From the NCBI RefSeq assembly GCF_026914265.1, contig NC_069135.1:10700887-10764886 (forward strand): a stretch of 64,000 bases of DNA, in the 5' to 3' direction. Source of the DNA: Mya arenaria. Its lineage: Eukaryota > Mollusca > Bivalvia > Myida > Myidae. The first letter of the stretch is position 1; each line of letters opens with the position of its first letter. Under the pieces are notes generated by a model. It searched no databases, had not been told where the DNA came from, and saw only the letters and a list, made by a program, of their open reading frames with translations. Position numbers and translations under genes: made by a program. Shown here piece by piece: positions 1-64,000 of the stretch.

Positions 1-1650
1 TGTTCACCAAAATTATTAATACTCGCTTAACAAGATGGGCTGAGAATTATTATGTGTACGTCGAAGCTCAAGCGGGTTTTAGAGCAAAGATGGGCACTGT
101 TGACAATGTTTTTGTTCTAAACGCATTAATAAATCATTGTTTAAATAATAATGACAAGCTATATTGTTTATTTGTGGATTATTCCAAGGCATTCGATTAT
201 ATTGTTAGGCCAAATATTTGGCAAAAGATATATAGACTAGGTATAAGAGGTAAATTATTTAATATTATAAAGTCAATGTATAATACTGTTTGCTCACGTG
301 TAGTTACTGGGTAAAACAGGTGATGCCTTTGAATGTTTACTCGGTGTCAGGCAAGGTGAAAGTTTGAGTCCATTTTTATTTGCAATGTATCTAAACGATT
401 TAGAGGAAGAGCTTATGACAAAAGGTGCAAATGGCATTGATGTAAATACACTAAAAATATTCCTGTTGATGTACGCAGACGATATTGTTATTTTTGCAAC
501 TACACCAGCAGATATGCAATCAAATTTAGATATTCTGGAGCAATACTGTAAACGCTGGAAATTAATTGTTAATAGAGATAAAACAAAGATAGTTGTGTTT
601 AGAAAAGGCGGTAGACTGCCTAATGATTTGAACTTCCGTTATGAGGGTGGGAATATTGAGATTGTTAACAAATATTGTTATCTGGGTATTGTTTTCACGC
701 CTGGTGGTTCGTTTCAAAATACATGCAAGACATTAGCTGGCCAAGCGCTAAAAGCTATTTTCAAGTTGAAGAGATACTTATTTCATTTCACTAATATTTC
801 CGTAGAACATATCTTAGATCTTTTTGATAAGCTGGTTAAGCCTATCTTATTTTATGGATGTGAGGTTTGGGGATTTACAGATGCATTGTGTGTAGAACGC
901 ATACATACTTTATTTTGCAAATCAATACTGAAAGTTAAGACATCAACGCAAAACGATTTTGTATATAACGAGCTGGGACGCTTAGACTTTGTTCATCTAC
1001 GTTATGTATCTATTCTTAAATACTGGTTTAAAGTGATAGAGTGCTCGGATAGAAAATTTATTAACAATGTGTATAAAATGATGTTAAGAGACATTGATAT
1101 TAGACCAAGAAAAAAGAACTGGGCCGCTAGTGTTAGAGACATGCTGTGTAATTTTGGGTTCAATGAGGTATGGTTAACACAAGGTGTTGGTGATATAAAT
1201 AGAGTCAAAGATAACTTTATTCAAAATCTTAATAGTCGGATAAATGATTCATCTAGAGCAACGTTTTATATATCTCTCGGTAATTTTGAATACCAAGCAT
1301 ACTTGAATATTGTTAATGTAGAAAAATATAGAATTGCTATGTCACGGTTAAGACTTAGTTCTCATCGTTTACTTATAGAAACTGGACGATGGTCAAATGT
1401 ACCAAGAGAAAATAGGATCTGTAATTTATGCCAAGTACTTGAAGATGAATACCATTTTTTGATGGAATGTAATCTTTATAATACTATTAAAGATAAATAT
1501 ATAAAACGATATTATAGACTTAGGCCTAGTATGTATAAGACTGTACAACTTTTGCAGTCCGAAAACGTTAATACTGTAAGAAACTTATCAGCATACATAT
1601 ATCATGCTTTTGAATTAAGAAAATTAAGAATGAGTGTAAACACGACTTAG
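1..1650 (+). pseudogene. Decayed non-LTR retrotransposon (LINE) reverse transcriptase, 5'-truncated by window edge
   Basis: This is the C-terminal half of a LINE ORF2 protein. The N-terminal piece (about 54-314) has the finger/palm stretch QAGFRAK...LFVDYSKAFD, which holds the first catalytic Asp region. After a one-base frameshift near 310 the frame resumes with GVRQGESLSPFLFAMYLNDLEEEL and then the catalytic YADDIVIF box (about 472-495). The thumb follows, and then a long C-terminal region with a Cys/His cluster (CNLCQ...DEYHFLMEC, about 1420-1470) typical of LINE proteins common in molluscs. The frameshift plus an in-frame stop mean it cannot make a full protein. The family is clear; I do not assign the clade. 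The body 364-1650 is a long clean frame, so the copy is fairly young. Confidence 0.9.
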
Positions 1651-3460
1651 TGTACGGTTACATTGTATTTGAATAACGGTACTCTTTATGCTAGACGTAG
1701 AATGTATATATGAAATACAACAGATTAATAAATTATTCGAAATTTGTTGACACACATTAACCGGTATCGATGACAACCATACATATTTGTACGTACAAGC
1801 CTGATTTTTGTATTCCATAGCCTATCTTTCTGTTAAAAACTTAGTCCAAACTAGCAAAACATTATTGAAGTATCATCGATCTATCTATCTATATATATAT
1901 CTATCTATCTAGCATAACATAAAAAGTATTTTAAAAAACATGTTTCATGCAATCAGTATGCATTTTTTTTTTGAGCTTATGACAGCTGACCCTCACGCTA
2001 TACAGCCACGTAACAGAATATGTTTACCCAAAGGTTTTATTTGACGTTCAAATAGTAAATCTTATCGTCTTAATTAAAAAAAACCTATAGCCCCTTTTTT
2101 GCTTGATCAATAACACGCTTTTGACTGATAAAGTATTTCATGTTATGTAATCGTAGTCAATCAAACTCTAAGGGCTTTTCAGTCAAAAAGTGAAAAGAGT
2201 AACTTCTAGTAAGAATGATATACTGTGTTAAACAATATACAGGGGATCACACCTCAGGATTACAATATTTGACAACAGATGTTGTTATAAGATTGTATGC
2301 TGTCTAGCAAACTGGAAATATCGTTTTGAAAGCATTAATAATTACGAATAAAATTTTACGAAACTTGCCGCAAAACATATAACAGGATAAAGCCCTATGT
2401 GTGACATTTCGAAAATAAATAGGACACTGCGGAAAAATATGCTTCATCATTCATTCGCAAATTGCCAGTAAATATACTTATCTATACAAATGTGTATGAT
2501 GCGCACTACCTGAAGTTGCGGCTCCTGACGGGTTTGCGACCACACCATAGATCAGGGCCAAAATCTGTCCCATCTTCGCAATATTGGACATCACTGTATA
2601 TAACTCATGTCGCCTGTAATTACATTTTTTCCACGAATATGGCTTTTTTTCTAGAGGTGGAGTGAAGCTAACAATATGTAATAGGTAAATTTACAAGGAA
2701 GGTAAAGCGCCTGTAGTTTCTTATTCTGGAATGAACTGGCCTTTTATATGTACTTTCGGTTTGAAACAGGGAATTAGGGCTTTAATAATGATATATAAAG
2801 AGAAATTACCCAACGAGAATGCGTATTATTTATACATGTTGTAAAACAAAATGCCGACTTTGAAAATTCAATCATGTGATTTAAAAGAAAACAACAAAAT
2901 ACGTGTTTTTCATACCGAAAGGCGATGGAAAGTCCAAAGGAAACAGCCTGGCAGGTTTCGCTTAGATCATAAAAAGTACATAGGAAATTCCCATTGATCT
3001 ATTTTTGGATACTGGTTCTCGTTTCGATTTCATTTGACTGAGACCGGGATACAGACGGGTATTACCTTTCAAATTTACCATTACGAAATATTACGATTCA
3101 TCGAATCTGGGACCAAAAACAATCCTACTCCTAGATCTTATACATAAAATTAAGAATTACGACTTTGTTATGCAATGTAATGCTATGCGCTCATCTTCAG
3201 AAATACTATATGGTTGCATATTACTGTCATAATATATTAACACTAAAAATGAAGGAACATTGAATAATTTGAGTGTATTTTTTGCACGTTATGCCTCATG
3301 GGTCTACGACCTTCTGGTTTATCATAAATAAGACTTGAAACTTAAATAAAATTTATAAACTGTTAACATTCGCAAACTGTTTCGTGATAAGCATTTAATT
3401 TTCGCGATAATAATCTATCTATATCTAGCAAGATAACATTTGAGAAACATTTTCGGCAAG
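1651..3460. other. Intergenic AT-rich sequence, no gene seen
   Basis: No conserved protein or RNA gene was recognised. A short ATCT/AT microsatellite sits at about 1877-1911. Short open frames here look like chance. Confidence 0.5.
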
Positions 3461-3468
3461 ATAAATAA

Positions 3469-4082
3469 CATTTATGTTTTATTATTTCCGGAGAAATGGA
3501 CAACCAGGTTACACTTTGTGTGGAAATAATAATAACACATGTTTGAATTGAAATAAGGGCATTTATTCTAGAATGCCGTATTTTACGTTATTTTTCCATA
3601 ACTGGACAGCTAATAAACCGCCCATGAAAACAATGTAAGAACAAATATAAAAAGAAAAGGAATAAGAAGTTATATAATCAAAAATTGAGGTGAGCCAATA
3701 TAGGAGAGGAGCAGAGGAGGAGGTGGTTTTCCAAATAAAATAGCGTGGTTCTCTTTTGTATCTCAACGAACCGTAATGGAGTAAGAGTGCCTTGATTGGC
3801 TTATATTAAACACGTCGTCGTTTAAAGTTTTGGTCACGTGATGTAAGGCGCTAAGACAATTGGCTCTGACGTCACTGATCTAAATATGCATCTAAATAAT
3901 AGCAAACAAAGACATAAATACTTTAAATACTTTTATATGTTTATAAAATTCATTTATGTTCTATCATTTCCGGAGTAATGGACAACCTGGTTACACTTTG
4001 TATGTAAATGATAACAACACATGTTTGAATTGAAATAAGGGCATTTATTCTAGAATGCCGTATTTTAAGTTACATTTCCATA
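3469..4082. repeat. Direct duplication of a ~125-bp segment (3469-3594 and 3951-4082)
   Basis: The two segments share long stretches, for example ATGGACAACC(A/T)GGTTACACT and GGGCATTTATTCTAGAATGC, in the same orientation with about 360 bp between them. They differ by scattered substitutions. No coding content was seen in either copy or between them. Confidence 0.75.
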
Positions 4083-4710
4083 TCTAGGCAGCTAAATATC
4101 TGCCACAAGGTACGACCGCCAGAAACGTGTATGTACAAAGCCGGAACATTAAGTAAAAGCGATAGACAAATGAAGTGAAAGAATCAGACATAGTGAACTG
4201 TAATAAACTGTGAACAAATTGGTGTCTAAAAATAAACAAAAAAATAATTGAACGAATTTCAAAAAATAACAAAATAATTTCTTTACTAGATAAAAACTGA
4301 GCAGAACAGACATTTTATTCAGACTTGTACAATGTACATCATCTGAACAAATAACTTATTGGACTATTTTGTGTTTTGTTTTCAGGCTACTCCCATAATT
4401 GACTGAGATCTGAATTACGCATTCTACAAGTTTCACTGATTCATAATACATTTGTAGGCGCAAATAGATATTGACATGTGCACCTTGACTAACGTAGAGC
4501 GAATCTCTTTCATTTTGTGGACTTTTGAGGCAGGGCCCCAACTTGCAAATACGTATTTTTTTTATAAAAATAAGCATTTGTATATAAAAGTGCGTTGGCA
4601 AAAACAAAAACATATCTTTGCGTAAAGCAAAAGCTAAACATTGTTATTGCCATGTTTGTGTTAATCAGCCCGATACAAACAGATTCTGCCCAAATATGAA
4701 CTTTTAATTT

Positions 4711-5305
4711 AAGGAATGAATTGCGGGGTTGATGTCATTATCGGGGTATGAACGCAATTGGGTTGGTGTATATGTGTGGAGTCCGAAGGACTCCACCCGT
4801 ACTTTGACCAACCCAATTGCGTTCATATCCCCGATAATGACACCAACCCCGTAATTCATTCCTTATATTTACACCAATAGTTCATTAATCATTCAAGAAT
4901 TGTTAAAAAACTACTTCATTTCATTTAAGAAAGCCTTTCAGTAATCCGTTCTTACCCATTCTGTAAATAGAACGACCCGACTATAACCGGAAACATTTTT
5001 TTTCAAATGACGTCACAATAACGCGGGAAAAGATCAACCATTTGAAATCACTTTAAAACGTAAAAATTGAAACACTTCTGGCACCAATAAATTTAAAATA
5101 TAATAAACTAACACTTTCTAAAATGTTGATTTATATTTTACGGGACCTGCTGACACAATACAACCAATAACAAGATCAATAGCTTTCATTTATATTGATA
5201 TGAAATGAATTACGATCCGAACATATTCGAAGATGTTGCGTTCATCGATTGATTAACGCAATTGCCGCAAGGCAGTTCATTTAAGGAATGGAAGTTGAGG
5301 TGTAA
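4711..5305. repeat. Foldback repeat unit, copy 1 (hairpin 4711-4864 plus tail)
   Basis: The unit opens with a near-perfect inverted repeat. The left arm starts AAGGAATGAATTGCGGGGTT and its complement ends at 4864 (...AATTCATTCCTT), giving arms of about 60 bp around a short centre rich in GGAGTCC/GGACTCC. A tail of about 440 bp follows and ends near GTTGAGGTGTAAATAT. It repeats as copy 2 immediately downstream. It looks like a foldback or MITE-type element; no protein was seen. Confidence 0.75.
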
Positions 5306-5311
5306 ATATAT

Positions 5312-5836
5312 AGGAATGAATTGCGAGGTTAATGTCATTATCGGGGTATGAAAGCAGTTGGGTTGGTCCAAGTGTGTGAGTCCGAACGCGTACCAGCCCA
5401 ATTGCGTTTATATACCAGATAATGACATCAACCCCGCAATTCATTCCTTATATTTTCACCAATATTCATTATTTCATTCAAGAATTGTTAATTTTTTTTA
5501 CTTAATTTCATTTCAGAAAACCTTTCAGTAATTCTTTCTTACCCATTCTGTAAATAGAACGACCCGACTGTAATCGGAAACATTTTTTCAAATGACGTCA
5601 CAATAACGCGGGAAAAGATCAACCACTTGAAATCACTTTAAAATGTAAAAATGAAACACTTATGGCAACAATACATTTAAATATATGAATTAACATTTTG
5701 TAAAATGTTGATTTATATATTTACGGGACCTGCTGACACAATACAAACAATAACAAGATCAACAGATTCCATGTATATCGTTATGCGATGAATTGCGATC
5801 CGAAGATGAACGAAAGTTGAGGTGTAAATATTGCTT
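5312..5836. repeat. Foldback repeat unit, copy 2 (hairpin 5312-5449 plus tail)
   Basis: This is a tandem direct copy of the preceding unit. It has the same terminal inverted repeat (AGGAATGAATTGCGAGGTT at the left, complement ending at 5449), a smaller and more diverged centre, and the same tail through GTTGAGGTGTAAATAT. Shared tail landmarks include the strings AATAGAACGACCCGACT and AATGACGTCACAATAACGCG. Confidence 0.75.
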
Positions 5837-6099
5837 TATAAACAAAAGTTACGAACATTTTTCATTTAATTAGTGGTAATGTCATCCCCCAAATACACAA
5901 TTCGATTGATTATTTTTAGAAAACGTTTATGTAAGAAGCAAAAAATATTTGATTACAACGATTGGAATATTTATAACAGTATTTATTCATGTAGATTTTT
6001 TAAAATGGTGTAGATTCACAATGACTTCACCATTGAACCACTAGCATCGTGGAAAGAAAATAATGACACAAATATTTCAGTGTATTATCTGCCAAAATA

Positions 6100-7530
6100 C
6101 TTCAATGAAAATTTATATAATATGGCTGACGAAGGCACATTAAACACATATGTTGAAATTAGATAGGATAGTTGTGTCAAAGGCTAAAGGTAATAACACA
6201 AACTACAGAACTGTTTCTAAAGAATGAACCCGTGTATCACAGAACCGGTTATAAAAAAGGTTCTAAGTGACATAAAATAAATAAGAAGATAGAAACGTTT
6301 CGCTTTCACACCTCGATATACACAAACAAAATACAAAATATATTATGTAGAGACCTTGTGCTTGTTACAACAATAGAAAAAGTATTGTCAATTCATACGA
6401 AAGCACATTAGATAAAGGATGATAAATTTCTGACAAAAGAAGGCATGGCGCGTCTCATACTAATATGATAGCGAATGGCTACCGTAACCTTTAAACATAC
6501 ATAAATTCATGAACAATAGAATTTCAAAAAGTGAAACTGAACAATGCGGAAATGCACTCGATGAGGTATTTGAAAAATCAGATATTACGGAACCATTTTT
6601 AAATACAAAGTTCATATATAAGAGTGTTGCACTACAAGACAGGTTTAGAGAAATTTAAAAAGAGAAAGATGCCATAAACAAATACACGAATAGGTCAAGC
6701 AAGCTTCTTAATCCCCTGAAAAAAACACAATCCAATCTATTCAAATTATATCGCCAAATGGATGAAAGCACAAAGTTTGTCATCGTTGATATTCCTGGGT
6801 GAAATGTGTTCCCTAAGGTCATCTTTGACAGAAGAACTGTCTGAATCAAAGTAAGAATGCAAATATGCCTGCCTGCTGTTAGACCATTCTACTTTTTAAG
6901 TATTGACCCGTTAAACATAAATATTAAATTTAAACGTATCTGAAACCATTACTTGGTTATTACTAAATTTGAACGTGTATTAATAAAAGTTTAGTCGGTC
7001 AGGTGCGTAGTAATTGCTCAACAATTTAACGAATATTAAATGTTGACCTTCTTCGGCAGAAATGACGTCAGTTGTTTTCTTGCTCCGGTTCGCGCCCGAC
7101 TGAGTATTGTTTTAATAAAGCATGGCTCTATAACAGTTTCGGTTATCTTAGAATTCTCAAGAAAAAACAATTATGATCTGTTCTAATTAATTTTGTTTCA
7201 GAGATAATCAACACGCTTCCAGCCCGCTATAATAGTTTGGTGGTCCGACTTGGTGGTCTCCATGCTACAGAGAACTTTCTAGGAGCTGTTGTGTATTTTA
7301 TGAAGGGTAGAGAGATTGAAAATATTCTAGTGCAGAGAGATTTGGCGATTGGCAAGGCCATTTGAATGAGCCTCGGAAGATGCTACCATATAATTATGGT
7401 ATCTGCCGGACACACGAATTACGCTTCATGTGTCCCTCTTAACCTGACAGACATGACCAAGTTACCACAAACTTATCCAGAAGTCCGTGATGCCATATGA
7501 CATCAGATTAATGATTTGACAATTTACTAA
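6100..7530 (+). pseudogene. Decayed coding remnant of unknown family
   Basis: Several plus-strand stretches read like diverged protein broken by stops and frameshifts: MADEGTLNTYVEIR near 6123, then near 7200-7360 LPARYNSLVVRLGGLHATENF followed by a hydrophobic stretch, and near 7400-7500 MVSAGHTNYASCVPLNLTDM. I have seen similar GxxHxxxNF...HxNYAR-type blocks in multicopy uncharacterised proteins of invertebrate genomes, so it may derive from a mobile element. That family link is from memory and weak. No intact frame longer than about 70 codons remains. Confidence 0.3.
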
Positions 7531-8760
7531 AACGTTAAAAGCTCAAAATGATGGCATGTATCGCAGTTGACATTATTTATGCAAGTTTTGACCATATAGA
7601 TGCATACCATGCAATAACTGCATTATTGCAAATACACGCGTTTTTCTTACAGCACTGATATTATAAATATGACGCTTGCATACAAACTATTTTAAACTTT
7701 ACTGTTTCATATATATAATTTTTTATATAGAATTTTAAATCGATAATATCGAAAAATACTGCCATTCCATTATACATATAGGGTAAAACCACGGGAACAC
7801 CTGTTTTACACTAAAACGCGACGCTTCAAGACACATCTGAGGGTGTTAAGGTAGGTTTGGGGCGTCCATTAGGGTAAGGAGTTTATTTGCTTATTTTATT
7901 CTCTTGAAGAAAAAAAAGACATACAAATAAACGTTTTATGGGGCATTTTAAAGCAGGGGAATAACACATCAAGAAGAAAGTCCGTCCGTCCATCCGTCAC
8001 AGTCCGTCTCACGTACACCCCTTTCCGGAGAATAACTTAAAAATGCCAGATGGGATTTCAATGGGACTTGAATCATAGACAGAGGGCAACGTGCGCATGT
8101 GCAATGCGTTAGATATCCTACATTCAGCCATTGATCTCCCCTTCCTGTTATAGTATGTATTAAGAAGGAAGTTGCTTGTTGCTTGTCCGGAATAAAACTA
8201 CAAAAGTAATGAAGGGATTTCGATGAAACTTAAAACATACGAGATACATATCAATTAGAGTAAGTGCAGTGCACAACATATTTTCTGAATTATCTCCCAT
8301 TTACCACATTTTGTTCTGGAGCAGAACTCCAGAAATCTTTGAGGTATTGACTTCAAACGCCATTTACAAGTATTGAGGATGGCAGTGAAAAGAGACCTAC
8401 AAATATTCCATAGTATTTAAGAGTTATTGCCCTTGAGATTTTAACATTTAATTTCGTATACAGATAGATCTTACTGAGGAGAAGCATAGAAACTATGAAG
8501 CTGTAAAAAAACATAAAAATACTGGAATTGTATAATTTAATAAATTGCTTTGTTAACTACGTGTATGGCTCTCTAACATTAGAAATTTGGAGTTACCATC
8601 CTAAACACGAGCTTAAATTGCATCATCGTAAATATGCTGTTTCATTAAAGCAACCACTTGCTGTGTGGCTGTTAGTTCAAGATGAACAAGACGTTGTGGT
8701 TTTATAAAAAAGTAAATCCAGGAAAATGGTACATGTATATGTATAATATATATGTATGAA
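7531..8760. other. Intergenic, no gene seen; possible old interspersed repeat near 7980-8420
   Basis: The segment 7980-8420 has the CCGTCCGTCCATCCGTCAC start and repeated TTTC(A/G)ATG(A/G)(G/A)ACTT phrases seen in dispersed mollusc-like repeats. Nothing else was recognised. Confidence 0.35.
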
Positions 8761-8764
8761 AAAC

Positions 8765-10390
8765 CGTCACGTACACTACCGGCTTAATGACACATGTATC
8801 AAAACTTGAACACACACTATACTGGCTTAAATGGCACAGTACCAAAAGCTAAACACACATACTACCGGCTTTAAACGCACACGTACCAAAAGATCAACAC
8901 GCATACTACAGGCTTAAAACGCACATGTACCAAAATATCAACACGCATACTACCGGCTTAAAGCGCACACGTACCAAAAGCTCAACACGCATACTACCGG
9001 CTTTAAACGCACACGTACCAAAAGATCAACACGCATACAACCGGCTTAAAACGCACATGTACCAAAAGATCAACACGCATACTACCGGCTTAAAGCGCAC
9101 ACGTACCAAAAGCTCAACACGGATACTACCGGCTTAAAACGCGCACGTACCAAAAGCTCAACACGCATACTACCGGCTTAAAACGCGCATGTATCAAAAG
9201 CAAAACACGCATACTACCGGCTTAAAGCGCACACGTACCAAAAGCTCAACACGCATACTACCGGCTTAAAACGCGCATGTATCAAAAGCAAAACACGCAT
9301 ACTTCCGGCTTAAAACGCACACGTACCAAAAGCTCAACACGCATACTACCGGCTTAAAACTCGCAGGTACCAAAAGCAAAACACACATACTACCGGCTTA
9401 AAACGCGCACGTATCAAAAGATCAACACGCATACTACCGGCTTAAAGCGCACAGGTACCAAAAGCTCAACACACATACTACCGGCTTAAAACGCGCATGT
9501 ATCAAAAGCAAAACACGCATACTACCGGCTTAAAACGCACACGTACCAAAAGATCAACACGCATACTACCGGCTTAAAGCGCACAGGTACCAAAAGCTCA
9601 ACACGCATACTACCGGCTTAAAACGCGCATGTATCAAAAGCAAAACACGCATACTACCGGCTTAAAACGCACACGTACCAAAAGCTCAACACGCATACTA
9701 CCGGCTTAAAGCGCACACGTACCAAAAGCTCAACACGCATACTATCAACTTAAATCGCACATGTATCAAAAGCAAAACACGCATACTACCGGCTTAAAAC
9801 GCACACGTACCAAAAGATCAACACACATACTACCGGCTTAAAGCGCACACGTACCAAAAGCTCAACACGCATACTACCGGCTTAAAACGCGCATGTATCA
9901 AAAGCAAAACACGCATACTACCGGCTTAAAACGCACACGTACCAATAGATCAACACGCATACTACCGGCTTAAAACGCACACGTACCAAAAGCTCAACAC
10001 GCATACTACCGGCTTAAAACGCACATGTATCAAAAGCAAAACACGCATACTTCCGGCTTAAAACGCACACGTACCAAAAGCTCAACACGCATACTACCGA
10101 GTACCGACTTAAAACGCGCATGGACCAAAAGCAAAACACACATACTACCGGCTTAAAACGCGCATGCACCAAAAGCTCAACACGCATACTACCGGCTTAA
10201 AACACGCATGTATCAAAAGCAAAACACGCATACTTCCGGCTTAAAACGCACACGTTCCAAAAGCTCAACACGCATACTACCCGCCTAAAACGCGCATGGA
10301 CCAAAAGCAAAACACACATACTACCGGCTTAAAACGCGCATGCACCAAAAGCAAAACACTAATTTCACCGGATTTAATGGCACGTATCAA
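8765..10390. repeat. Minisatellite, 44-bp unit, about 36 copies
   Basis: The unit contains CATACTACCGGCTTAAAACG and (A/G)TACCAAAAGCTCAACACG, repeating every 44 bp (for example CCGG at 8953 and 8997). Copies fall into recognisable variants (AAAGATCAAC, AAAGCTCAAC, AAAGCAAAAC), and in the middle of the array these recur in threes, giving a 132-bp higher-order period. Edge copies are degenerate. Open frames through it are a by-product of the repeat and are not genes. Confidence 0.95.
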
Positions 10391-11190
10391 AAGCAAACAC
10401 AAAACAAGGCTTTTATGGCACTTGTATTAAACGATAACACGTACTATACTGGCTGTTATAGTACTTGGCACGTGCTATTCCGGCTTTTAATGGCACATGA
10501 TACATAACAGTCTGGCTCTTATGACACATGCATGAAAGGCCAAAAGGACACGAAACCTTACCCAGGACAAAACTCACCTATAACATATAACATACATATC
10601 AATATACCTTGTATCAAAACGTATACGTAAATGTTGGGATGGTCAGCAAAAACAGACGAAATCATTTTAGAACTACGTAGTTCTTATGCGTTTTCTGACT
10701 TGTCTGTCATGTAATGTTCAATCACCTAGGCAATTCTTGTACAAATGTTAGAACCTTAAAGTGAGTATTGATTTTTGGGGAACGAAGAAAAATGCGGCCA
10801 AACTGGTGAATACGGTGTGCAACAAATGCTCGAAGGATAAATATTTTTAAAATCTAATATAACAAATTCACTATCGATAGACGCCGATCAACATGTTTTA
10901 ATCTATTTTCGCTCAAATACGTAACACTACATTGTATCCCATTCACAGACATACATCTGGCACGTCCCGCCTAAGTAAATCATTCATATAGATGGATATA
11001 TATATAGTTGGAACTATTGTACAATGCTGGGAAAAACCCAACTAATATTTGTTTGTAAAACACACACATACATTTAATATGTTTTCAATTTTTCTTCAAA
11101 CTGTCCACTGAAACCACTTTTTACTCCCCCAATAACTAATACTATATCAAATGTGTCTGCATAATTACAACGACACGTTTTTTTTCTTTT
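10391..11190. other. Intergenic, no gene seen
   Basis: Degenerate tail of the minisatellite, then AT-rich unique-looking sequence without recognisable features. Confidence 0.4.
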
Positions 11191-11199
11191 TGGAATTGC

Positions 11200-13690
11200 C
11201 AGTTCATGACAACCCGTTTATTTAAAAAACACACTTATAAAACAAACATTACATACAATATATATAAATATATGAGAAGTGGCACAATATCATTTAACAA
11301 TTAAGGTAAATAGTAAACATTTTGAAGATGCCTTAACATTATATTGTAATTTTATTAACAAAGGCGTTCAAAAAACGTCTAGAAATGCTTTTATTGTTCA
11401 AGTGAGTTTGAAGAACTTTCAAAACATTATATAAATGGTACATAATATTTATCGGTTTGGATCTCCTTTCACAAATAAAGTAGGCCTTATAGATGCAATA
11501 GGCAATCTGGCTTAAAACAATGTTTACAATATTATATACTCTTTTTGGTCAATTTTGTAACCTATTACTATATATCTTAAATTCTTAATTTCTTTCTGTA
11601 TTCCGCATCTTTTAAAAATATCATGTATATTATTCCAGAAAGTTGTCAAAAATGGACATTTAATAAAGAAGTGTTCGTAGTCTTCTACTTCATTACAATA
11701 AATACATAAGGGCAATCCTTCAACTTCCAAGTAAATAAATTTAAATTCGTTGCTACAAGATTATGCAATAACTTTATTTTAAATTGTTTGACTTTATTAT
11801 CCACAATGGACTTATGAACGATATAGTACCAAGAGTTCCAGCAAATATGCTCTTGTAACTGTCAATCCCAATAACCGTAAATGTAAGGCTTTTCATAAAA
11901 TTGCTTTATATAGATTTGATATATTTGCTTATTCGTCATATCTTTAAAAAGTTTATTTTGGATACTTCTGCAATTTTATTTTTGAGGTTATTAAGAATAC
12001 AATTAGCGTCTAAGTTGCCCGAATTCGATAGAATATCCTTTATGTAAAGTATGTTGGAATCAATCCAGTTCTTAAATAGAAGACTTTTTTTATGAGTTTA
12101 TTACCCCATATTATTTCTTTTCCAATATTGAAGTAACCTTTGGGTGTTTTCGTTCGATTAACTGGAAGTTTTTTAAACTGAAATCATATTAATAACAAAT
12201 GCTTATAGAACAAAGTGATTTTGTTTGTTTTAATAGGTATAGATTTAATGGAGTCTAAGCTGATATGAAATATAAGAAAATTCTTTACAAATTGGTCTAA
12301 TATTTCTGATGGTATAATTCTCCAATTTGCATCAACTGTATAAGTCAGATTAATCACCCATTTTAATGTCATTGTTTTAGAATTATATTCAAAATCTGGC
12401 ATCTCTAAACCACCTTCAAGTCTGTTCCCCAAAACTGTTTTACGCTTGATTTTATCTTTTTTTCCACTCCAAAGAAATTCGAAAACCATGGACTTTATAG
12501 TCTTTATAATTGAATCAGGCGTTACTATATTTTGAGCAAGATATACACGTTTTGGAAAAAGTAAAGATTTTATAACAGTTATTTTGCCAAAGACAGTTAG
12601 ATTTCGTTTACTCCCAAGTATTTATCAATTGTTAACACATATCTGCTTTTTCATTCCAGCTTAAATTTATACATTCATGTTTATCATTTCCAAAATATAC
12701 TCCAAGTGATTTAACGTATCTTGACGTAAACTTTATGTTATTCATAATATTACTTATATTACTTTTTGATTTGCCAATCCAAAGGCCTTGGTTTTTTTCC
12801 CTATTTAATTTCATTCCAGAATAATTTCCAACCTGATCGATAATATCAAGAACAATTGGTATTTCATTGTGATTCTTTAAAAAAAAACACAGTTGTGTCA
12901 TCAGCGAGTTGAGTAACTTTGTTACCCTTGCACTTTTATACCTTCATAATGTTCATATTTTCTTAACTGTGTCGATAAGACTTCAGCTACTATAATAAAA
13001 AGCAAAGCAGAAAGGGGAAAACCTTGCCGTACACAAGTCTAAATGAGTTTGTGATCCATCCATTATTTGCAATTTTTGACGATGTTACAATACAGAGTTT
13101 TCACCCAATTAAGATAGGAAGGTTTAAATCCATATTTATTCAAAATTTCGAACAGGAAAGGCCACTCTACTGTATCAAAAGCTTTTTTTAAAATCTGAAA
13201 AAAGAATAGCACCGTCTAAATCAGTTAAATCCGTATAATCAATTATATCATCTATTTGCCTAATGTTAAAACATGTATTTCTATTTTTTTATGTATCCTT
13301 GTTGGTCTTGTCTTAAGATGCTTGGTAAAACAGATTAAAGTCGTTTTCCTAATGCCTTTGCCCCTAACTTATAATCAATATTTAAAGAGAGAAATAGGTC
13401 GCCAGTTTTCAAGATTTTCTGGGTCTCCTTTTTATATAATAGTGAAAATACACTTTGTTTTTGAGGAAAAGATAATTCACCTTTTTCAAAACTCTCATTC
13501 AAAGCTGAAATAACTAGGTCTCCAAAGAAATGCCAAAACGTTTGATAAAACTCTACCGTAAGACCATCGAGTCCAGGACTTCAGTTAAGTTTCATATCAT
13601 GAAGTGCTCTTGTAGCTTTACAAGGAAACGTTCTGTTCTGCTGTCATTTGTGGGCGGGTTCTCCCTCAGACATCTGTTGACACTCACAAC
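11200..13690 (-). pseudogene. Decayed L1/Tx1-like LINE reverse transcriptase (minus strand)
   Basis: Read on the minus strand, blocks appear in the order of an L1-type ORF2. SPGLDGLTVEFYQTFW lies near 13560. GDPENLENWRPISLLNIDYKLGAKA follows near 13370. RQIDDIIDY...ILFSDFKKAFDTVEW lies near 13180-13260. GVRQGFPLS lies near 13020. A YADD-equivalent region, now broken, runs into TQLCFFLKNHNEIPIVL (12632-12901). VFEFLWSGKKDKIKRK...GGLEMPDF lies at 12184-12489. A C-terminal zinc-knuckle-like CIYCNEVEDYEHFFIKCPF lies at 11524-11730. Multiple frameshifts and stops show it is dead. The 3' end is placed only approximately. Confidence 0.85.
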
Positions 13691-14040
13691 ACAGATACCA
13701 GTAAAGCATATTTTTTATTTATTCTTAAACTATAAAAACCGTTTCGTAAATGGTGATTCTGTCCATTACTATGAAATTATGAAGAAATACTCTGCGCAAT
13801 TTTAAACACATAGAAGCTACTAATATATCAGGACTATATGTTTATGGTCGTTAATTATCACAGATCACACTAGCATCTACACAACTGACTTACATACAAT
13901 ATATACAACACTTAAGTACAACCAATAGCATGTATATGTAATATTGTTTGGAATGGTTAACTTATGTTTCTGCACCAATCGACCAAATATCTCTATATAA
14001 CCCTTATTAAACTCCAGAGTTCACATCAACACTCCGGCAG

Positions 14041-17000
14041 TTACATAATGGGGAATGCCTGAACAGCAATACTCTCGATGCTGCACTCGTCCGTCCCCCG
14101 CCGGATCCGGAAGTACCCATCTTCTCCCCAACCCTCGCCCCAGCTGTTCTTTACGATCCAGTAATTCTCGGGCGCGTCCGGATTGGTTCGATCCGTCCCG
14201 TATCCAACCAATAGCACTGCATGATTTGTGATTTCGAATGGGTTAAACCTGTCTTGTAGACCCGTGTGGTGGTAAACCCCGCCTTTGTAGTTGAAGAAGT
14301 CGTTGTAAACCTCGAACGCTACGGCCATCGGTCCGTTTTTGACAAGATTTATCCTCATCAGATCTTCGTTACACCTGTAAATCGTAAAAAGTATACCAAA
14401 TGAATTCCCAAATACTTAATCAACTACCTATTAACTCTTATTTTAAAATATAAATGGTTAAATAACGCAATATAATAATTATTACAACAATTGTATAAAT
14501 GTACAGTATGCATACGCTCCATAAAAGCCGCCGATGTATTCATATTTGGTGGAGTACAAGCGCGGGCAGTTAGACAGCGTCGAGCACGTGCCATCCCGTC
14601 CCTTATACGGATTACACTCCTCCAAAACAAGGCCGAAATCCTCCGCATACTTCCCTCCGATTAGGTAAGGGAATCCCCCCTCACAGCCTGGGATTTGTGA
14701 TAAATCGTGAATATTTTTTGAAAATGAGGTTTTTTAGTTTGCATAAAATGGTGACGATTGCACGAACTATTAAAACTATCTAACATTTAACAAATCGTTC
14801 ATATCAAAAGCTAGCGTCGTAACACTGTTATGTCTAATATTTAGTTATATATGTTGGCCTTCATATAAATTTCAAGTCTGTTATACACCAACCTTGTGAG
14901 TATTCACTGCACTCGACGACATCCTGCGGTGAGAAGACGGGTGTAACGGTGTTGTTGGTCATGATCCGCCAACGGGCCTCGTTCATTCCCATAGATGCGA
15001 ACGCGTAGCAGCTTCCACACGACCCTGGAGAGCAGATTAAAGTCAGGATATAGGATGAAGATTTGTTTTAACGTTTAGATCAAACGCCGATCACGCGGCA
15101 CGGAAAAAACACGCAAACATTTTGTTCTATTTAAAAAAAAAAGAAATACTAGAACAAACTTTATATAATATACAAATGTTCATTCTGCAATCTACATCTT
15201 CGCTGCACAACTAATATTACATGGCGTTAAATAAACAAGAAACCAATGCAACCTTGGTTTCTGATGGGTGACACATAGTTCATGCCGTCGACGTTTCTCC
15301 AGTCAAACTCTGTGGGTAAGTTATCAGCCAGGCGGGTGTGCTCTGGAGTGGCCGGTGCGGGCTTGGGAATGCTGCAATGGAGATTGACATGCGTGTTGTA
15401 GTATTTGACAACAGTGGTAATCTCCTGAAGTGTACATGTGAGAAGCGATTTTCGTAAAACATGTTAATCTTTTACTTATTCTTTTTGGGTTGCTTAAAAA
15501 ACGGTACATCACTTGGGAAATCGCGCACAAACGAGAAAATTGTTTTCCAAAGTTCCGCGGTGACGGTGCTTTCAACGTTTATTTTGATCAGGGAAGGTAT
15601 GTTTGTGTATATATGTTGGTCAGCTTCGACACATTTTACTAATATTTCAAGCATTTCTTTGAAAACTGTGGAATTTGGAATGTTACTCGATGCGTGTTGA
15701 ATTTATCTGCACGCTTGTATAATATGCTCGCTGGTATAATGAGACCAGTATATCAAAACATCGTTGAAATATGGCGAACATTCCAGCTCTGAACTGAGTG
15801 AATTTCAACAAGAGTTTAAGTGTTTTCTGAATTTCATACAGTATTTTGTTGTATCTGGGACCAACAACAAATACTACTCCCAGGTTGTATTGTCGTCTTG
15901 TATCACTGCAACAACAAAGTATTCGTTCCGCTGTCAGAAGTTTTATGGTAGCGTTTTCCAAAGATGCGCTTGAAATTTTAATAAAAATGAGCCCAAGCTG
16001 ACCAACTACATTTCCTGATCAAAATAGGCGTTGTCAGTACCGTCACCGGCAGAACGACTGCCTCGCTTCTCCAGTAGGGAACGGTTGTGCGCGACCCCCA
16101 CCCCTGTTTACCTGCAAGACGATGCATATTAGTATAATGAAGAAAGTAATACAAATTGGGAAAAAAAGTTTCATGGACGCTTACCTGGGTATTCTAGACT
16201 TGCGACCTCCAGCCATTTTGATCATATCTTCGATATCCATTCTTTCAAACTGAGGGTATTTTACAGCTCTCCAAGACCTCTGAGCTCTGTTGATCTCACT
16301 GACAAGAGCAGCATCAGACTGATACTTAACGCCAGCATACACAGGACTGTAAACAGGCAAAAACCTCATTATGCTTGACACTCGCGCAATTATGAGCTGA
16401 GATTTTGCTCGCGCTGTTCAAATACAAATAAAAGAATTATTGAAAATCTAACACAAAATATAAAAAATTCAACAACAACCATACCTTGAGCTTAAAACGT
16501 GTTTCTGATATCTCAATGGCAGGCGTTCGACCTTACTTCCAGAATAGCAGGCCCAGTTACGCCCGAAAATGTCATGTGACCAACCAGGCAGCGTTTGATC
16601 ACACATGCTCTCGTATGTGGAACCGTCCTTCTTGTACATTGAGAATGCGAAGTACTTCCTGCCACTCAATACAACCTCAAATCCCTGTTATCACAATGAC
16701 AAAGTTTGTAACAATACGGACAAAAAACTACCAAACTTTGACAAAAGTCATTCATTCAGTTTGTCTATGCATATCAATTGCAGTGAAAGAAAAAGGAAAA
16801 TTTTATTTAAGAGCACTAATACTAATTAATCAAAGCACAAGCGTTAAACGGACTAAAACCTGATTGTAGATGAGTGTCCACCATCCATGATTGCCAAACT
16901 CATCGATGGCAAGGTCGGGAAAGTACAGGGTAACCATCAGCTTGCTTTTGGCAGGATCTAAAATCAATGCCATTATTCAAGATGATGACTGAAAAAATGA

Positions 17001-17261
17001 TGCTTCTTGATATTTATTTTGTTATCAATTGACTTGTTTAAGACATGATCTTTCAATTGAATCAAAATATACCTGTCTGCCATTGCAACTGAACTCACTT
17101 GAGAGTGAACCAAAATTTGAGCAGTTCAATGTCCTGTCATAGCCACTCTCTCCAATCTGGAAGTTCCACTGGCCCAGTAGGTCTTGATAGGTGCAGTTGG
17201 CAGGGGTGTCGGCACTAATGCTGCCTACCAGTATGGCTACTACTGCTAATTCCCTGAACAT
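14041..17261 (-). CDS. CTSC: Dipeptidyl peptidase 1 (cathepsin C), 8 coding exons, 459 aa
   Basis: This is a lysosomal papain-family (C1A) exopeptidase that removes N-terminal dipeptides and activates other proteases. Minus-strand exons: 17261-17099, 16957-16860, 16684-16485, 16346-16185, 15371-15253, 15024-14893, 14687-14516, 14374-14041; all junctions are GT/AG with consistent phases. Residues 1-17 form a signal peptide; DTPANCTY follows, whose leading Asp (residue 18) is the exclusion-domain residue that binds the substrate N terminus. The exclusion domain ends with [16 protein letters not shown]; a propeptide and then the mature chain (FDWRNV) follow. The catalytic set is Cys253 in [10 protein letters not shown], His400 in [12 protein letters not shown] and Asn425 in WIVKNSWG. 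Length matches the human protein (463 aa). A splice-acceptor-like CTTTCAG just 5' of the ATG suggests a non-coding first exon upstream. The exon 3/4 junction lies in the poorly conserved propeptide and is the least certain. Confidence 0.95.
15540..16060. repeat. Inverted duplication of an unknown coding-like segment inside CTSC intron 4
   Basis: About 110 bp at 15545-15670 recurs in inverted orientation at about 15955-16060. Shared landmarks, read on one strand each, are ATTTCAAGC, GCTGACCAAC, CCTGATCAAAATA and ACCGTCACCG. The minus strand of the left arm reads [20 protein letters not shown]...KINVESTVT, and the plus strand of the right arm reads [12 protein letters not shown] with a frameshift. 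The spacer also has moderately long frames on both strands. No family was recognised. Confidence 0.55.
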
Positions 17262-17792
17262 AATTGCTTAGGATCTGAAAGGTAATACAAGTTCACTTAT
17301 ACATGTATGTGTAATCAACATATACATGTACTTTTAACTGTTTAATGCCAAATACAAATTATAACCAGTGAGGACACTGTACGCACATTAATAAACTGCA
17401 CGAATCACCTTGATGCTTGAGCTCCTGAAAAGTTTTAAGTATTTAAAGTCCAGTTCTCTTAGCATATGAACACATCAAAGGTAAGTATATCAACGTAATA
17501 AAGGAACACTCAAGTCATATGATCAGCTGATGACACTACCTCGTGCAAATGGTCCTGTGAATTGACTTAGTGGAAATCAAAACAACACCTTATAAAACCA
17601 AATTCGTGCTTGTACAGTGAAACGAAACTTCATTTCAGTCTATGAATATACCAAACAGAACGATAAAAAGATACAAAACAAAGATTGTCCGTGAGTCTAT
17701 TACCAACCGCTTGTAATTCCCTCTGCTGTTTACTTTGACACCGCCCACAACGGTTACACACCACCTAAATTTGTTATGAGTTTATTGAGTGT

Positions 17793-18127
17793 CATTCGGA
17801 GATCCTCGGCCATTTTTTCAAAAACAACCTCGGATGTATGCCGGTACATCTGTTGAAGTAGTCCGTATTTTTTTGAATAAAAGCATTAATTAAATGTAGT
17901 GTTTAAGAGTTGTATTCATTGCTCTCAGTTTAAATTGATTGCCAGTGAAGTGTATTATTGCAAACATAATTACGATTCCCAAGAGTTAAGTCATAAATTT
18001 TAACTACTAAATAAGATTACTACGCGATCTATTTGCAGCGGACTTAAACGTACCACTTTTTAAGTATGTAAACCGTCCATATACATCCGAGGTTGTTTTT
18101 GAAAAAATGGCTGAGGAGTTCCGAATG
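17793..18127. mobile_element. MITE, 335 bp, ~42-bp terminal inverted repeats, 9-bp target duplication
   Basis: The left end CATTCGGAGATCCTCGGCCA continues through TTTTTTCAAAAACAACCTCGG; the right end is its near-perfect complement, ending TGGCTGAGGAGTTCCGAATG. The direct flanks ATTGAGTGT (17784-17792 and 18128-18136) are identical, which marks the insertion. There is no coding capacity. A second copy of the same family is at 46401-46731. A 9-bp duplication is typical of Mutator-like and some hAT/P-type transposases; the mobilising source is unknown. It lies about 530 bp upstream of the CTSC start codon. Confidence 0.92.
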
Positions 18128-18136
18128 ATTGAGTGT

Positions 18137-19050
18137 GAGTGCTTACTTTGTCCGTGCGAGCCTCAGTTCTCATCCAACCATCATGAAACTATATGAGCGA
18201 GAGAACTTATATGCAGTCTTGGATTGGGATTTCATAAGGTAATTTTGTCTACAAATGATAACAGAACAAAAAACAAACTAAAAATAATTCGGGTCGGGTT
18301 TTGTATGGTTTGAAAACGCTTTTAAAACAGTTCAGTCCAATGTTTCACCCTTTTTTATGCAAAAATACTCTTAATTTACACCATACACATCACCTGCCAC
18401 ACGTTTGTTTCAAATAAAACTCCCAAATGTGGTTGGTATACGTTATCTATAAAAATAGCCTGTACGTGTTGTTTGTTTTCTCTAAGTCTAAGCCCAGTGT
18501 CATGGTTTTCACGCTGTTAAAGATTTCAGTTCCTTCCTCCCTCTCAGACTGCCGATCTTACAATATTCAAACCACGTATAAATTTTGGTATGTATTAAAC
18601 AAGAGATACATAATTTCACATAGAAGTGTTGTAAACCTAAAATTACTTTAAAAAGTGAAAGCCACTCGTAAATTCTTAGCGTTGGGAACTAATGTCGGTT
18701 TATATTGTAAAGACAAAAACAACTTTAAACGCAATTGTATTTAAATGTTGAAAAATATGAAAAATGTTCGTAAAACATTATTTAAAGGGTAGAAATAGTT
18801 TGATGACTGTACAATGAGTTTTAATGTCATCAAAGTCATTTAATTTCTTACAACTTTTCCCTAATATCGTATTTAAAAGACTAGACCATTATAAATCGGA
18901 TTTTAAATATCTACCACATTTAAAGCAGTATTGGTGTTCATAAAATATATGCAATTCAATTATTTAAAAAATATTTAACATTATAAGAATATATTTAAAC
19001 TTGATTGTCACAGAGGACATTTCCAAATTTGTTTAACAACGCTACAATTA
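18137..19050. other. Intergenic between CTSC and TBC1D25, no gene seen
   Basis: AT-rich sequence with short chance frames only. Confidence 0.4.
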
Positions 19051-19058
19051 ACACCGGT

Positions 19059-19260
19059 TAATTGAAATAAGCTACTTAGGCCTTAAGGCTAGGCCCCAAT
19101 TCTCGAAACTTCTTCAGCTTAACAGGCCGAAGTAGCTTATTTCAATTAGCCAACATGCATACTTAAATTGAAGTTTGATAAATGAAAAATGGTTTATAGT
19201 GATTATCATGAAGATAATTCCTATTTTAAGTAGAACAATTCTTAAAAAGTAAATACAGTC
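19059..19260. repeat. Inverted repeat / degenerate MITE related to the one at 59736-59933
   Basis: TAATTGAAATAAGCTACTT at 19059 is complementary to AAGTAGCTTATTTCAATTA ending at 19148. The internal GGCCCCAATTCTCGAAACTT and the following TCATGAAGATAATTCCT also occur, diverged, in the PHYH intron 7 element, so the two belong to one dispersed family. Confidence 0.6.
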
Positions 19261-19674
19261 ATGACAGTATATAAATTTAAAATGCAGCCTCTTAACTGTT
19301 TTTGATGATTTAAGGACAAGGTCGATGTATTAATAAGGACATCCAATTTTAGGGCATCTGTAAAGATAATAAGTGTGATCATGTACACATTACATGTCAA
19401 ATATTTAACTTTAGTACAGTGTAACCGGGTCAGCCTTAACTACGTAAAGATCCGCAAAGACGCGTAATGATGCGTAAAGACGCGTAATGATGCGTAAAGA
19501 CACGTAAAGAGACGTAAAGCGGCGTAAAGATGTTTCTAAGTGTGTTTTTTTTTGTAATAATTAGATAAAATGCAACATAAAATGCAACATATTGTATTTA
19601 AAACGTAAATAAAGTGCATCCTTATGCTATCACTTTTAATACTTATCCAATTGTATTCAGGCCATACCACGAAG

Positions 19675-19802
19675 TGTGTGTGTGTGCGTGTGTGCGTGTG
19701 TGCGTGCGTGTGTGCGTGTGTGCGTGCGTGCGTGCGTGTGTGCGTGCGTGTATGCGTGCGTGCGTGCGTGCGCGTGTGCGCGCGCGCGTGTGTGTTTGTG
19801 TG
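19675..19802. repeat. (GT)n/(GCGT)n microsatellite
   Basis: About 130 bp of alternating GTGT and GCGT steps inside the MULE. Cys/Val-rich open frames across it are not genes. Confidence 0.95.
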
Positions 19803-19881
19803 TTGCTGTTTTTGTTGTTTTTATTTGTTGTTCTTATTTGTGCATGACCAAGTGAACAGTCCTATGTCGGAAACACCATTT

Positions 19882-21872
19882 CTACTTTCTAGGCGTAGCC
19901 CTTTCCGCTGCCATTCTCTTGCGCTGATGAGGTTTCTTTCCACCTCCGGGTGTAATTGAAACCCTCAATTGACCGTTGGTCGAAGTAATGGTTTTTGTAC
20001 TCCGACCTTTGTCCCTGTAAAATTTGGCCAGTATCCCTTTTCGTCCTTGTTCTGTTTTCTGACACCAGGCATCAACGGACATTTTGTGGTGCTCGTATGG
20101 CTGAGTTAGTTTATAGTTACCCATACTGACGATTGAATTTTCTACGTCTTTGTACATTGACTGTACAATACGATAGATTATATCAATAAGATCTGCCATA
20201 TCTTCGATTGTATGGTTTGTTCCTATCTTCAGAAGGTTGTTCATTGACTCCGCATTGTTGTTTGTCCAATTTGAATCTATATTCCGGACACGCTTTGGAA
20301 TATGAACGTGGTTTTTGATAAGCGGGACGATCCTGCCGTTTAGATATGGAAGAAAACCAGCTGCTTGTTCACTAACAAGGTTATGGACTGTTTCAAGTCG
20401 GTGATCAACCACAAGCCTTTTTAATTCTGAATCGCTTAAATGGCTGGCTATGTGAGAAAAGAACGCATTAAAGGTACAATCCGACTTCACGTGCAAAAAT
20501 GATGGACCAAGAAAGATTGGGGGTTCTCCCGTATCTGTACGGACCACTGACAGGTTCTTTAAGACAGTTGTTGTCAGGTGCAGTTGGCCTAGGTTGTATG
20601 TTTTATCAACTCCTAGTATGGTTCCTTCATTTTCCTGGCAGCAAAACCGTCCGATATCTTGTAAGATTGTTCGTCCGTGTATGAAAATGACTGATGGTCC
20701 TGAGTGCAAATGAACTACTGAGCGGATAAATGGATGACCTTGGTATACTTTACTTTCAATATTTATCAGGTGATCTGCCAGGTTCTTTAGATAAACGTCT
20801 TCTCCAGCTGTTTTATGTTTTCTGCCTTGGTTGTAGTTCAAGTTTGTATTGTTTATGTTTCTTGGCATTTCATGAACATCTGTTCCTTGGTTCAACTCGT
20901 CGTGAACGTTTTTTGCAGATCGATGTTTGACCATTTATCTAGCTCTTTCCTTTAATGCCGGTTTTGATCGGATGTATGGCTGCTTATTAGCAACTGTTTT
21001 CACCTTCCCATGGTATCCTCTTCCTGGAAGTTTGCCCACTATATTCTACAATCATTAAATCTTCTGATAAATATTGAAAGTCATCAGGCGTGTCTTGTTA
21101 CCCATGAAATCCGACGTTTATATAATTGGTCCGCCTTGAGTTTGCTGTAGCTTCTGTTAATTACTACCAAATCCTGCAACTGCTGGCTGTGGTTCTAGAA
21201 TCTCAAACTTGCGACCAGATTTCTCTATACAGAACAGCCCGTGTCTTTTTGTCGGGTTGATCAGCTTTCCATCAGCAGGAAGAAGGTATGTTGCCGGTGA
21301 TGAACTTTTCTCCCAAGCTCCACAGTCGTCCCAGTATTCTCGCTTTAATCCTGCTTTCCCCTTTCGTTGATTTCTTCATTTCTGATGAAAAAATATATGT
21401 TTTCCTTTACCCCTGTTGAGACCTCTGGCAAGGCACCATCACTTCCTTCTAAAATTCCAAGAAGGACGTGTGTAGGCATGAACTTCCCATGTATGAGAGA
21501 ACCTCGATGAGGACCCCCTACAGACACTCTGCCTGTTTCATTGTCATAGCATGAACTTGTACTCAGAGACGTAGACAATCGGTGGCTGTCTTCTTCTAAT
21601 GAATGATCTTTCGACGCCAATGGTGTGTCCATATTTGCTGAATTTCGTAATGGAGATACGTCTATACATATGGCGTTACTTTCTTCTCTTAGTATATCGT
21701 CACAGTCCATTCCGTTTTGAACTTCATCTTTGAGACAAGAAAATCTATTTTCTAAGTTCACAGGAGCAATTAGTCTGACTTCACTTGATCTACGTTGTCG
21801 TTTTGGATTTTGCCACTCTTCATCATTCATTTCGTTTGGCGTTGACGTTAAAACTTCTGGTATTGGTTCCAA
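19882..21872 (-). pseudogene. Inactivated Mutator-like transposase
   Basis: The minus-strand frame at 21872-21345 has an N-terminal region without recognised domains. After a frameshift it continues (about 21360-21170) with YWDDCGAWEKSSSPATYLL...HGLFCIEKSGRKF, a block typical of this invertebrate transposase group. After more breaks comes a 350-codon frame (20934-19882). The first catalytic Asp lies in ILGVDKTYNLG, followed by the GEPPIFLGPSFLH strand, and the catalytic Glu region in NWTNNNAESMNNLLK. In intact relatives a TD(D/G)E motif and a CxxH follow the GPxxxH block. Here LKRLVVDHRLETVHN jumps almost directly to the region before the Glu, so the second catalytic Asp and the CxxH appear to be deleted. 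It cannot be active. Confidence 0.8.
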
Positions 21873-22179
21873 TTGCCGCTTATGTACTGAGGTAGTCGAT
21901 GTGTTATTTTCAGGCGTGAGTTGAATACCGGTACTTGTGTCAGCCTGAACGCATTACAAATTGTTGTATCTTTACGCGACTTTACGCGTCTTTACGCATC
22001 TTTACGTATTTAAGGTATACCGCAGTGTAACCTTTACCCTTTCCATGCGGATAGCTTTTGTATTCACCCAAAAATTGATTTGTGACGTCTATAATTAATT
22101 TCCTAAAGAAAATGGTTTATCTATCTAAATTTAATTAAATCATATTCAATAAAGTAAAAAAAACTGAACTTATCGAACA

Positions 22180-25100
22180 ATGGCAGGATTTTATGGCATT
22201 GAATCTCAAAGAGAGGTGATTCGTGTCCATGTAAAGGTGAGACTAGTATTATATCCGGATATTTATATTTCGGACATAATAAATAAACATTTCCTTGGGA
22301 TCTGAATAATTTTTACAACCGTAATATTGAATGTTCTTTATCGAAATTTTAATGCACAATCAACTTTTTCAACTTTTGATTGCATTCCCAACCTTGATAA
22401 TTAAAATTAGGAAAGCACATAATAAGAGCAGAAAATACTCTAAAATAATAGATTGTTATATGGGATTCTTCCATTCCCTAATGTTTAAACGGGTTTGTGC
22501 AAAAACATGGGTTTTGAAAAATATTGAAATTGTATTTAGAGAAGTATTCTATGATTGAAATAGATAATAAAGCTTTATATTCATATTTCACCATGTAAGT
22601 GCAAAGAAATTTAGCACAAAACAAGCATTATATATGCATTAAAACACAGGATTAACCATTCCAATAAAACAAAACTTGACTGACACAGATAACAATTATG
22701 CCAAGCATAACAACTCTACCGTCTCTGACAAGCTTCGAGGTAGACCTTGTGAATACACTCGTAACAACTCGGCCATGGCCAAAGTGTTCCGATTGTTGTA
22801 AAACTGTGAACAACAGCCTTGCAGGTGCCCTTCATGTACGTATCTTAATGATTTGACAGTATGAAATGAAGAAAAACACATAAAACTCATAATAATTTGT
22901 TGGATAATGATTTTTTGTGTACGAAACTAATATAAAATAACATTATCTGGTAATATTTCTTGTTCTTATAATACTTTATAGACACAATAATTTAACCCGG
23001 AATCGGGATCGGAATAACTACTCACTTTTAGTACAAAACAATTTGTACATGAAGGATTTGCCGTATCAAAAATCAAAAAAAAAAATTCTTTAAGGTACAA
23101 TCATTTGGACTTGAGCAGAAAGGAAAAATTTGACTATAAGGCTTTATAACAGATGCACTTTGATGAGGGCATTAGAAAATACACCTATGACAGCTACAGA
23201 AGATGAAGATCATGCTGAACTATGCTGACGATATGAAACATGGCAATATGAAAATTATAACTCAATTGTATAGTTTCAGCATTATTTTCATCACTTATAT
23301 GGTGACAAAATATTGAAAGAGAGAAAATTAAGCAGAAAGTGAATGTCTTTGGATTAACAATGAACCTCAATATTTAATGCATTTATCATTCATATTTTTA
23401 CATGTTCATATGATAAACTGTACACTCCAAAGAATGTTGTCCATGCATAGTTTATCTGCAAAAGAACATGACATTGTGCACACAAAACCTTATTTAAATA
23501 TTATATGTATGTTAGTGTTTTTAGCAAAGCGCAGCATGGTGCTCCCTCCTCGACTGCAGGAAATGTACTCTGCTGCCCTTTCTAGCCCTGAGCCTTAATT
23601 CCTGCCTTGAGCGGCCCCCTGAACCCCACGCAGACATTTTCAGGATTGGCAACTTGACTCTGTTATCATCCCTGAATTCAACATTTCTAGTCATTCCACA
23701 GCATTTTGTGTAGGTATTTGTGTATTGAGCAGACGACATGAGTTTTTTGATCGGTATCTCTTAAATGACAATTGGGTCACCTATCGGCTAATTATTTGAA
23801 CATCACCAGCAGACAGAGCTATTAAATGTCAGCCAATCAGAATGTACATTGAGAATACCCTCATCAAAGGATGAAAACAATTGTTGATTACATGTAAGTA
23901 TAATGTGAAAACGTAAAGGAATGAAAATGTTGTCAAGCACTCAAAAACTGTAGTAGACAATTGATAATTTTTTTGTATTATTCAAAAAGGCACACCGTTT
24001 TAACATTGTTGCTTTTGACGCAGATGCTCGCTCATTGTTAGTATTTTTAAACATTGGCAAGGTGGCTCTAAGAAAATCGACTACATCACTTATTGACAAA
24101 CTTTTTTTTTTATGCTTTATAATTTTATAACATTTTCAGTTTTTAGTTCTACTGGCCAAAGGCCAGAAGAGCTTATGCGATGGTAATGTGTACGTAGTAT
24201 GTGCACCCGTGCGTTCGTGCGTCTGTAAACAATTGCTTGTGAACACGATACAGTCTTCAGTTTTGATTGTATCTCGATGAAACTTGTACAGTATCTAGAT
24301 ATCCAATAGAGCTCGGTTCCTTACGAAAACCAGCCAGATCCGCCCATGCATGCCTAGATTATGGCCCTTGATAGTATAAAAAAATGCTATTGTGTAAACA
24401 ATTGGTTGTGAACACGATACAGTCTTCAGTTTTGATTGTATCTCGTTGAAACTTGTACAGTATCTAGATATCTATTAGAGCTCGGTTCCTATCGAAAACC
24501 AGCCAGATCCGCCCATGCATGCCTAGATTATGGCCCTTGATATTATAAAAAAATGCTATTGTGTAAACACTAGCTTGTGAACACGATACAGTCTTCAGTT
24601 TTGATTGTATCTCGATGAAACTTGTACAGTATTTAGATATCCATTAGAGCTCGGTTCCTTTCGAAAACCAGCCAGATCCGACCATGCATGCCTAGTTTAT
24701 GGCCCTTGATAGGATTAAAGAAATGCTATTGTGTAAACACTAGCTTGTGAACACGATACAGTCTTCAGTTTTGATTGTATCTTGATGAAACTTGTACAGT
24801 ATTTAGATATCCATTAGAACTAGGTTCCTTTTGAAAACCAGCCAGATTTGCCCATACATGCCTGGATAATGGGTCTTGAAAGTATAAAAAATGCTTTTTA
24901 AAGCTATGTATATTTTTAGCCAAGACTACATGAGCGAAGTCTATTTTTAGCCCCCCCCCCCCCCCCCCCCCCCGGATATTGTCCCGCAAATTATGCCCCT
25001 TGGGTCAAAACTGGCACTGCCTTGGGTGTCACAATTTTCCTAGAGACTACTTTAAGAAATATTTTCAAAATCTTCTTGTTTCAAACCACAAGGCCCATAC

Positions 25101-28100
25101 CTTTGATATTTGTTGTGGAGCATCATATGATGCGATTGAAAACATTTGAAATAATGCCCCTTGGGCAAAAGCTGGCCCTACCCCTTTTGACTTACTTATT
25201 AATTTTTAAAGCTACAGTAATGAAATTTTGACCATGTGAACAGTTTTGCAAACAAGCATTAATGTTGTCCTCGGATGTCATTGACTTTGACCTTTGACCG
25301 ACTTTTTATTTTTAAAGCTACAGAAATGAAATTTTGACGATGAGAACAGTTTTAAAAGCAAGTATTTCTTACCCTCAGATTACCTTTACTTGGCACATAT
25401 TAAAATAGTTCATGCAACTAATCTGCTTACAACACTTCCTGTCCTCAGATGTTGAACGTGCAGCGTTTTCAGCTAACCAAAACACTAAAAGTGAACTATA
25501 TATTTGTTGCCTATTACTCAAACGTACATGCTCTGGATTGAAAATGACCACAAGAGCCATGCCAGTAGAGCATAGGCCCTTTTGGGCCTCTTGTTACTAT
25601 ATATGTTACGTTTAATATATATGTCCGCAATGTAAAAAAAATGAAGATTCTGCATGCCCGCTATTTTGTCTATTTTTTGTTTTGTGAATTTTTTCATCAA
25701 GGACAGTGATTTTATATGTCATTTTGCTGTGAAATGTCAGCATATTATTTTTTTTAACCAAGTTAAAAACAAGAAAGCTGAATGTGAAATTTGTACCCTA
25801 GTATCCTGATGTACCAAATTCATACATGTGCCCCCTGCACTTAATATTTTTTAACAGTACATATACTTTGGCCATTCTTTTTGTTTCAAAGGTTTAGCTT
25901 TTTTCTCATTTAAGATCTATTTAGGAGAAACATGTGATGTTGCGATAAAAGGAGACTGAAGAAAAATACACTTTTGTTATCCAAAAAGGGACATTTTATT
26001 ATGAATATTCCATGTCGTAAATGCAATCAAGGAATAAATAGGTGAATGTAAATATTGATTGAGGTTCAGGAGTTCTAGCAGTGTTGGCTTTAATAGACAA
26101 CTGGTTTATAAAATCATGGGCTCCTATTGGTTATCTTTCCAGATAAGTTTTAAGTCAGATACTTAAATAATCAAACATTAATATCACTGCACTGTGCAGA
26201 ACTGATACTATGATTTAAACAGGATGCTCTTTTTGCTTTGTAAATTGTATTTCTCACTTGTATGAAATCATTCTGAGGCATGTTTGATAGGCCCGAAAAG
26301 AAATATATGTAGCCATATACTAAAAGTATACATTTTTATACATCACAAAAAAGAATCAATCAAGACAGTAGTCTATACTACCCGGTATTATTATTTATAA
26401 AAAAGTTTAGGACTGAAATTTCTTGGGTAGAGAAACTATTTTATTAGCTTCTGGCTTTTGAGTGGCTGCTTCTTTCAAAGATCACGAGTAAAGTTAACTG
26501 GTTCAGATAGAGCTTCAATCTCATTCCATTCTGTCCAAATACTCACACACACTATTTATGCAGCGAATTGGACACATATGCCTTTAAACTGGGTTGTTTA
26601 AAATTCAGATTTAAAATCATTCAAAATCATTAAACTTTAGATTTTTGCCTGGAAACTTTTTAAAAAGGATTTATCTAATGTTGTGCAACTTTTGATCACT
26701 TTTATTGCATGTATGATTTACCAAAGCAAACAAGCACTTTTAGATGAAAATTTTATGTCAAGATAAAATATTAAAGCGGAACCAAGTCTGGTTGAGAAAG
26801 ACCATTAATTATGATAATATACTGGTACTTAAAAGCATTTACATGGTTCATGGTTTGCATTAATTTTCATGTTGGAGGGACTGAGTCATCTACATGTGTA
26901 TGATGTGCAGGGGTGGATCAAGAATCTAGCATTAGATAAATACCGAAAAATGTATGGTTTAAATGTGGTTTGGGGGTCCTCCCCAAGACAGTTTTGGCTA
27001 TTTATGTCACCCCTGATGCTATGCAGGGGGTGATCTATCAATTAAAATGTGTCCATCTGTCACAACTTCTGTCCACATCCTAAACCCCTTTTAGGATGGT
27101 CACAAATTGTTGGTGAAATGTTCACCACATGGAAATAATGTGCAAAACCCACATTACAGGCATCTTGTCAAGGTAAAAGTTTAAGGTTAAGGTTCATGCC
27201 TTAGATTTTCTGTCAGCTCTGTATCCTCTAAACCATAGGAATTTCATGAAACTAGGGTTATATGTTCCCCACATACTCACAATGTACACAACCAACATAC
27301 AACACGTGCCTGCTCAAGGTCACAATTCTAGGTCAAAGGTTGAGGCATATTTTGTGCTGCTTCGTTTCTTCTGAACCCCTTACAGGATTTTCATGAAATT
27401 GAGTCAAATGTTAACCACATTGAGACGACGTGTATAAGCAACATTCCATGTGACAGTACAAGGTCAAGGTCACATTTTAAGGTCAATTGTTCAAGGCTTT
27501 CACTTGATAGTGTCTCAAGACTGAAAGGATTTTTTATGAAAATCAGGTCAAATACTCATAACATAAACAATATGCAGAACCAATATTACAGGCATGCCAA
27601 CGCAAATTCACAGTTTAAGGTCAAAGGTTTGGGTCATACATTTTTTGTCTGCTCAATATCTTATTAGCCTGTTCTTAACCAATTTTATGAAACTTTGGTC
27701 AAATATTAACCTAGTTACAAATAATGCAGAATCCTCACCCAAGGGCACACTGGCTCAAGGTCAAGCTCACATTTAATATTAACGGTTCAAGCGATGGAAT
27801 GAAGGTCAGCTCCATATCTCCTAAATGCCTTGAAAGATTATCATTAAACTAGTATTTTTTAACACTTGTGTCCATTGTTCATGTGATGGACACAACACCC
27901 ACTATCTGCTTAATATATCCCCTGTCAAATGTACTGGAACGGAATGTGACAGGCATGTTTGAGTCTGAGGTTGTGCATTCTGATGCATTAGTATTTTGTC
28001 TTCCATATTGAGAGAAAGAAGATCACTTGGACATTATGAACAATTTTTGATAGGGGAGGGGGGGACTGGTTGCATCATACCCCCCTTTTCTTAAAGTGAC

Positions 28101-31100
28101 ACTCTTATTCAAAATCAATACATAAACATGTATAACAAACATAAATTTTGAGTGATAAATCTTTAACTACTTACTAAATAATACATTTATGAAAAATATT
28201 AATTACTGATAACAAGATTGTAGCCGTGTATTTAATAGCAGAAAGCGCAAAAATATAAAATGATTGGTGAATGCTAAAAGATTTACTGTGGTCTACTTAA
28301 GTCTCATAAGGCTGAAATACTGTGTTTTATGCTCATTTCTTTCAAATTAAACTCGGTATCCTTCATATGAACAATGGTTTTTGATATTTATTCAATCTTT
28401 TTGAAATATTAAAACAATATTATTAATTGTGGTAAATCTTATTTGTGAGTAAGAGTGCATCTTTAACTATAACACATTAATTTGATGGAATTAATTTGGA
28501 TCAAAATAAACCAATGTTAAGGTGAAAGGCCAAGGTCAGTCATTTGTGATCACAGTTTATCTGTTTGTTCTGATAATAGATAATTGAATATCATAATGAT
28601 ACATGCAGTTGTCATGATTTGATACAAATTATGTACTCTAATACATCATAGGTCAGTACACCTTTAAGGAAATTCTGCAGCTTGATATTACATTAAAGTT
28701 ATAATTTATTATAAGAGTATGCAGTCCTGTCGTTCATCTTTATTACCATTTAACGTGTTTTTACTACCATTACCTCAGAGGTCACATTTTATATATGATC
28801 ATACTTCTCCCTTTTGCCTAGTGTTATATGTTGTTTGGAGACATTATGAAGGTCATGAGATGTCAAGTGAAATAGATGACATGTTACAAGGCTGTTCATC
28901 AGAATTAAACTTGAAATTAAGTGATTATAAGACCTTTTCAATCAAAACTAAACAACCCACTCAGCAGTCCGTAGCTGCAACAAATACATGAGTGTACCTG
29001 TATTTTCAACCATTCCTCAACACTTCTGCAAATAAATACTTGTAAAGCTTCGACCTTGGTCATTGAGTGAAACATGCTAGCCTTGGGGGACCACGTGTTG
29101 ATGTTTTTAGCATGTTTATTCTTGCTTGTCTGGTTTTTCAAGAAAAAAGGTCTGGGAACTGTTGTGAAAGCCTTTTTGTTATCATCTGTGTCGCCAGCTA
29201 AATTCTAACCTTTCCACAAACATCCACAAGGCCTAAATAAATATATATATATTTGGTTTTGGTTATGCGATTCTACCATTTTTATAGTAAATTCAATGGT
29301 AAAGAAAAAGAAAAAAAGAAAGTGTGTGTTTTAATATGTACTGTAGTTCAAAACCTTTTAAGCTTGATTCAGAAGATCGCTAAAACACAATTTTCCAATG
29401 ATGACAATTACCTTCTAACATGGCTGGGGTGCTTGTTTTTTGTTATGATGAGTTAGGTTTTAGGTCACTGTAATGTTTTCATAATCTTGCCCATTATTAT
29501 TACAAGATCTGTTTTATATGTAGCAAGGATTAAGGATTTGTCGAGACATAATCTGTTCCAATGTTTTATAAATGACATGTTTGTGGTTTATTGTAAATTT
29601 TGTGTGTTGTTAAACATGAATTTAGAATGAAAGATGCTAGTTACTCCAAAATCAATGTTTTCAACAATTATCAGAGGAATATTTTGTATGATGTGAAATC
29701 ATCATTTTTTTTTATCAGTTTTGCATATACAGCTAGAACATCCCGTTTACACCAGTTTCTGGACATGTTGTCATAATGCAGGTTTTACATGTAGCCAACT
29801 AACAACATCCCGTTTGCACCGGTATCTGGACATGCTATCACATGTAGCCTACCATTAACATCCCATTTGCACCAGTATCATGTTGTCACACTGGGGTTAT
29901 AAGATTATCTTCCAGACCTCATGGAACACTGGGGTATATCAGTGTATATCATGTTTATCATGTTTTCAGGGCTTTGACATTTCACTACAAATATTGCAAA
30001 TGTCAATACCCCTAAGCTTCGGTTGACTTATTTGAAGATAAATAAAGACTTCATGCTCATTTTGTTGTAAACTTTTAAGGTGGAAGCCATGGGTTTTCTT
30101 GGTTTATATCCTTTTGTTAGAGTTCAAGTAGTTTTGCAGGTAATAATTACACATTGTTGTTTTCATTCAGAAGATTGTTTAACTATACTTGAAAAACAAT
30201 TGAAATTTTTTGATAATGAGGAGTGTTGATTTTTTGATGATTCTGTGTAAATTAACATACATGTATGATCTTGAAATTAGTATGAAAATGTTTTTTACAC
30301 AATATTTTGCAGACTGGAGTGTTGAATTTAAATACTGTCAATGTAATAATGTTAATATAGCTGCATAAATGTATTCTGATGACAAACATGGTGTATATTT
30401 TAACAAGGTGATGGCATACTTGCTTATGCTTGCAGCTGGTCAATAAGTCTATCTTTCTTATAAAGTTATTATAATTGTTCATTAAAGCTGCTCTCTCTTG
30501 AACGTTTGACAACTTATGTATTTTTTGTCTTGGTCAACGAGCCAATTTTTGTGAAAATCCATTGAATCCAGTTAAATAAGACTGCTGACAAAAAATTAGA
30601 TCGCAGATTTTTATATTTAAGTTCAAAAATTGATGTGTGCATTTTTCTTAAACCATTACCGTATTATATCATGCATAGGACGCACTTTTTTACCCCCAAT
30701 TCTCGTCTTAAAAATTGCCTGCGTCCTTTCTATGCTATTAGAATTTCATCTGTTTTTCCCATTTTTTTCCAAGTCCTTTTCAGGTCGAAAATATCAAATC
30801 TTTTCAAATGTGCGAAGGTGTGAAAAACACCCGCTGTCTGTCATTAGAAATACATCAATAGAACAAACTATTGCGATGGTAATACCGTATGGTTGTTTGT
30901 TCGCACTTCACCCGATGTGCCTTCCACTGGCAAGGCTTATTACTGACACGCATTAATTATGCCGACATGCTTTAATCTGCGCAGCGACACGCCTTAACAA
31001 AACAATCATCAGTTTTGACAATACACAGTTGCGATTGCAACGGCTGCAACGGTTGCAACGGTTGACTGTTATTCAGAAGGCATGCGGGGACTATTGCAAC

Positions 31101-34100
31101 GGATGCAACGGTTGACTGTTATTCAGAAGGCAGTGGGGACTATTGCAACGGATGCAAACTTATAATATGTGTGAATGTTCTCAAAATGTCAAGACTTATA
31201 TCATTGTTGTGTACGCTAAATTACCGAAATACGACGATAATTATCGAAATACACAATACAGTTATAGAATTATGCCTTATATACAATTTTTTGTTCGTTT
31301 TTTAATTCAATATATGTTATAAATACTTTACCAACCTCAATTTTTCGGCTCCGATTTTGACATTTTTCCACTGCGTCCTATCTTATATATTAAGGGTTTC
31401 TACCCGTTTTTTCAACTATTATTTTGCCTGCGTCCTATATATGCTAGCGTCCTATACATGATATAATACGGTAGTAACGGTTTAGGCCATAAAACATTAA
31501 TTTTCACACAGAAATATAATAATCTACGATCTGATTTTTTGTCAGCAATCTTATATCATTGTTTTGTAGATATTTACGCAAAAATTTACTCATTTCAAGA
31601 CAAAACAAAAAAGTTGTATAATAGTAAATCTGTGAGAGTGCAGCTTTAATATAAGTTAGATTTGAATATTACATGTAGTACTCTCTACAACATTTTTTAC
31701 TCATTTTGCAAATGAATGTACGCTGATTTTGCAACCTTCTTGATTTTCTAGCTGATAAATCTGGTTGTATCTATTTATCTTTAATAGTATATTTTGCACC
31801 AATTTAATCAGTTTATGACAAGGATAATGAAACATTGACACGTGAATGCAGTTAGTCAATGTACGTTCAAAGTTTCATACCAAGGAAGTGAAATATCGAG
31901 ATTTTATAGGTAATTCCATCCGTCTATGTTTCTGGCTCAATTTCTGTATGGACATATTTAAAATTACTTTCCATAATGTGTTCTACATACCAAGACGATG
32001 TGTCACGTGCAAGACCTGTGTCCCTTCCTCTGAAGTCAAGGTCACACTTATTCTGAGTTATCGGCCACGCAGCGGCATGAGGGTTGGATTATAAGTACCT
32101 ATCATGTATTTCCGGTACGGATAGAAGAATCGGACCCGAGGGCACGCGCGTAAGCTGGTAACGAGGCTTGCCCGAGGGTCGGATTTTTCGATCCGGACCG
32201 GAAAAACATGATTGCTATTTTTTCTTGCATACCTAAAATTATGAAATTTTGGGAAATTTATGTAGAAAACGTACTTTTCTACATTTCACCAAAATGCGCG
32301 TGCGACGTTGTGTACTGACGTCATAAAGCGCAGTAATTTAAAATCACTATCGACGTCAAATAGTTCCTTTAAAAATCGCGCTTTTACGATTATTAATTTT
32401 CAATTTTAATTAAAAGTATTGAATACTTATAGTTTTGATTCCGCTTTATTGAAATTGCATAATATACTTTTCATAAACCATACAATAAAAGAAATAAAAA
32501 GTGGCACGTTGTTGCACGTGACTCATCTTACATGGGGGGTGTAAGACGAGTTTTTCCAGCACCGGTCACATGACCGGAAACACACGTCCGGTATGCAAGA
32601 ATTTACAATCTGGACTGGAAAAACATGATAGATACTTATTCTTGCATACCTAAAATTATCAATTGGTGGAAAAATTGACATGGAAAACACACTCTTGTTC
32701 ATTTCACTAAAAATCATGTGTGCAACATTGTTTTCTGACGTCATTAAGTGCAGTAATTTTAAATCACTATTGACGTTAAATAGTTCCTCAAAAAATCGCG
32801 TTTTTATGAAATAAATATTTATTTTCAATTTTAATTAAAAGTCTTGCATACGGTACTTATATATTTGTTTGCACTTTATTGAAATGGCATAATATACTTC
32901 TCATAAACCATACAATAAAAAAAATAAGAAGTGGCGCGTTGTTTTGCGTCACTCATCTTACATGGGGATGTAAGTTTTTCCAGCACTGGTCACATGACCG
33001 GAATCACAGTCCGATATGCAAGAAGGTATTGTCCACACTTGAACTTTCTCTGGTATGGACAGATTTTAAATAACTTGCCACATGTGTTAAACATACCAAG
33101 ATTATGTGTCGCATGCAAGACATGTGTCTCTACCTAGAAGGTGGAGGTAGAGAATAAGTGGGCATGTCTGGGTTGAAAATTTTCAGGTATAAATGCCCTT
33201 TTTCAAAGGTCAATGTCACATTCATGAGGATTCGTCACATACTGTGAGAGCTCTTGTTTATGAATATTTCTTTTATTCATCATTTGCACATGTGAATGAT
33301 TGTATATCTTAGCCATTTTGAAACAATGCTTGAAAGGCTTGGAAAAGCCCTGAAAATCGGGAATGGTATATGATATTTTGCCCCACTCTCGGACCAAAGT
33401 TATTTCTTGTGTTTTACAGAAGAGTGATGGCCTTCTCCAGCCAGAGTTTAAGAAGTTTTCCATCGACCCCCAGATCACCTCGTTTGAGATGCTCCAGAAT
33501 CTCCTAGCTAAGGCATTTGACATTCAAAGGTATGGCATTCATTTATTTGGAGCCTGATTGGGTGCCTACATGTGTAGTCATTGCTAGTCTGATTGTTAGA
33601 TATTGACAATTTAATTGTTTCTATTTTTAGCTCTACTGGCCTAAGGCTTATGCGATGGTAATGTGTACGTAGTATGTGTGTCCTTGCGTCTGTAAACAAT
33701 TGCTTGTGAACACGATACAGTCTTCAGTTTTGATTTATCTCGATGAAACTTGTACAGTATTTAGATATCCATTAGAGCTTGGTTCCTTTCGAAAACCAGC
33801 CATATCTGTCCATGCATGCCTAGATTATGGGCCTTGAAAGTATAAAAAATCATTGCGTCTGTAAACAATATTGCTTGTGAACACGATACAGACTTCAGTT
33901 TTAATTGTATCTCGATGAAACTTGTACAGTATTTAGATATCCATTAGAGCTTGGTTCCTTTCGAAAACCAGCCAGATCCTCCCATGTATGCTTAGATAAT
34001 GGGCCTTGAAACTATGAAAAATCAGTGCGTCTATAAACAATTGCTTGTGAACACGATACAGTCTTCAGTTTTGATTTATCTTGATGAAACTTGTACAGTA

Positions 34101-37100
34101 TTTAGATATCCATTAGAGCTTGGTTCCTTTCGAAAACCAGCCAGATCCTCCCATGCATGCCTAGATAATGGGCCTTGATAGTATAAAAAAATCTGTACGT
34201 CTGTTAACAATTGCTTGTGAACATGATACATTCTTCAGTTTTGATTGTATCTTGATGAAACTTGTACAGTATTTAGATATCCATTAAAGCTCGGTTCCTT
34301 TTGCATGCCTAGATTATTGGTCTTAAAAGTATAAAAAAGTGCTATATTTAGCTAAGTCTTTTTTTTAGCCAAGTCTACATGAGTGATGTCTATTTTTAGC
34401 CAAGTTTACATGTAAAGTCACAATTGCTTGTGAATGTTTTTTAAAATTATTCCCTTGGGGTCATTACTGGCCACTTAAATTGGGAAATGTTAAAAACCTT
34501 TTTGTCTGAAACAGCTATGCAGATCCTTGAACAAGGCTTAATTTATTGGTCCACTACCATGGTTGTTAAAATTATGCCCCTTGGGTCAAAACTGGCACTG
34601 CCCCGGGGGTCACAAGTTTCCTAGGGACTTATTTAAGAAATATTTTTAAAATCTTCTTGTTTCAAACCACAAGGCCCATACCTTTGAGATTTGTTGTGGA
34701 GCATCATATGATGACCGTCTAGCAAAACATTTGAAATTATGGGCAAAAGCTGGCCCCACCCCTTTTGACCAACTTTTTTTTATTTTTAAAGCTACAGCAA
34801 TGAAATTTTGACCATGTGTACAGTTTTGCAAACAAGCATCAATGTTGTCCTCGGATTTCCTTGACTTTGACCTATTGACTAACTTTTTAATTTTTAAAGC
34901 TACAGAAATGAAATTTTGACCATGAGTACAGTTTTGAAAGCAAATATGCTTTACCCTCAGATAACCTTTACTTGGCACATATTAAAATAGTTCATGCAAC
35001 TAATCTGCTTACAACACTTCCTGTCCTCAGATGTTGAACGTGCAGCATTTTAAGCTAACCCAAACACAAAAAGTGAACTATATATTTGTTGCCTCATACG
35101 TACATGCTCTGGATTGAAAATGACCACAAGAGCCATGCCAGTAGAGCATAGGCCCTCTTGGGCCTCTTGTTTGAAATATACAATTAAATTTTTTCTATTA
35201 CAACGTCCATCTGTTTGTCACAAATCATGTCCATTTCATTTCTTTTAAACCGCTTGAATGATTTTGAAATAACTTGCATGTTCACCATTATTGAGACGAT
35301 GTCAGTGGCTGCAGAGTGCAGAGCACATGTTATTCACTTACCGGTACAACCAGCTCAGGACAAAGTTACACTTAAAGGTCAAAGGTCACATTTCTATAGA
35401 ATGACTATATTTTGTAACCGCTCAATATCTCTTGAATTGCCTCAAAGATATTAGGTAACTACCAGCTCAGTTCATGGTCAAAATCACACTAAGAGATCAA
35501 AGATCATATGACTATATTTTATTGTTACTACATATCACTTGAACCGCTTCATAATGTTAAATATCTTGTCAGCTCCATATCTCTTGAACCGGTTGAAGGG
35601 TTTTAAAATTAATTACCACAAATGTCCTAAAGAAATAGTGTGCATTTACCTATGTGTCGGAGACATAATGTGCAGCCCATAAGCGAAATCAACATTTCCA
35701 CCTCTCCAGAGGTGTTCACTGCATTGACACCATGTGCAGGGTGCAAGTTTAAGCCATTGACACCATGTGCAGGGTGCAAGTTTAAGCCATTGACACCATG
35801 TGCAGGGTGCAAGTTTAAGCCATTGACACCATGTGGAGGGTGCAAGTTTAAGCCATTGACACCATGTGCAGGGTGCAAGTTTAAGCCATTGACACCATGT
35901 GGAGGGTGCAAGTTTAAGCCAGGCCAATTCAAGATGATATTGAGTGGTAAAAGAACAAATGACTGTATTTTGTGTCTGCTTGTATTGTCCAGCATCGTAC
36001 AGACCACCAGATTTACACAGTATTATAGTTTCCATGACAGTTTCCATGACATCACACAGTAACAATTTTAATGTTACAACAGCAATGTTCAGTAGACAAG
36101 TAAATGCAATAAATATGGAATTTACTGCTTATCTGTCAGTCCCATTTTAAAATCAGCTTTCAATATATATTTAACATTTTCAATCCCTATGTCAATGGAA
36201 CTGATTGAGTCATCTGTTTTGGAATATAGATCTTTATATATTTAGACATTTATAGTATTTTTCTTTTTAGAATTATACATTTGCAGAAATTTGTACTGAA
36301 ATTATTTTATTAGCAATACCAGTATAGAAATTGGAACACGTAGTTGTAATATATAATTATTAATTGTGTTTGCTAGTTAATCAAACAAATTCTTTAATCA
36401 TTTATAACATCAAACTAGGAAACAGTTATCAGTCATCATATCAGATACAGTCAAGTGTGTGGTTTTAATGGTTCTACTAAAATATTGTTATGAAAATAGA
36501 AATAATGAACCGATTGCTCAGAGCTTTGTTTTAAGTTAACAAAGTCATAAACAACATCATCGAGGGTTAACAAAGTCATAAACAACATCATCGAGGGTTA
36601 ACAAAGTCATAAACAACATCATCGAGGGTTAACAAAGTCATAAACAACATCATTGAGGGTTAACAAAGTCATAAACAACATCATCGAGGGTTAACAAAGT
36701 CATAAACAACATCATCGAGGGTTAACAAAGTCATAAACAACATCACTGAGGGTGAATTCTTCTATGATGGGCTCCTATATTTTGATAACAAATCTGCAGC
36801 TAAATAATGTCCATAATCTTGTAAGGAACACTGCAAAGCATAAGTGAATCCGTGAAACTTCAAGAGCAATACAGATTTGAAAGTTAATGATGATGATTTA
36901 TGAATTATTGTTAACCTTAACAAAGTTCTGAACGATGGCCCAATGTGTACTTATTTTCTGCGTCTCGGTCTTATTATATAATGATCATTAAATTTGTACA
37001 CTTGAAATATAGAGTTGTTACTATGGTGACATGAATGAACAAATGATACTATAATACATGTACACATAATTTTATGTTAATGGTTTTTAAGTAATAAACT

Positions 37101-40100
37101 CAAGTGCCTTGACAATTTATTATGATCATAACCAATTATCTCCATGTAGGGTGCCCATCACCTATTATTTAAGTAGTGAGACATAACTTGGTATTGCAAT
37201 TTGCAAGTTAAATGTGTTTATAAAGTTTGTAAATATCAGTGAAATATTTTGTGTCAGTAAGACTAAGTTCTTTATGATGCCATTTCTTCTGGTATAATTA
37301 AAGTACCAGTACCATCATTGTAATCACTGAATAACATTGTACCAAGAAGTCAAAGTCTAACTTGATTGTATACTTGTTGGATAACAACGCTACCTATATA
37401 GGTCTCTCAGGGAGTACATGTAACCCATGACATATATCTTAACTGTCTGAACAGTCATATAAATGATAAGATAATAATAAGGTAAAGTTTTCAACATTGA
37501 GGCCTCATTATCAAGTACATACCAGTACATGTAGTCACATAATATAAATGATGACATGACCTTGTTTTACATGCTTGTATTTCAGTGACTTTACAATCAT
37601 CTAAGTGTCCCAGGACGGATGCTGGTATGCCAATGTTTCATGTAGTTGCTTGTATTTCAGTGACTTCACGATCAGCTAAGGGTCCCAGGACGGATGCTGG
37701 TATGCCAATGTTTCATGTAGTTGCTTGTATTTCAGTGACTTCACGATCAGCTATGGGTCCCAGGATCGATGCTGGTATGCCAATGTTTCATGTAGTTGCT
37801 TGTATTTCAGTGACTTCACGATCAGCTAAGGGTCCCAGGACGGATGCTGGTATGCCAATGTTTCATGTAGTTGCTTGTATTTCAGTGACTTCACGATCAG
37901 CTAAGTGTCCCAGGATCGATGCTGGTATGCCAATGTTTCATGTAGTTGCTTGTATTTCAGTGACTTCACGATCAGCTATGGGTCCCAGGATCGATGCTGG
38001 TATGCCAATGTTTCATGTAGTTGCTTTTATTTCAGTGACTTCACGATCAGCTAAGGGTCCCAGGACGGATGCTGGTATGCCAATGTTTCATGTAGTTGCT
38101 TGTATTTCAGTGACTTCACGATCAGCTATGGGTCCCAGGACGGATGCTGGTATGCCAATGTTTCATGTAGTTGCTTGTATTTCAGTGACTTCACGATCAG
38201 CTATGGGTCCCAGGATCAATGCTGGTATGCCAATGTTTCATGTAGTTGCTTTTATTTCTGTGACTGCCATCATCTATGCATCCCAGGACAGTTGCTTGTA
38301 TGGCCATCTTTCATGTAGATGCTTGTATTTCAGTGACTTCACCATCAGCTATGCATCCCAGGACGGTGGTCAGGATGTGTACCTCAGCATGCTGTCTGAT
38401 TGGGACATGGATGCCGCGTTTCAGAATGCCTCTGACCCATGCCTCAAACTCAAGGTCGACCTTAAACCCTTTGATGATGGTAAGTGACAATCATTGGAAT
38501 TAATTTTATCAGGAATTCTATGTAGAATGGTCGGTGTTATTTGTGTCAGTCTGGTCAAACAAACCATTCTATACTTTGACGTTGAATTTGCAACATAACA
38601 AAACCCTTAACATCACAATGTCAATGTCATGGTCAAGGTCACACATCTAAGATAAGTTTTTTAAACTATGTTATGATGGTTCATTATCCTATATTATGAT
38701 GGTTCATTATCATATATTATGAAAGCATTATTATCCTATGGTAAAGTTTGTTACTTCTTATCTGGTGTGCACTCAGTTACTTCAGCTGTGGTCAACCAAC
38801 TTAAATATAACATAACGAAATGTAAGGCAATGCTATATGTAGTGTACAACAGCAAGATCTGTTGGTCGAAGGTCAAGATCACAAACATAGGTACGTAGTA
38901 TTATTCTTTAATATTGCATGCTTTTTTATTTATTTTAATTTGTTATAGCTCTTAAGGCCATCGGCCGGAAGGGCTTATGCCATGGTGGGGTGCCTTTCCA
39001 GTGTAAACAACTGTTTGTAACGTGATAAAGTCTTCAGCTTTGATTGTATCTTATACAATTTTATTCAGTAGCTAGATATCAATGAGAGCTCGGACCCTTT
39101 TATAAACCTTTTGGAGACAACCTGTAATGAGTGCAGTTGGTATTGAGCTTTTTGTAATTGCGCAGGTCTGCTGTGGGGTGTCCGTATGTGCGTCTGTAAA
39201 CAATTGCTTGTGAATGCGAATAAATCTTCAGTTTTGAATTAATCTTATCAAATTAAAACAGTTGTTAGGTATTTATGAGAGCTCAGCTCCTTTCTTAAAC
39301 CAGCCACATGCATGCCTTGATTATGGCCCTTTGAAATGATGAAAATTGCTATTGTATACAAGTCAAAAATTACAGTCTAAAACAGTCAACCACTTTTCAG
39401 AGAGTGCATTGGTTTTTAGGGTGTTGATAGATTTTCACTAAACTTAAACAGTAATTAGACACCGACATATTGATGGTTCTTTCAAAAACCAGCTGCTGCC
39501 CATATGCGACTAGATGATGGCTTGTAAACTCAATAGAGCTACATTTCTTTTCCTGATCTTCATCAAACAAGCACAGTTGTTAAATATTGATGAGCCCTCG
39601 GTTCCTTTCGAAGACCTGCCAGATCTGCCCATGCATGGCTGGACTGGCCCTTCAAATTGTCAAAATTGTAATATATTTACCTTTGAACACAACAGAACTT
39701 AAACAGTAGTTAAATATTGATTTATTCACAGCTTCTTTCGTAAACCAGCCAAAACCCCTCATGTGTGACTGGGTTATAGCGCCTTGAAATTGATCAAATT
39801 GAAATTGACCAAAACAGCTTGAATTGAAATGACCAAAACAACTACGCCAGTAGTACCTAGGCCCTGATTGGCCTCTTATTTCATGTAACTAACACAGTCA
39901 TGTTTATCACATGTATACAGTTGTGTCTGGCACAGTTATCAGTTCTGTAAGGAAGTGGTTTAAACCAAGGCTTTGATTTCAGAGAAATCAAAGCACTTCT
40001 CTGCCATTCACCTGAGGTTAATAGGGGCACGTTATACTGTGCAGAACTGTTAGGTATGTAATAAGTTGATAACCGATATTGTTGTATAACAACTGTTCTC

Positions 40101-43100
40101 TTCCCCCTGTAGCACTGGAGGATTGGGACATTATAGCGCCAGTAGAGATCCCTCAGTACCGGATGACCTTCCTTGACCGCAGCAACTTCTTTGGCAACAT
40201 CACAGGCACCATCTCAAACAAAATGGGGAAAACTGTCAACCAAGTCCAGAGAGCAATAGGTTAGAACTGTTTTCATTGTCATGAATTTCTGTGTTTCTTC
40301 ATATTTGATGTTAAGTCCAATTAATACATTGGTGACAAAAGAAAATATACATTTGCATTTTTCGAATGATTTTCTTTCCAAAGATGGGCAAATTGATATT
40401 GCATCTTTTGTCTGTGTGTCTGTCCCATGCTTGAGCATTTGTCAGTCCATAAGGTTTTCCTTGTCCAGCTGTTACTTTGTTTTTCATGGAATGATTTGAA
40501 AATTAATTGGCAGATATGTTGGGTACATAAATAGAAGTTTCACATGCAAGACTTATGACCCCACCTCTAACTTCATCCCCCCACCCCCGCCACACACACA
40601 CACAATTGAGGTTTTACCAACATGGTTTCTGGCATATGCTTATAGTTTATGTTTGCTCTTCATGAATGTAGACACATTACTAGTAATTGCATTATCCATG
40701 GAACAAGAATGCAATTTGGTGGCATTTGTGACTTATTGCGACAGCTCTTGTATCTATGGGCTTGACAAATATGAAGCTATCCATATTTATGAATACTAGC
40801 ATCTGTTTTCATGCTAATCATGCGCGATACAATTTTTTAAAAATAATGTATTTTCTCAGAAATAACATGATTTTGTTCATTTAATGTTGTTTGATGAGTA
40901 ATAAGTCATTTACTGTTCGGCTCCAATAGCTTAGTTTTGATAATAAAAAGACATTTATTACCTTTTTATGTTTATTGAATTTAGTGGCACAATTTGTATT
41001 CAAGCTTAACATTCATTAGCTTCTATTAAATACCAAAATTGAAAATGTTGCTAACTTGCTATCATTGATAACATGAGTTGGGCAGATAATAAGTTAATTT
41101 AATAGTCAAAGTATTACTATTTTTTTCCCAGTAAATCACCTTTTTCTTCTGCTTGCTTTCAGGCATGAAAACGGAGGATGAGCAGCAGTACCGGCCTGTG
41201 AAGGCTCCAATGAGCGACATGGAGTTCCGTAACTACATGGACTCAGATGGGCACATGGTTAAACCTGGGGAGTTCCGACTGAGTATCTACCAGGGTGGGG
41301 TGGAAAACTCCCTTCGACGTGTTGTGTGGCGCCATCTACTGAACATCTACCCAGAGTCAATGTCAGGGAGGGAGAGGTTTGCCTACATGAAGAAGAAAGA
41401 GAATGAGTACTTTGAGTTGCGAGATAAATGGAGGCAGCTTTTCAATGAGCGGAAGGTGTCGGAAGATATTATACATGTAGCCACTCTTGTGAAGAAAGAT
41501 GTGCTAAGAACTGATAGAGGTCACAAGTATTATTCTGGGGGTGATGATAGTAAAAATCTGATAGCGTTGTACAATCTCCTAGTCACATATGCCTTGACCC
41601 ACCCAGAGGTGTCATACTGCCAGGGTATGAGTGACATTGCGTCGCCCATCCTTGTAGTGCAGAAGGAGGAGGCACAAGCCTATCTCTGTTTCTGTGGCTT
41701 AATGAAGAGACTGCGATCAAACTTCTTGTATGATGGTGAAGCAATCACCACAAAGCTTCAACACTTGTCCCTGCTAGTGCAATTCTATGACCCAGTGTTT
41801 CATTCCTACATGAAGGAGCATGGCGCAGATGACCTGTTCTTCTGCTACAGGTGGCTGCTTCTTGAACTCAAACGTGAGTTCCCCTTTGAGGATGCCCTTT
41901 ACATGCTGGAGGTGATGTGGAGCACGCTGCCTCCCAATCCCCCGGAGGAAGAACTCACCCTTACAGACTCTGACTACTGTCCCTCTCTTCTTGTGACCGT
42001 ATCTCCCAATTCACCATCATTCGCGGTGAAAACACAGTATTCTCACCTGCTTGCCAAGAGAAGGCTGTCGACTATTGTGAAAGACAACTCTGGGTTGACT
42101 GCCCATTCACCAAAGACTGGAATGGCCTCCCCTAAGACTGCTACATTGATACTAGAAAATGGGCTTGATGATAAACTTCAAACAGTGAAAGAAGAAAGGA
42201 GTGAATCTAAAATGTCATCAAACACTGACAATTTAGACTTTGAACCAAGCATGAGGAAAACTGGAAGTATGGACGGTAAAATTGTTACGAAAAATCATCC
42301 CACTGATGATGAAAACATTCCAGGTATATTGAAACAAAAAGAAGACATCTTATCAAAACCTGATGATGCATTGAACAATGTGAACAGTGAAATAAGAGAC
42401 GACACTTCTGAAAGTATAACTTACAATGAACAAAATGTCATGGACTGTGTCAAACATAATGATTTAAAAAAAGAAAGGAAGGATGAAATGTGTAAATCCG
42501 ATGACAAATCCCGCGACTCTAGTGAAGGAAGCAGTCCAAGTGAGAAATGGAGCAGCTATTACAGTCCCCCCATGTCCCTGCCATCTGACAATGGCCAGCT
42601 GATCAGTAGCTCCGTGAGCTCTGCCTCATATCTCTCCTCCCAATCTGAAGACAGGTTTCCTAGTCTAATATCGGCCAGTGTTGATAGTCGCATTGTTGAC
42701 AGTGAAACTGAGGTGATATGTTCAACTGAGGGAATGATTCTTTCAGCAAATGAGAGCCATTATGTTTCCAGTGAGATTCCAATGGGTCTAAGCAGTAGTC
42801 CAGCAGTAAATAACAATAACACCATTTGTGAGGACGAAAACGACGACCATGCACAATTTCATTTATCCCTTGAGAAGAATGAGTCAGACATTTTGAAAAA
42901 GGCCAGCAGTACCAATGTGCCTCAAATAAAAGGTTCATTTTTCAGCGGCATGAAAAGAATTCTGATGTCACCAAAGCATAGGCCAGGAAAGGCACAGCCT
43001 GTGAATGTGGCACAAAATGTTGATGCAAAGAATAATTCTAACATTAAGAACAATGTGAATGGGCCTTTGCACAGAAGTATGGTAGACTACAGAAACACAG

Positions 43101-43801
43101 ATGACAATGATACAGAGCATACACTGTTTGAGGTTAACCGGCTGATGAGAAGTCACAGTTTGGATTCTGACAGTGGCAATGGTTCATTGGTATCCTCTTT
43201 AAACTCGGCTTCTCTGCACCCAAACAGCACAGGCACATCTGGTCATAATAGTAAAAAGAAGAAAACAAGTCAGCCGAAGGACATCTTATCAACAGAGCAT
43301 CAAAATTACTTTGACAAAAAGTATGCAGAAATTATGTCAGAAATTCCACAGCCAAGTGAACCATCTGGAAATGGTGGAAAGGCCCCATCATTCTGTGAAA
43401 ACCATTTTAGTATGAACAACACCGTCACAACCAGGACTGATGAAACCAAGGAGAAGGACGATATCAGTGTATGTCAGGAGGCTGTTGACATTTGTCAGGA
43501 GGCTGTTGATCAAGAGGAAATTGCTCTGTTTCAGTTCAAGCAGCTGCCTGCACCTGACCAGTTTGGTTATGGTAATCCATTCCTCATGTTTGCCTGTCTC
43601 ACCCTACTTCTACAACACAGGGACGTGATAGTGAACACTGGCATGGAATATGATGAACTGGCCATGTACTTCGACAAACGTGTACGCAAACACCATGTGA
43701 ACAAGGTCTTGCAACAGGCCCGCCAACTCTACACTGAATACATACGCATGCAACAGAAACTACAGCAAGATAAAGATACTTTACCAGAATTTAGTGTCTA
43801 A
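22180..43801 (+). CDS. TBC1D25: TBC1 domain family member 25 (OATL1), Rab GTPase-activating protein, 5 coding exons, 1032 aa
   Basis: In vertebrates this GAP for Rab33B binds Atg8 proteins and regulates autophagosome maturation. Exons: 22180-22236, 33420-33529, 38334-38479, 40113-40259, 41163-43801; all introns are GT/AG and the phases close into one 1033-codon frame. The start MAGFYGIESQREVIRVHVK matches the RxVxRVxVK opening of the family. Residues ~12-100 form a PB1-like N-terminal domain, with QDVYLSMLSDWDMDAAF resembling an acidic OPCA loop. EDWDII at 107-112 (W109/I112) is the LC3-interacting motif known in human OATL1. The TBC domain starts near residue 196 and holds the arginine finger in VKKDVLRTDR (D266, R269) and the glutamine finger in YCQGMSD (Q307). 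It runs through DDLFFCYRWLLLELKREF, is interrupted by a ~530-residue Ser/Asn/Lys-rich linker (~415-942), and resumes with QFGYGNPFLMFACLTLLLQHRD to ~1020. The human protein has 688 aa, the difference being mostly the linker. Confidence 0.93.
23158..23869. repeat. Possible degenerate inverted-repeat element in TBC1D25 intron 1
   Basis: CTTTGATGAGGGCATT at 23158 is complementary to AATACCCTCATCAAAG ending at 23869, with weaker complementarity continuing inward. No clear target duplication was seen. Confidence 0.35.
24139..25592. repeat. Dispersed repeat family copy 1 (TBC1D25 intron 1), with ~169-bp internal tandem repeats
   Basis: It begins TTTTAGTTCTACTGGCCAAA and ends near GCCAGTAGAGCATAGGCCC then GGGCCTCTTG, so CTACTGGC recurs inverted at the two ends. 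Four internal tandem units start with GTAAACAATTG-type sequence at about 24225, 24394, 24563 and 24733 and share AACACGATACAGTCTTCAG and CTTGTACAGTAT. A 23-base poly-C run lies at 24951-24973. Related copies are at 33625-35172 and 38938-39885. Confidence 0.8.
25593..28091. other. Intron 1 sequence with an old dispersed repeat at ~27000-27880
   Basis: No exon was recognised. The part 27000-27880 has a recurring phrase of roughly 130-160 bp (AAGGTCAAGGTCACA..., then TTTCATGAAA(C/T)T) like repeats also glimpsed near 35200-35620 and 38600-38660. Splice phases across intron 1 do not require another exon. Confidence 0.4.
28092..28466. mobile_element. MITE with TTAA ends, 375 bp
   Basis: The left end TTAAAGTGACACTCTTATTC and the right end GAGTAAGAGTGCATCTTTAA are inverted repeats, with TTAA at both outer edges. 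TTAA targets are used by piggyBac and Kolobok-type transposases. It has no coding capacity. Its termini resemble those of the element at 30482-31649. Confidence 0.7.
28467..30481. other. Intron 1 sequence; degenerate tandem repeat ~29735-29890
   Basis: Around 29735-29890 there are three diverged copies of a ~65-bp unit (ACATCCC(G/A)TTT(A/G)CACC..GT.TCTGGACATG). An open frame at 28719-28991 has no recognised similarity and no support as an exon of TBC1D25. Confidence 0.4.
30482..31649. mobile_element. TTAA-type MITE split by a second element
   Basis: The outer ends TTAAAGCTGCTCTCTC (30482) and GAGAGTGCAGCTTTAA (ending 31649) are inverted repeats with TTAA at both edges. The interior inverted complementarity (for example TCGCAGATTTTTATAT region versus AATCTACGATCTGATTTTTT) is interrupted by another element at 30659-31471, so this copy is the older of the two. 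Confidence 0.65.
30659..31471. mobile_element. TA-flanked inverted-repeat element, 813 bp, nested inside the TTAA MITE
   Basis: The left end CCGTATTATATCATGCATAG and the right end CTATACATGATATAATACGG are inverted repeats of about 25 bp, flanked by TA on both sides (30657-30658, 31472-31473) as for Tc1/mariner/pogo-type transposons. Internal GGACGC/GCGTCC motifs recur near both ends. A TGCAACGG-rich tandem stretch lies at about 31030-31155. No intact transposase was seen. Confidence 0.7.
32098..33030. repeat. Two diverged tandem copies of a ~430-500-bp repeat (32098-32600, 32605-33030)
   Basis: Both copies share GGAAAAACATGAT, TTCTTGCATACCTAAAATTAT, (A/C)TGACGTCAT, AATTTAAAATCACTAT, AATATACTT(T/C)TCATAAACCA and TTACATGGGG, and both end near TGCAAGAA. 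Copy 1 has an extra GC-rich start (32115-32200). Both lie in TBC1D25 intron 1, ending about 390 bp before exon 2. No coding content was seen. Confidence 0.75.
33625..35172. repeat. Dispersed repeat family copy 2 (TBC1D25 intron 2)
   Basis: It is the same family and orientation as 24139-25592: start TTTTTAGCTCTACTGGCC, four internal ~165-bp tandem units with AACACGATACAGTCTTCAG, then the shared 3' body (CATATGATG, GAAATTTTGACCATG, CATGCTCTGGATTGAAAATG) and the end GCATAGGCCCTCTTGGGCC. It lacks the poly-C run of copy 1. Confidence 0.8.
35723..35920. repeat. Minisatellite, 33-bp unit, 6 copies
   Basis: The unit starts ATTGACACCATGTGCAGGG and ends TGCAAGTTTAAGCC; two copies have GGAGGG for GCAGGG. 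Because 33 is a multiple of 3, repeated-motif frames stay open on both strands, but they are not genes. Confidence 0.95.
35921..36534. other. Intron 2 sequence, no feature seen
   Basis: AT-rich, no recognised repeat or exon. Confidence 0.4.
36535..36751. repeat. Minisatellite, 31-bp unit, 7 copies
   Basis: Nearly identical units run GTTAACAAAGTCATAAACAA then CATCATCGAGG. One copy has ATTGAGG and the last has ACTGAGG. It lies in TBC1D25 intron 2. Confidence 0.95.
36752..37585. other. Intron 2 sequence, no feature seen
   Basis: AT-rich sequence without recognised elements, leading into the exon-boundary array. Confidence 0.4.
37586..38333 (+). repeat. 75-bp tandem array made from the intron 2 acceptor and start of TBC1D25 exon 3
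   Basis: Ten copies begin at 37586, 37661, 37736, 37811, 37886, 37961, 38036, 38111, 38186 and 38261; the true exon 3 begins 73 bp later at 38334. Each unit holds TATTTCAG, then TGACTTCACGATCAGCTA and GGTCCCAGGA, matching the first 33 bases of exon 3, then GATGCTGGTATGCCAATG and TTTCATGTAGTTGCTT. The first nine copies keep TTCAG; the tenth reads TTCTG. The 75-bp period keeps one frame open for about 300 codons, but that frame is not the exon 3 frame. Confidence 0.95.
38480..38937. other. TBC1D25 intron 3, 5' part
   Basis: Contains a 25-bp direct repeat (ATGATGGTTCATTATC, about 38674-38716) and AAGGTCAAGGTCAC-type repeat scraps. No exon was seen. Confidence 0.35.
38938..39885. repeat. Dispersed repeat family copy 3 (TBC1D25 intron 3), strongly diverged
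   Basis: It starts TTGTTATAGCTCTTAAGGCC, carries GGGCTTATGCCATGG and CGTCTGTAAACAATTGCTTG, and ends GCCAGTAGTACCTAGGCCC then TTGGCCTCTT. These match the ends and internal phrases of the copies in introns 1 and 2, with many substitutions, so this is the oldest copy. Confidence 0.65.
40260..41162. other. TBC1D25 intron 4, no element recognised
   Basis: AT-rich intron with a short (CA)n run near 40590-40603. It ends with the TTTCAG acceptor of the last coding exon. Confidence 0.45.
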
Positions 43802-43817
43802 TAACTTGTAAAGTGAT

Positions 43818-45440
43818 GACTCTTACAGGTAGTACTCATGTACAGACTTGAACATGTAGTACCTGTATACCAACTCTTACATGTAGTACCTGTATACTGA
43901 CTCGAACATGTAGAACCTGTACCTGTATACTGATTCATACATGTAGTACCTGTATACCGACTCTTACATGTAGTACCTGTATACTGACTCTTACATGTAG
44001 TACCTGTATACTGACTCATACATGTAGTGCCTGTATACTGATTCATACATGTAGTACCTGTATACCGACTCTTACATGTAGTACCTGTATACTGACTCTT
44101 ACATGTAGTACCTGTATACTGACTCTTACATGTAGTACCTGTATACTGACTCGAACATGTAGAACCTGTACCTGTATACTGATTCATACATGTAGTACCT
44201 GTATACCGACTCTTACATGTAGTACCTGTATACTGACTCTTACATGTAGTACCTGTATACTGACTCTTACATGTACTACCTGTATACTGACTCATACATG
44301 TAGTGCCTGTATACTGACTCATACATGTAGTACTTGTACCTGTATGCTGACTCGTACATGTAGTACCTGTATGCTGACTCGTACATGTAGTACCTGTACC
44401 TGTATGCTTACTCATACATGTAGTACCTGTATGCTGACTCGTACATGTAGTACCTGTATGCTTACTCATACATGTAGTACCTGTACCTGTATGCTTACTC
44501 ATACATGTAGTACCTGTATGCTGACTCGTACATGTAGTACCTGTATGCTGACTCGTACATGTAGTACCTGTACCTGTATGCTTACTCATACATGTAGTAC
44601 CTGTATGCTGACTCGTACATGTAGTACCTGTATGCTTACTCATACATGAGGAACCTGTATGCTTACTCATACATACTGTACCTGTACCTGTATGCTTACT
44701 CATGCATGTAGTACCTGTATGCTGACTCGTACATGTAGTACCTGTACCTGTATGCTTACTCATACATGTAGTAGCTGTATGCTGACTCGTACATGTAGTA
44801 CCTGTATGCTGACTCGTACATGTAGTACCTGTACCTGTATGCTTACTCATACATGTAGTACCTGTATGCTGACTCGTACATGTAGTACCTGTATGCTGAC
44901 TCGTACATGTAGTACCTGTACCTGTATGCTTATTCATACATGTAGTACCTGTATGCTGACTCGTACATGTAGTACCTGTATGCTTACTCATACATGTAGT
45001 ACCTGTATGCTTACTCATACATGCTGTACCTGTACCTGTATGCTTACTCATACATGTAGTACCTGTATGCTTACTCATACATGCTGTACCTGTACCTGTA
45101 TGCTGACTCGTACATGTAGTACCTGTACCTGTATGCTTACTCATACATGTAGTACCTGTATGCTGACTCGTACATGTAGTACCTGTATGCTGACTCGTAC
45201 ATGTAGTACCTGTACCTGTATGCTTACTCATACATGTAGTACCTGTATGCTGACTCGTACATGTAGTACCTGTATGCTGACTCGTACATGTAGTACCTGT
45301 ATGCTTACTCATACATGTAGTGCCTGTACCTGTATGCTGTACCTGTACCTGTACACTGACTCCTACATGTAGTGCTGGTACTCATTCACATAGAACCTGT
45401 ATACTGGTTGGTTAAAACAGTACCTGTATACTGACTTGTA
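43818..45440. repeat. Minisatellite in the presumed TBC1D25 3' UTR, 27/33-bp units
   Basis: It begins within about 20 bp of the stop codon. Units read CTGACTCGTACATGTAGTAC then CTGTATG (27 bp), some with an extra CCTGTA (33 bp). Early copies have ...CTGTATAC and TCTTACATG; later ones alternate GCTGACTCGTACATG and GCTTACTCATACATG. All unit lengths are multiples of 3, so Thr/Cys/Ser-rich frames stay open for up to 504 codons on the minus strand and 237 on the plus. None has start context or homology, so they are not called genes. Confidence 0.95.
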
Positions 45441-46392
45441 CCAGTGATTCACAGACTGGTGACTTATAACAATTTTAAATTGAGTTGTATATGATCTTAA
45501 AAATGTTTTGGAATTATTTTTTTAAGTATTAAAGCACAATGATTTATAAAAAAAGATATTTAAAACTTAAGAAAAGACATGTAAGGTAGTGATAATTCCT
45601 CATCCAACTTAGAAAGAACTATATGTTCCAAACTTTTGAATTCATAATGTATTGTTTTACATTGAATGACATACTCATACTGATATTATACGTGAAGACA
45701 ATGAATAGATCTGCCATATTAAGTATTTTTATATCATGTACACCTAATTTCTGTGACTGCATTGTGTAGGTTAATCAGCAGTATAGTCGATCAGACCCAT
45801 TATAGCTTGTTAAATGTATATGAAAATGTAACAATTCATAATGTTTACTCTGTTGACAATAAGACGAAATTTACTGATCAATCTATACTTTCTTTTTTAA
45901 ATAGGATATGGAATTATTTTAGCATTAGAAAATTGTATTTGGCATCCAGAACTCTGAGGTGTATGATTAATTTAATTTAAAAGACTCTTAAAATTGTATT
46001 GTAATGAATGGTTGTCATTGTATTTTGCTAGTGTGTGCCCTTGTGAGGACATGATTCAATGATATTGTTATGCTGTTAATATTGTCATCAGAGGCGTAAC
46101 CAAGTAGAAGCTAGGCGAAATATATCGTGAATATTGTTTCATTGGAAAATATGTGTTTATGATTTCATGTAGAAGAAATATATGGGAATTCTGGTAGTAT
46201 ATATAGTAATTGTGGTTTAATATAATGCTGTAAAGTGATCATCATTATGCAAACTATCTTATGTTCCAAGTTTCTGCTGGTGCTTTTGTGATGTTCATCT
46301 GTTAGAATAGCTTCAGTCAAGCGCTTATGTTGAAAAGCAGTCTGTATCTCATAACATAACATTTTTATGTTCATCTAGTCTAGTTGCATATC
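45441..46392. other. Intergenic downstream of TBC1D25, no gene seen
   Basis: ATTAAA at about 45526-45531 could serve as a polyadenylation signal for TBC1D25. A 75-codon open frame at 45753-45980 has no recognised similarity. Confidence 0.35.
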
Positions 46393-46400
46393 TGGGTGTT

Positions 46401-46731
46401 GTATTTGGAGCTCTTCGGCCATTTTTATCGAAAAAAACATCGGATGTATGCCGGTACATCAGTTGAAGTAGTTCGTAAATTCTTGAAATATATCATTAAT
46501 TAAATGTAGTGTTTCAGAGTTGTATTTATTGATCTAAGTTTAAATTGGTTGCCAGTGAAGTGTATTATTGCAAACATAATTAAGATTCCCAAGAATTCAA
46601 TCATGAAGTTTAACTGCTAAATAATATTACTATACGATCTACTTGCAGCGGACTTAAACGCAACGCTTTTTGGGTATCTAAACCGTCAAAATACATCCTG
46701 TTTTCGATAAAAATGGCGGAGGAGTTCCGAA
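46401..46731. mobile_element. MITE, 331 bp, second copy of the 17793-18127 family
   Basis: It aligns over its full length with the MITE upstream of CTSC; shared strings include TCGGATGTATGCCGGTACAT, GTGAAGTGTATTATTGCAAA and TTGCAGCGGACTTAAACG. The terminal inverted repeats are more eroded (GTATTTGGAGCTCTTCGGCC at the left, GGCGGAGGAGTTCCGAA at the right). TGGGTGTT at 46393-46400 and 46732-46739 is a probable target duplication, though exact boundaries are ambiguous by a base or two. Confidence 0.88.
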
Positions 46732-46739
46732 TGGGTGTT

Positions 46740-49288
46740 CTGATGTAAAGTGTTAAAAGCAGTGTTCATATGGTTTATGTGACATTAACAAACAACAACA
46801 CATATTTCTGAACATTTTTATTGAAAATTCATTTAAACATTTATAATTCCTTTTAAAATTTATGAAATAATAAGGTAATTTCATGTATAGTATAAAATAA
46901 AATTATTGTTCTATTGGAAGTCAAAATCCAGGTTTTTTTTAAATTAAAGTTAATAAGAATTGTAATTCAGTATAATAAAAAGGTAGGTATACAATGTAAT
47001 ACATGAAGGTCAATAATTATTATCATAATTTGCTGATATGCAAATAAATCTAAACTAGTACTATTTGGGTATAGTTAAAATGTGAAAGTACCTCATCATT
47101 TAGTTATGTGATAAACCTTATTTGTATGATTGTTAATAATGGATCTCTCTTTTATGTGATATTTGTAAACAATCTTGACATGTTTCATTTCCTTGTAAAT
47201 TGACTAGTCCTTCCTGTTGATTACTTGTTTATTGTTTTTGCTTTATCCATGATATTATTTGGTAAATTGAAATGTGAATTGTAGATTCTTACTAAGTATT
47301 TAGTTTGACCACAATGCAGTATATCCTATAATACCATTCCAGATTATTTGTTATTATTTGGTCACTTGTTTATTTCCTGTAAAGTTATCAAAGGGAAGTA
47401 AATCAACATCAAACGTTTCAACATTTCCTTTCACAGGTTCATGGTACATTTTTCTCATCATAGTAAAATTGTCCATTTCATAAAATGTAAAAAATTGTAT
47501 GAAAGTGAACAAATATTTGGCACGATTTCTGGTTTTTTAACTGTATCTACTAGATACGTTATTAGTTTCACTCTAGTATCATCTAAATGATAACAGCAAA
47601 GTTATATAAGACACCGGCACATGCCCATTTTTGTGTTGGTGCATACTGATAAGCTGAACGTTTTTTAGTGATGTACACTATATTTTGTAAACTACCTTAC
47701 TGCTCCAGCAACTGTGTATATCTACCACTTCACCTGATTACAATCAATAACGCCTGACTGCTGATTTCCTGAAGTCAATTATTGGAAAACTTTGGAAATA
47801 CTGTGTTCTCATTGGACAAAATATAATGTTGACCACTAACAAATGTCAATTGTTATAGTTGTATATCTTAATATTTATATTGGTAAAAAAGCAGTCAGCT
47901 GTTACTGATTTTAATCAGGTGAATCGGTAGATTTTAAACAGAGGCTGGCCCAGTAGCTAAAATATAATCTCGACCACTAAGCTCGTTAAAGGGTATTAGT
48001 ATGCATTTTTTAACACATATTTTGTTACTTTACTGATAATCTTTAACCATGAACATCGCATGAAGTTAAATTGTTGCAGTAAAACTTCTAAGATATCATT
48101 GTTTTATGATATAAATTCATCATGGGTAGGTAATTGTTAGAAAGCAGATGTGCAGAAAAAAACTTTCATTGTCGATTGATATAACTCACTACAATTTGAT
48201 AAAATGATATAGACCCTGACTTACAAAATAATTAATGTAGAAAAACAGTAATGTGATTCAATTAGGGCAAGATTCATTTGTGTGCTTCGAAGCTAAAAAA
48301 ATTCTATTGACATGTTTGGATCATTGCTTTGGTCTTCTTAAAATGTGCAATAAAGTGTAGTTTTAACTGGTGTTGATTGTTCTGTTTTTTTTACAACGTT
48401 TGTGTTACTAATCAGAATCACTTGCATTGAAAGGGAGGTCATTGACCCTACTGATTTTCTCAATATGATATATGTAAGTATACTGGTTAAACTAAATCAT
48501 GTGGTGCGGTCGGCCTCTGTTGCAGAGATGAGATGAAATACAGCAATATAGCAGTAATACTATTCACACTCACCACAGAAAACTAGTAGCCAAAATAATA
48601 CCTTTTGAATTCGATAAAACAACCTTTTCTGTTTCTGCGGACTAGAAGGGCTAGTTTATCATATAATGTTAATAGAGAATTTGGAACAAAACTATTTCAA
48701 GGTGCACATCTCTCCTAGACATTGTACCATTCTCGACTGGATTTAGATGAATCCCTGCTGTGACCGGTTTTGCGCAATAGACTTGACCTTGTTTTATATT
48801 ATTATTTGCTGATATTGCCAATAATCTGAACCCCTAAAACTCTATATTATCAAGAACGTTCACAAACCCAAAGATTCCGACACATCTAGGTGTCAGTTTT
48901 AGAGACCTCCTCCCCCTCCACCCAACCCCTCGCCTGACCCCTTCCCCAACCATTTCGTAAACTAGTATATCTAAAGAAGATCCACACTAGTTTATGAATA
49001 CCATACAAAATCATTCTTCACTTTCAAAACGCCCCATAGGTTCGTCAACTAACTGTCTCTCATGTTAGTTGTTACCATTTCGGCCCCACTCCGTAGACAT
49101 TTCGGCACCTTATTTTAAGAGGTTGCTGATGCTGCAGTGTGTTATACATAAAACATGTCTTTAACTATTATGTTGCAAATTGATTTAAAGTTAGTAATAA
49201 TAGATGATTGTAGACCTGAACACTGTTATCCTTACGAGACTGAATTATTTGTGAAAAGTCATTGACAATATTTAATTATTGTTATTTT
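46740..49288. other. Intergenic; possible inverted-repeat element ~47700-47975
   Basis: TCTACCACTTCACCTGATTA (about 47720) is complementary, with few mismatches, to TAATCAGGTGAATCGGTAGA (about 47912). Weaker outer complementarity (CTCCAGCAACTG versus CAGAGGCTGGCC) suggests a decayed MITE of about 270 bp. No gene was seen. Confidence 0.4.
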
Positions 49289-49363
49289 ACAATTACAAAT
49301 GAAGATAAAATGATGTGTGTGTTTTTTTTAAATGCACATCATTTCATCTTCATTTGTAATTGT
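49289..49363. repeat. Hairpin-forming inverted repeat, 29-bp arms
   Basis: ACAATTACAAATGAAGATAA at 49289 pairs with its complement ending at 49363 (one mismatch over 29 bp) around a 17-base T-rich loop. No flanking duplication was identified. Confidence 0.75.
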
Positions 49364-49419
49364 AATTTGCTTCATCAAAAGTCCTTTTTTTGTTACGAGT
49401 ATCGTGTTTTGACCTTTTT

Positions 49420-50730
49420 AGCATGATATATAGAACCAGTGGTCAGCAGCATGATATATATAGAACCAATGGTCAGCAGCATGATATATAGAACCAGCAG
49501 TCAGCATCATGATATTTAGAACCAGTGGTCAGCAACATGATATATATAGAACCAGCAGTCAGCATCATGATATATAGAACCAGTGGTCAGGAGCATGATA
49601 TATAGAACCAGCAGTCAGCATCATGATATATAGAACCAGTGGTCAGCAGCATGATATATAGAACCAGTGGTCAGCAGCATGATATATAGAACCAATGGTC
49701 AGCAGCATGATATATAGAACCAGTGGTCAGCAGCATGATATGTATATATAACCAGCAGTCAGCAGCATGATATATAGAACCAATGGTCAGCAGCATGATA
49801 TATAGAACCAATGGTCAGCAGCATGATATATAGAACCAATGGTCAGCAGCATGATATATAGAACCAATGGTCAGCAGCATGATATATAGAACCAATGGTC
49901 AGCAGCATGATATATAGAACCAGTGGTCAGCAGCATGATATATATAGAACCAATGGTCAGCAGCATGATATATAGAACCAATGGTCAGCAGCATGATATA
50001 TAGAACCAGTGGTCAGCAGCATGATATATATAGAACCAATGGTCAGCAGCATGATATATAGAACCAATGGTCAGCAGCATGATATATAGAACCAATGGTC
50101 AGCAGCATGATATATAGAACCAGTGGTCAGTAGCATGATATATAGAACCAGTGGTCAGCAGCATGATATATATAGAACCAATGGTCAGCAGCATGATATA
50201 TAGAACCAATGGTCAGCAGCATGATATATAGAACCAGTGGTCAGTAGCATGATATATAGAACCAGTGGTCAGCAGCATGATATATATAGAACCAATGGTC
50301 AGCAGCATGATATATAGAACCAATGGTCAGCAGCATGATATATGAAACCAGTGGTCAGCAGCATGATATATAGAACCAATGGTCAGCAGCATGATATATA
50401 GAACCAATGGTCAGCAGCATGATATATAGAACCAGTGGTCAGCAGCATGATATATATAGAACCAATGGTCAGCAGCATGATATATAGAACCAATGGTCAG
50501 CAGCATGATATATGAAACCAGTGGTCAGCAGCATGATATATAGAACCAATGGTCAGCAGCATGACATATAGAACCAGTATTCAGCAGCATGATATATAGA
50601 ACCAGTGGTCAGCAGCATGCTATATAGAGCCAGTGGTCAGCAGCATGATATATAAAACCAATGGTCAGTAGCATGATATATAGAACCAATGGTCAGCAGT
50701 ATGATATATAGAACCAGTAATCAGTAGCAT
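49420..50730. repeat. Minisatellite, 28-bp unit, about 46 copies
   Basis: Units read AGCATGATATATAGAACCA then ATGGTCAGC or GTGGTCAGC. Some are 30 bp, with TATATATAG in place of TATATAG. Early copies contain CAGCAGTCAGCATC. The variant types recur in blocks (for example the order 28-28-30 bp several times), indicating block-wise amplification. Confidence 0.95.
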
Positions 50731-51488
50731 TTCCCAATGAGAACAAACATCCTGCTGCAAAATCGTAGTTTAGGAAATGAAAACTCGGGCTTTAATGGAG
50801 TTTTAATCAGTAAAGCAATAGAAAATTACTTATTTAATGAGCTAGATATATTTTATTTATAGTCTTTGTATTTGTCCATTTGACAGTTTGGGTTCAGATA
50901 ATTTGTTGAATTTCATACTTAATTCGTAAGACTGTAGTCGATAAACATGTACATATGAACCAGCAGTTTGTTACTTTTAAATATTACGAAATATGTATAA
51001 AGTATGTGAATAAGTTTTGAAATTCATGAATTTTAACAATCGTAAATATTGAAAAGAGATATTAGACTGTTGTTAATGAAACGCGGGACATTAATATGAA
51101 AACAACGGGTTATAGAACATATATATACGTTTACGAAATATGTTTACACTAAAAAGTGTTCTCTCCTATTTTAGGGAATGTCTGGCGTCATAATCAGACT
51201 ATAATTATTCCCTGTATTTTCCTGAAGTTTAAAACCAGATTTTTCTTATCATATGAAAAAATTATTCAATTACGGTCATTAATTGACCACACTATACTAG
51301 TTCGTTCATAGATACACATTATCATAAATGGTAACAATAGTTTTATACGTCTTTTTACAACCATATAATTTATCTACCTCAAGTGCAAATTTGCATTGAA
51401 GAAACTATCTACATGGATGTGCATTCCACTGGTGTGCGAGTCTGCCATCCGTTACATGCAGCAAATCTGTCTTATGGCAAGGTATAAA
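50731..51488. other. Intergenic, no gene seen
   Basis: AT-rich sequence without recognised features. Confidence 0.4.
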
Positions 51489-51490
51489 CG

Positions 51491-51573
51491 GCGTGTGCGG
51501 GTGGGGGTACCAGCTAATCGGGGAAGCTGCTAGCGCGTGTGCGGGGGAGGGTACCAGATAATCGGGAAGCTGC
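51491..51573. repeat. GC-rich tandem duplication, ~43-bp unit, 2 copies
   Basis: GCGTGTGCGGGTGGGGGTAC and then AATCGGGGAAGCTGCTAGC is followed directly by a near copy. It stands out by GC content from its surroundings. Confidence 0.7.
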
Positions 51574-51816
51574 TAGCGCCTTCCTAACGGTCCGCACATC
51601 GAGAGATCTAGGGGCATTCCAGAGGGTAAGGGACCAAGCAGACGCGAGTTTTCCACAGATCAGTGTCTGGGTGGAGCATTCCCCGTGGAGCTTGTCCGAC
51701 AAACAACGATCATGACGCTAAATTGTAATTTATTGTCTAAACTGAACGTGCATACTTGCAGGCTCGGAAGACACAGACGGTATTGGAATGTGCCGATGTA
51801 AACGCGCATAATGGAC

Positions 51817-51818
<2 letters not shown>

Positions 51819-51861
<43 letters not shown>

Positions 51862-51876
51862 TGCGTGCGTGTGTGT
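51819..51876. repeat. (GT)n(GCGT)n microsatellite
   Basis: Uninterrupted GT steps are followed by GCGT steps; a simple-sequence repeat about 690 bp upstream of the PHYH start codon. Confidence 0.95.
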
Positions 51877-52493
51877 AAACCCATCAAAACATGCGTGTCA
51901 ATATATCATTTTAATGTGTTTTCCAAGCCACTTTTTTCATGGTATAGAAATTGTTCTTTTTCCTCATAAATACATATTCAATAGATATTTTTGTTATTCT
52001 GCTTTTCCTGGTATTACGTATTTATTTTAAATTTAATTTTACCATGACCATGTAAGGTGCAGTTTTAATTGCTATTTTCTTATCCTTTCAAAAAAACTTA
52101 AATAACAAAATAAGGGGCTCAGTTTTCTTGCTGCGATTTTAATAAAAGCCGAAAAGTTTTAACAATTATTTTAAAAGGGGCGAAATAGCAGGGCAGAAGT
52201 TAACTTCTAATGGGGAAGGACCGAAATGGTAAGGGTAAGAAATGTCCGAATACCAGAGCAGGTATGCCCCAAATCTAAATACAAAGACACTATTGCAGGG
52301 TATCTTCAAATCAACCACATCAATAGACGTAACATTCCTGACGTTTTTGACTACCTATGGCTACAGTACGGCACAGAATATTGCTTTTCTTCAGAATTAT
52401 GCATAGTTGGTACTAACCTAAAATATTTTGCAAATTTTACATATTGAAACTTTAATACGGATCGTCAATGACCCAATTAGAATATGTAAACAA

Positions 52494-52506
52494 ACATCAA
52501 AGTTCA
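52494..52506 (+). promoter_or_regulatory. DR1-like nuclear receptor element upstream of PHYH
   Basis: ACATCAAAGTTCA lies 60 bp before the PHYH start codon. It matches the DR1 consensus AGGTCAnAGGTCA at 10 of 13 positions and contains the HNF4-type core CAAAGTTCA. Vertebrate PHYH and other peroxisomal genes respond to receptors using such sites. A match this short can be chance, so this is a suggestion only. Confidence 0.3.
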
Positions 52507-52565
52507 TGGTTTTTGCGTGAACATTTGAAAGTTATCACGTAGTCTTAAGTTTGAAAGTATCAACG

Positions 52566-55500
52566 ATGGCAGAGAGACTGAAAACGATTCTTGGCCATGT
52601 TGGTAGCAGGGATGTCGTATCCTTTTGAGATTTGTGATGAATAAAAATGTGATGGAACTTTAAAAGGACATACTGGGCAGTTGCCTAATTCCGGATCAAT
52701 TTTGAAGTTTTCTTAAAATATTGTCATAATTACTGAACATAAGTGCATACAATTTTAATAGAAAATTGTTGGGTCATATATCAACCAAACTGGAAAAAGA
52801 ATAAAAGAAAAAACAATTAATTATAATAAAATATTCAGTACGAAGTAAGGGCATAAACGACGACAAAGAACCTGCATTCAGTGCCTAAATATTCGGATTT
52901 TTTCAAAGAACAAAGTAAACATTATCAAGTCAATATACAAATATTTAAATGCTGCTTAAATGAACATCATGTATTAAATGTTTAACCTGTATATAAATTT
53001 TATGCTTCTCTGAAGTATTTGTATGTGTATTTTCGGCGTATCCGAACTACTAATTTGTCAGAATTTGCAAAATTTTGAAAGTACGAATCTGCTTCATTTT
53101 TGCTTTGTTTTCATATCAAATGCTGCACAACACAAAACAATGATATCGTCAATTTATTTACTTTATATGTAATTGGCATTGTATTTCGTGATTGAAGATA
53201 AGTCATAAACATCGTTTTGTAGGTCTAGTATTTAAAGATAACCCTGTCGAACCTCAATATGAAAGCTCGCGCTGTGTGACGTCATCCCCCACGTGACTAA
53301 ATATTGACAATTAGAAAAGCGAAAGTTTAGAGGTATTTATTTTGGGGTTATACTCGAATATCTGAACTTTTGTGTTGTTTCTGTTGCTATGGAGGTCAGT
53401 TGCGTAGACTGTGATCATTCTATATTGATCACGGTCGCCGAAACGCTTTTTAAACGATTTCCGAATATTTAGGCAAATCCGAAATTAGGCAACTGCCCAG
53501 TACAGTTTTTATTTATGTCATTTTGCCAAAAAAACATGTTCAGATATCATAAAACAGGTTCAGATATCTGAACATGTTTTTTGGCAAAATGACATAAATA
53601 AATATGTGTTTAATAGTAGGCAAAATTATTTTCGTAGAAATTTGAATTTATACAGGAATAATTTAAAATTGTGGCCGCAAGGATTCTTTGCGCAAGGACC
53701 GTTTGCTACTTTTTGCTGGGATGGTGGACGTCTCAAGGCTGCCATAGTAAAAAAAAATTGTCAAAAGACTCATTGACGGCCATTTAGATGGACTTCAATA
53801 TCTATCTTTTAACAACCATTCACTTTGAAGAACTCGATCGCATGGGTTTTCACTTATAGCGGCTACTGTTGATTCAGACTTATTTTACAGCACATATACG
53901 CCAAAAACAATGCTAAAATCAATGGCATATGTTGGTGGAACTTCTGCACCTAGCCACAATAATGCTTGTTTAGGGATCTTTTTTTATAATTTGGGTATTC
54001 ATTTTTTTCGCCACATGTCGACTGATTCATACCAATGTAAAATATTTTCCTCAACCGTAAATCCACAATAAACACTGCATTGTTAGCGCTGGGATCTGTC
54101 ATTCTGGGCTAGGAAAACAACAAGTGGACCATTACGGACCAGATTGTGAAATTCCAAAAGGTGTTAAAGACCTATGTATTTATAACAATTATGTGAAAAA
54201 TAATGAACGAAATTTGAAAGATGGGCAGTTAAATCAGTTAAAAGCAACAAAAGAAATATTTTCTAAAACAGTTTATTTCCCAAATTAAATTGAGCAGAAA
54301 TTTTTTCCAAAACAGTTCATTTACCAAAACAAATTTAAGACCAATGAGTGAGGATGTAAACCTCAACTCTTGCTTTATATTAAATAAACGATGTGTGTTT
54401 GTTGCAATTCTTGCAAGCTGATGTTTAAAAGTGGCAATTTCTGTTGCCTTTATTAGTGTTAATTAGTTTGTACCCGTAATTATCGGCGGTATATTACAAA
54501 AGAAACAAACATTACACTGACAACCTTTAATTGGCAATCATAAAAGTGTGAAAACCCATTGTAACAGGGCACTTTCACTTAACCTTCCATTTAAAACAGA
54601 TGAAACGGAAAACAAACAAATATGACGATTCAAAGTTGTTTCAGAAAGCAATCGATCATATATGAAAACATTAATATTCACATTTACAATTATCAGATAA
54701 ACACATATTTCGTTCATTATTATTCAAATTATTATGATACTTTATTACAAATATATTGATGTTTAACATTGGAATTTCATGGGATTTTTCAGTTACATTA
54801 AAGATAATTGTCATACTGAGCACTAATATTCAACTATTTATTAACAAATTTAAGACCAATGAGTGAATAAATTAAAAAAAACAACAAATGTTTAAAAACA
54901 TTATAAATGATGGTCCGTAAGTTTCTGAAGATGGTCCGTAATGTCCCTAAATCTGGTCCGTAGTGTTCTTAAATCTGGTCCGTAATGTCTGGTCCGTAAT
55001 GTCCATGGTCCGTAGTGTCCGTGACCCCCCCCCCCCCCCCCCCCCCCAAATTGTCAAAGCTTCTGAAGTAGCTGTTTATATGGACTATTAGGCACTAGTT
55101 AATATAACATAAGTACAGTCTTTCAAAAGTGAGTCAACTGGAAAGCTTCTTCTTTTTATTGACTTACTTGTTCAGCCAAATATTCAGAAATTTAATAAAA
55201 AGAAATACTTTTTATGAACAAGATTATTGTTTAATCATGATTTTCAGTAACATTATCTTGTTTTCATTTAGTAGCCAGTATTTATTGTAATTTTTCAGGA
55301 TGTCTTTGGTAAATCTACACTGTAACACTGTTATAAAACTTGAACATATTACTGGTAAGTCATAATATTGGGTTAAAAAAGGAAGTTGAAATATGGAGAC
55401 TTTGATTTTGTTTACAGATAACATTCATAATAATCATATATTTTTTATTGCAGCTTGTTTATTTCTTTTGATGTACCTGTATAAATTTAATATAACTGTT

Positions 55501-57205
55501 TTTATCTTCATTGTTGTTGATCATAAATACTGCTGTTTCGTTTTTCTCCTTGACCCTTTTCTTGTTCCTTTATTACAGTAATGGAGATTTGTCTGTAACA
55601 TACATAAAATCTGATCTTTAATTTTTATAAAATGTAGAAGTTTTATGATCATCTATACATACATGTATATGAGCTTAACCAGCTATGTTCTTAATGAGCC
55701 ATGACTTAGACTCGCCATGACCTTAACCATCTATTTATGACTTTAAACAGCCATGTAGCACACTGAGGTGGTCAGTGTTACAAACCAGAATACATGTACA
55801 AGTGACATGATCATATGATCATTTATTCCATGTATGACCTTAACCAGCCATGTAGCATCCTGAGCCAGTCAATGGCTATGCACTCCCCAGCTACCATTAC
55901 ACAGTGGAGCCTAAGGCCAAACAGAAACTGACAGCTGAGCAGAGAAAATTCTATGAGGAGAATGGGTTCCTAGTCATCAGAAACCTTGTGCCCAAGTCTG
56001 AGTTAGAGAAATACAGGTTTGCATTCTTTTACATGTTTATAGGCTTAAAAATTTAGTTTCATTGGTGGCAATGGTTAGAGTAATCAGATCAGAGGGTGCT
56101 GGGTAAGATACATGTACCCAGATATCAGAGCTTCATCCATGGTTATTACCCAGGAATGGCTAATGTTTAATGACATGTATTTACAGTCGAAATCCATTCT
56201 GTCGATAAATGTTATTTCTATTTAACATGTACATGGAAAAAATAAAAAATTATGTTGGTCACTTAAACTCTACACTTTGTCGAAAATGAAGTTGAATCAA
56301 GAGAAAGCATAATTATGTTGGTTGGGTATCAGTTGTATATTATCATATATAATTAGTTAATAACAAATGGAATAATACTTTTATACAGGAAGCGTTTTGA
56401 GAAGATCTGTCGGCGGGAGGTGGAGGTCCCGGGCATGACTATAATGCGGGATGTGGCCATTGCCAAGTCTGAGTTTGTTCCGGATGAGAAGGCTGTCACA
56501 AAGATTCAAACCTGGCACACTGACGAGGTTCTCTGGGAGTTCTGCTGCCTGCCCCAGGTCAGAGGAACTGTTGTTAAATTGATTTTTAATTGTGGTATTT
56601 TATTGTTTGTCTGTTGTATGGCGACAGTATGAATGAAATAAATAAAATTATTAGATTATGAGAACTAGGATAGACCATGAAAGTACAGCATACTTATTCA
56701 CAGTGAAGTGTTGTTTTAAACTTGCTGAAGAAATAGCAGGCCGGAAGAGAGAGTAGGAGATTCAAGGGGCTCTGGTGAATTGGAGAAGCGTGTATTTGGA
56801 ATAAACTTCTAGGTTCTCTAGCATGCTAGGTATAAGGCATCTGTGCACAGGTGACAACTGCCTGAGATAAACCAGCACTTTTTACTCCCAATTTTCCCAG
56901 TAATACCCTCTGTGAGGGAGCTGCTGGTATTATACTATATTGTCCTTACTCCTTAGTAATTTGCGTCCCGGGTTTGAACCCTCAACTCCCCCCTCCACAA
57001 GCAGATGCTCTACCCTCTCAGGGCAGGTTGTTTTTGAGTTAGCATCTTTGTTAAGACCCAAGTTAGGAAAGAATCAAACTGAGCTTCACTGATTACTAAA
57101 CTTACACAAGTATTTCTAGTATGTAATGCATTTTCAAAAGTGCTTAAGGTGAAGAATGTACTTACTAGTAAGTGAATATGCCTATTCATTGTTTTTTTGG
57201 GGGGG

Positions 57206-57237
<32 letters not shown>

Positions 57238-60176
57238 ATCCTATATTACCACACTACTGTTGAACAAACAGTCTAAAGTAAAACCATTTTCATGTATTAC
57301 CAGGTAGTGGACTATGTGGAGTGTTTTCTGGGCCCGGACATCATGGCCATGCACACGATGCTCATCAACAAACCTCCAGATCAAGGTATGTTGTCTTATA
57401 GTTGAGATAACGTTTAGTAGTATTTAAATTATTATTTATGATTAAATTTACATCAGCAAAACCAAATCGTAAACATTTTTTGAAGAAGTGTACATAAGAT
57501 AAAGTTTTAAACTGTATTGTTTTGAAAATAAAACAATGATATAAGCACTTGCAAGTCAAATGAGAACAAAAAAGAATTTATTGTTACACAAACTGAGTTT
57601 ATTTACTTTAAAGGCAAATCAGATAAGAGACTATGACATGAACATTACAGTCTGAATTCAACTGGATGTTGTCGCTCTCTTGTTTTTATTTGTTTGTTAT
57701 CATGTTAATTTATCTATGCTGTTGGGCATGCTATGATGCTTTTGTTTGATGACCATGTTAAAGTTGACTGATATGCATGTAATTTTTCTATAATGAAATA
57801 ATATTCAATAGTGGTGTATATGCTTGTATCTTATTAAATGTTCTGTTCTGTTCTTAATGTTTGTTTGGATAATCCCATATGGAAAAACAGTATTTGAACT
57901 AGAAGTTGATAGCTGTGCCGTTTGCTCTTATTTAATTAATTCAAGTAAGAATGTATTTACAGAATCATACTTGAAGATTAATAAGAATATTAATTTCCCT
58001 GTCTTATGCAGCTGCTGTATTAATGCTTATTTGGTATTTAGGAAGATGTTTGTCTGTGGGTTAAATATAGGTTTATATAATACATGATGATGAGGATTGA
58101 TTTTGACCGTGAGAGCTGGCTACACTTACAAACTTATCAGAGTTAAAAATATCAAATTGATATTTTAGGGTTTGAAACAATCAATTATCATTTTTATTTG
58201 CTGATAAGTCTCTATAAACCACTAAAACAAATACTTGATATAAAGGGAAATAATTCTATATAACTGATAATAGTTGTGATTTATTGATGATAAGATATAT
58301 TTATATATTTATCATTGCTTGCTCCTTGTTTAATTTCTATAATAATACACATTGATTCTGCATCTGTAAACACTTGAATTATGATTGAATCCCTTCAGTT
58401 AACTAAATATGAAGTGGATTTGAGTTTCATCAGATCAGTGATTTTAATTAAATTGAAAGTGTTGGTGAACATGTACATGTGGTATCAGCTACTATAATAC
58501 AGATTTGTAAACATTGGCAAAATTTGGAAATAAAGTACTACTTTGAAGCTGACAATTGGTCTTTTGCAAGCATAAGAGATGAGTAAACAATGAGCTGACA
58601 CCATAGGCTGATGAAGCCGGAAGTGAGAAGAGGAATATAGTTAAATGGTTCTTTATTATTACTGCAGGCAAGCTGTCATCACGGCATCCAATGCACCAGG
58701 ACCTGTACTACTTCCCATTCCGGCCGGTGGACCGTATTGTGTGTGCATGGACAGCCATGGAGAAGGTGAACCGTGACAATGGCTGTCTTGTAGTCCTGCC
58801 CGGCACCCACAAGGGGGAGCTACTTCAGCACGACTACCCAGAGTGGGAGGTAGGAAAAAATAAGGCATTGTTTAAGAGGTTTGCTGGTCGATACAATGTT
58901 TCAATATAGTTGCCATCAAAAAAATATAACCACTACCAGATATTTGTGAAACATTTCAGATGGATGATTAAGAGATTATAAGAAAGTTGACTGTTGTTTG
59001 CTGTTTTTGCATTTTGAATAGAAACACATATTTTTGTGTCTTTATAGCATCAAGAATTACATTACCCAGTTAGGTTAAATAGTTAATATAGATAAAAACC
59101 TATCTGACTGTACTTAATCTATGCACATTATATATAGGGAGGTGTGAATAAAATGTACCATGGTGTGCGTGACTACAAGCAGGACCATCCGAGGATCCAC
59201 CTGGAGATGGAGGCCGGCGACACCGTGTTCTTCCACCCAATCCTCATACATGGATCTGGAGCCAACCGCACAAACGGCTTCAGGAAGGTAAGGTTAGGTT
59301 TTGTAGCCTGTGATGCAAAGACATGACAACATGGTACGCTTTTCAACTTACTAGTTATAAAAAACACTGTTGTGAATAATTGAGCATGTATATGTTGTTG
59401 ATTTGAATAATTATACTTAAAATTTCTTTTGGCAAATCTTACATGTTCCTTACATTTGCTGAATTCTTAGAATAGTACTACAAAGAATCTTTCTGAACAA
59501 GATGTGCTTGACCATTCCCCATTGGCCAATATACATGTGTACCTGCAGGCTATCTCGTGCCACTACTCGACGGGCCAGTGCCACTTTGTGGACCTGAAGG
59601 GAACCGTACAGGAGAAGATCGAGGATGAGGTGCTGGAGTTGGCAGAGAAAAAAACAGGCATTCCTAAAACACAGATCAAGTATGAGGTAGGTACCTGTAC
59701 ATAATGTTAGTGTTTGCGCCAAGACAAGTGTACAAGCCCCAATTTCTCGAAGAAGCTTAATATATTTTGTTTCAATTAGCTAAATTACTTACTGTACGAA
59801 GATGATTTTCATGAAGATAATTTCCTTTATAATTCTAAAAAAATTCTGAAAATGTTAAATAATACCAAACAAAAAAGTGAGCTTAGCTTGATTACATTAG
59901 TGGGGACTTAAGATTCTTGGAGAAATTGGAGCCATTTATAATGTTTATAACTTTGTTCTGTTTGGTCTAATACAGATATTTCTTTGTTGTGTTCAGTAGC
60001 CAATACTTATTCTTTGAAGCATGAATTTCCAATGTGTGCATTGATATCCTAGACAAGAAGTTTTCTACATGTATTTAGGAACCTATGTGTTTGTTTTCCA
60101 GGACATCTGGAAGTTCCGTTCTCGGATTGTGAAGGGGACCAGGTCTTGGGACGAAATGGAGGCTAATAGCAACTAA
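52566..60176 (+). CDS. PHYH: Phytanoyl-CoA 2-hydroxylase, peroxisomal, 8 exons, 335 aa
   Basis: This Fe(II)/2-oxoglutarate dioxygenase hydroxylates phytanoyl-CoA at C2, the first step of peroxisomal alpha-oxidation. Exons: 52566-52616, 55856-56016, 56389-56557, 57304-57385, 58668-58849, 59138-59287, 59549-59686, 60102-60176; phases close exactly to 336 codons. Exon 1 gives [23 protein letters not shown] fits the PTS2 peroxisome signal (R-L-x5-H-[L/V-like]) and lies where the human PTS2 does. Conserved blocks include [19 protein letters not shown] and [20 protein letters not shown]. Iron ligands are H164 and D166 in [14 protein letters not shown] and H253 in [12 protein letters not shown]264 in GFRK binds 2-oxoglutarate. 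These equal human H175, D177, H264 and R275, all shifted by 11. The exon 1 donor and exon 2 acceptor are the least certain: donor GTAGCA at 52603 with acceptor CCAG|TC in exon 2 would also keep the frame. Confidence 0.95.
52673..53500. mobile_element. TA-flanked inverted-repeat element, 828 bp, in PHYH intron 1
   Basis: The left end CTGGGCAGTTGCCTAATTCC and the right end GAAATTAGGCAACTGCCCAG are inverted repeats of about 23 bp with one mismatch, flanked by TA at 52671-52672 and 53501-53502, as in Tc1/mariner-type insertions. No transposase frame was seen, so it is probably non-autonomous. Confidence 0.85.
53511..53599. repeat. Long palindrome, ~37-bp arms, PHYH intron 1
   Basis: ATTTATGTCATTTTGCCAAA at 53511 continues through ACATGTTCAGATATC and pairs with GATATCTGAACATGTTTTTT to 53599, with one A/T-run length difference and a 14-base loop. 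It begins 9 bp after the TA flank of the preceding element. Confidence 0.85.
53600..54100. other. PHYH intron 1, no feature recognised
   Basis: No exon or repeat was identified. Confidence 0.35.
54112..55047. repeat. Element bounded by inverted GGTCCGTAAT motifs, ending in poly-C
   Basis: GTGGACCATTACGGACCAGA at about 54122 is the complement of TCTGGTCCGTAATGTC near 54956-55000. The right side holds six or more TGGTCCGTA(A/G)(T/G)GT copies (54911-55020), then a run of 25 C (55023-55047). It is probably a decayed transposon with subterminal repeats. No frame was seen. Confidence 0.5.
55670..55870. repeat. Degenerate repeats overlapping the PHYH exon 2 acceptor
   Basis: The phrase (G)ACCTTAACCAGCCATGTAGCA recurs with changes at about 55675, 55730, 55745-55765 and 55838-55858. 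Two copies carry AGCCATGTAGCA; the last supplies the presumed acceptor TGTAG|CATCCTGAG. Confidence 0.5.
57188..57238. repeat. (TTG)n microsatellite, PHYH intron 3
   Basis: A T/G run followed by about ten TTG/GTT triplets. Confidence 0.9.
57386..58667. other. PHYH intron 4, no feature seen
   Basis: AT-rich intron; splice phases on both sides match without any further exon. Confidence 0.5.
59736..59933. mobile_element. MITE, ~198 bp, in PHYH intron 7
   Basis: The left end GCCCCAATTTCTCGAAGAAG is complementary, with mismatches, to the right end CTTGGAGAAATTGGAGCC. It shares internal TTTCAATTAGC and TCATGAAGATAATTTCCT with the sequence at 19090-19230. No coding capacity. Confidence 0.6.
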
Positions 60177-60328
60177 ATTAATTGAATAGACATGTGTGTT
60201 TGAGGCTATTGTCAACCAAATTAGTGATAAAATGTGTTCCACGCACTTACCGGTACTGTGATTTGAGAAGACTGTGATTTTATAAAAATACAAAACTTAA
60301 TATACTTTAACATTAATAATGAGAAATG

Positions 60329-60334
60329 AATAAA
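60329..60334 (+). terminator. Polyadenylation signal AATAAA, probable PHYH 3' end
   Basis: This is the first canonical AATAAA after the PHYH stop codon (60176), about 150 bp downstream. Cleavage would follow within roughly 10-30 bases. Confidence 0.55.
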
Positions 60335-63300
60335 AGTTTTATATTAGTAATTAAGGTACAATTCTTCATTTATCTAACCAAAGTAAAGTAATGTAGTTGT
60401 AAGTAGCTGTTTGCACTTCTTATCCAAAACATTGTAAATTATGGAAATGAAGTCATCACTGACTAGAATGTGTGAATTTAAAGCATCACTATGTATTTAT
60501 ATTTCAGTTGCTATTTTCGTTTTAGGGTACAGTATAATATAATATATTGGCAATCTGTCTTGTAAACTGCGAAGAAAAAAGAGGAAGTTTTGTCATTGCC
60601 AATGTTCCTATGTCATCATTGGCATGCTACCACTTCAACCATATCCTAACTAACAAACATTGCAAGATATTCAATTAGTACACATGTTCTATGTTGCCAG
60701 AGACTAGACTTATACGTAAAGGAAAGTCCACAACTCCGAATGTTATTATTGTCGTGACATGCCCATTACAGATGACCCCCCCACCCAAAATAGATGAGTG
60801 TTGGTAGAGTTCTTGTTATTCAAATGAGAATTAGTTTTGATTATTTGAAATTTGTTACAGAAATAAAATATTAATTGTTTGCTTTTATTGCCTACCTTGC
60901 CTTTGCCCCCAACTTGCTGCAATTTGTGAATTGTATTTAATGAATTTACAGTAATGATAGAAATTTTATTTAAATATACAGTGTAAGCATGTTTTTCAAT
61001 GATTTCTTGTTATTTTAAACTCAGACCGGATATGACTTGGACCCAATATGCCGCAGACATGTACAATTAACCATTTAGTTCGAAGTACTAACTGCCACAA
61101 TGTTGTACAAGGTTAAATTTATAATGTTTTCTATATGCTTTTCCTATGTTAAGACTTGATTTCTTGGCTTTGTACACGTTGTGCAGCTTCTTAGGGTGAA
61201 TATTTGTGGCAATGTTAATTCCTCATTGAAAGACCAAGTTACAGCCTAGATAAACCAATATACTAGGAGTTTGTACCAATGAGCCTTAATTGTGACCTTG
61301 ACCTTTAAAATACAAACATTAGTCTTGTAAGTGACAAACTGTCCTCTCATGGTGAACATCTGTTATTCTAAAATCTCCTTTTGCATGACCAAGTGCCTCA
61401 CTTTATTGCGGTTTGACCAGTAATGTATGAGAACAAAATAATGACATAAAAAACAACATTTTATTCAGCATCGTTATTGACTTTAACCAACTTCATTTAT
61501 ATAAGCAATTGATTTAATCACTTAGATCATAAACATTTTCTTTGAGTTAATTTATTTTGAATTGAAATATATATAATAGAATATTTTCAATATTCTCACC
61601 ATGTGTGATGATTAATAAAGGGGATGTGATTATCAATGAATACATATATGTTTAAAAGGATAGTTAAACAATAATTGTTTCAAATTGAAAGAGAAAATGC
61701 ATTGTGTATAAGTTCACATTGTCATCTTGTCCGAGGAAGTTATATCAAAGCAGTATTTTTAAAACATAACAAATATCATAATATTTTACATCAAAATATG
61801 GATCACACAGTTATAGTTACACATTGTAGGCATGTACCGGTATTGTAATTAATTTGTTTCAGTTTTTCGCTCTCATTCCTCAATATTTTTATACAATTGA
61901 CTTTTTTTGTTAAGAAAAGTTATGTTTTTTATTGCGCACAAGTCCTTCCTTCCATTAAACTAATCTTTCAAATTTGTTAAAAAAATTAAATAAGGTTAAT
62001 AAGGTTCCATGTTTTGTTCAACTTACGTTTTTCTGTATAGTAAGTACATGGAAGAGCATTATGTTTGTGTTAAAGGCTCTTTCAACAGGCTTGACACGTT
62101 GCCATTTGGTGTCCAATTCTCTTAATTGGAAACAATGGGAAGCTGGGTTATGGCTCTTACAACATGTATATAAGAAACACAACTACAGTGCCATACTTAT
62201 ATTGATGCTCAGGTTTCACACATTTCTTTCAAAACTTTTCATGTTCTGTGAAAAAAAATCGCCAATTTTTCATTTTTGTTTTCAAGGGTAATAATCCTGA
62301 CACTATTTAAGTTGCATAAGGCATAATTTTACTGTAAGTAAACATATAAAGCTTGAAGTAGATATCATTTAAGTTTATTACGAAAAAAAATAAATGTGGA
62401 TAGACAGGAAGTCAGATGGACAGACAGAGGTATTAGGTGTGTATAGGTATTGAGGTGTATAGGTATTAAGTGTGTATAGGTATTAAGTGTGTATAGGTAT
62501 TAAGTTCAGGATAACTCGGGCTAACGTAAGAAATAAAACTATATGATAAAGATTGCATAAACACATGGGGTCTCAGCCTTCTGTAACTAAACACATATTA
62601 CATGCACATCTCATATGTCCATGGAGCATGTGGTCCAATCTTCGTGTTAACATCATTCAAAACATAAAAAGAACAGACAGTTTTTGTAAAACTTTATACC
62701 CATTTCTTACATCAAAATAAATGGTAGAGACAAATTCCAAATTTCAATACCTTCACATATACAACAATATATAGTATGGTTTTATGTATACTTAATTGTA
62801 AAGCAACATCTTCATTACAAAACACAACTCGTAAATTACTTAACTTGGAAAAACAAATATAATCTTGTAATTGAATGAACAAACACTCCAAAAACAACGA
62901 AGTCTTAAAACATCAATAATACTAGAAAGTGTAAAATAAATAATCAAAATATAAATATCAAAATAATATTGAGATTTCGACATAGATATATTATATACAG
63001 TATAGGATCTGTCAAGGGTTGTCATACAATTCAAAATTTTATTCAACAAATTCTAAAAATATGTAAGTAAGCAAGCCTTTGCTTTTTGTATGACATATAT
63101 ATATAAATATAAGCAATATGACTTATGAATGCTTCTTAATATCATTTCATTCTGTCCAAAGCTTTTTAAGTTACCACGAAAAGTTAATAAAATTGTTAAA
63201 TTGATAAATCAAATGTACGTGCCAATATTTATGTCCGAGTTATATTACTTGTCAAAAAGAATTCTTTTGGTAATGCGAGTGATTGTATGAAGATTGAAGT

Positions 63301-64000
63301 TGATATCTTTCATAATTTTCATTTTTCTGAAGTATTAAGATAAACATAAACGATATGAATGGACAGATGGCGAATACTAAAAGCACTAACTGACTAAGAA
63401 GATGTTGAAAAATGTTACAATTGAAAATGGTCTAATAGAAATCTTACAAATACTAGTAATGTTGTTTTAACATTAATGGCATATGCCTTGTTTTCTGAAT
63501 AATATGGCTACTGGTAAACAACAAAAGCTTACTTTATTTACCTTACAATGAATTAAATGGTTTGGCATCATATTGTTCTAAAGTAAGGCACACTCCATAC
63601 ACCACTACCGTTACATTAAACTAGTAATGGCACACTCAATACACTTTTACATTAAACTTTTAAAGGCACATACCAGGTAGTTATATTAAAACATTATTGC
63701 TTATGACAACAGCAGAATATGTTTACAGCAGTAAATATAAAGATAAATCACAACACAGTTGAATGGAGCAAGCATACACAACATAAGCACCACAAACACA
63801 ACAGTAGCACAACAACATCCTTGTCTAGGTTGATGGTAATGATGTCATGTTGTGCAACATCAGAACTGTTTTCCAATAAACTCACTCCATGTCCTATTCT
63901 ACTATTGTTTGCAAATGAACTTAGCAAAGCGTTCTTGTCAATCAGTTATTAAGATCAAGTTCACATTGGGCCGATTATTCAAACAGTGTTAAAGTTAACA
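60335..64000. other. Intergenic, no gene seen
   Basis: AT-rich sequence. A ~20-bp tandem repeat (GTATAGGTATTAAGTGT, about 62435-62505) is the only repeat noticed. Short open frames lack similarity or codon signal. Confidence 0.4.

Follow-up and report, generated by a model that had tools for sequence, protein, structure and literature searches.

Does a tandem array built from copies of an intron's last stretch and the first bases of the following exon supply its host gene with additional microexons, does it impair expression through premature stop codons, or is it removed with the intron in which it lies? This question is raised by a locus of the bivalve Mya arenaria, found in a stretch of 64,000 nucleotides (positions 10,700,887 to 10,764,886 of NC_069135.1; hereafter, the window), where a minisatellite of this kind precedes and enters exon 3 of a gene for a TBC-domain protein. 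All positions given below refer to the window.

A tandem array across the border of intron 2 and exon 3

At the end of intron 2, TRF identified on the + strand an array with a 75-bp period (10.6 copies, 93% matches, score 1324) that extends 33 nt into exon 3, with units starting at 37586 + 75n (Table 1). The array itself is far beyond chance. Its nine intact units (n = 0-8) all have TTTCAG directly 5' of TGAC, and all nine present CTG/GTATGC exactly 39 nt past the unit start. The unit consensus is identical to the 14 bases upstream of exon 3, one of which differs in unit 7, and matches the first 33 bases of the exon at 90.9%; this likeness supports the origin from an exon boundary proposed in a preliminary description of this DNA, although the units carry the exon's first 33 bases inexactly and not verbatim as described there. 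The repeated unit therefore contains a splice site and part of an exon. The same description had counted ten units with an acceptor: nine of them do have TTTCAG, while the tenth, of 73 nt, is preceded by the TTTCTG in which unit 9 ends and consequently lacks the AG, and it has no donor at +39 either. Unit 1 differs from units 2-9 in its 25 upstream nucleotides, which contain a TTTAC branch-like motif, and no other AG occurs within 40 nt upstream of its acceptor.

Table 1. Positions of the array, its units and the exons of the host gene in the window.
Feature	Positions	Strand	Details	Basis
Exon 2	33420..33529	+	TBC1D25-like gene, 110 nt; donor AAG/GTATGG (CAAAG/GTATGG at 33529)	splice sites, frame; identical in second copy
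Whole array	37572..38366	+	33 nt into exon 3	TRF
Unit 1	37586..37660	+	TAA; microexon 37586-37624, donor at 37625, acceptor 5'	sequence
Unit 2	37661..37735	+	TAA	sequence
Unit 3	37736..37810	+	open	sequence
Unit 4	37811..37885	+	TAA	sequence
Unit 5	37886..37960	+	TAA	sequence
Unit 6	37961..38035	+	open	sequence
Unit 7	38036..38110	+	TAA	sequence
Unit 8	38111..38185	+	open	sequence
Unit 9	38186..38260	+	open; 3' end TTTCTG	sequence
Unit 10	38261..38333	+	decayed, 73-nt; own end TTTCAG = exon 3 acceptor	sequence; identical in second locus copy
Exon 3	38334..38479	+	146 nt; donor ATG/GTAAGT	two own-genome matches, both 100%
Exon 4	40113..40259	+	147 nt	frame; identical in second copy
Exon 5	41163..43801	+	TBC domain and stop codon	PF00566, E = 1.4e-34

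An insert of 39 nt between exons 2 and 3 keeps the reading frame and adds 13 residues. This had been noted before, as had the 39-nt spacing of GTATGC in each of the first nine units and the sorting of these units by their reading frame, and our analysis agrees on all three points: units 3, 6, 8 and 9 are open, and a TAA is present in the other five of the nine (units 1, 2, 4, 5 and 7). When a unit start is joined to exon 2 without use of the unit's own donor, a stop codon results in 10/10 cases. The 36 nt between neighbouring cassettes are probably too short for an intron, so that only non-adjacent cassettes could combine, which gives 88 non-empty sets from the nine units and 11 from the four open ones.

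Exons 2-5 of the host gene form a reading frame of 1013 residues to the stop codon; a narrow search yielded no candidate for exon 1. The TBC domain is clear (Table 1), whereas the PB1 profile match is weak (E = 0.00012, 22.4 bits) and lies below the curated cut-off of 23.6. The PB1-like label that the preliminary description gave to the N-terminus is accordingly weak. Our designation of the gene as TBC1D25-like rests on the TBC domain, on the weak PB1-like match and on a presumed likeness to human TBC1D25. The array also lies within an open reading frame of 310 codons (37555-38487) that enters the frame of exon 3; we rejected it as a coding extension because it reads the units in a frame other than the one that a splice junction with exon 2 would set. 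Moreover, an array whose period is a multiple of three easily stays open.

The window is rich in repeats: eight arrays with a period of 20 or more occupy 10.8% of it. When these arrays were placed at random, 61% of 20000 trials had at least one of them lying across any of 16 exon borders; this test ignores selection against such placement, and its exon borders and list of eight arrays were set by hand. Under a crude filter, the + strand of the 75-bp array holds 119 acceptor-donor pairs, as against 0 to 14 per strand in the seven others, a contrast that counts against a wholly ordinary array. The donor-like site was compared with 3346 noncoding 75-nt stretches taken from the + strand of the window's introns and intergenic DNA, overlapping in steps of 7. 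Of these, 749 (22.4%) contain at 30-66 nt a donor whose U1 pairing is no weaker, and in 287 (8.6%) such a donor gives a length that is a multiple of three. Since this site was copied along with the unit, its 39-nt distance in every unit counts as one fact, not nine.

Other minisatellites are located at 8768-10359 (44 bp), 35722-35921 (33 bp), 36535-36753 (31 bp) and 49420-50730 (28 bp). A further one, with a 27-bp period and about 52 copies (43852-45372), begins ~50 nt beyond the TBC gene's stop codon and probably belongs to the 3' untranslated region; its TRF description differs in the second copy of the locus described below. Elsewhere in the window, Pfam identified a reverse transcriptase ORF (304-1650), a papain-family protease piece on the - strand (14041-14415) and a phytanoyl-CoA dioxygenase piece (58607-58906).

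Two versions of the locus in one assembly

We searched the species' own genome (1.216 Gb, 18 contigs) with the array unit and identified at least 16 matches, in two places only, both on contig 14; the second locus lies about 593 kb before that of the window. A query with exon 3 returned two matches at the same two loci, each 100% identical. The second array consists of five intact units, as compared with nine in the window, and ends in the same decayed unit, so that unit number varies between the two locus copies of one assembly, be they alleles or paralogues. The five intact units correspond to window units 1, 2, 6, 7 and 9, with 0, 0, 0, 0 and 1 differences respectively; TAA is present in three of them, and the AG and the GT are intact in all five.

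Not only the decayed unit but also exons 2, 3 and 4 are identical between the loci. The stretch covering exon 5 is 98.6% identical, and identity in three flanks close to the array amounts to 97.8-98.6%. Both copies retain an intact frame of 1013 aa from exon 2 to exon 5; 26 of the codon differences between them are synonymous and 8 nonsynonymous. In the acceptor tract of exon 4 (40098-40112), two bases differ between the copies. On a larger scale, the best match chain, which insertions interrupt, accounts for 61078 of the 87806 bases compared, with a weighted identity of 95.9%. Colinearity extends from window position ~7000 to ~77865, the end of the compared stretch, in blocks mostly 95-98.5% identical; to the left of position 7000 the match is poor, with 80-91% identity in scattered pieces. 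About 2.6 kb (19392-21965) are absent from the match chain to the second copy and perhaps represent a mobile element insertion; the 350-residue ORF inside this segment (19882-20934) has no Pfam match. Other repeats also differ in copy number between the window and the second locus: 7.1 against 12.1 copies in the 31-bp array, 36.1 against 46.1 plus 5.2 in the 44-bp array, and 46.2 against 44.2 in the 28-bp array; the 172-bp array has 3.6 copies at both loci.

Judged from these alignments, the second locus looks either like the other haplotype, placed next to the first in the assembly, or like the product of a large tandem duplication of recent date. In both cases, unit number differs while the frame is intact in both copies. 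It is important to consider that the unit number, or the second copy as a whole, might be an artefact of repeat assembly or of two haplotypes placed side by side, and the long colinearity of near-identical blocks with insertion differences is indeed what two haplotypes would give. In both copies, however, the array has the same units at its edges and its variants follow the same order, which argues that the array itself is not an artefact, and we regard an explanation by assembly effects as very improbable.

Splice signals, probable exchange between units and the likely fate of the array

The donor is the element in which the units compare least well with real exons. Its pairing with U1 reaches -4.2 kcal/mol, weaker than each of eight real donors (-5.5 to -10.0), which were hand-picked from the TBC1D25-like gene and its phytanoyl-CoA dioxygenase-like neighbour and scored with a duplex program that does not enforce the splice register. 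When matches are simply counted, the array donor scores 6 and ties with two of the eight. Among seven GT sites read in unit 8, GTATGC is the best by U1 energy; CAT/GTAGTT, at 56 nt, exceeds it in match count (6.5) but reaches only -1.2 kcal/mol and is out of phase. The array has the make-up of a duplicated intron end and exon start that includes a donor, albeit a weak one. The acceptors present a different picture: their pyrimidine fraction is 0.65-0.71 in units 2-9 and 0.71 in unit 1, as against 0.59 in exon 3, so that acceptor strength gives no reason for skipping the units. Units 2-9 share with exon 3 a TTCAT branch-like motif at -21, and unit 1 has its TTTAC at -17. On these measures, the unit acceptors could compete with that of exon 3, and the donor would be the weak point. 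We also considered RNA structure that hides the splice sites and rejected it, as the array with exon 3 folds no better than its shuffles (z = +1.77; 20/20 shuffles at least as stable). In addition, Rfam returned no match in the window at the gathering score.

These signals bear directly on the proposal that the open units 3, 6, 8 and 9 enter a real share of transcripts, each adding 13 residues to the N-terminal PB1-like region. Such use would be consistent with in-phase 39-nt cassettes whose AG and GT are intact in 9/9 units here and 5/5 in the second copy, with acceptors comparable to that of exon 3 and with the 11 non-adjacent open combinations. The weak donor speaks against it, and so do the TAA codons (5/9 units here, 3/5 in the second copy), since open units are not favoured over TAA-bearing ones. 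Nor are the splice signals preserved beyond expectation: 1 of the 14 signal columns, chosen by us, is variable, compared with 10 of all 75 (hypergeometric P = 0.40), so there is no excess conservation in these columns. We therefore consider this kind of use to be decidedly improbable, and the earlier suggestion that the array yields variable isoforms or dampens expression is not borne out by the donors, which have the weakest U1 pairing of those compared, by the signal columns or by the mixture of open and closed units.

A second test of column variability gave a less uniform result. Exon-derived columns are more variable than the rest (8/33 vs 2/42, Fisher p = 0.018, with the split made post hoc), a pattern that might reflect constraint on the intronic signals; the difference depends on unit 1, however, without which p = 0.23. 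In other respects, the units vary as expected from exchange among them. First, all four variant combinations of columns 18 (the TAT/TAA base) and 30 are present. Second, units 1 and 10, at the edges of the array, are the most diverged from the consensus. The 27-nt spacer best resembles a diverged acceptor region (local score 20 vs a shuffle mean of 12.2, reached by 0.8% of shuffles), and that of unit 10 does so more weakly (5.1% of shuffles); with six comparisons made, this is a hint that the spacer may be a diverged copy of the acceptor region.

Exchange among units is also relevant to the view that the array acts as a poison element, in which TAA-bearing units, as well as junctions to a unit whose own donor is not used, would lead to nonsense-mediated decay and expression would fall as unit number rises. 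TAA in 5/9 units and the stop codon in 10/10 donor-less junctions agree with this view, as does the TAA in unit 1, which has the best upstream tract and no upstream AG. Yet the frame is intact in both copies of the gene, and TAA is one of two variants that exchange has mixed across the units; we judge this explanation unlikely. A related idea is that of a copy-number rheostat, in which the TAT/TAA single-base toggle, spread by exchange, would set the amounts of full-length, lengthened and truncated TBC1D25-like protein for each locus version. We give it a small probability as well, a shade below that of decay. Seen from the sequence, regulated or poison use of units would be possible, though unlikely.

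The reading that we favour, and consider likely, is that of a near-neutral minisatellite derived from an intron/exon border, which would normally be removed with intron 2 and contribute at most low-level microexon inclusion. We infer that the last part of intron 2, together with approximately 33 bases from the beginning of exon 3, underwent tandem duplication and then expanded into a minisatellite, in which unequal exchange or slippage adds and removes units. Apart from the real exon start, the whole array sits within intron 2. Because the microexons are short (39 nt) and have weak donors, 33530-38333 would usually be spliced out as one intron, with the acceptor at 38334. As the unit acceptors look competent, occasional inclusion of a unit, with either 13 additional residues in frame or a TAA, is to be expected as low-level noise, the amount of which may depend on unit number.

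Significance and comparison with known systems

The difference between 9 and 5 intact units, in flanking sequence that is otherwise much alike, constitutes a natural experiment on the choice of the spliceosome among near-identical acceptors, and the two locus versions also bear on whether exon-border minisatellites can seed new exons. If the units are used, the locus would represent exon birth by minisatellite growth; if they are not, it would demonstrate the tolerance of splicing to nine decoys. Titles and abstract openings among the matches listed contained no report of this gene's array, which does not prove the absence of one.

The closest likenesses are found in human CBS and in a potato gene. 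According to PMC2630376, the 31-bp VNTR of CBS, c.1444_1467+7(16_21), has 16-21 copies of a unit that is always 31 bp, with substitutions between units. As in the clam, the number is variable and the unit crosses an exon/intron border (the name implies 24 exonic and 7 intronic bases), which makes it a precedent for the array. It is located, however, at the exon end, on the donor side, and has a 31-bp unit, while the clam array is at the exon start; each intact clam unit also has its own donor-like site and is a potential cassette. A further VNTR across a splice junction, reported to affect alternative splicing, has the same sort of placement.

The same paper describes CBS 844ins68, in which the intron 7/exon 8 junction is duplicated and the distal site is strongly favoured (PMC2630376); the sites are called donors there, and by their position we read them as acceptors. 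Preference for the distal site is the outcome that we propose for the clam and provides a precedent for splicing to exon 3 as the rule, but 844ins68 is a single duplication and not an array.

Novel introns are the subject of PMC2891723 in Drosophila, and the potato RdRp gene, as presented in PMC4974935, offers the nearest parallel for the origin of a new exon. There, a tandem duplicate made up of an intron's 3' portion and the 5' portion of the exon that follows is spliced, with 106 junction reads; the branch site, the tract and the AG were inherited, and a cryptic donor was activated (PMC4974935). Potato has one duplicate with spliced junctions shown, whereas the clam locus has nine intact copies. 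The potato gene demonstrates that a duplicate of this sort can turn into a genuine intron and exon.
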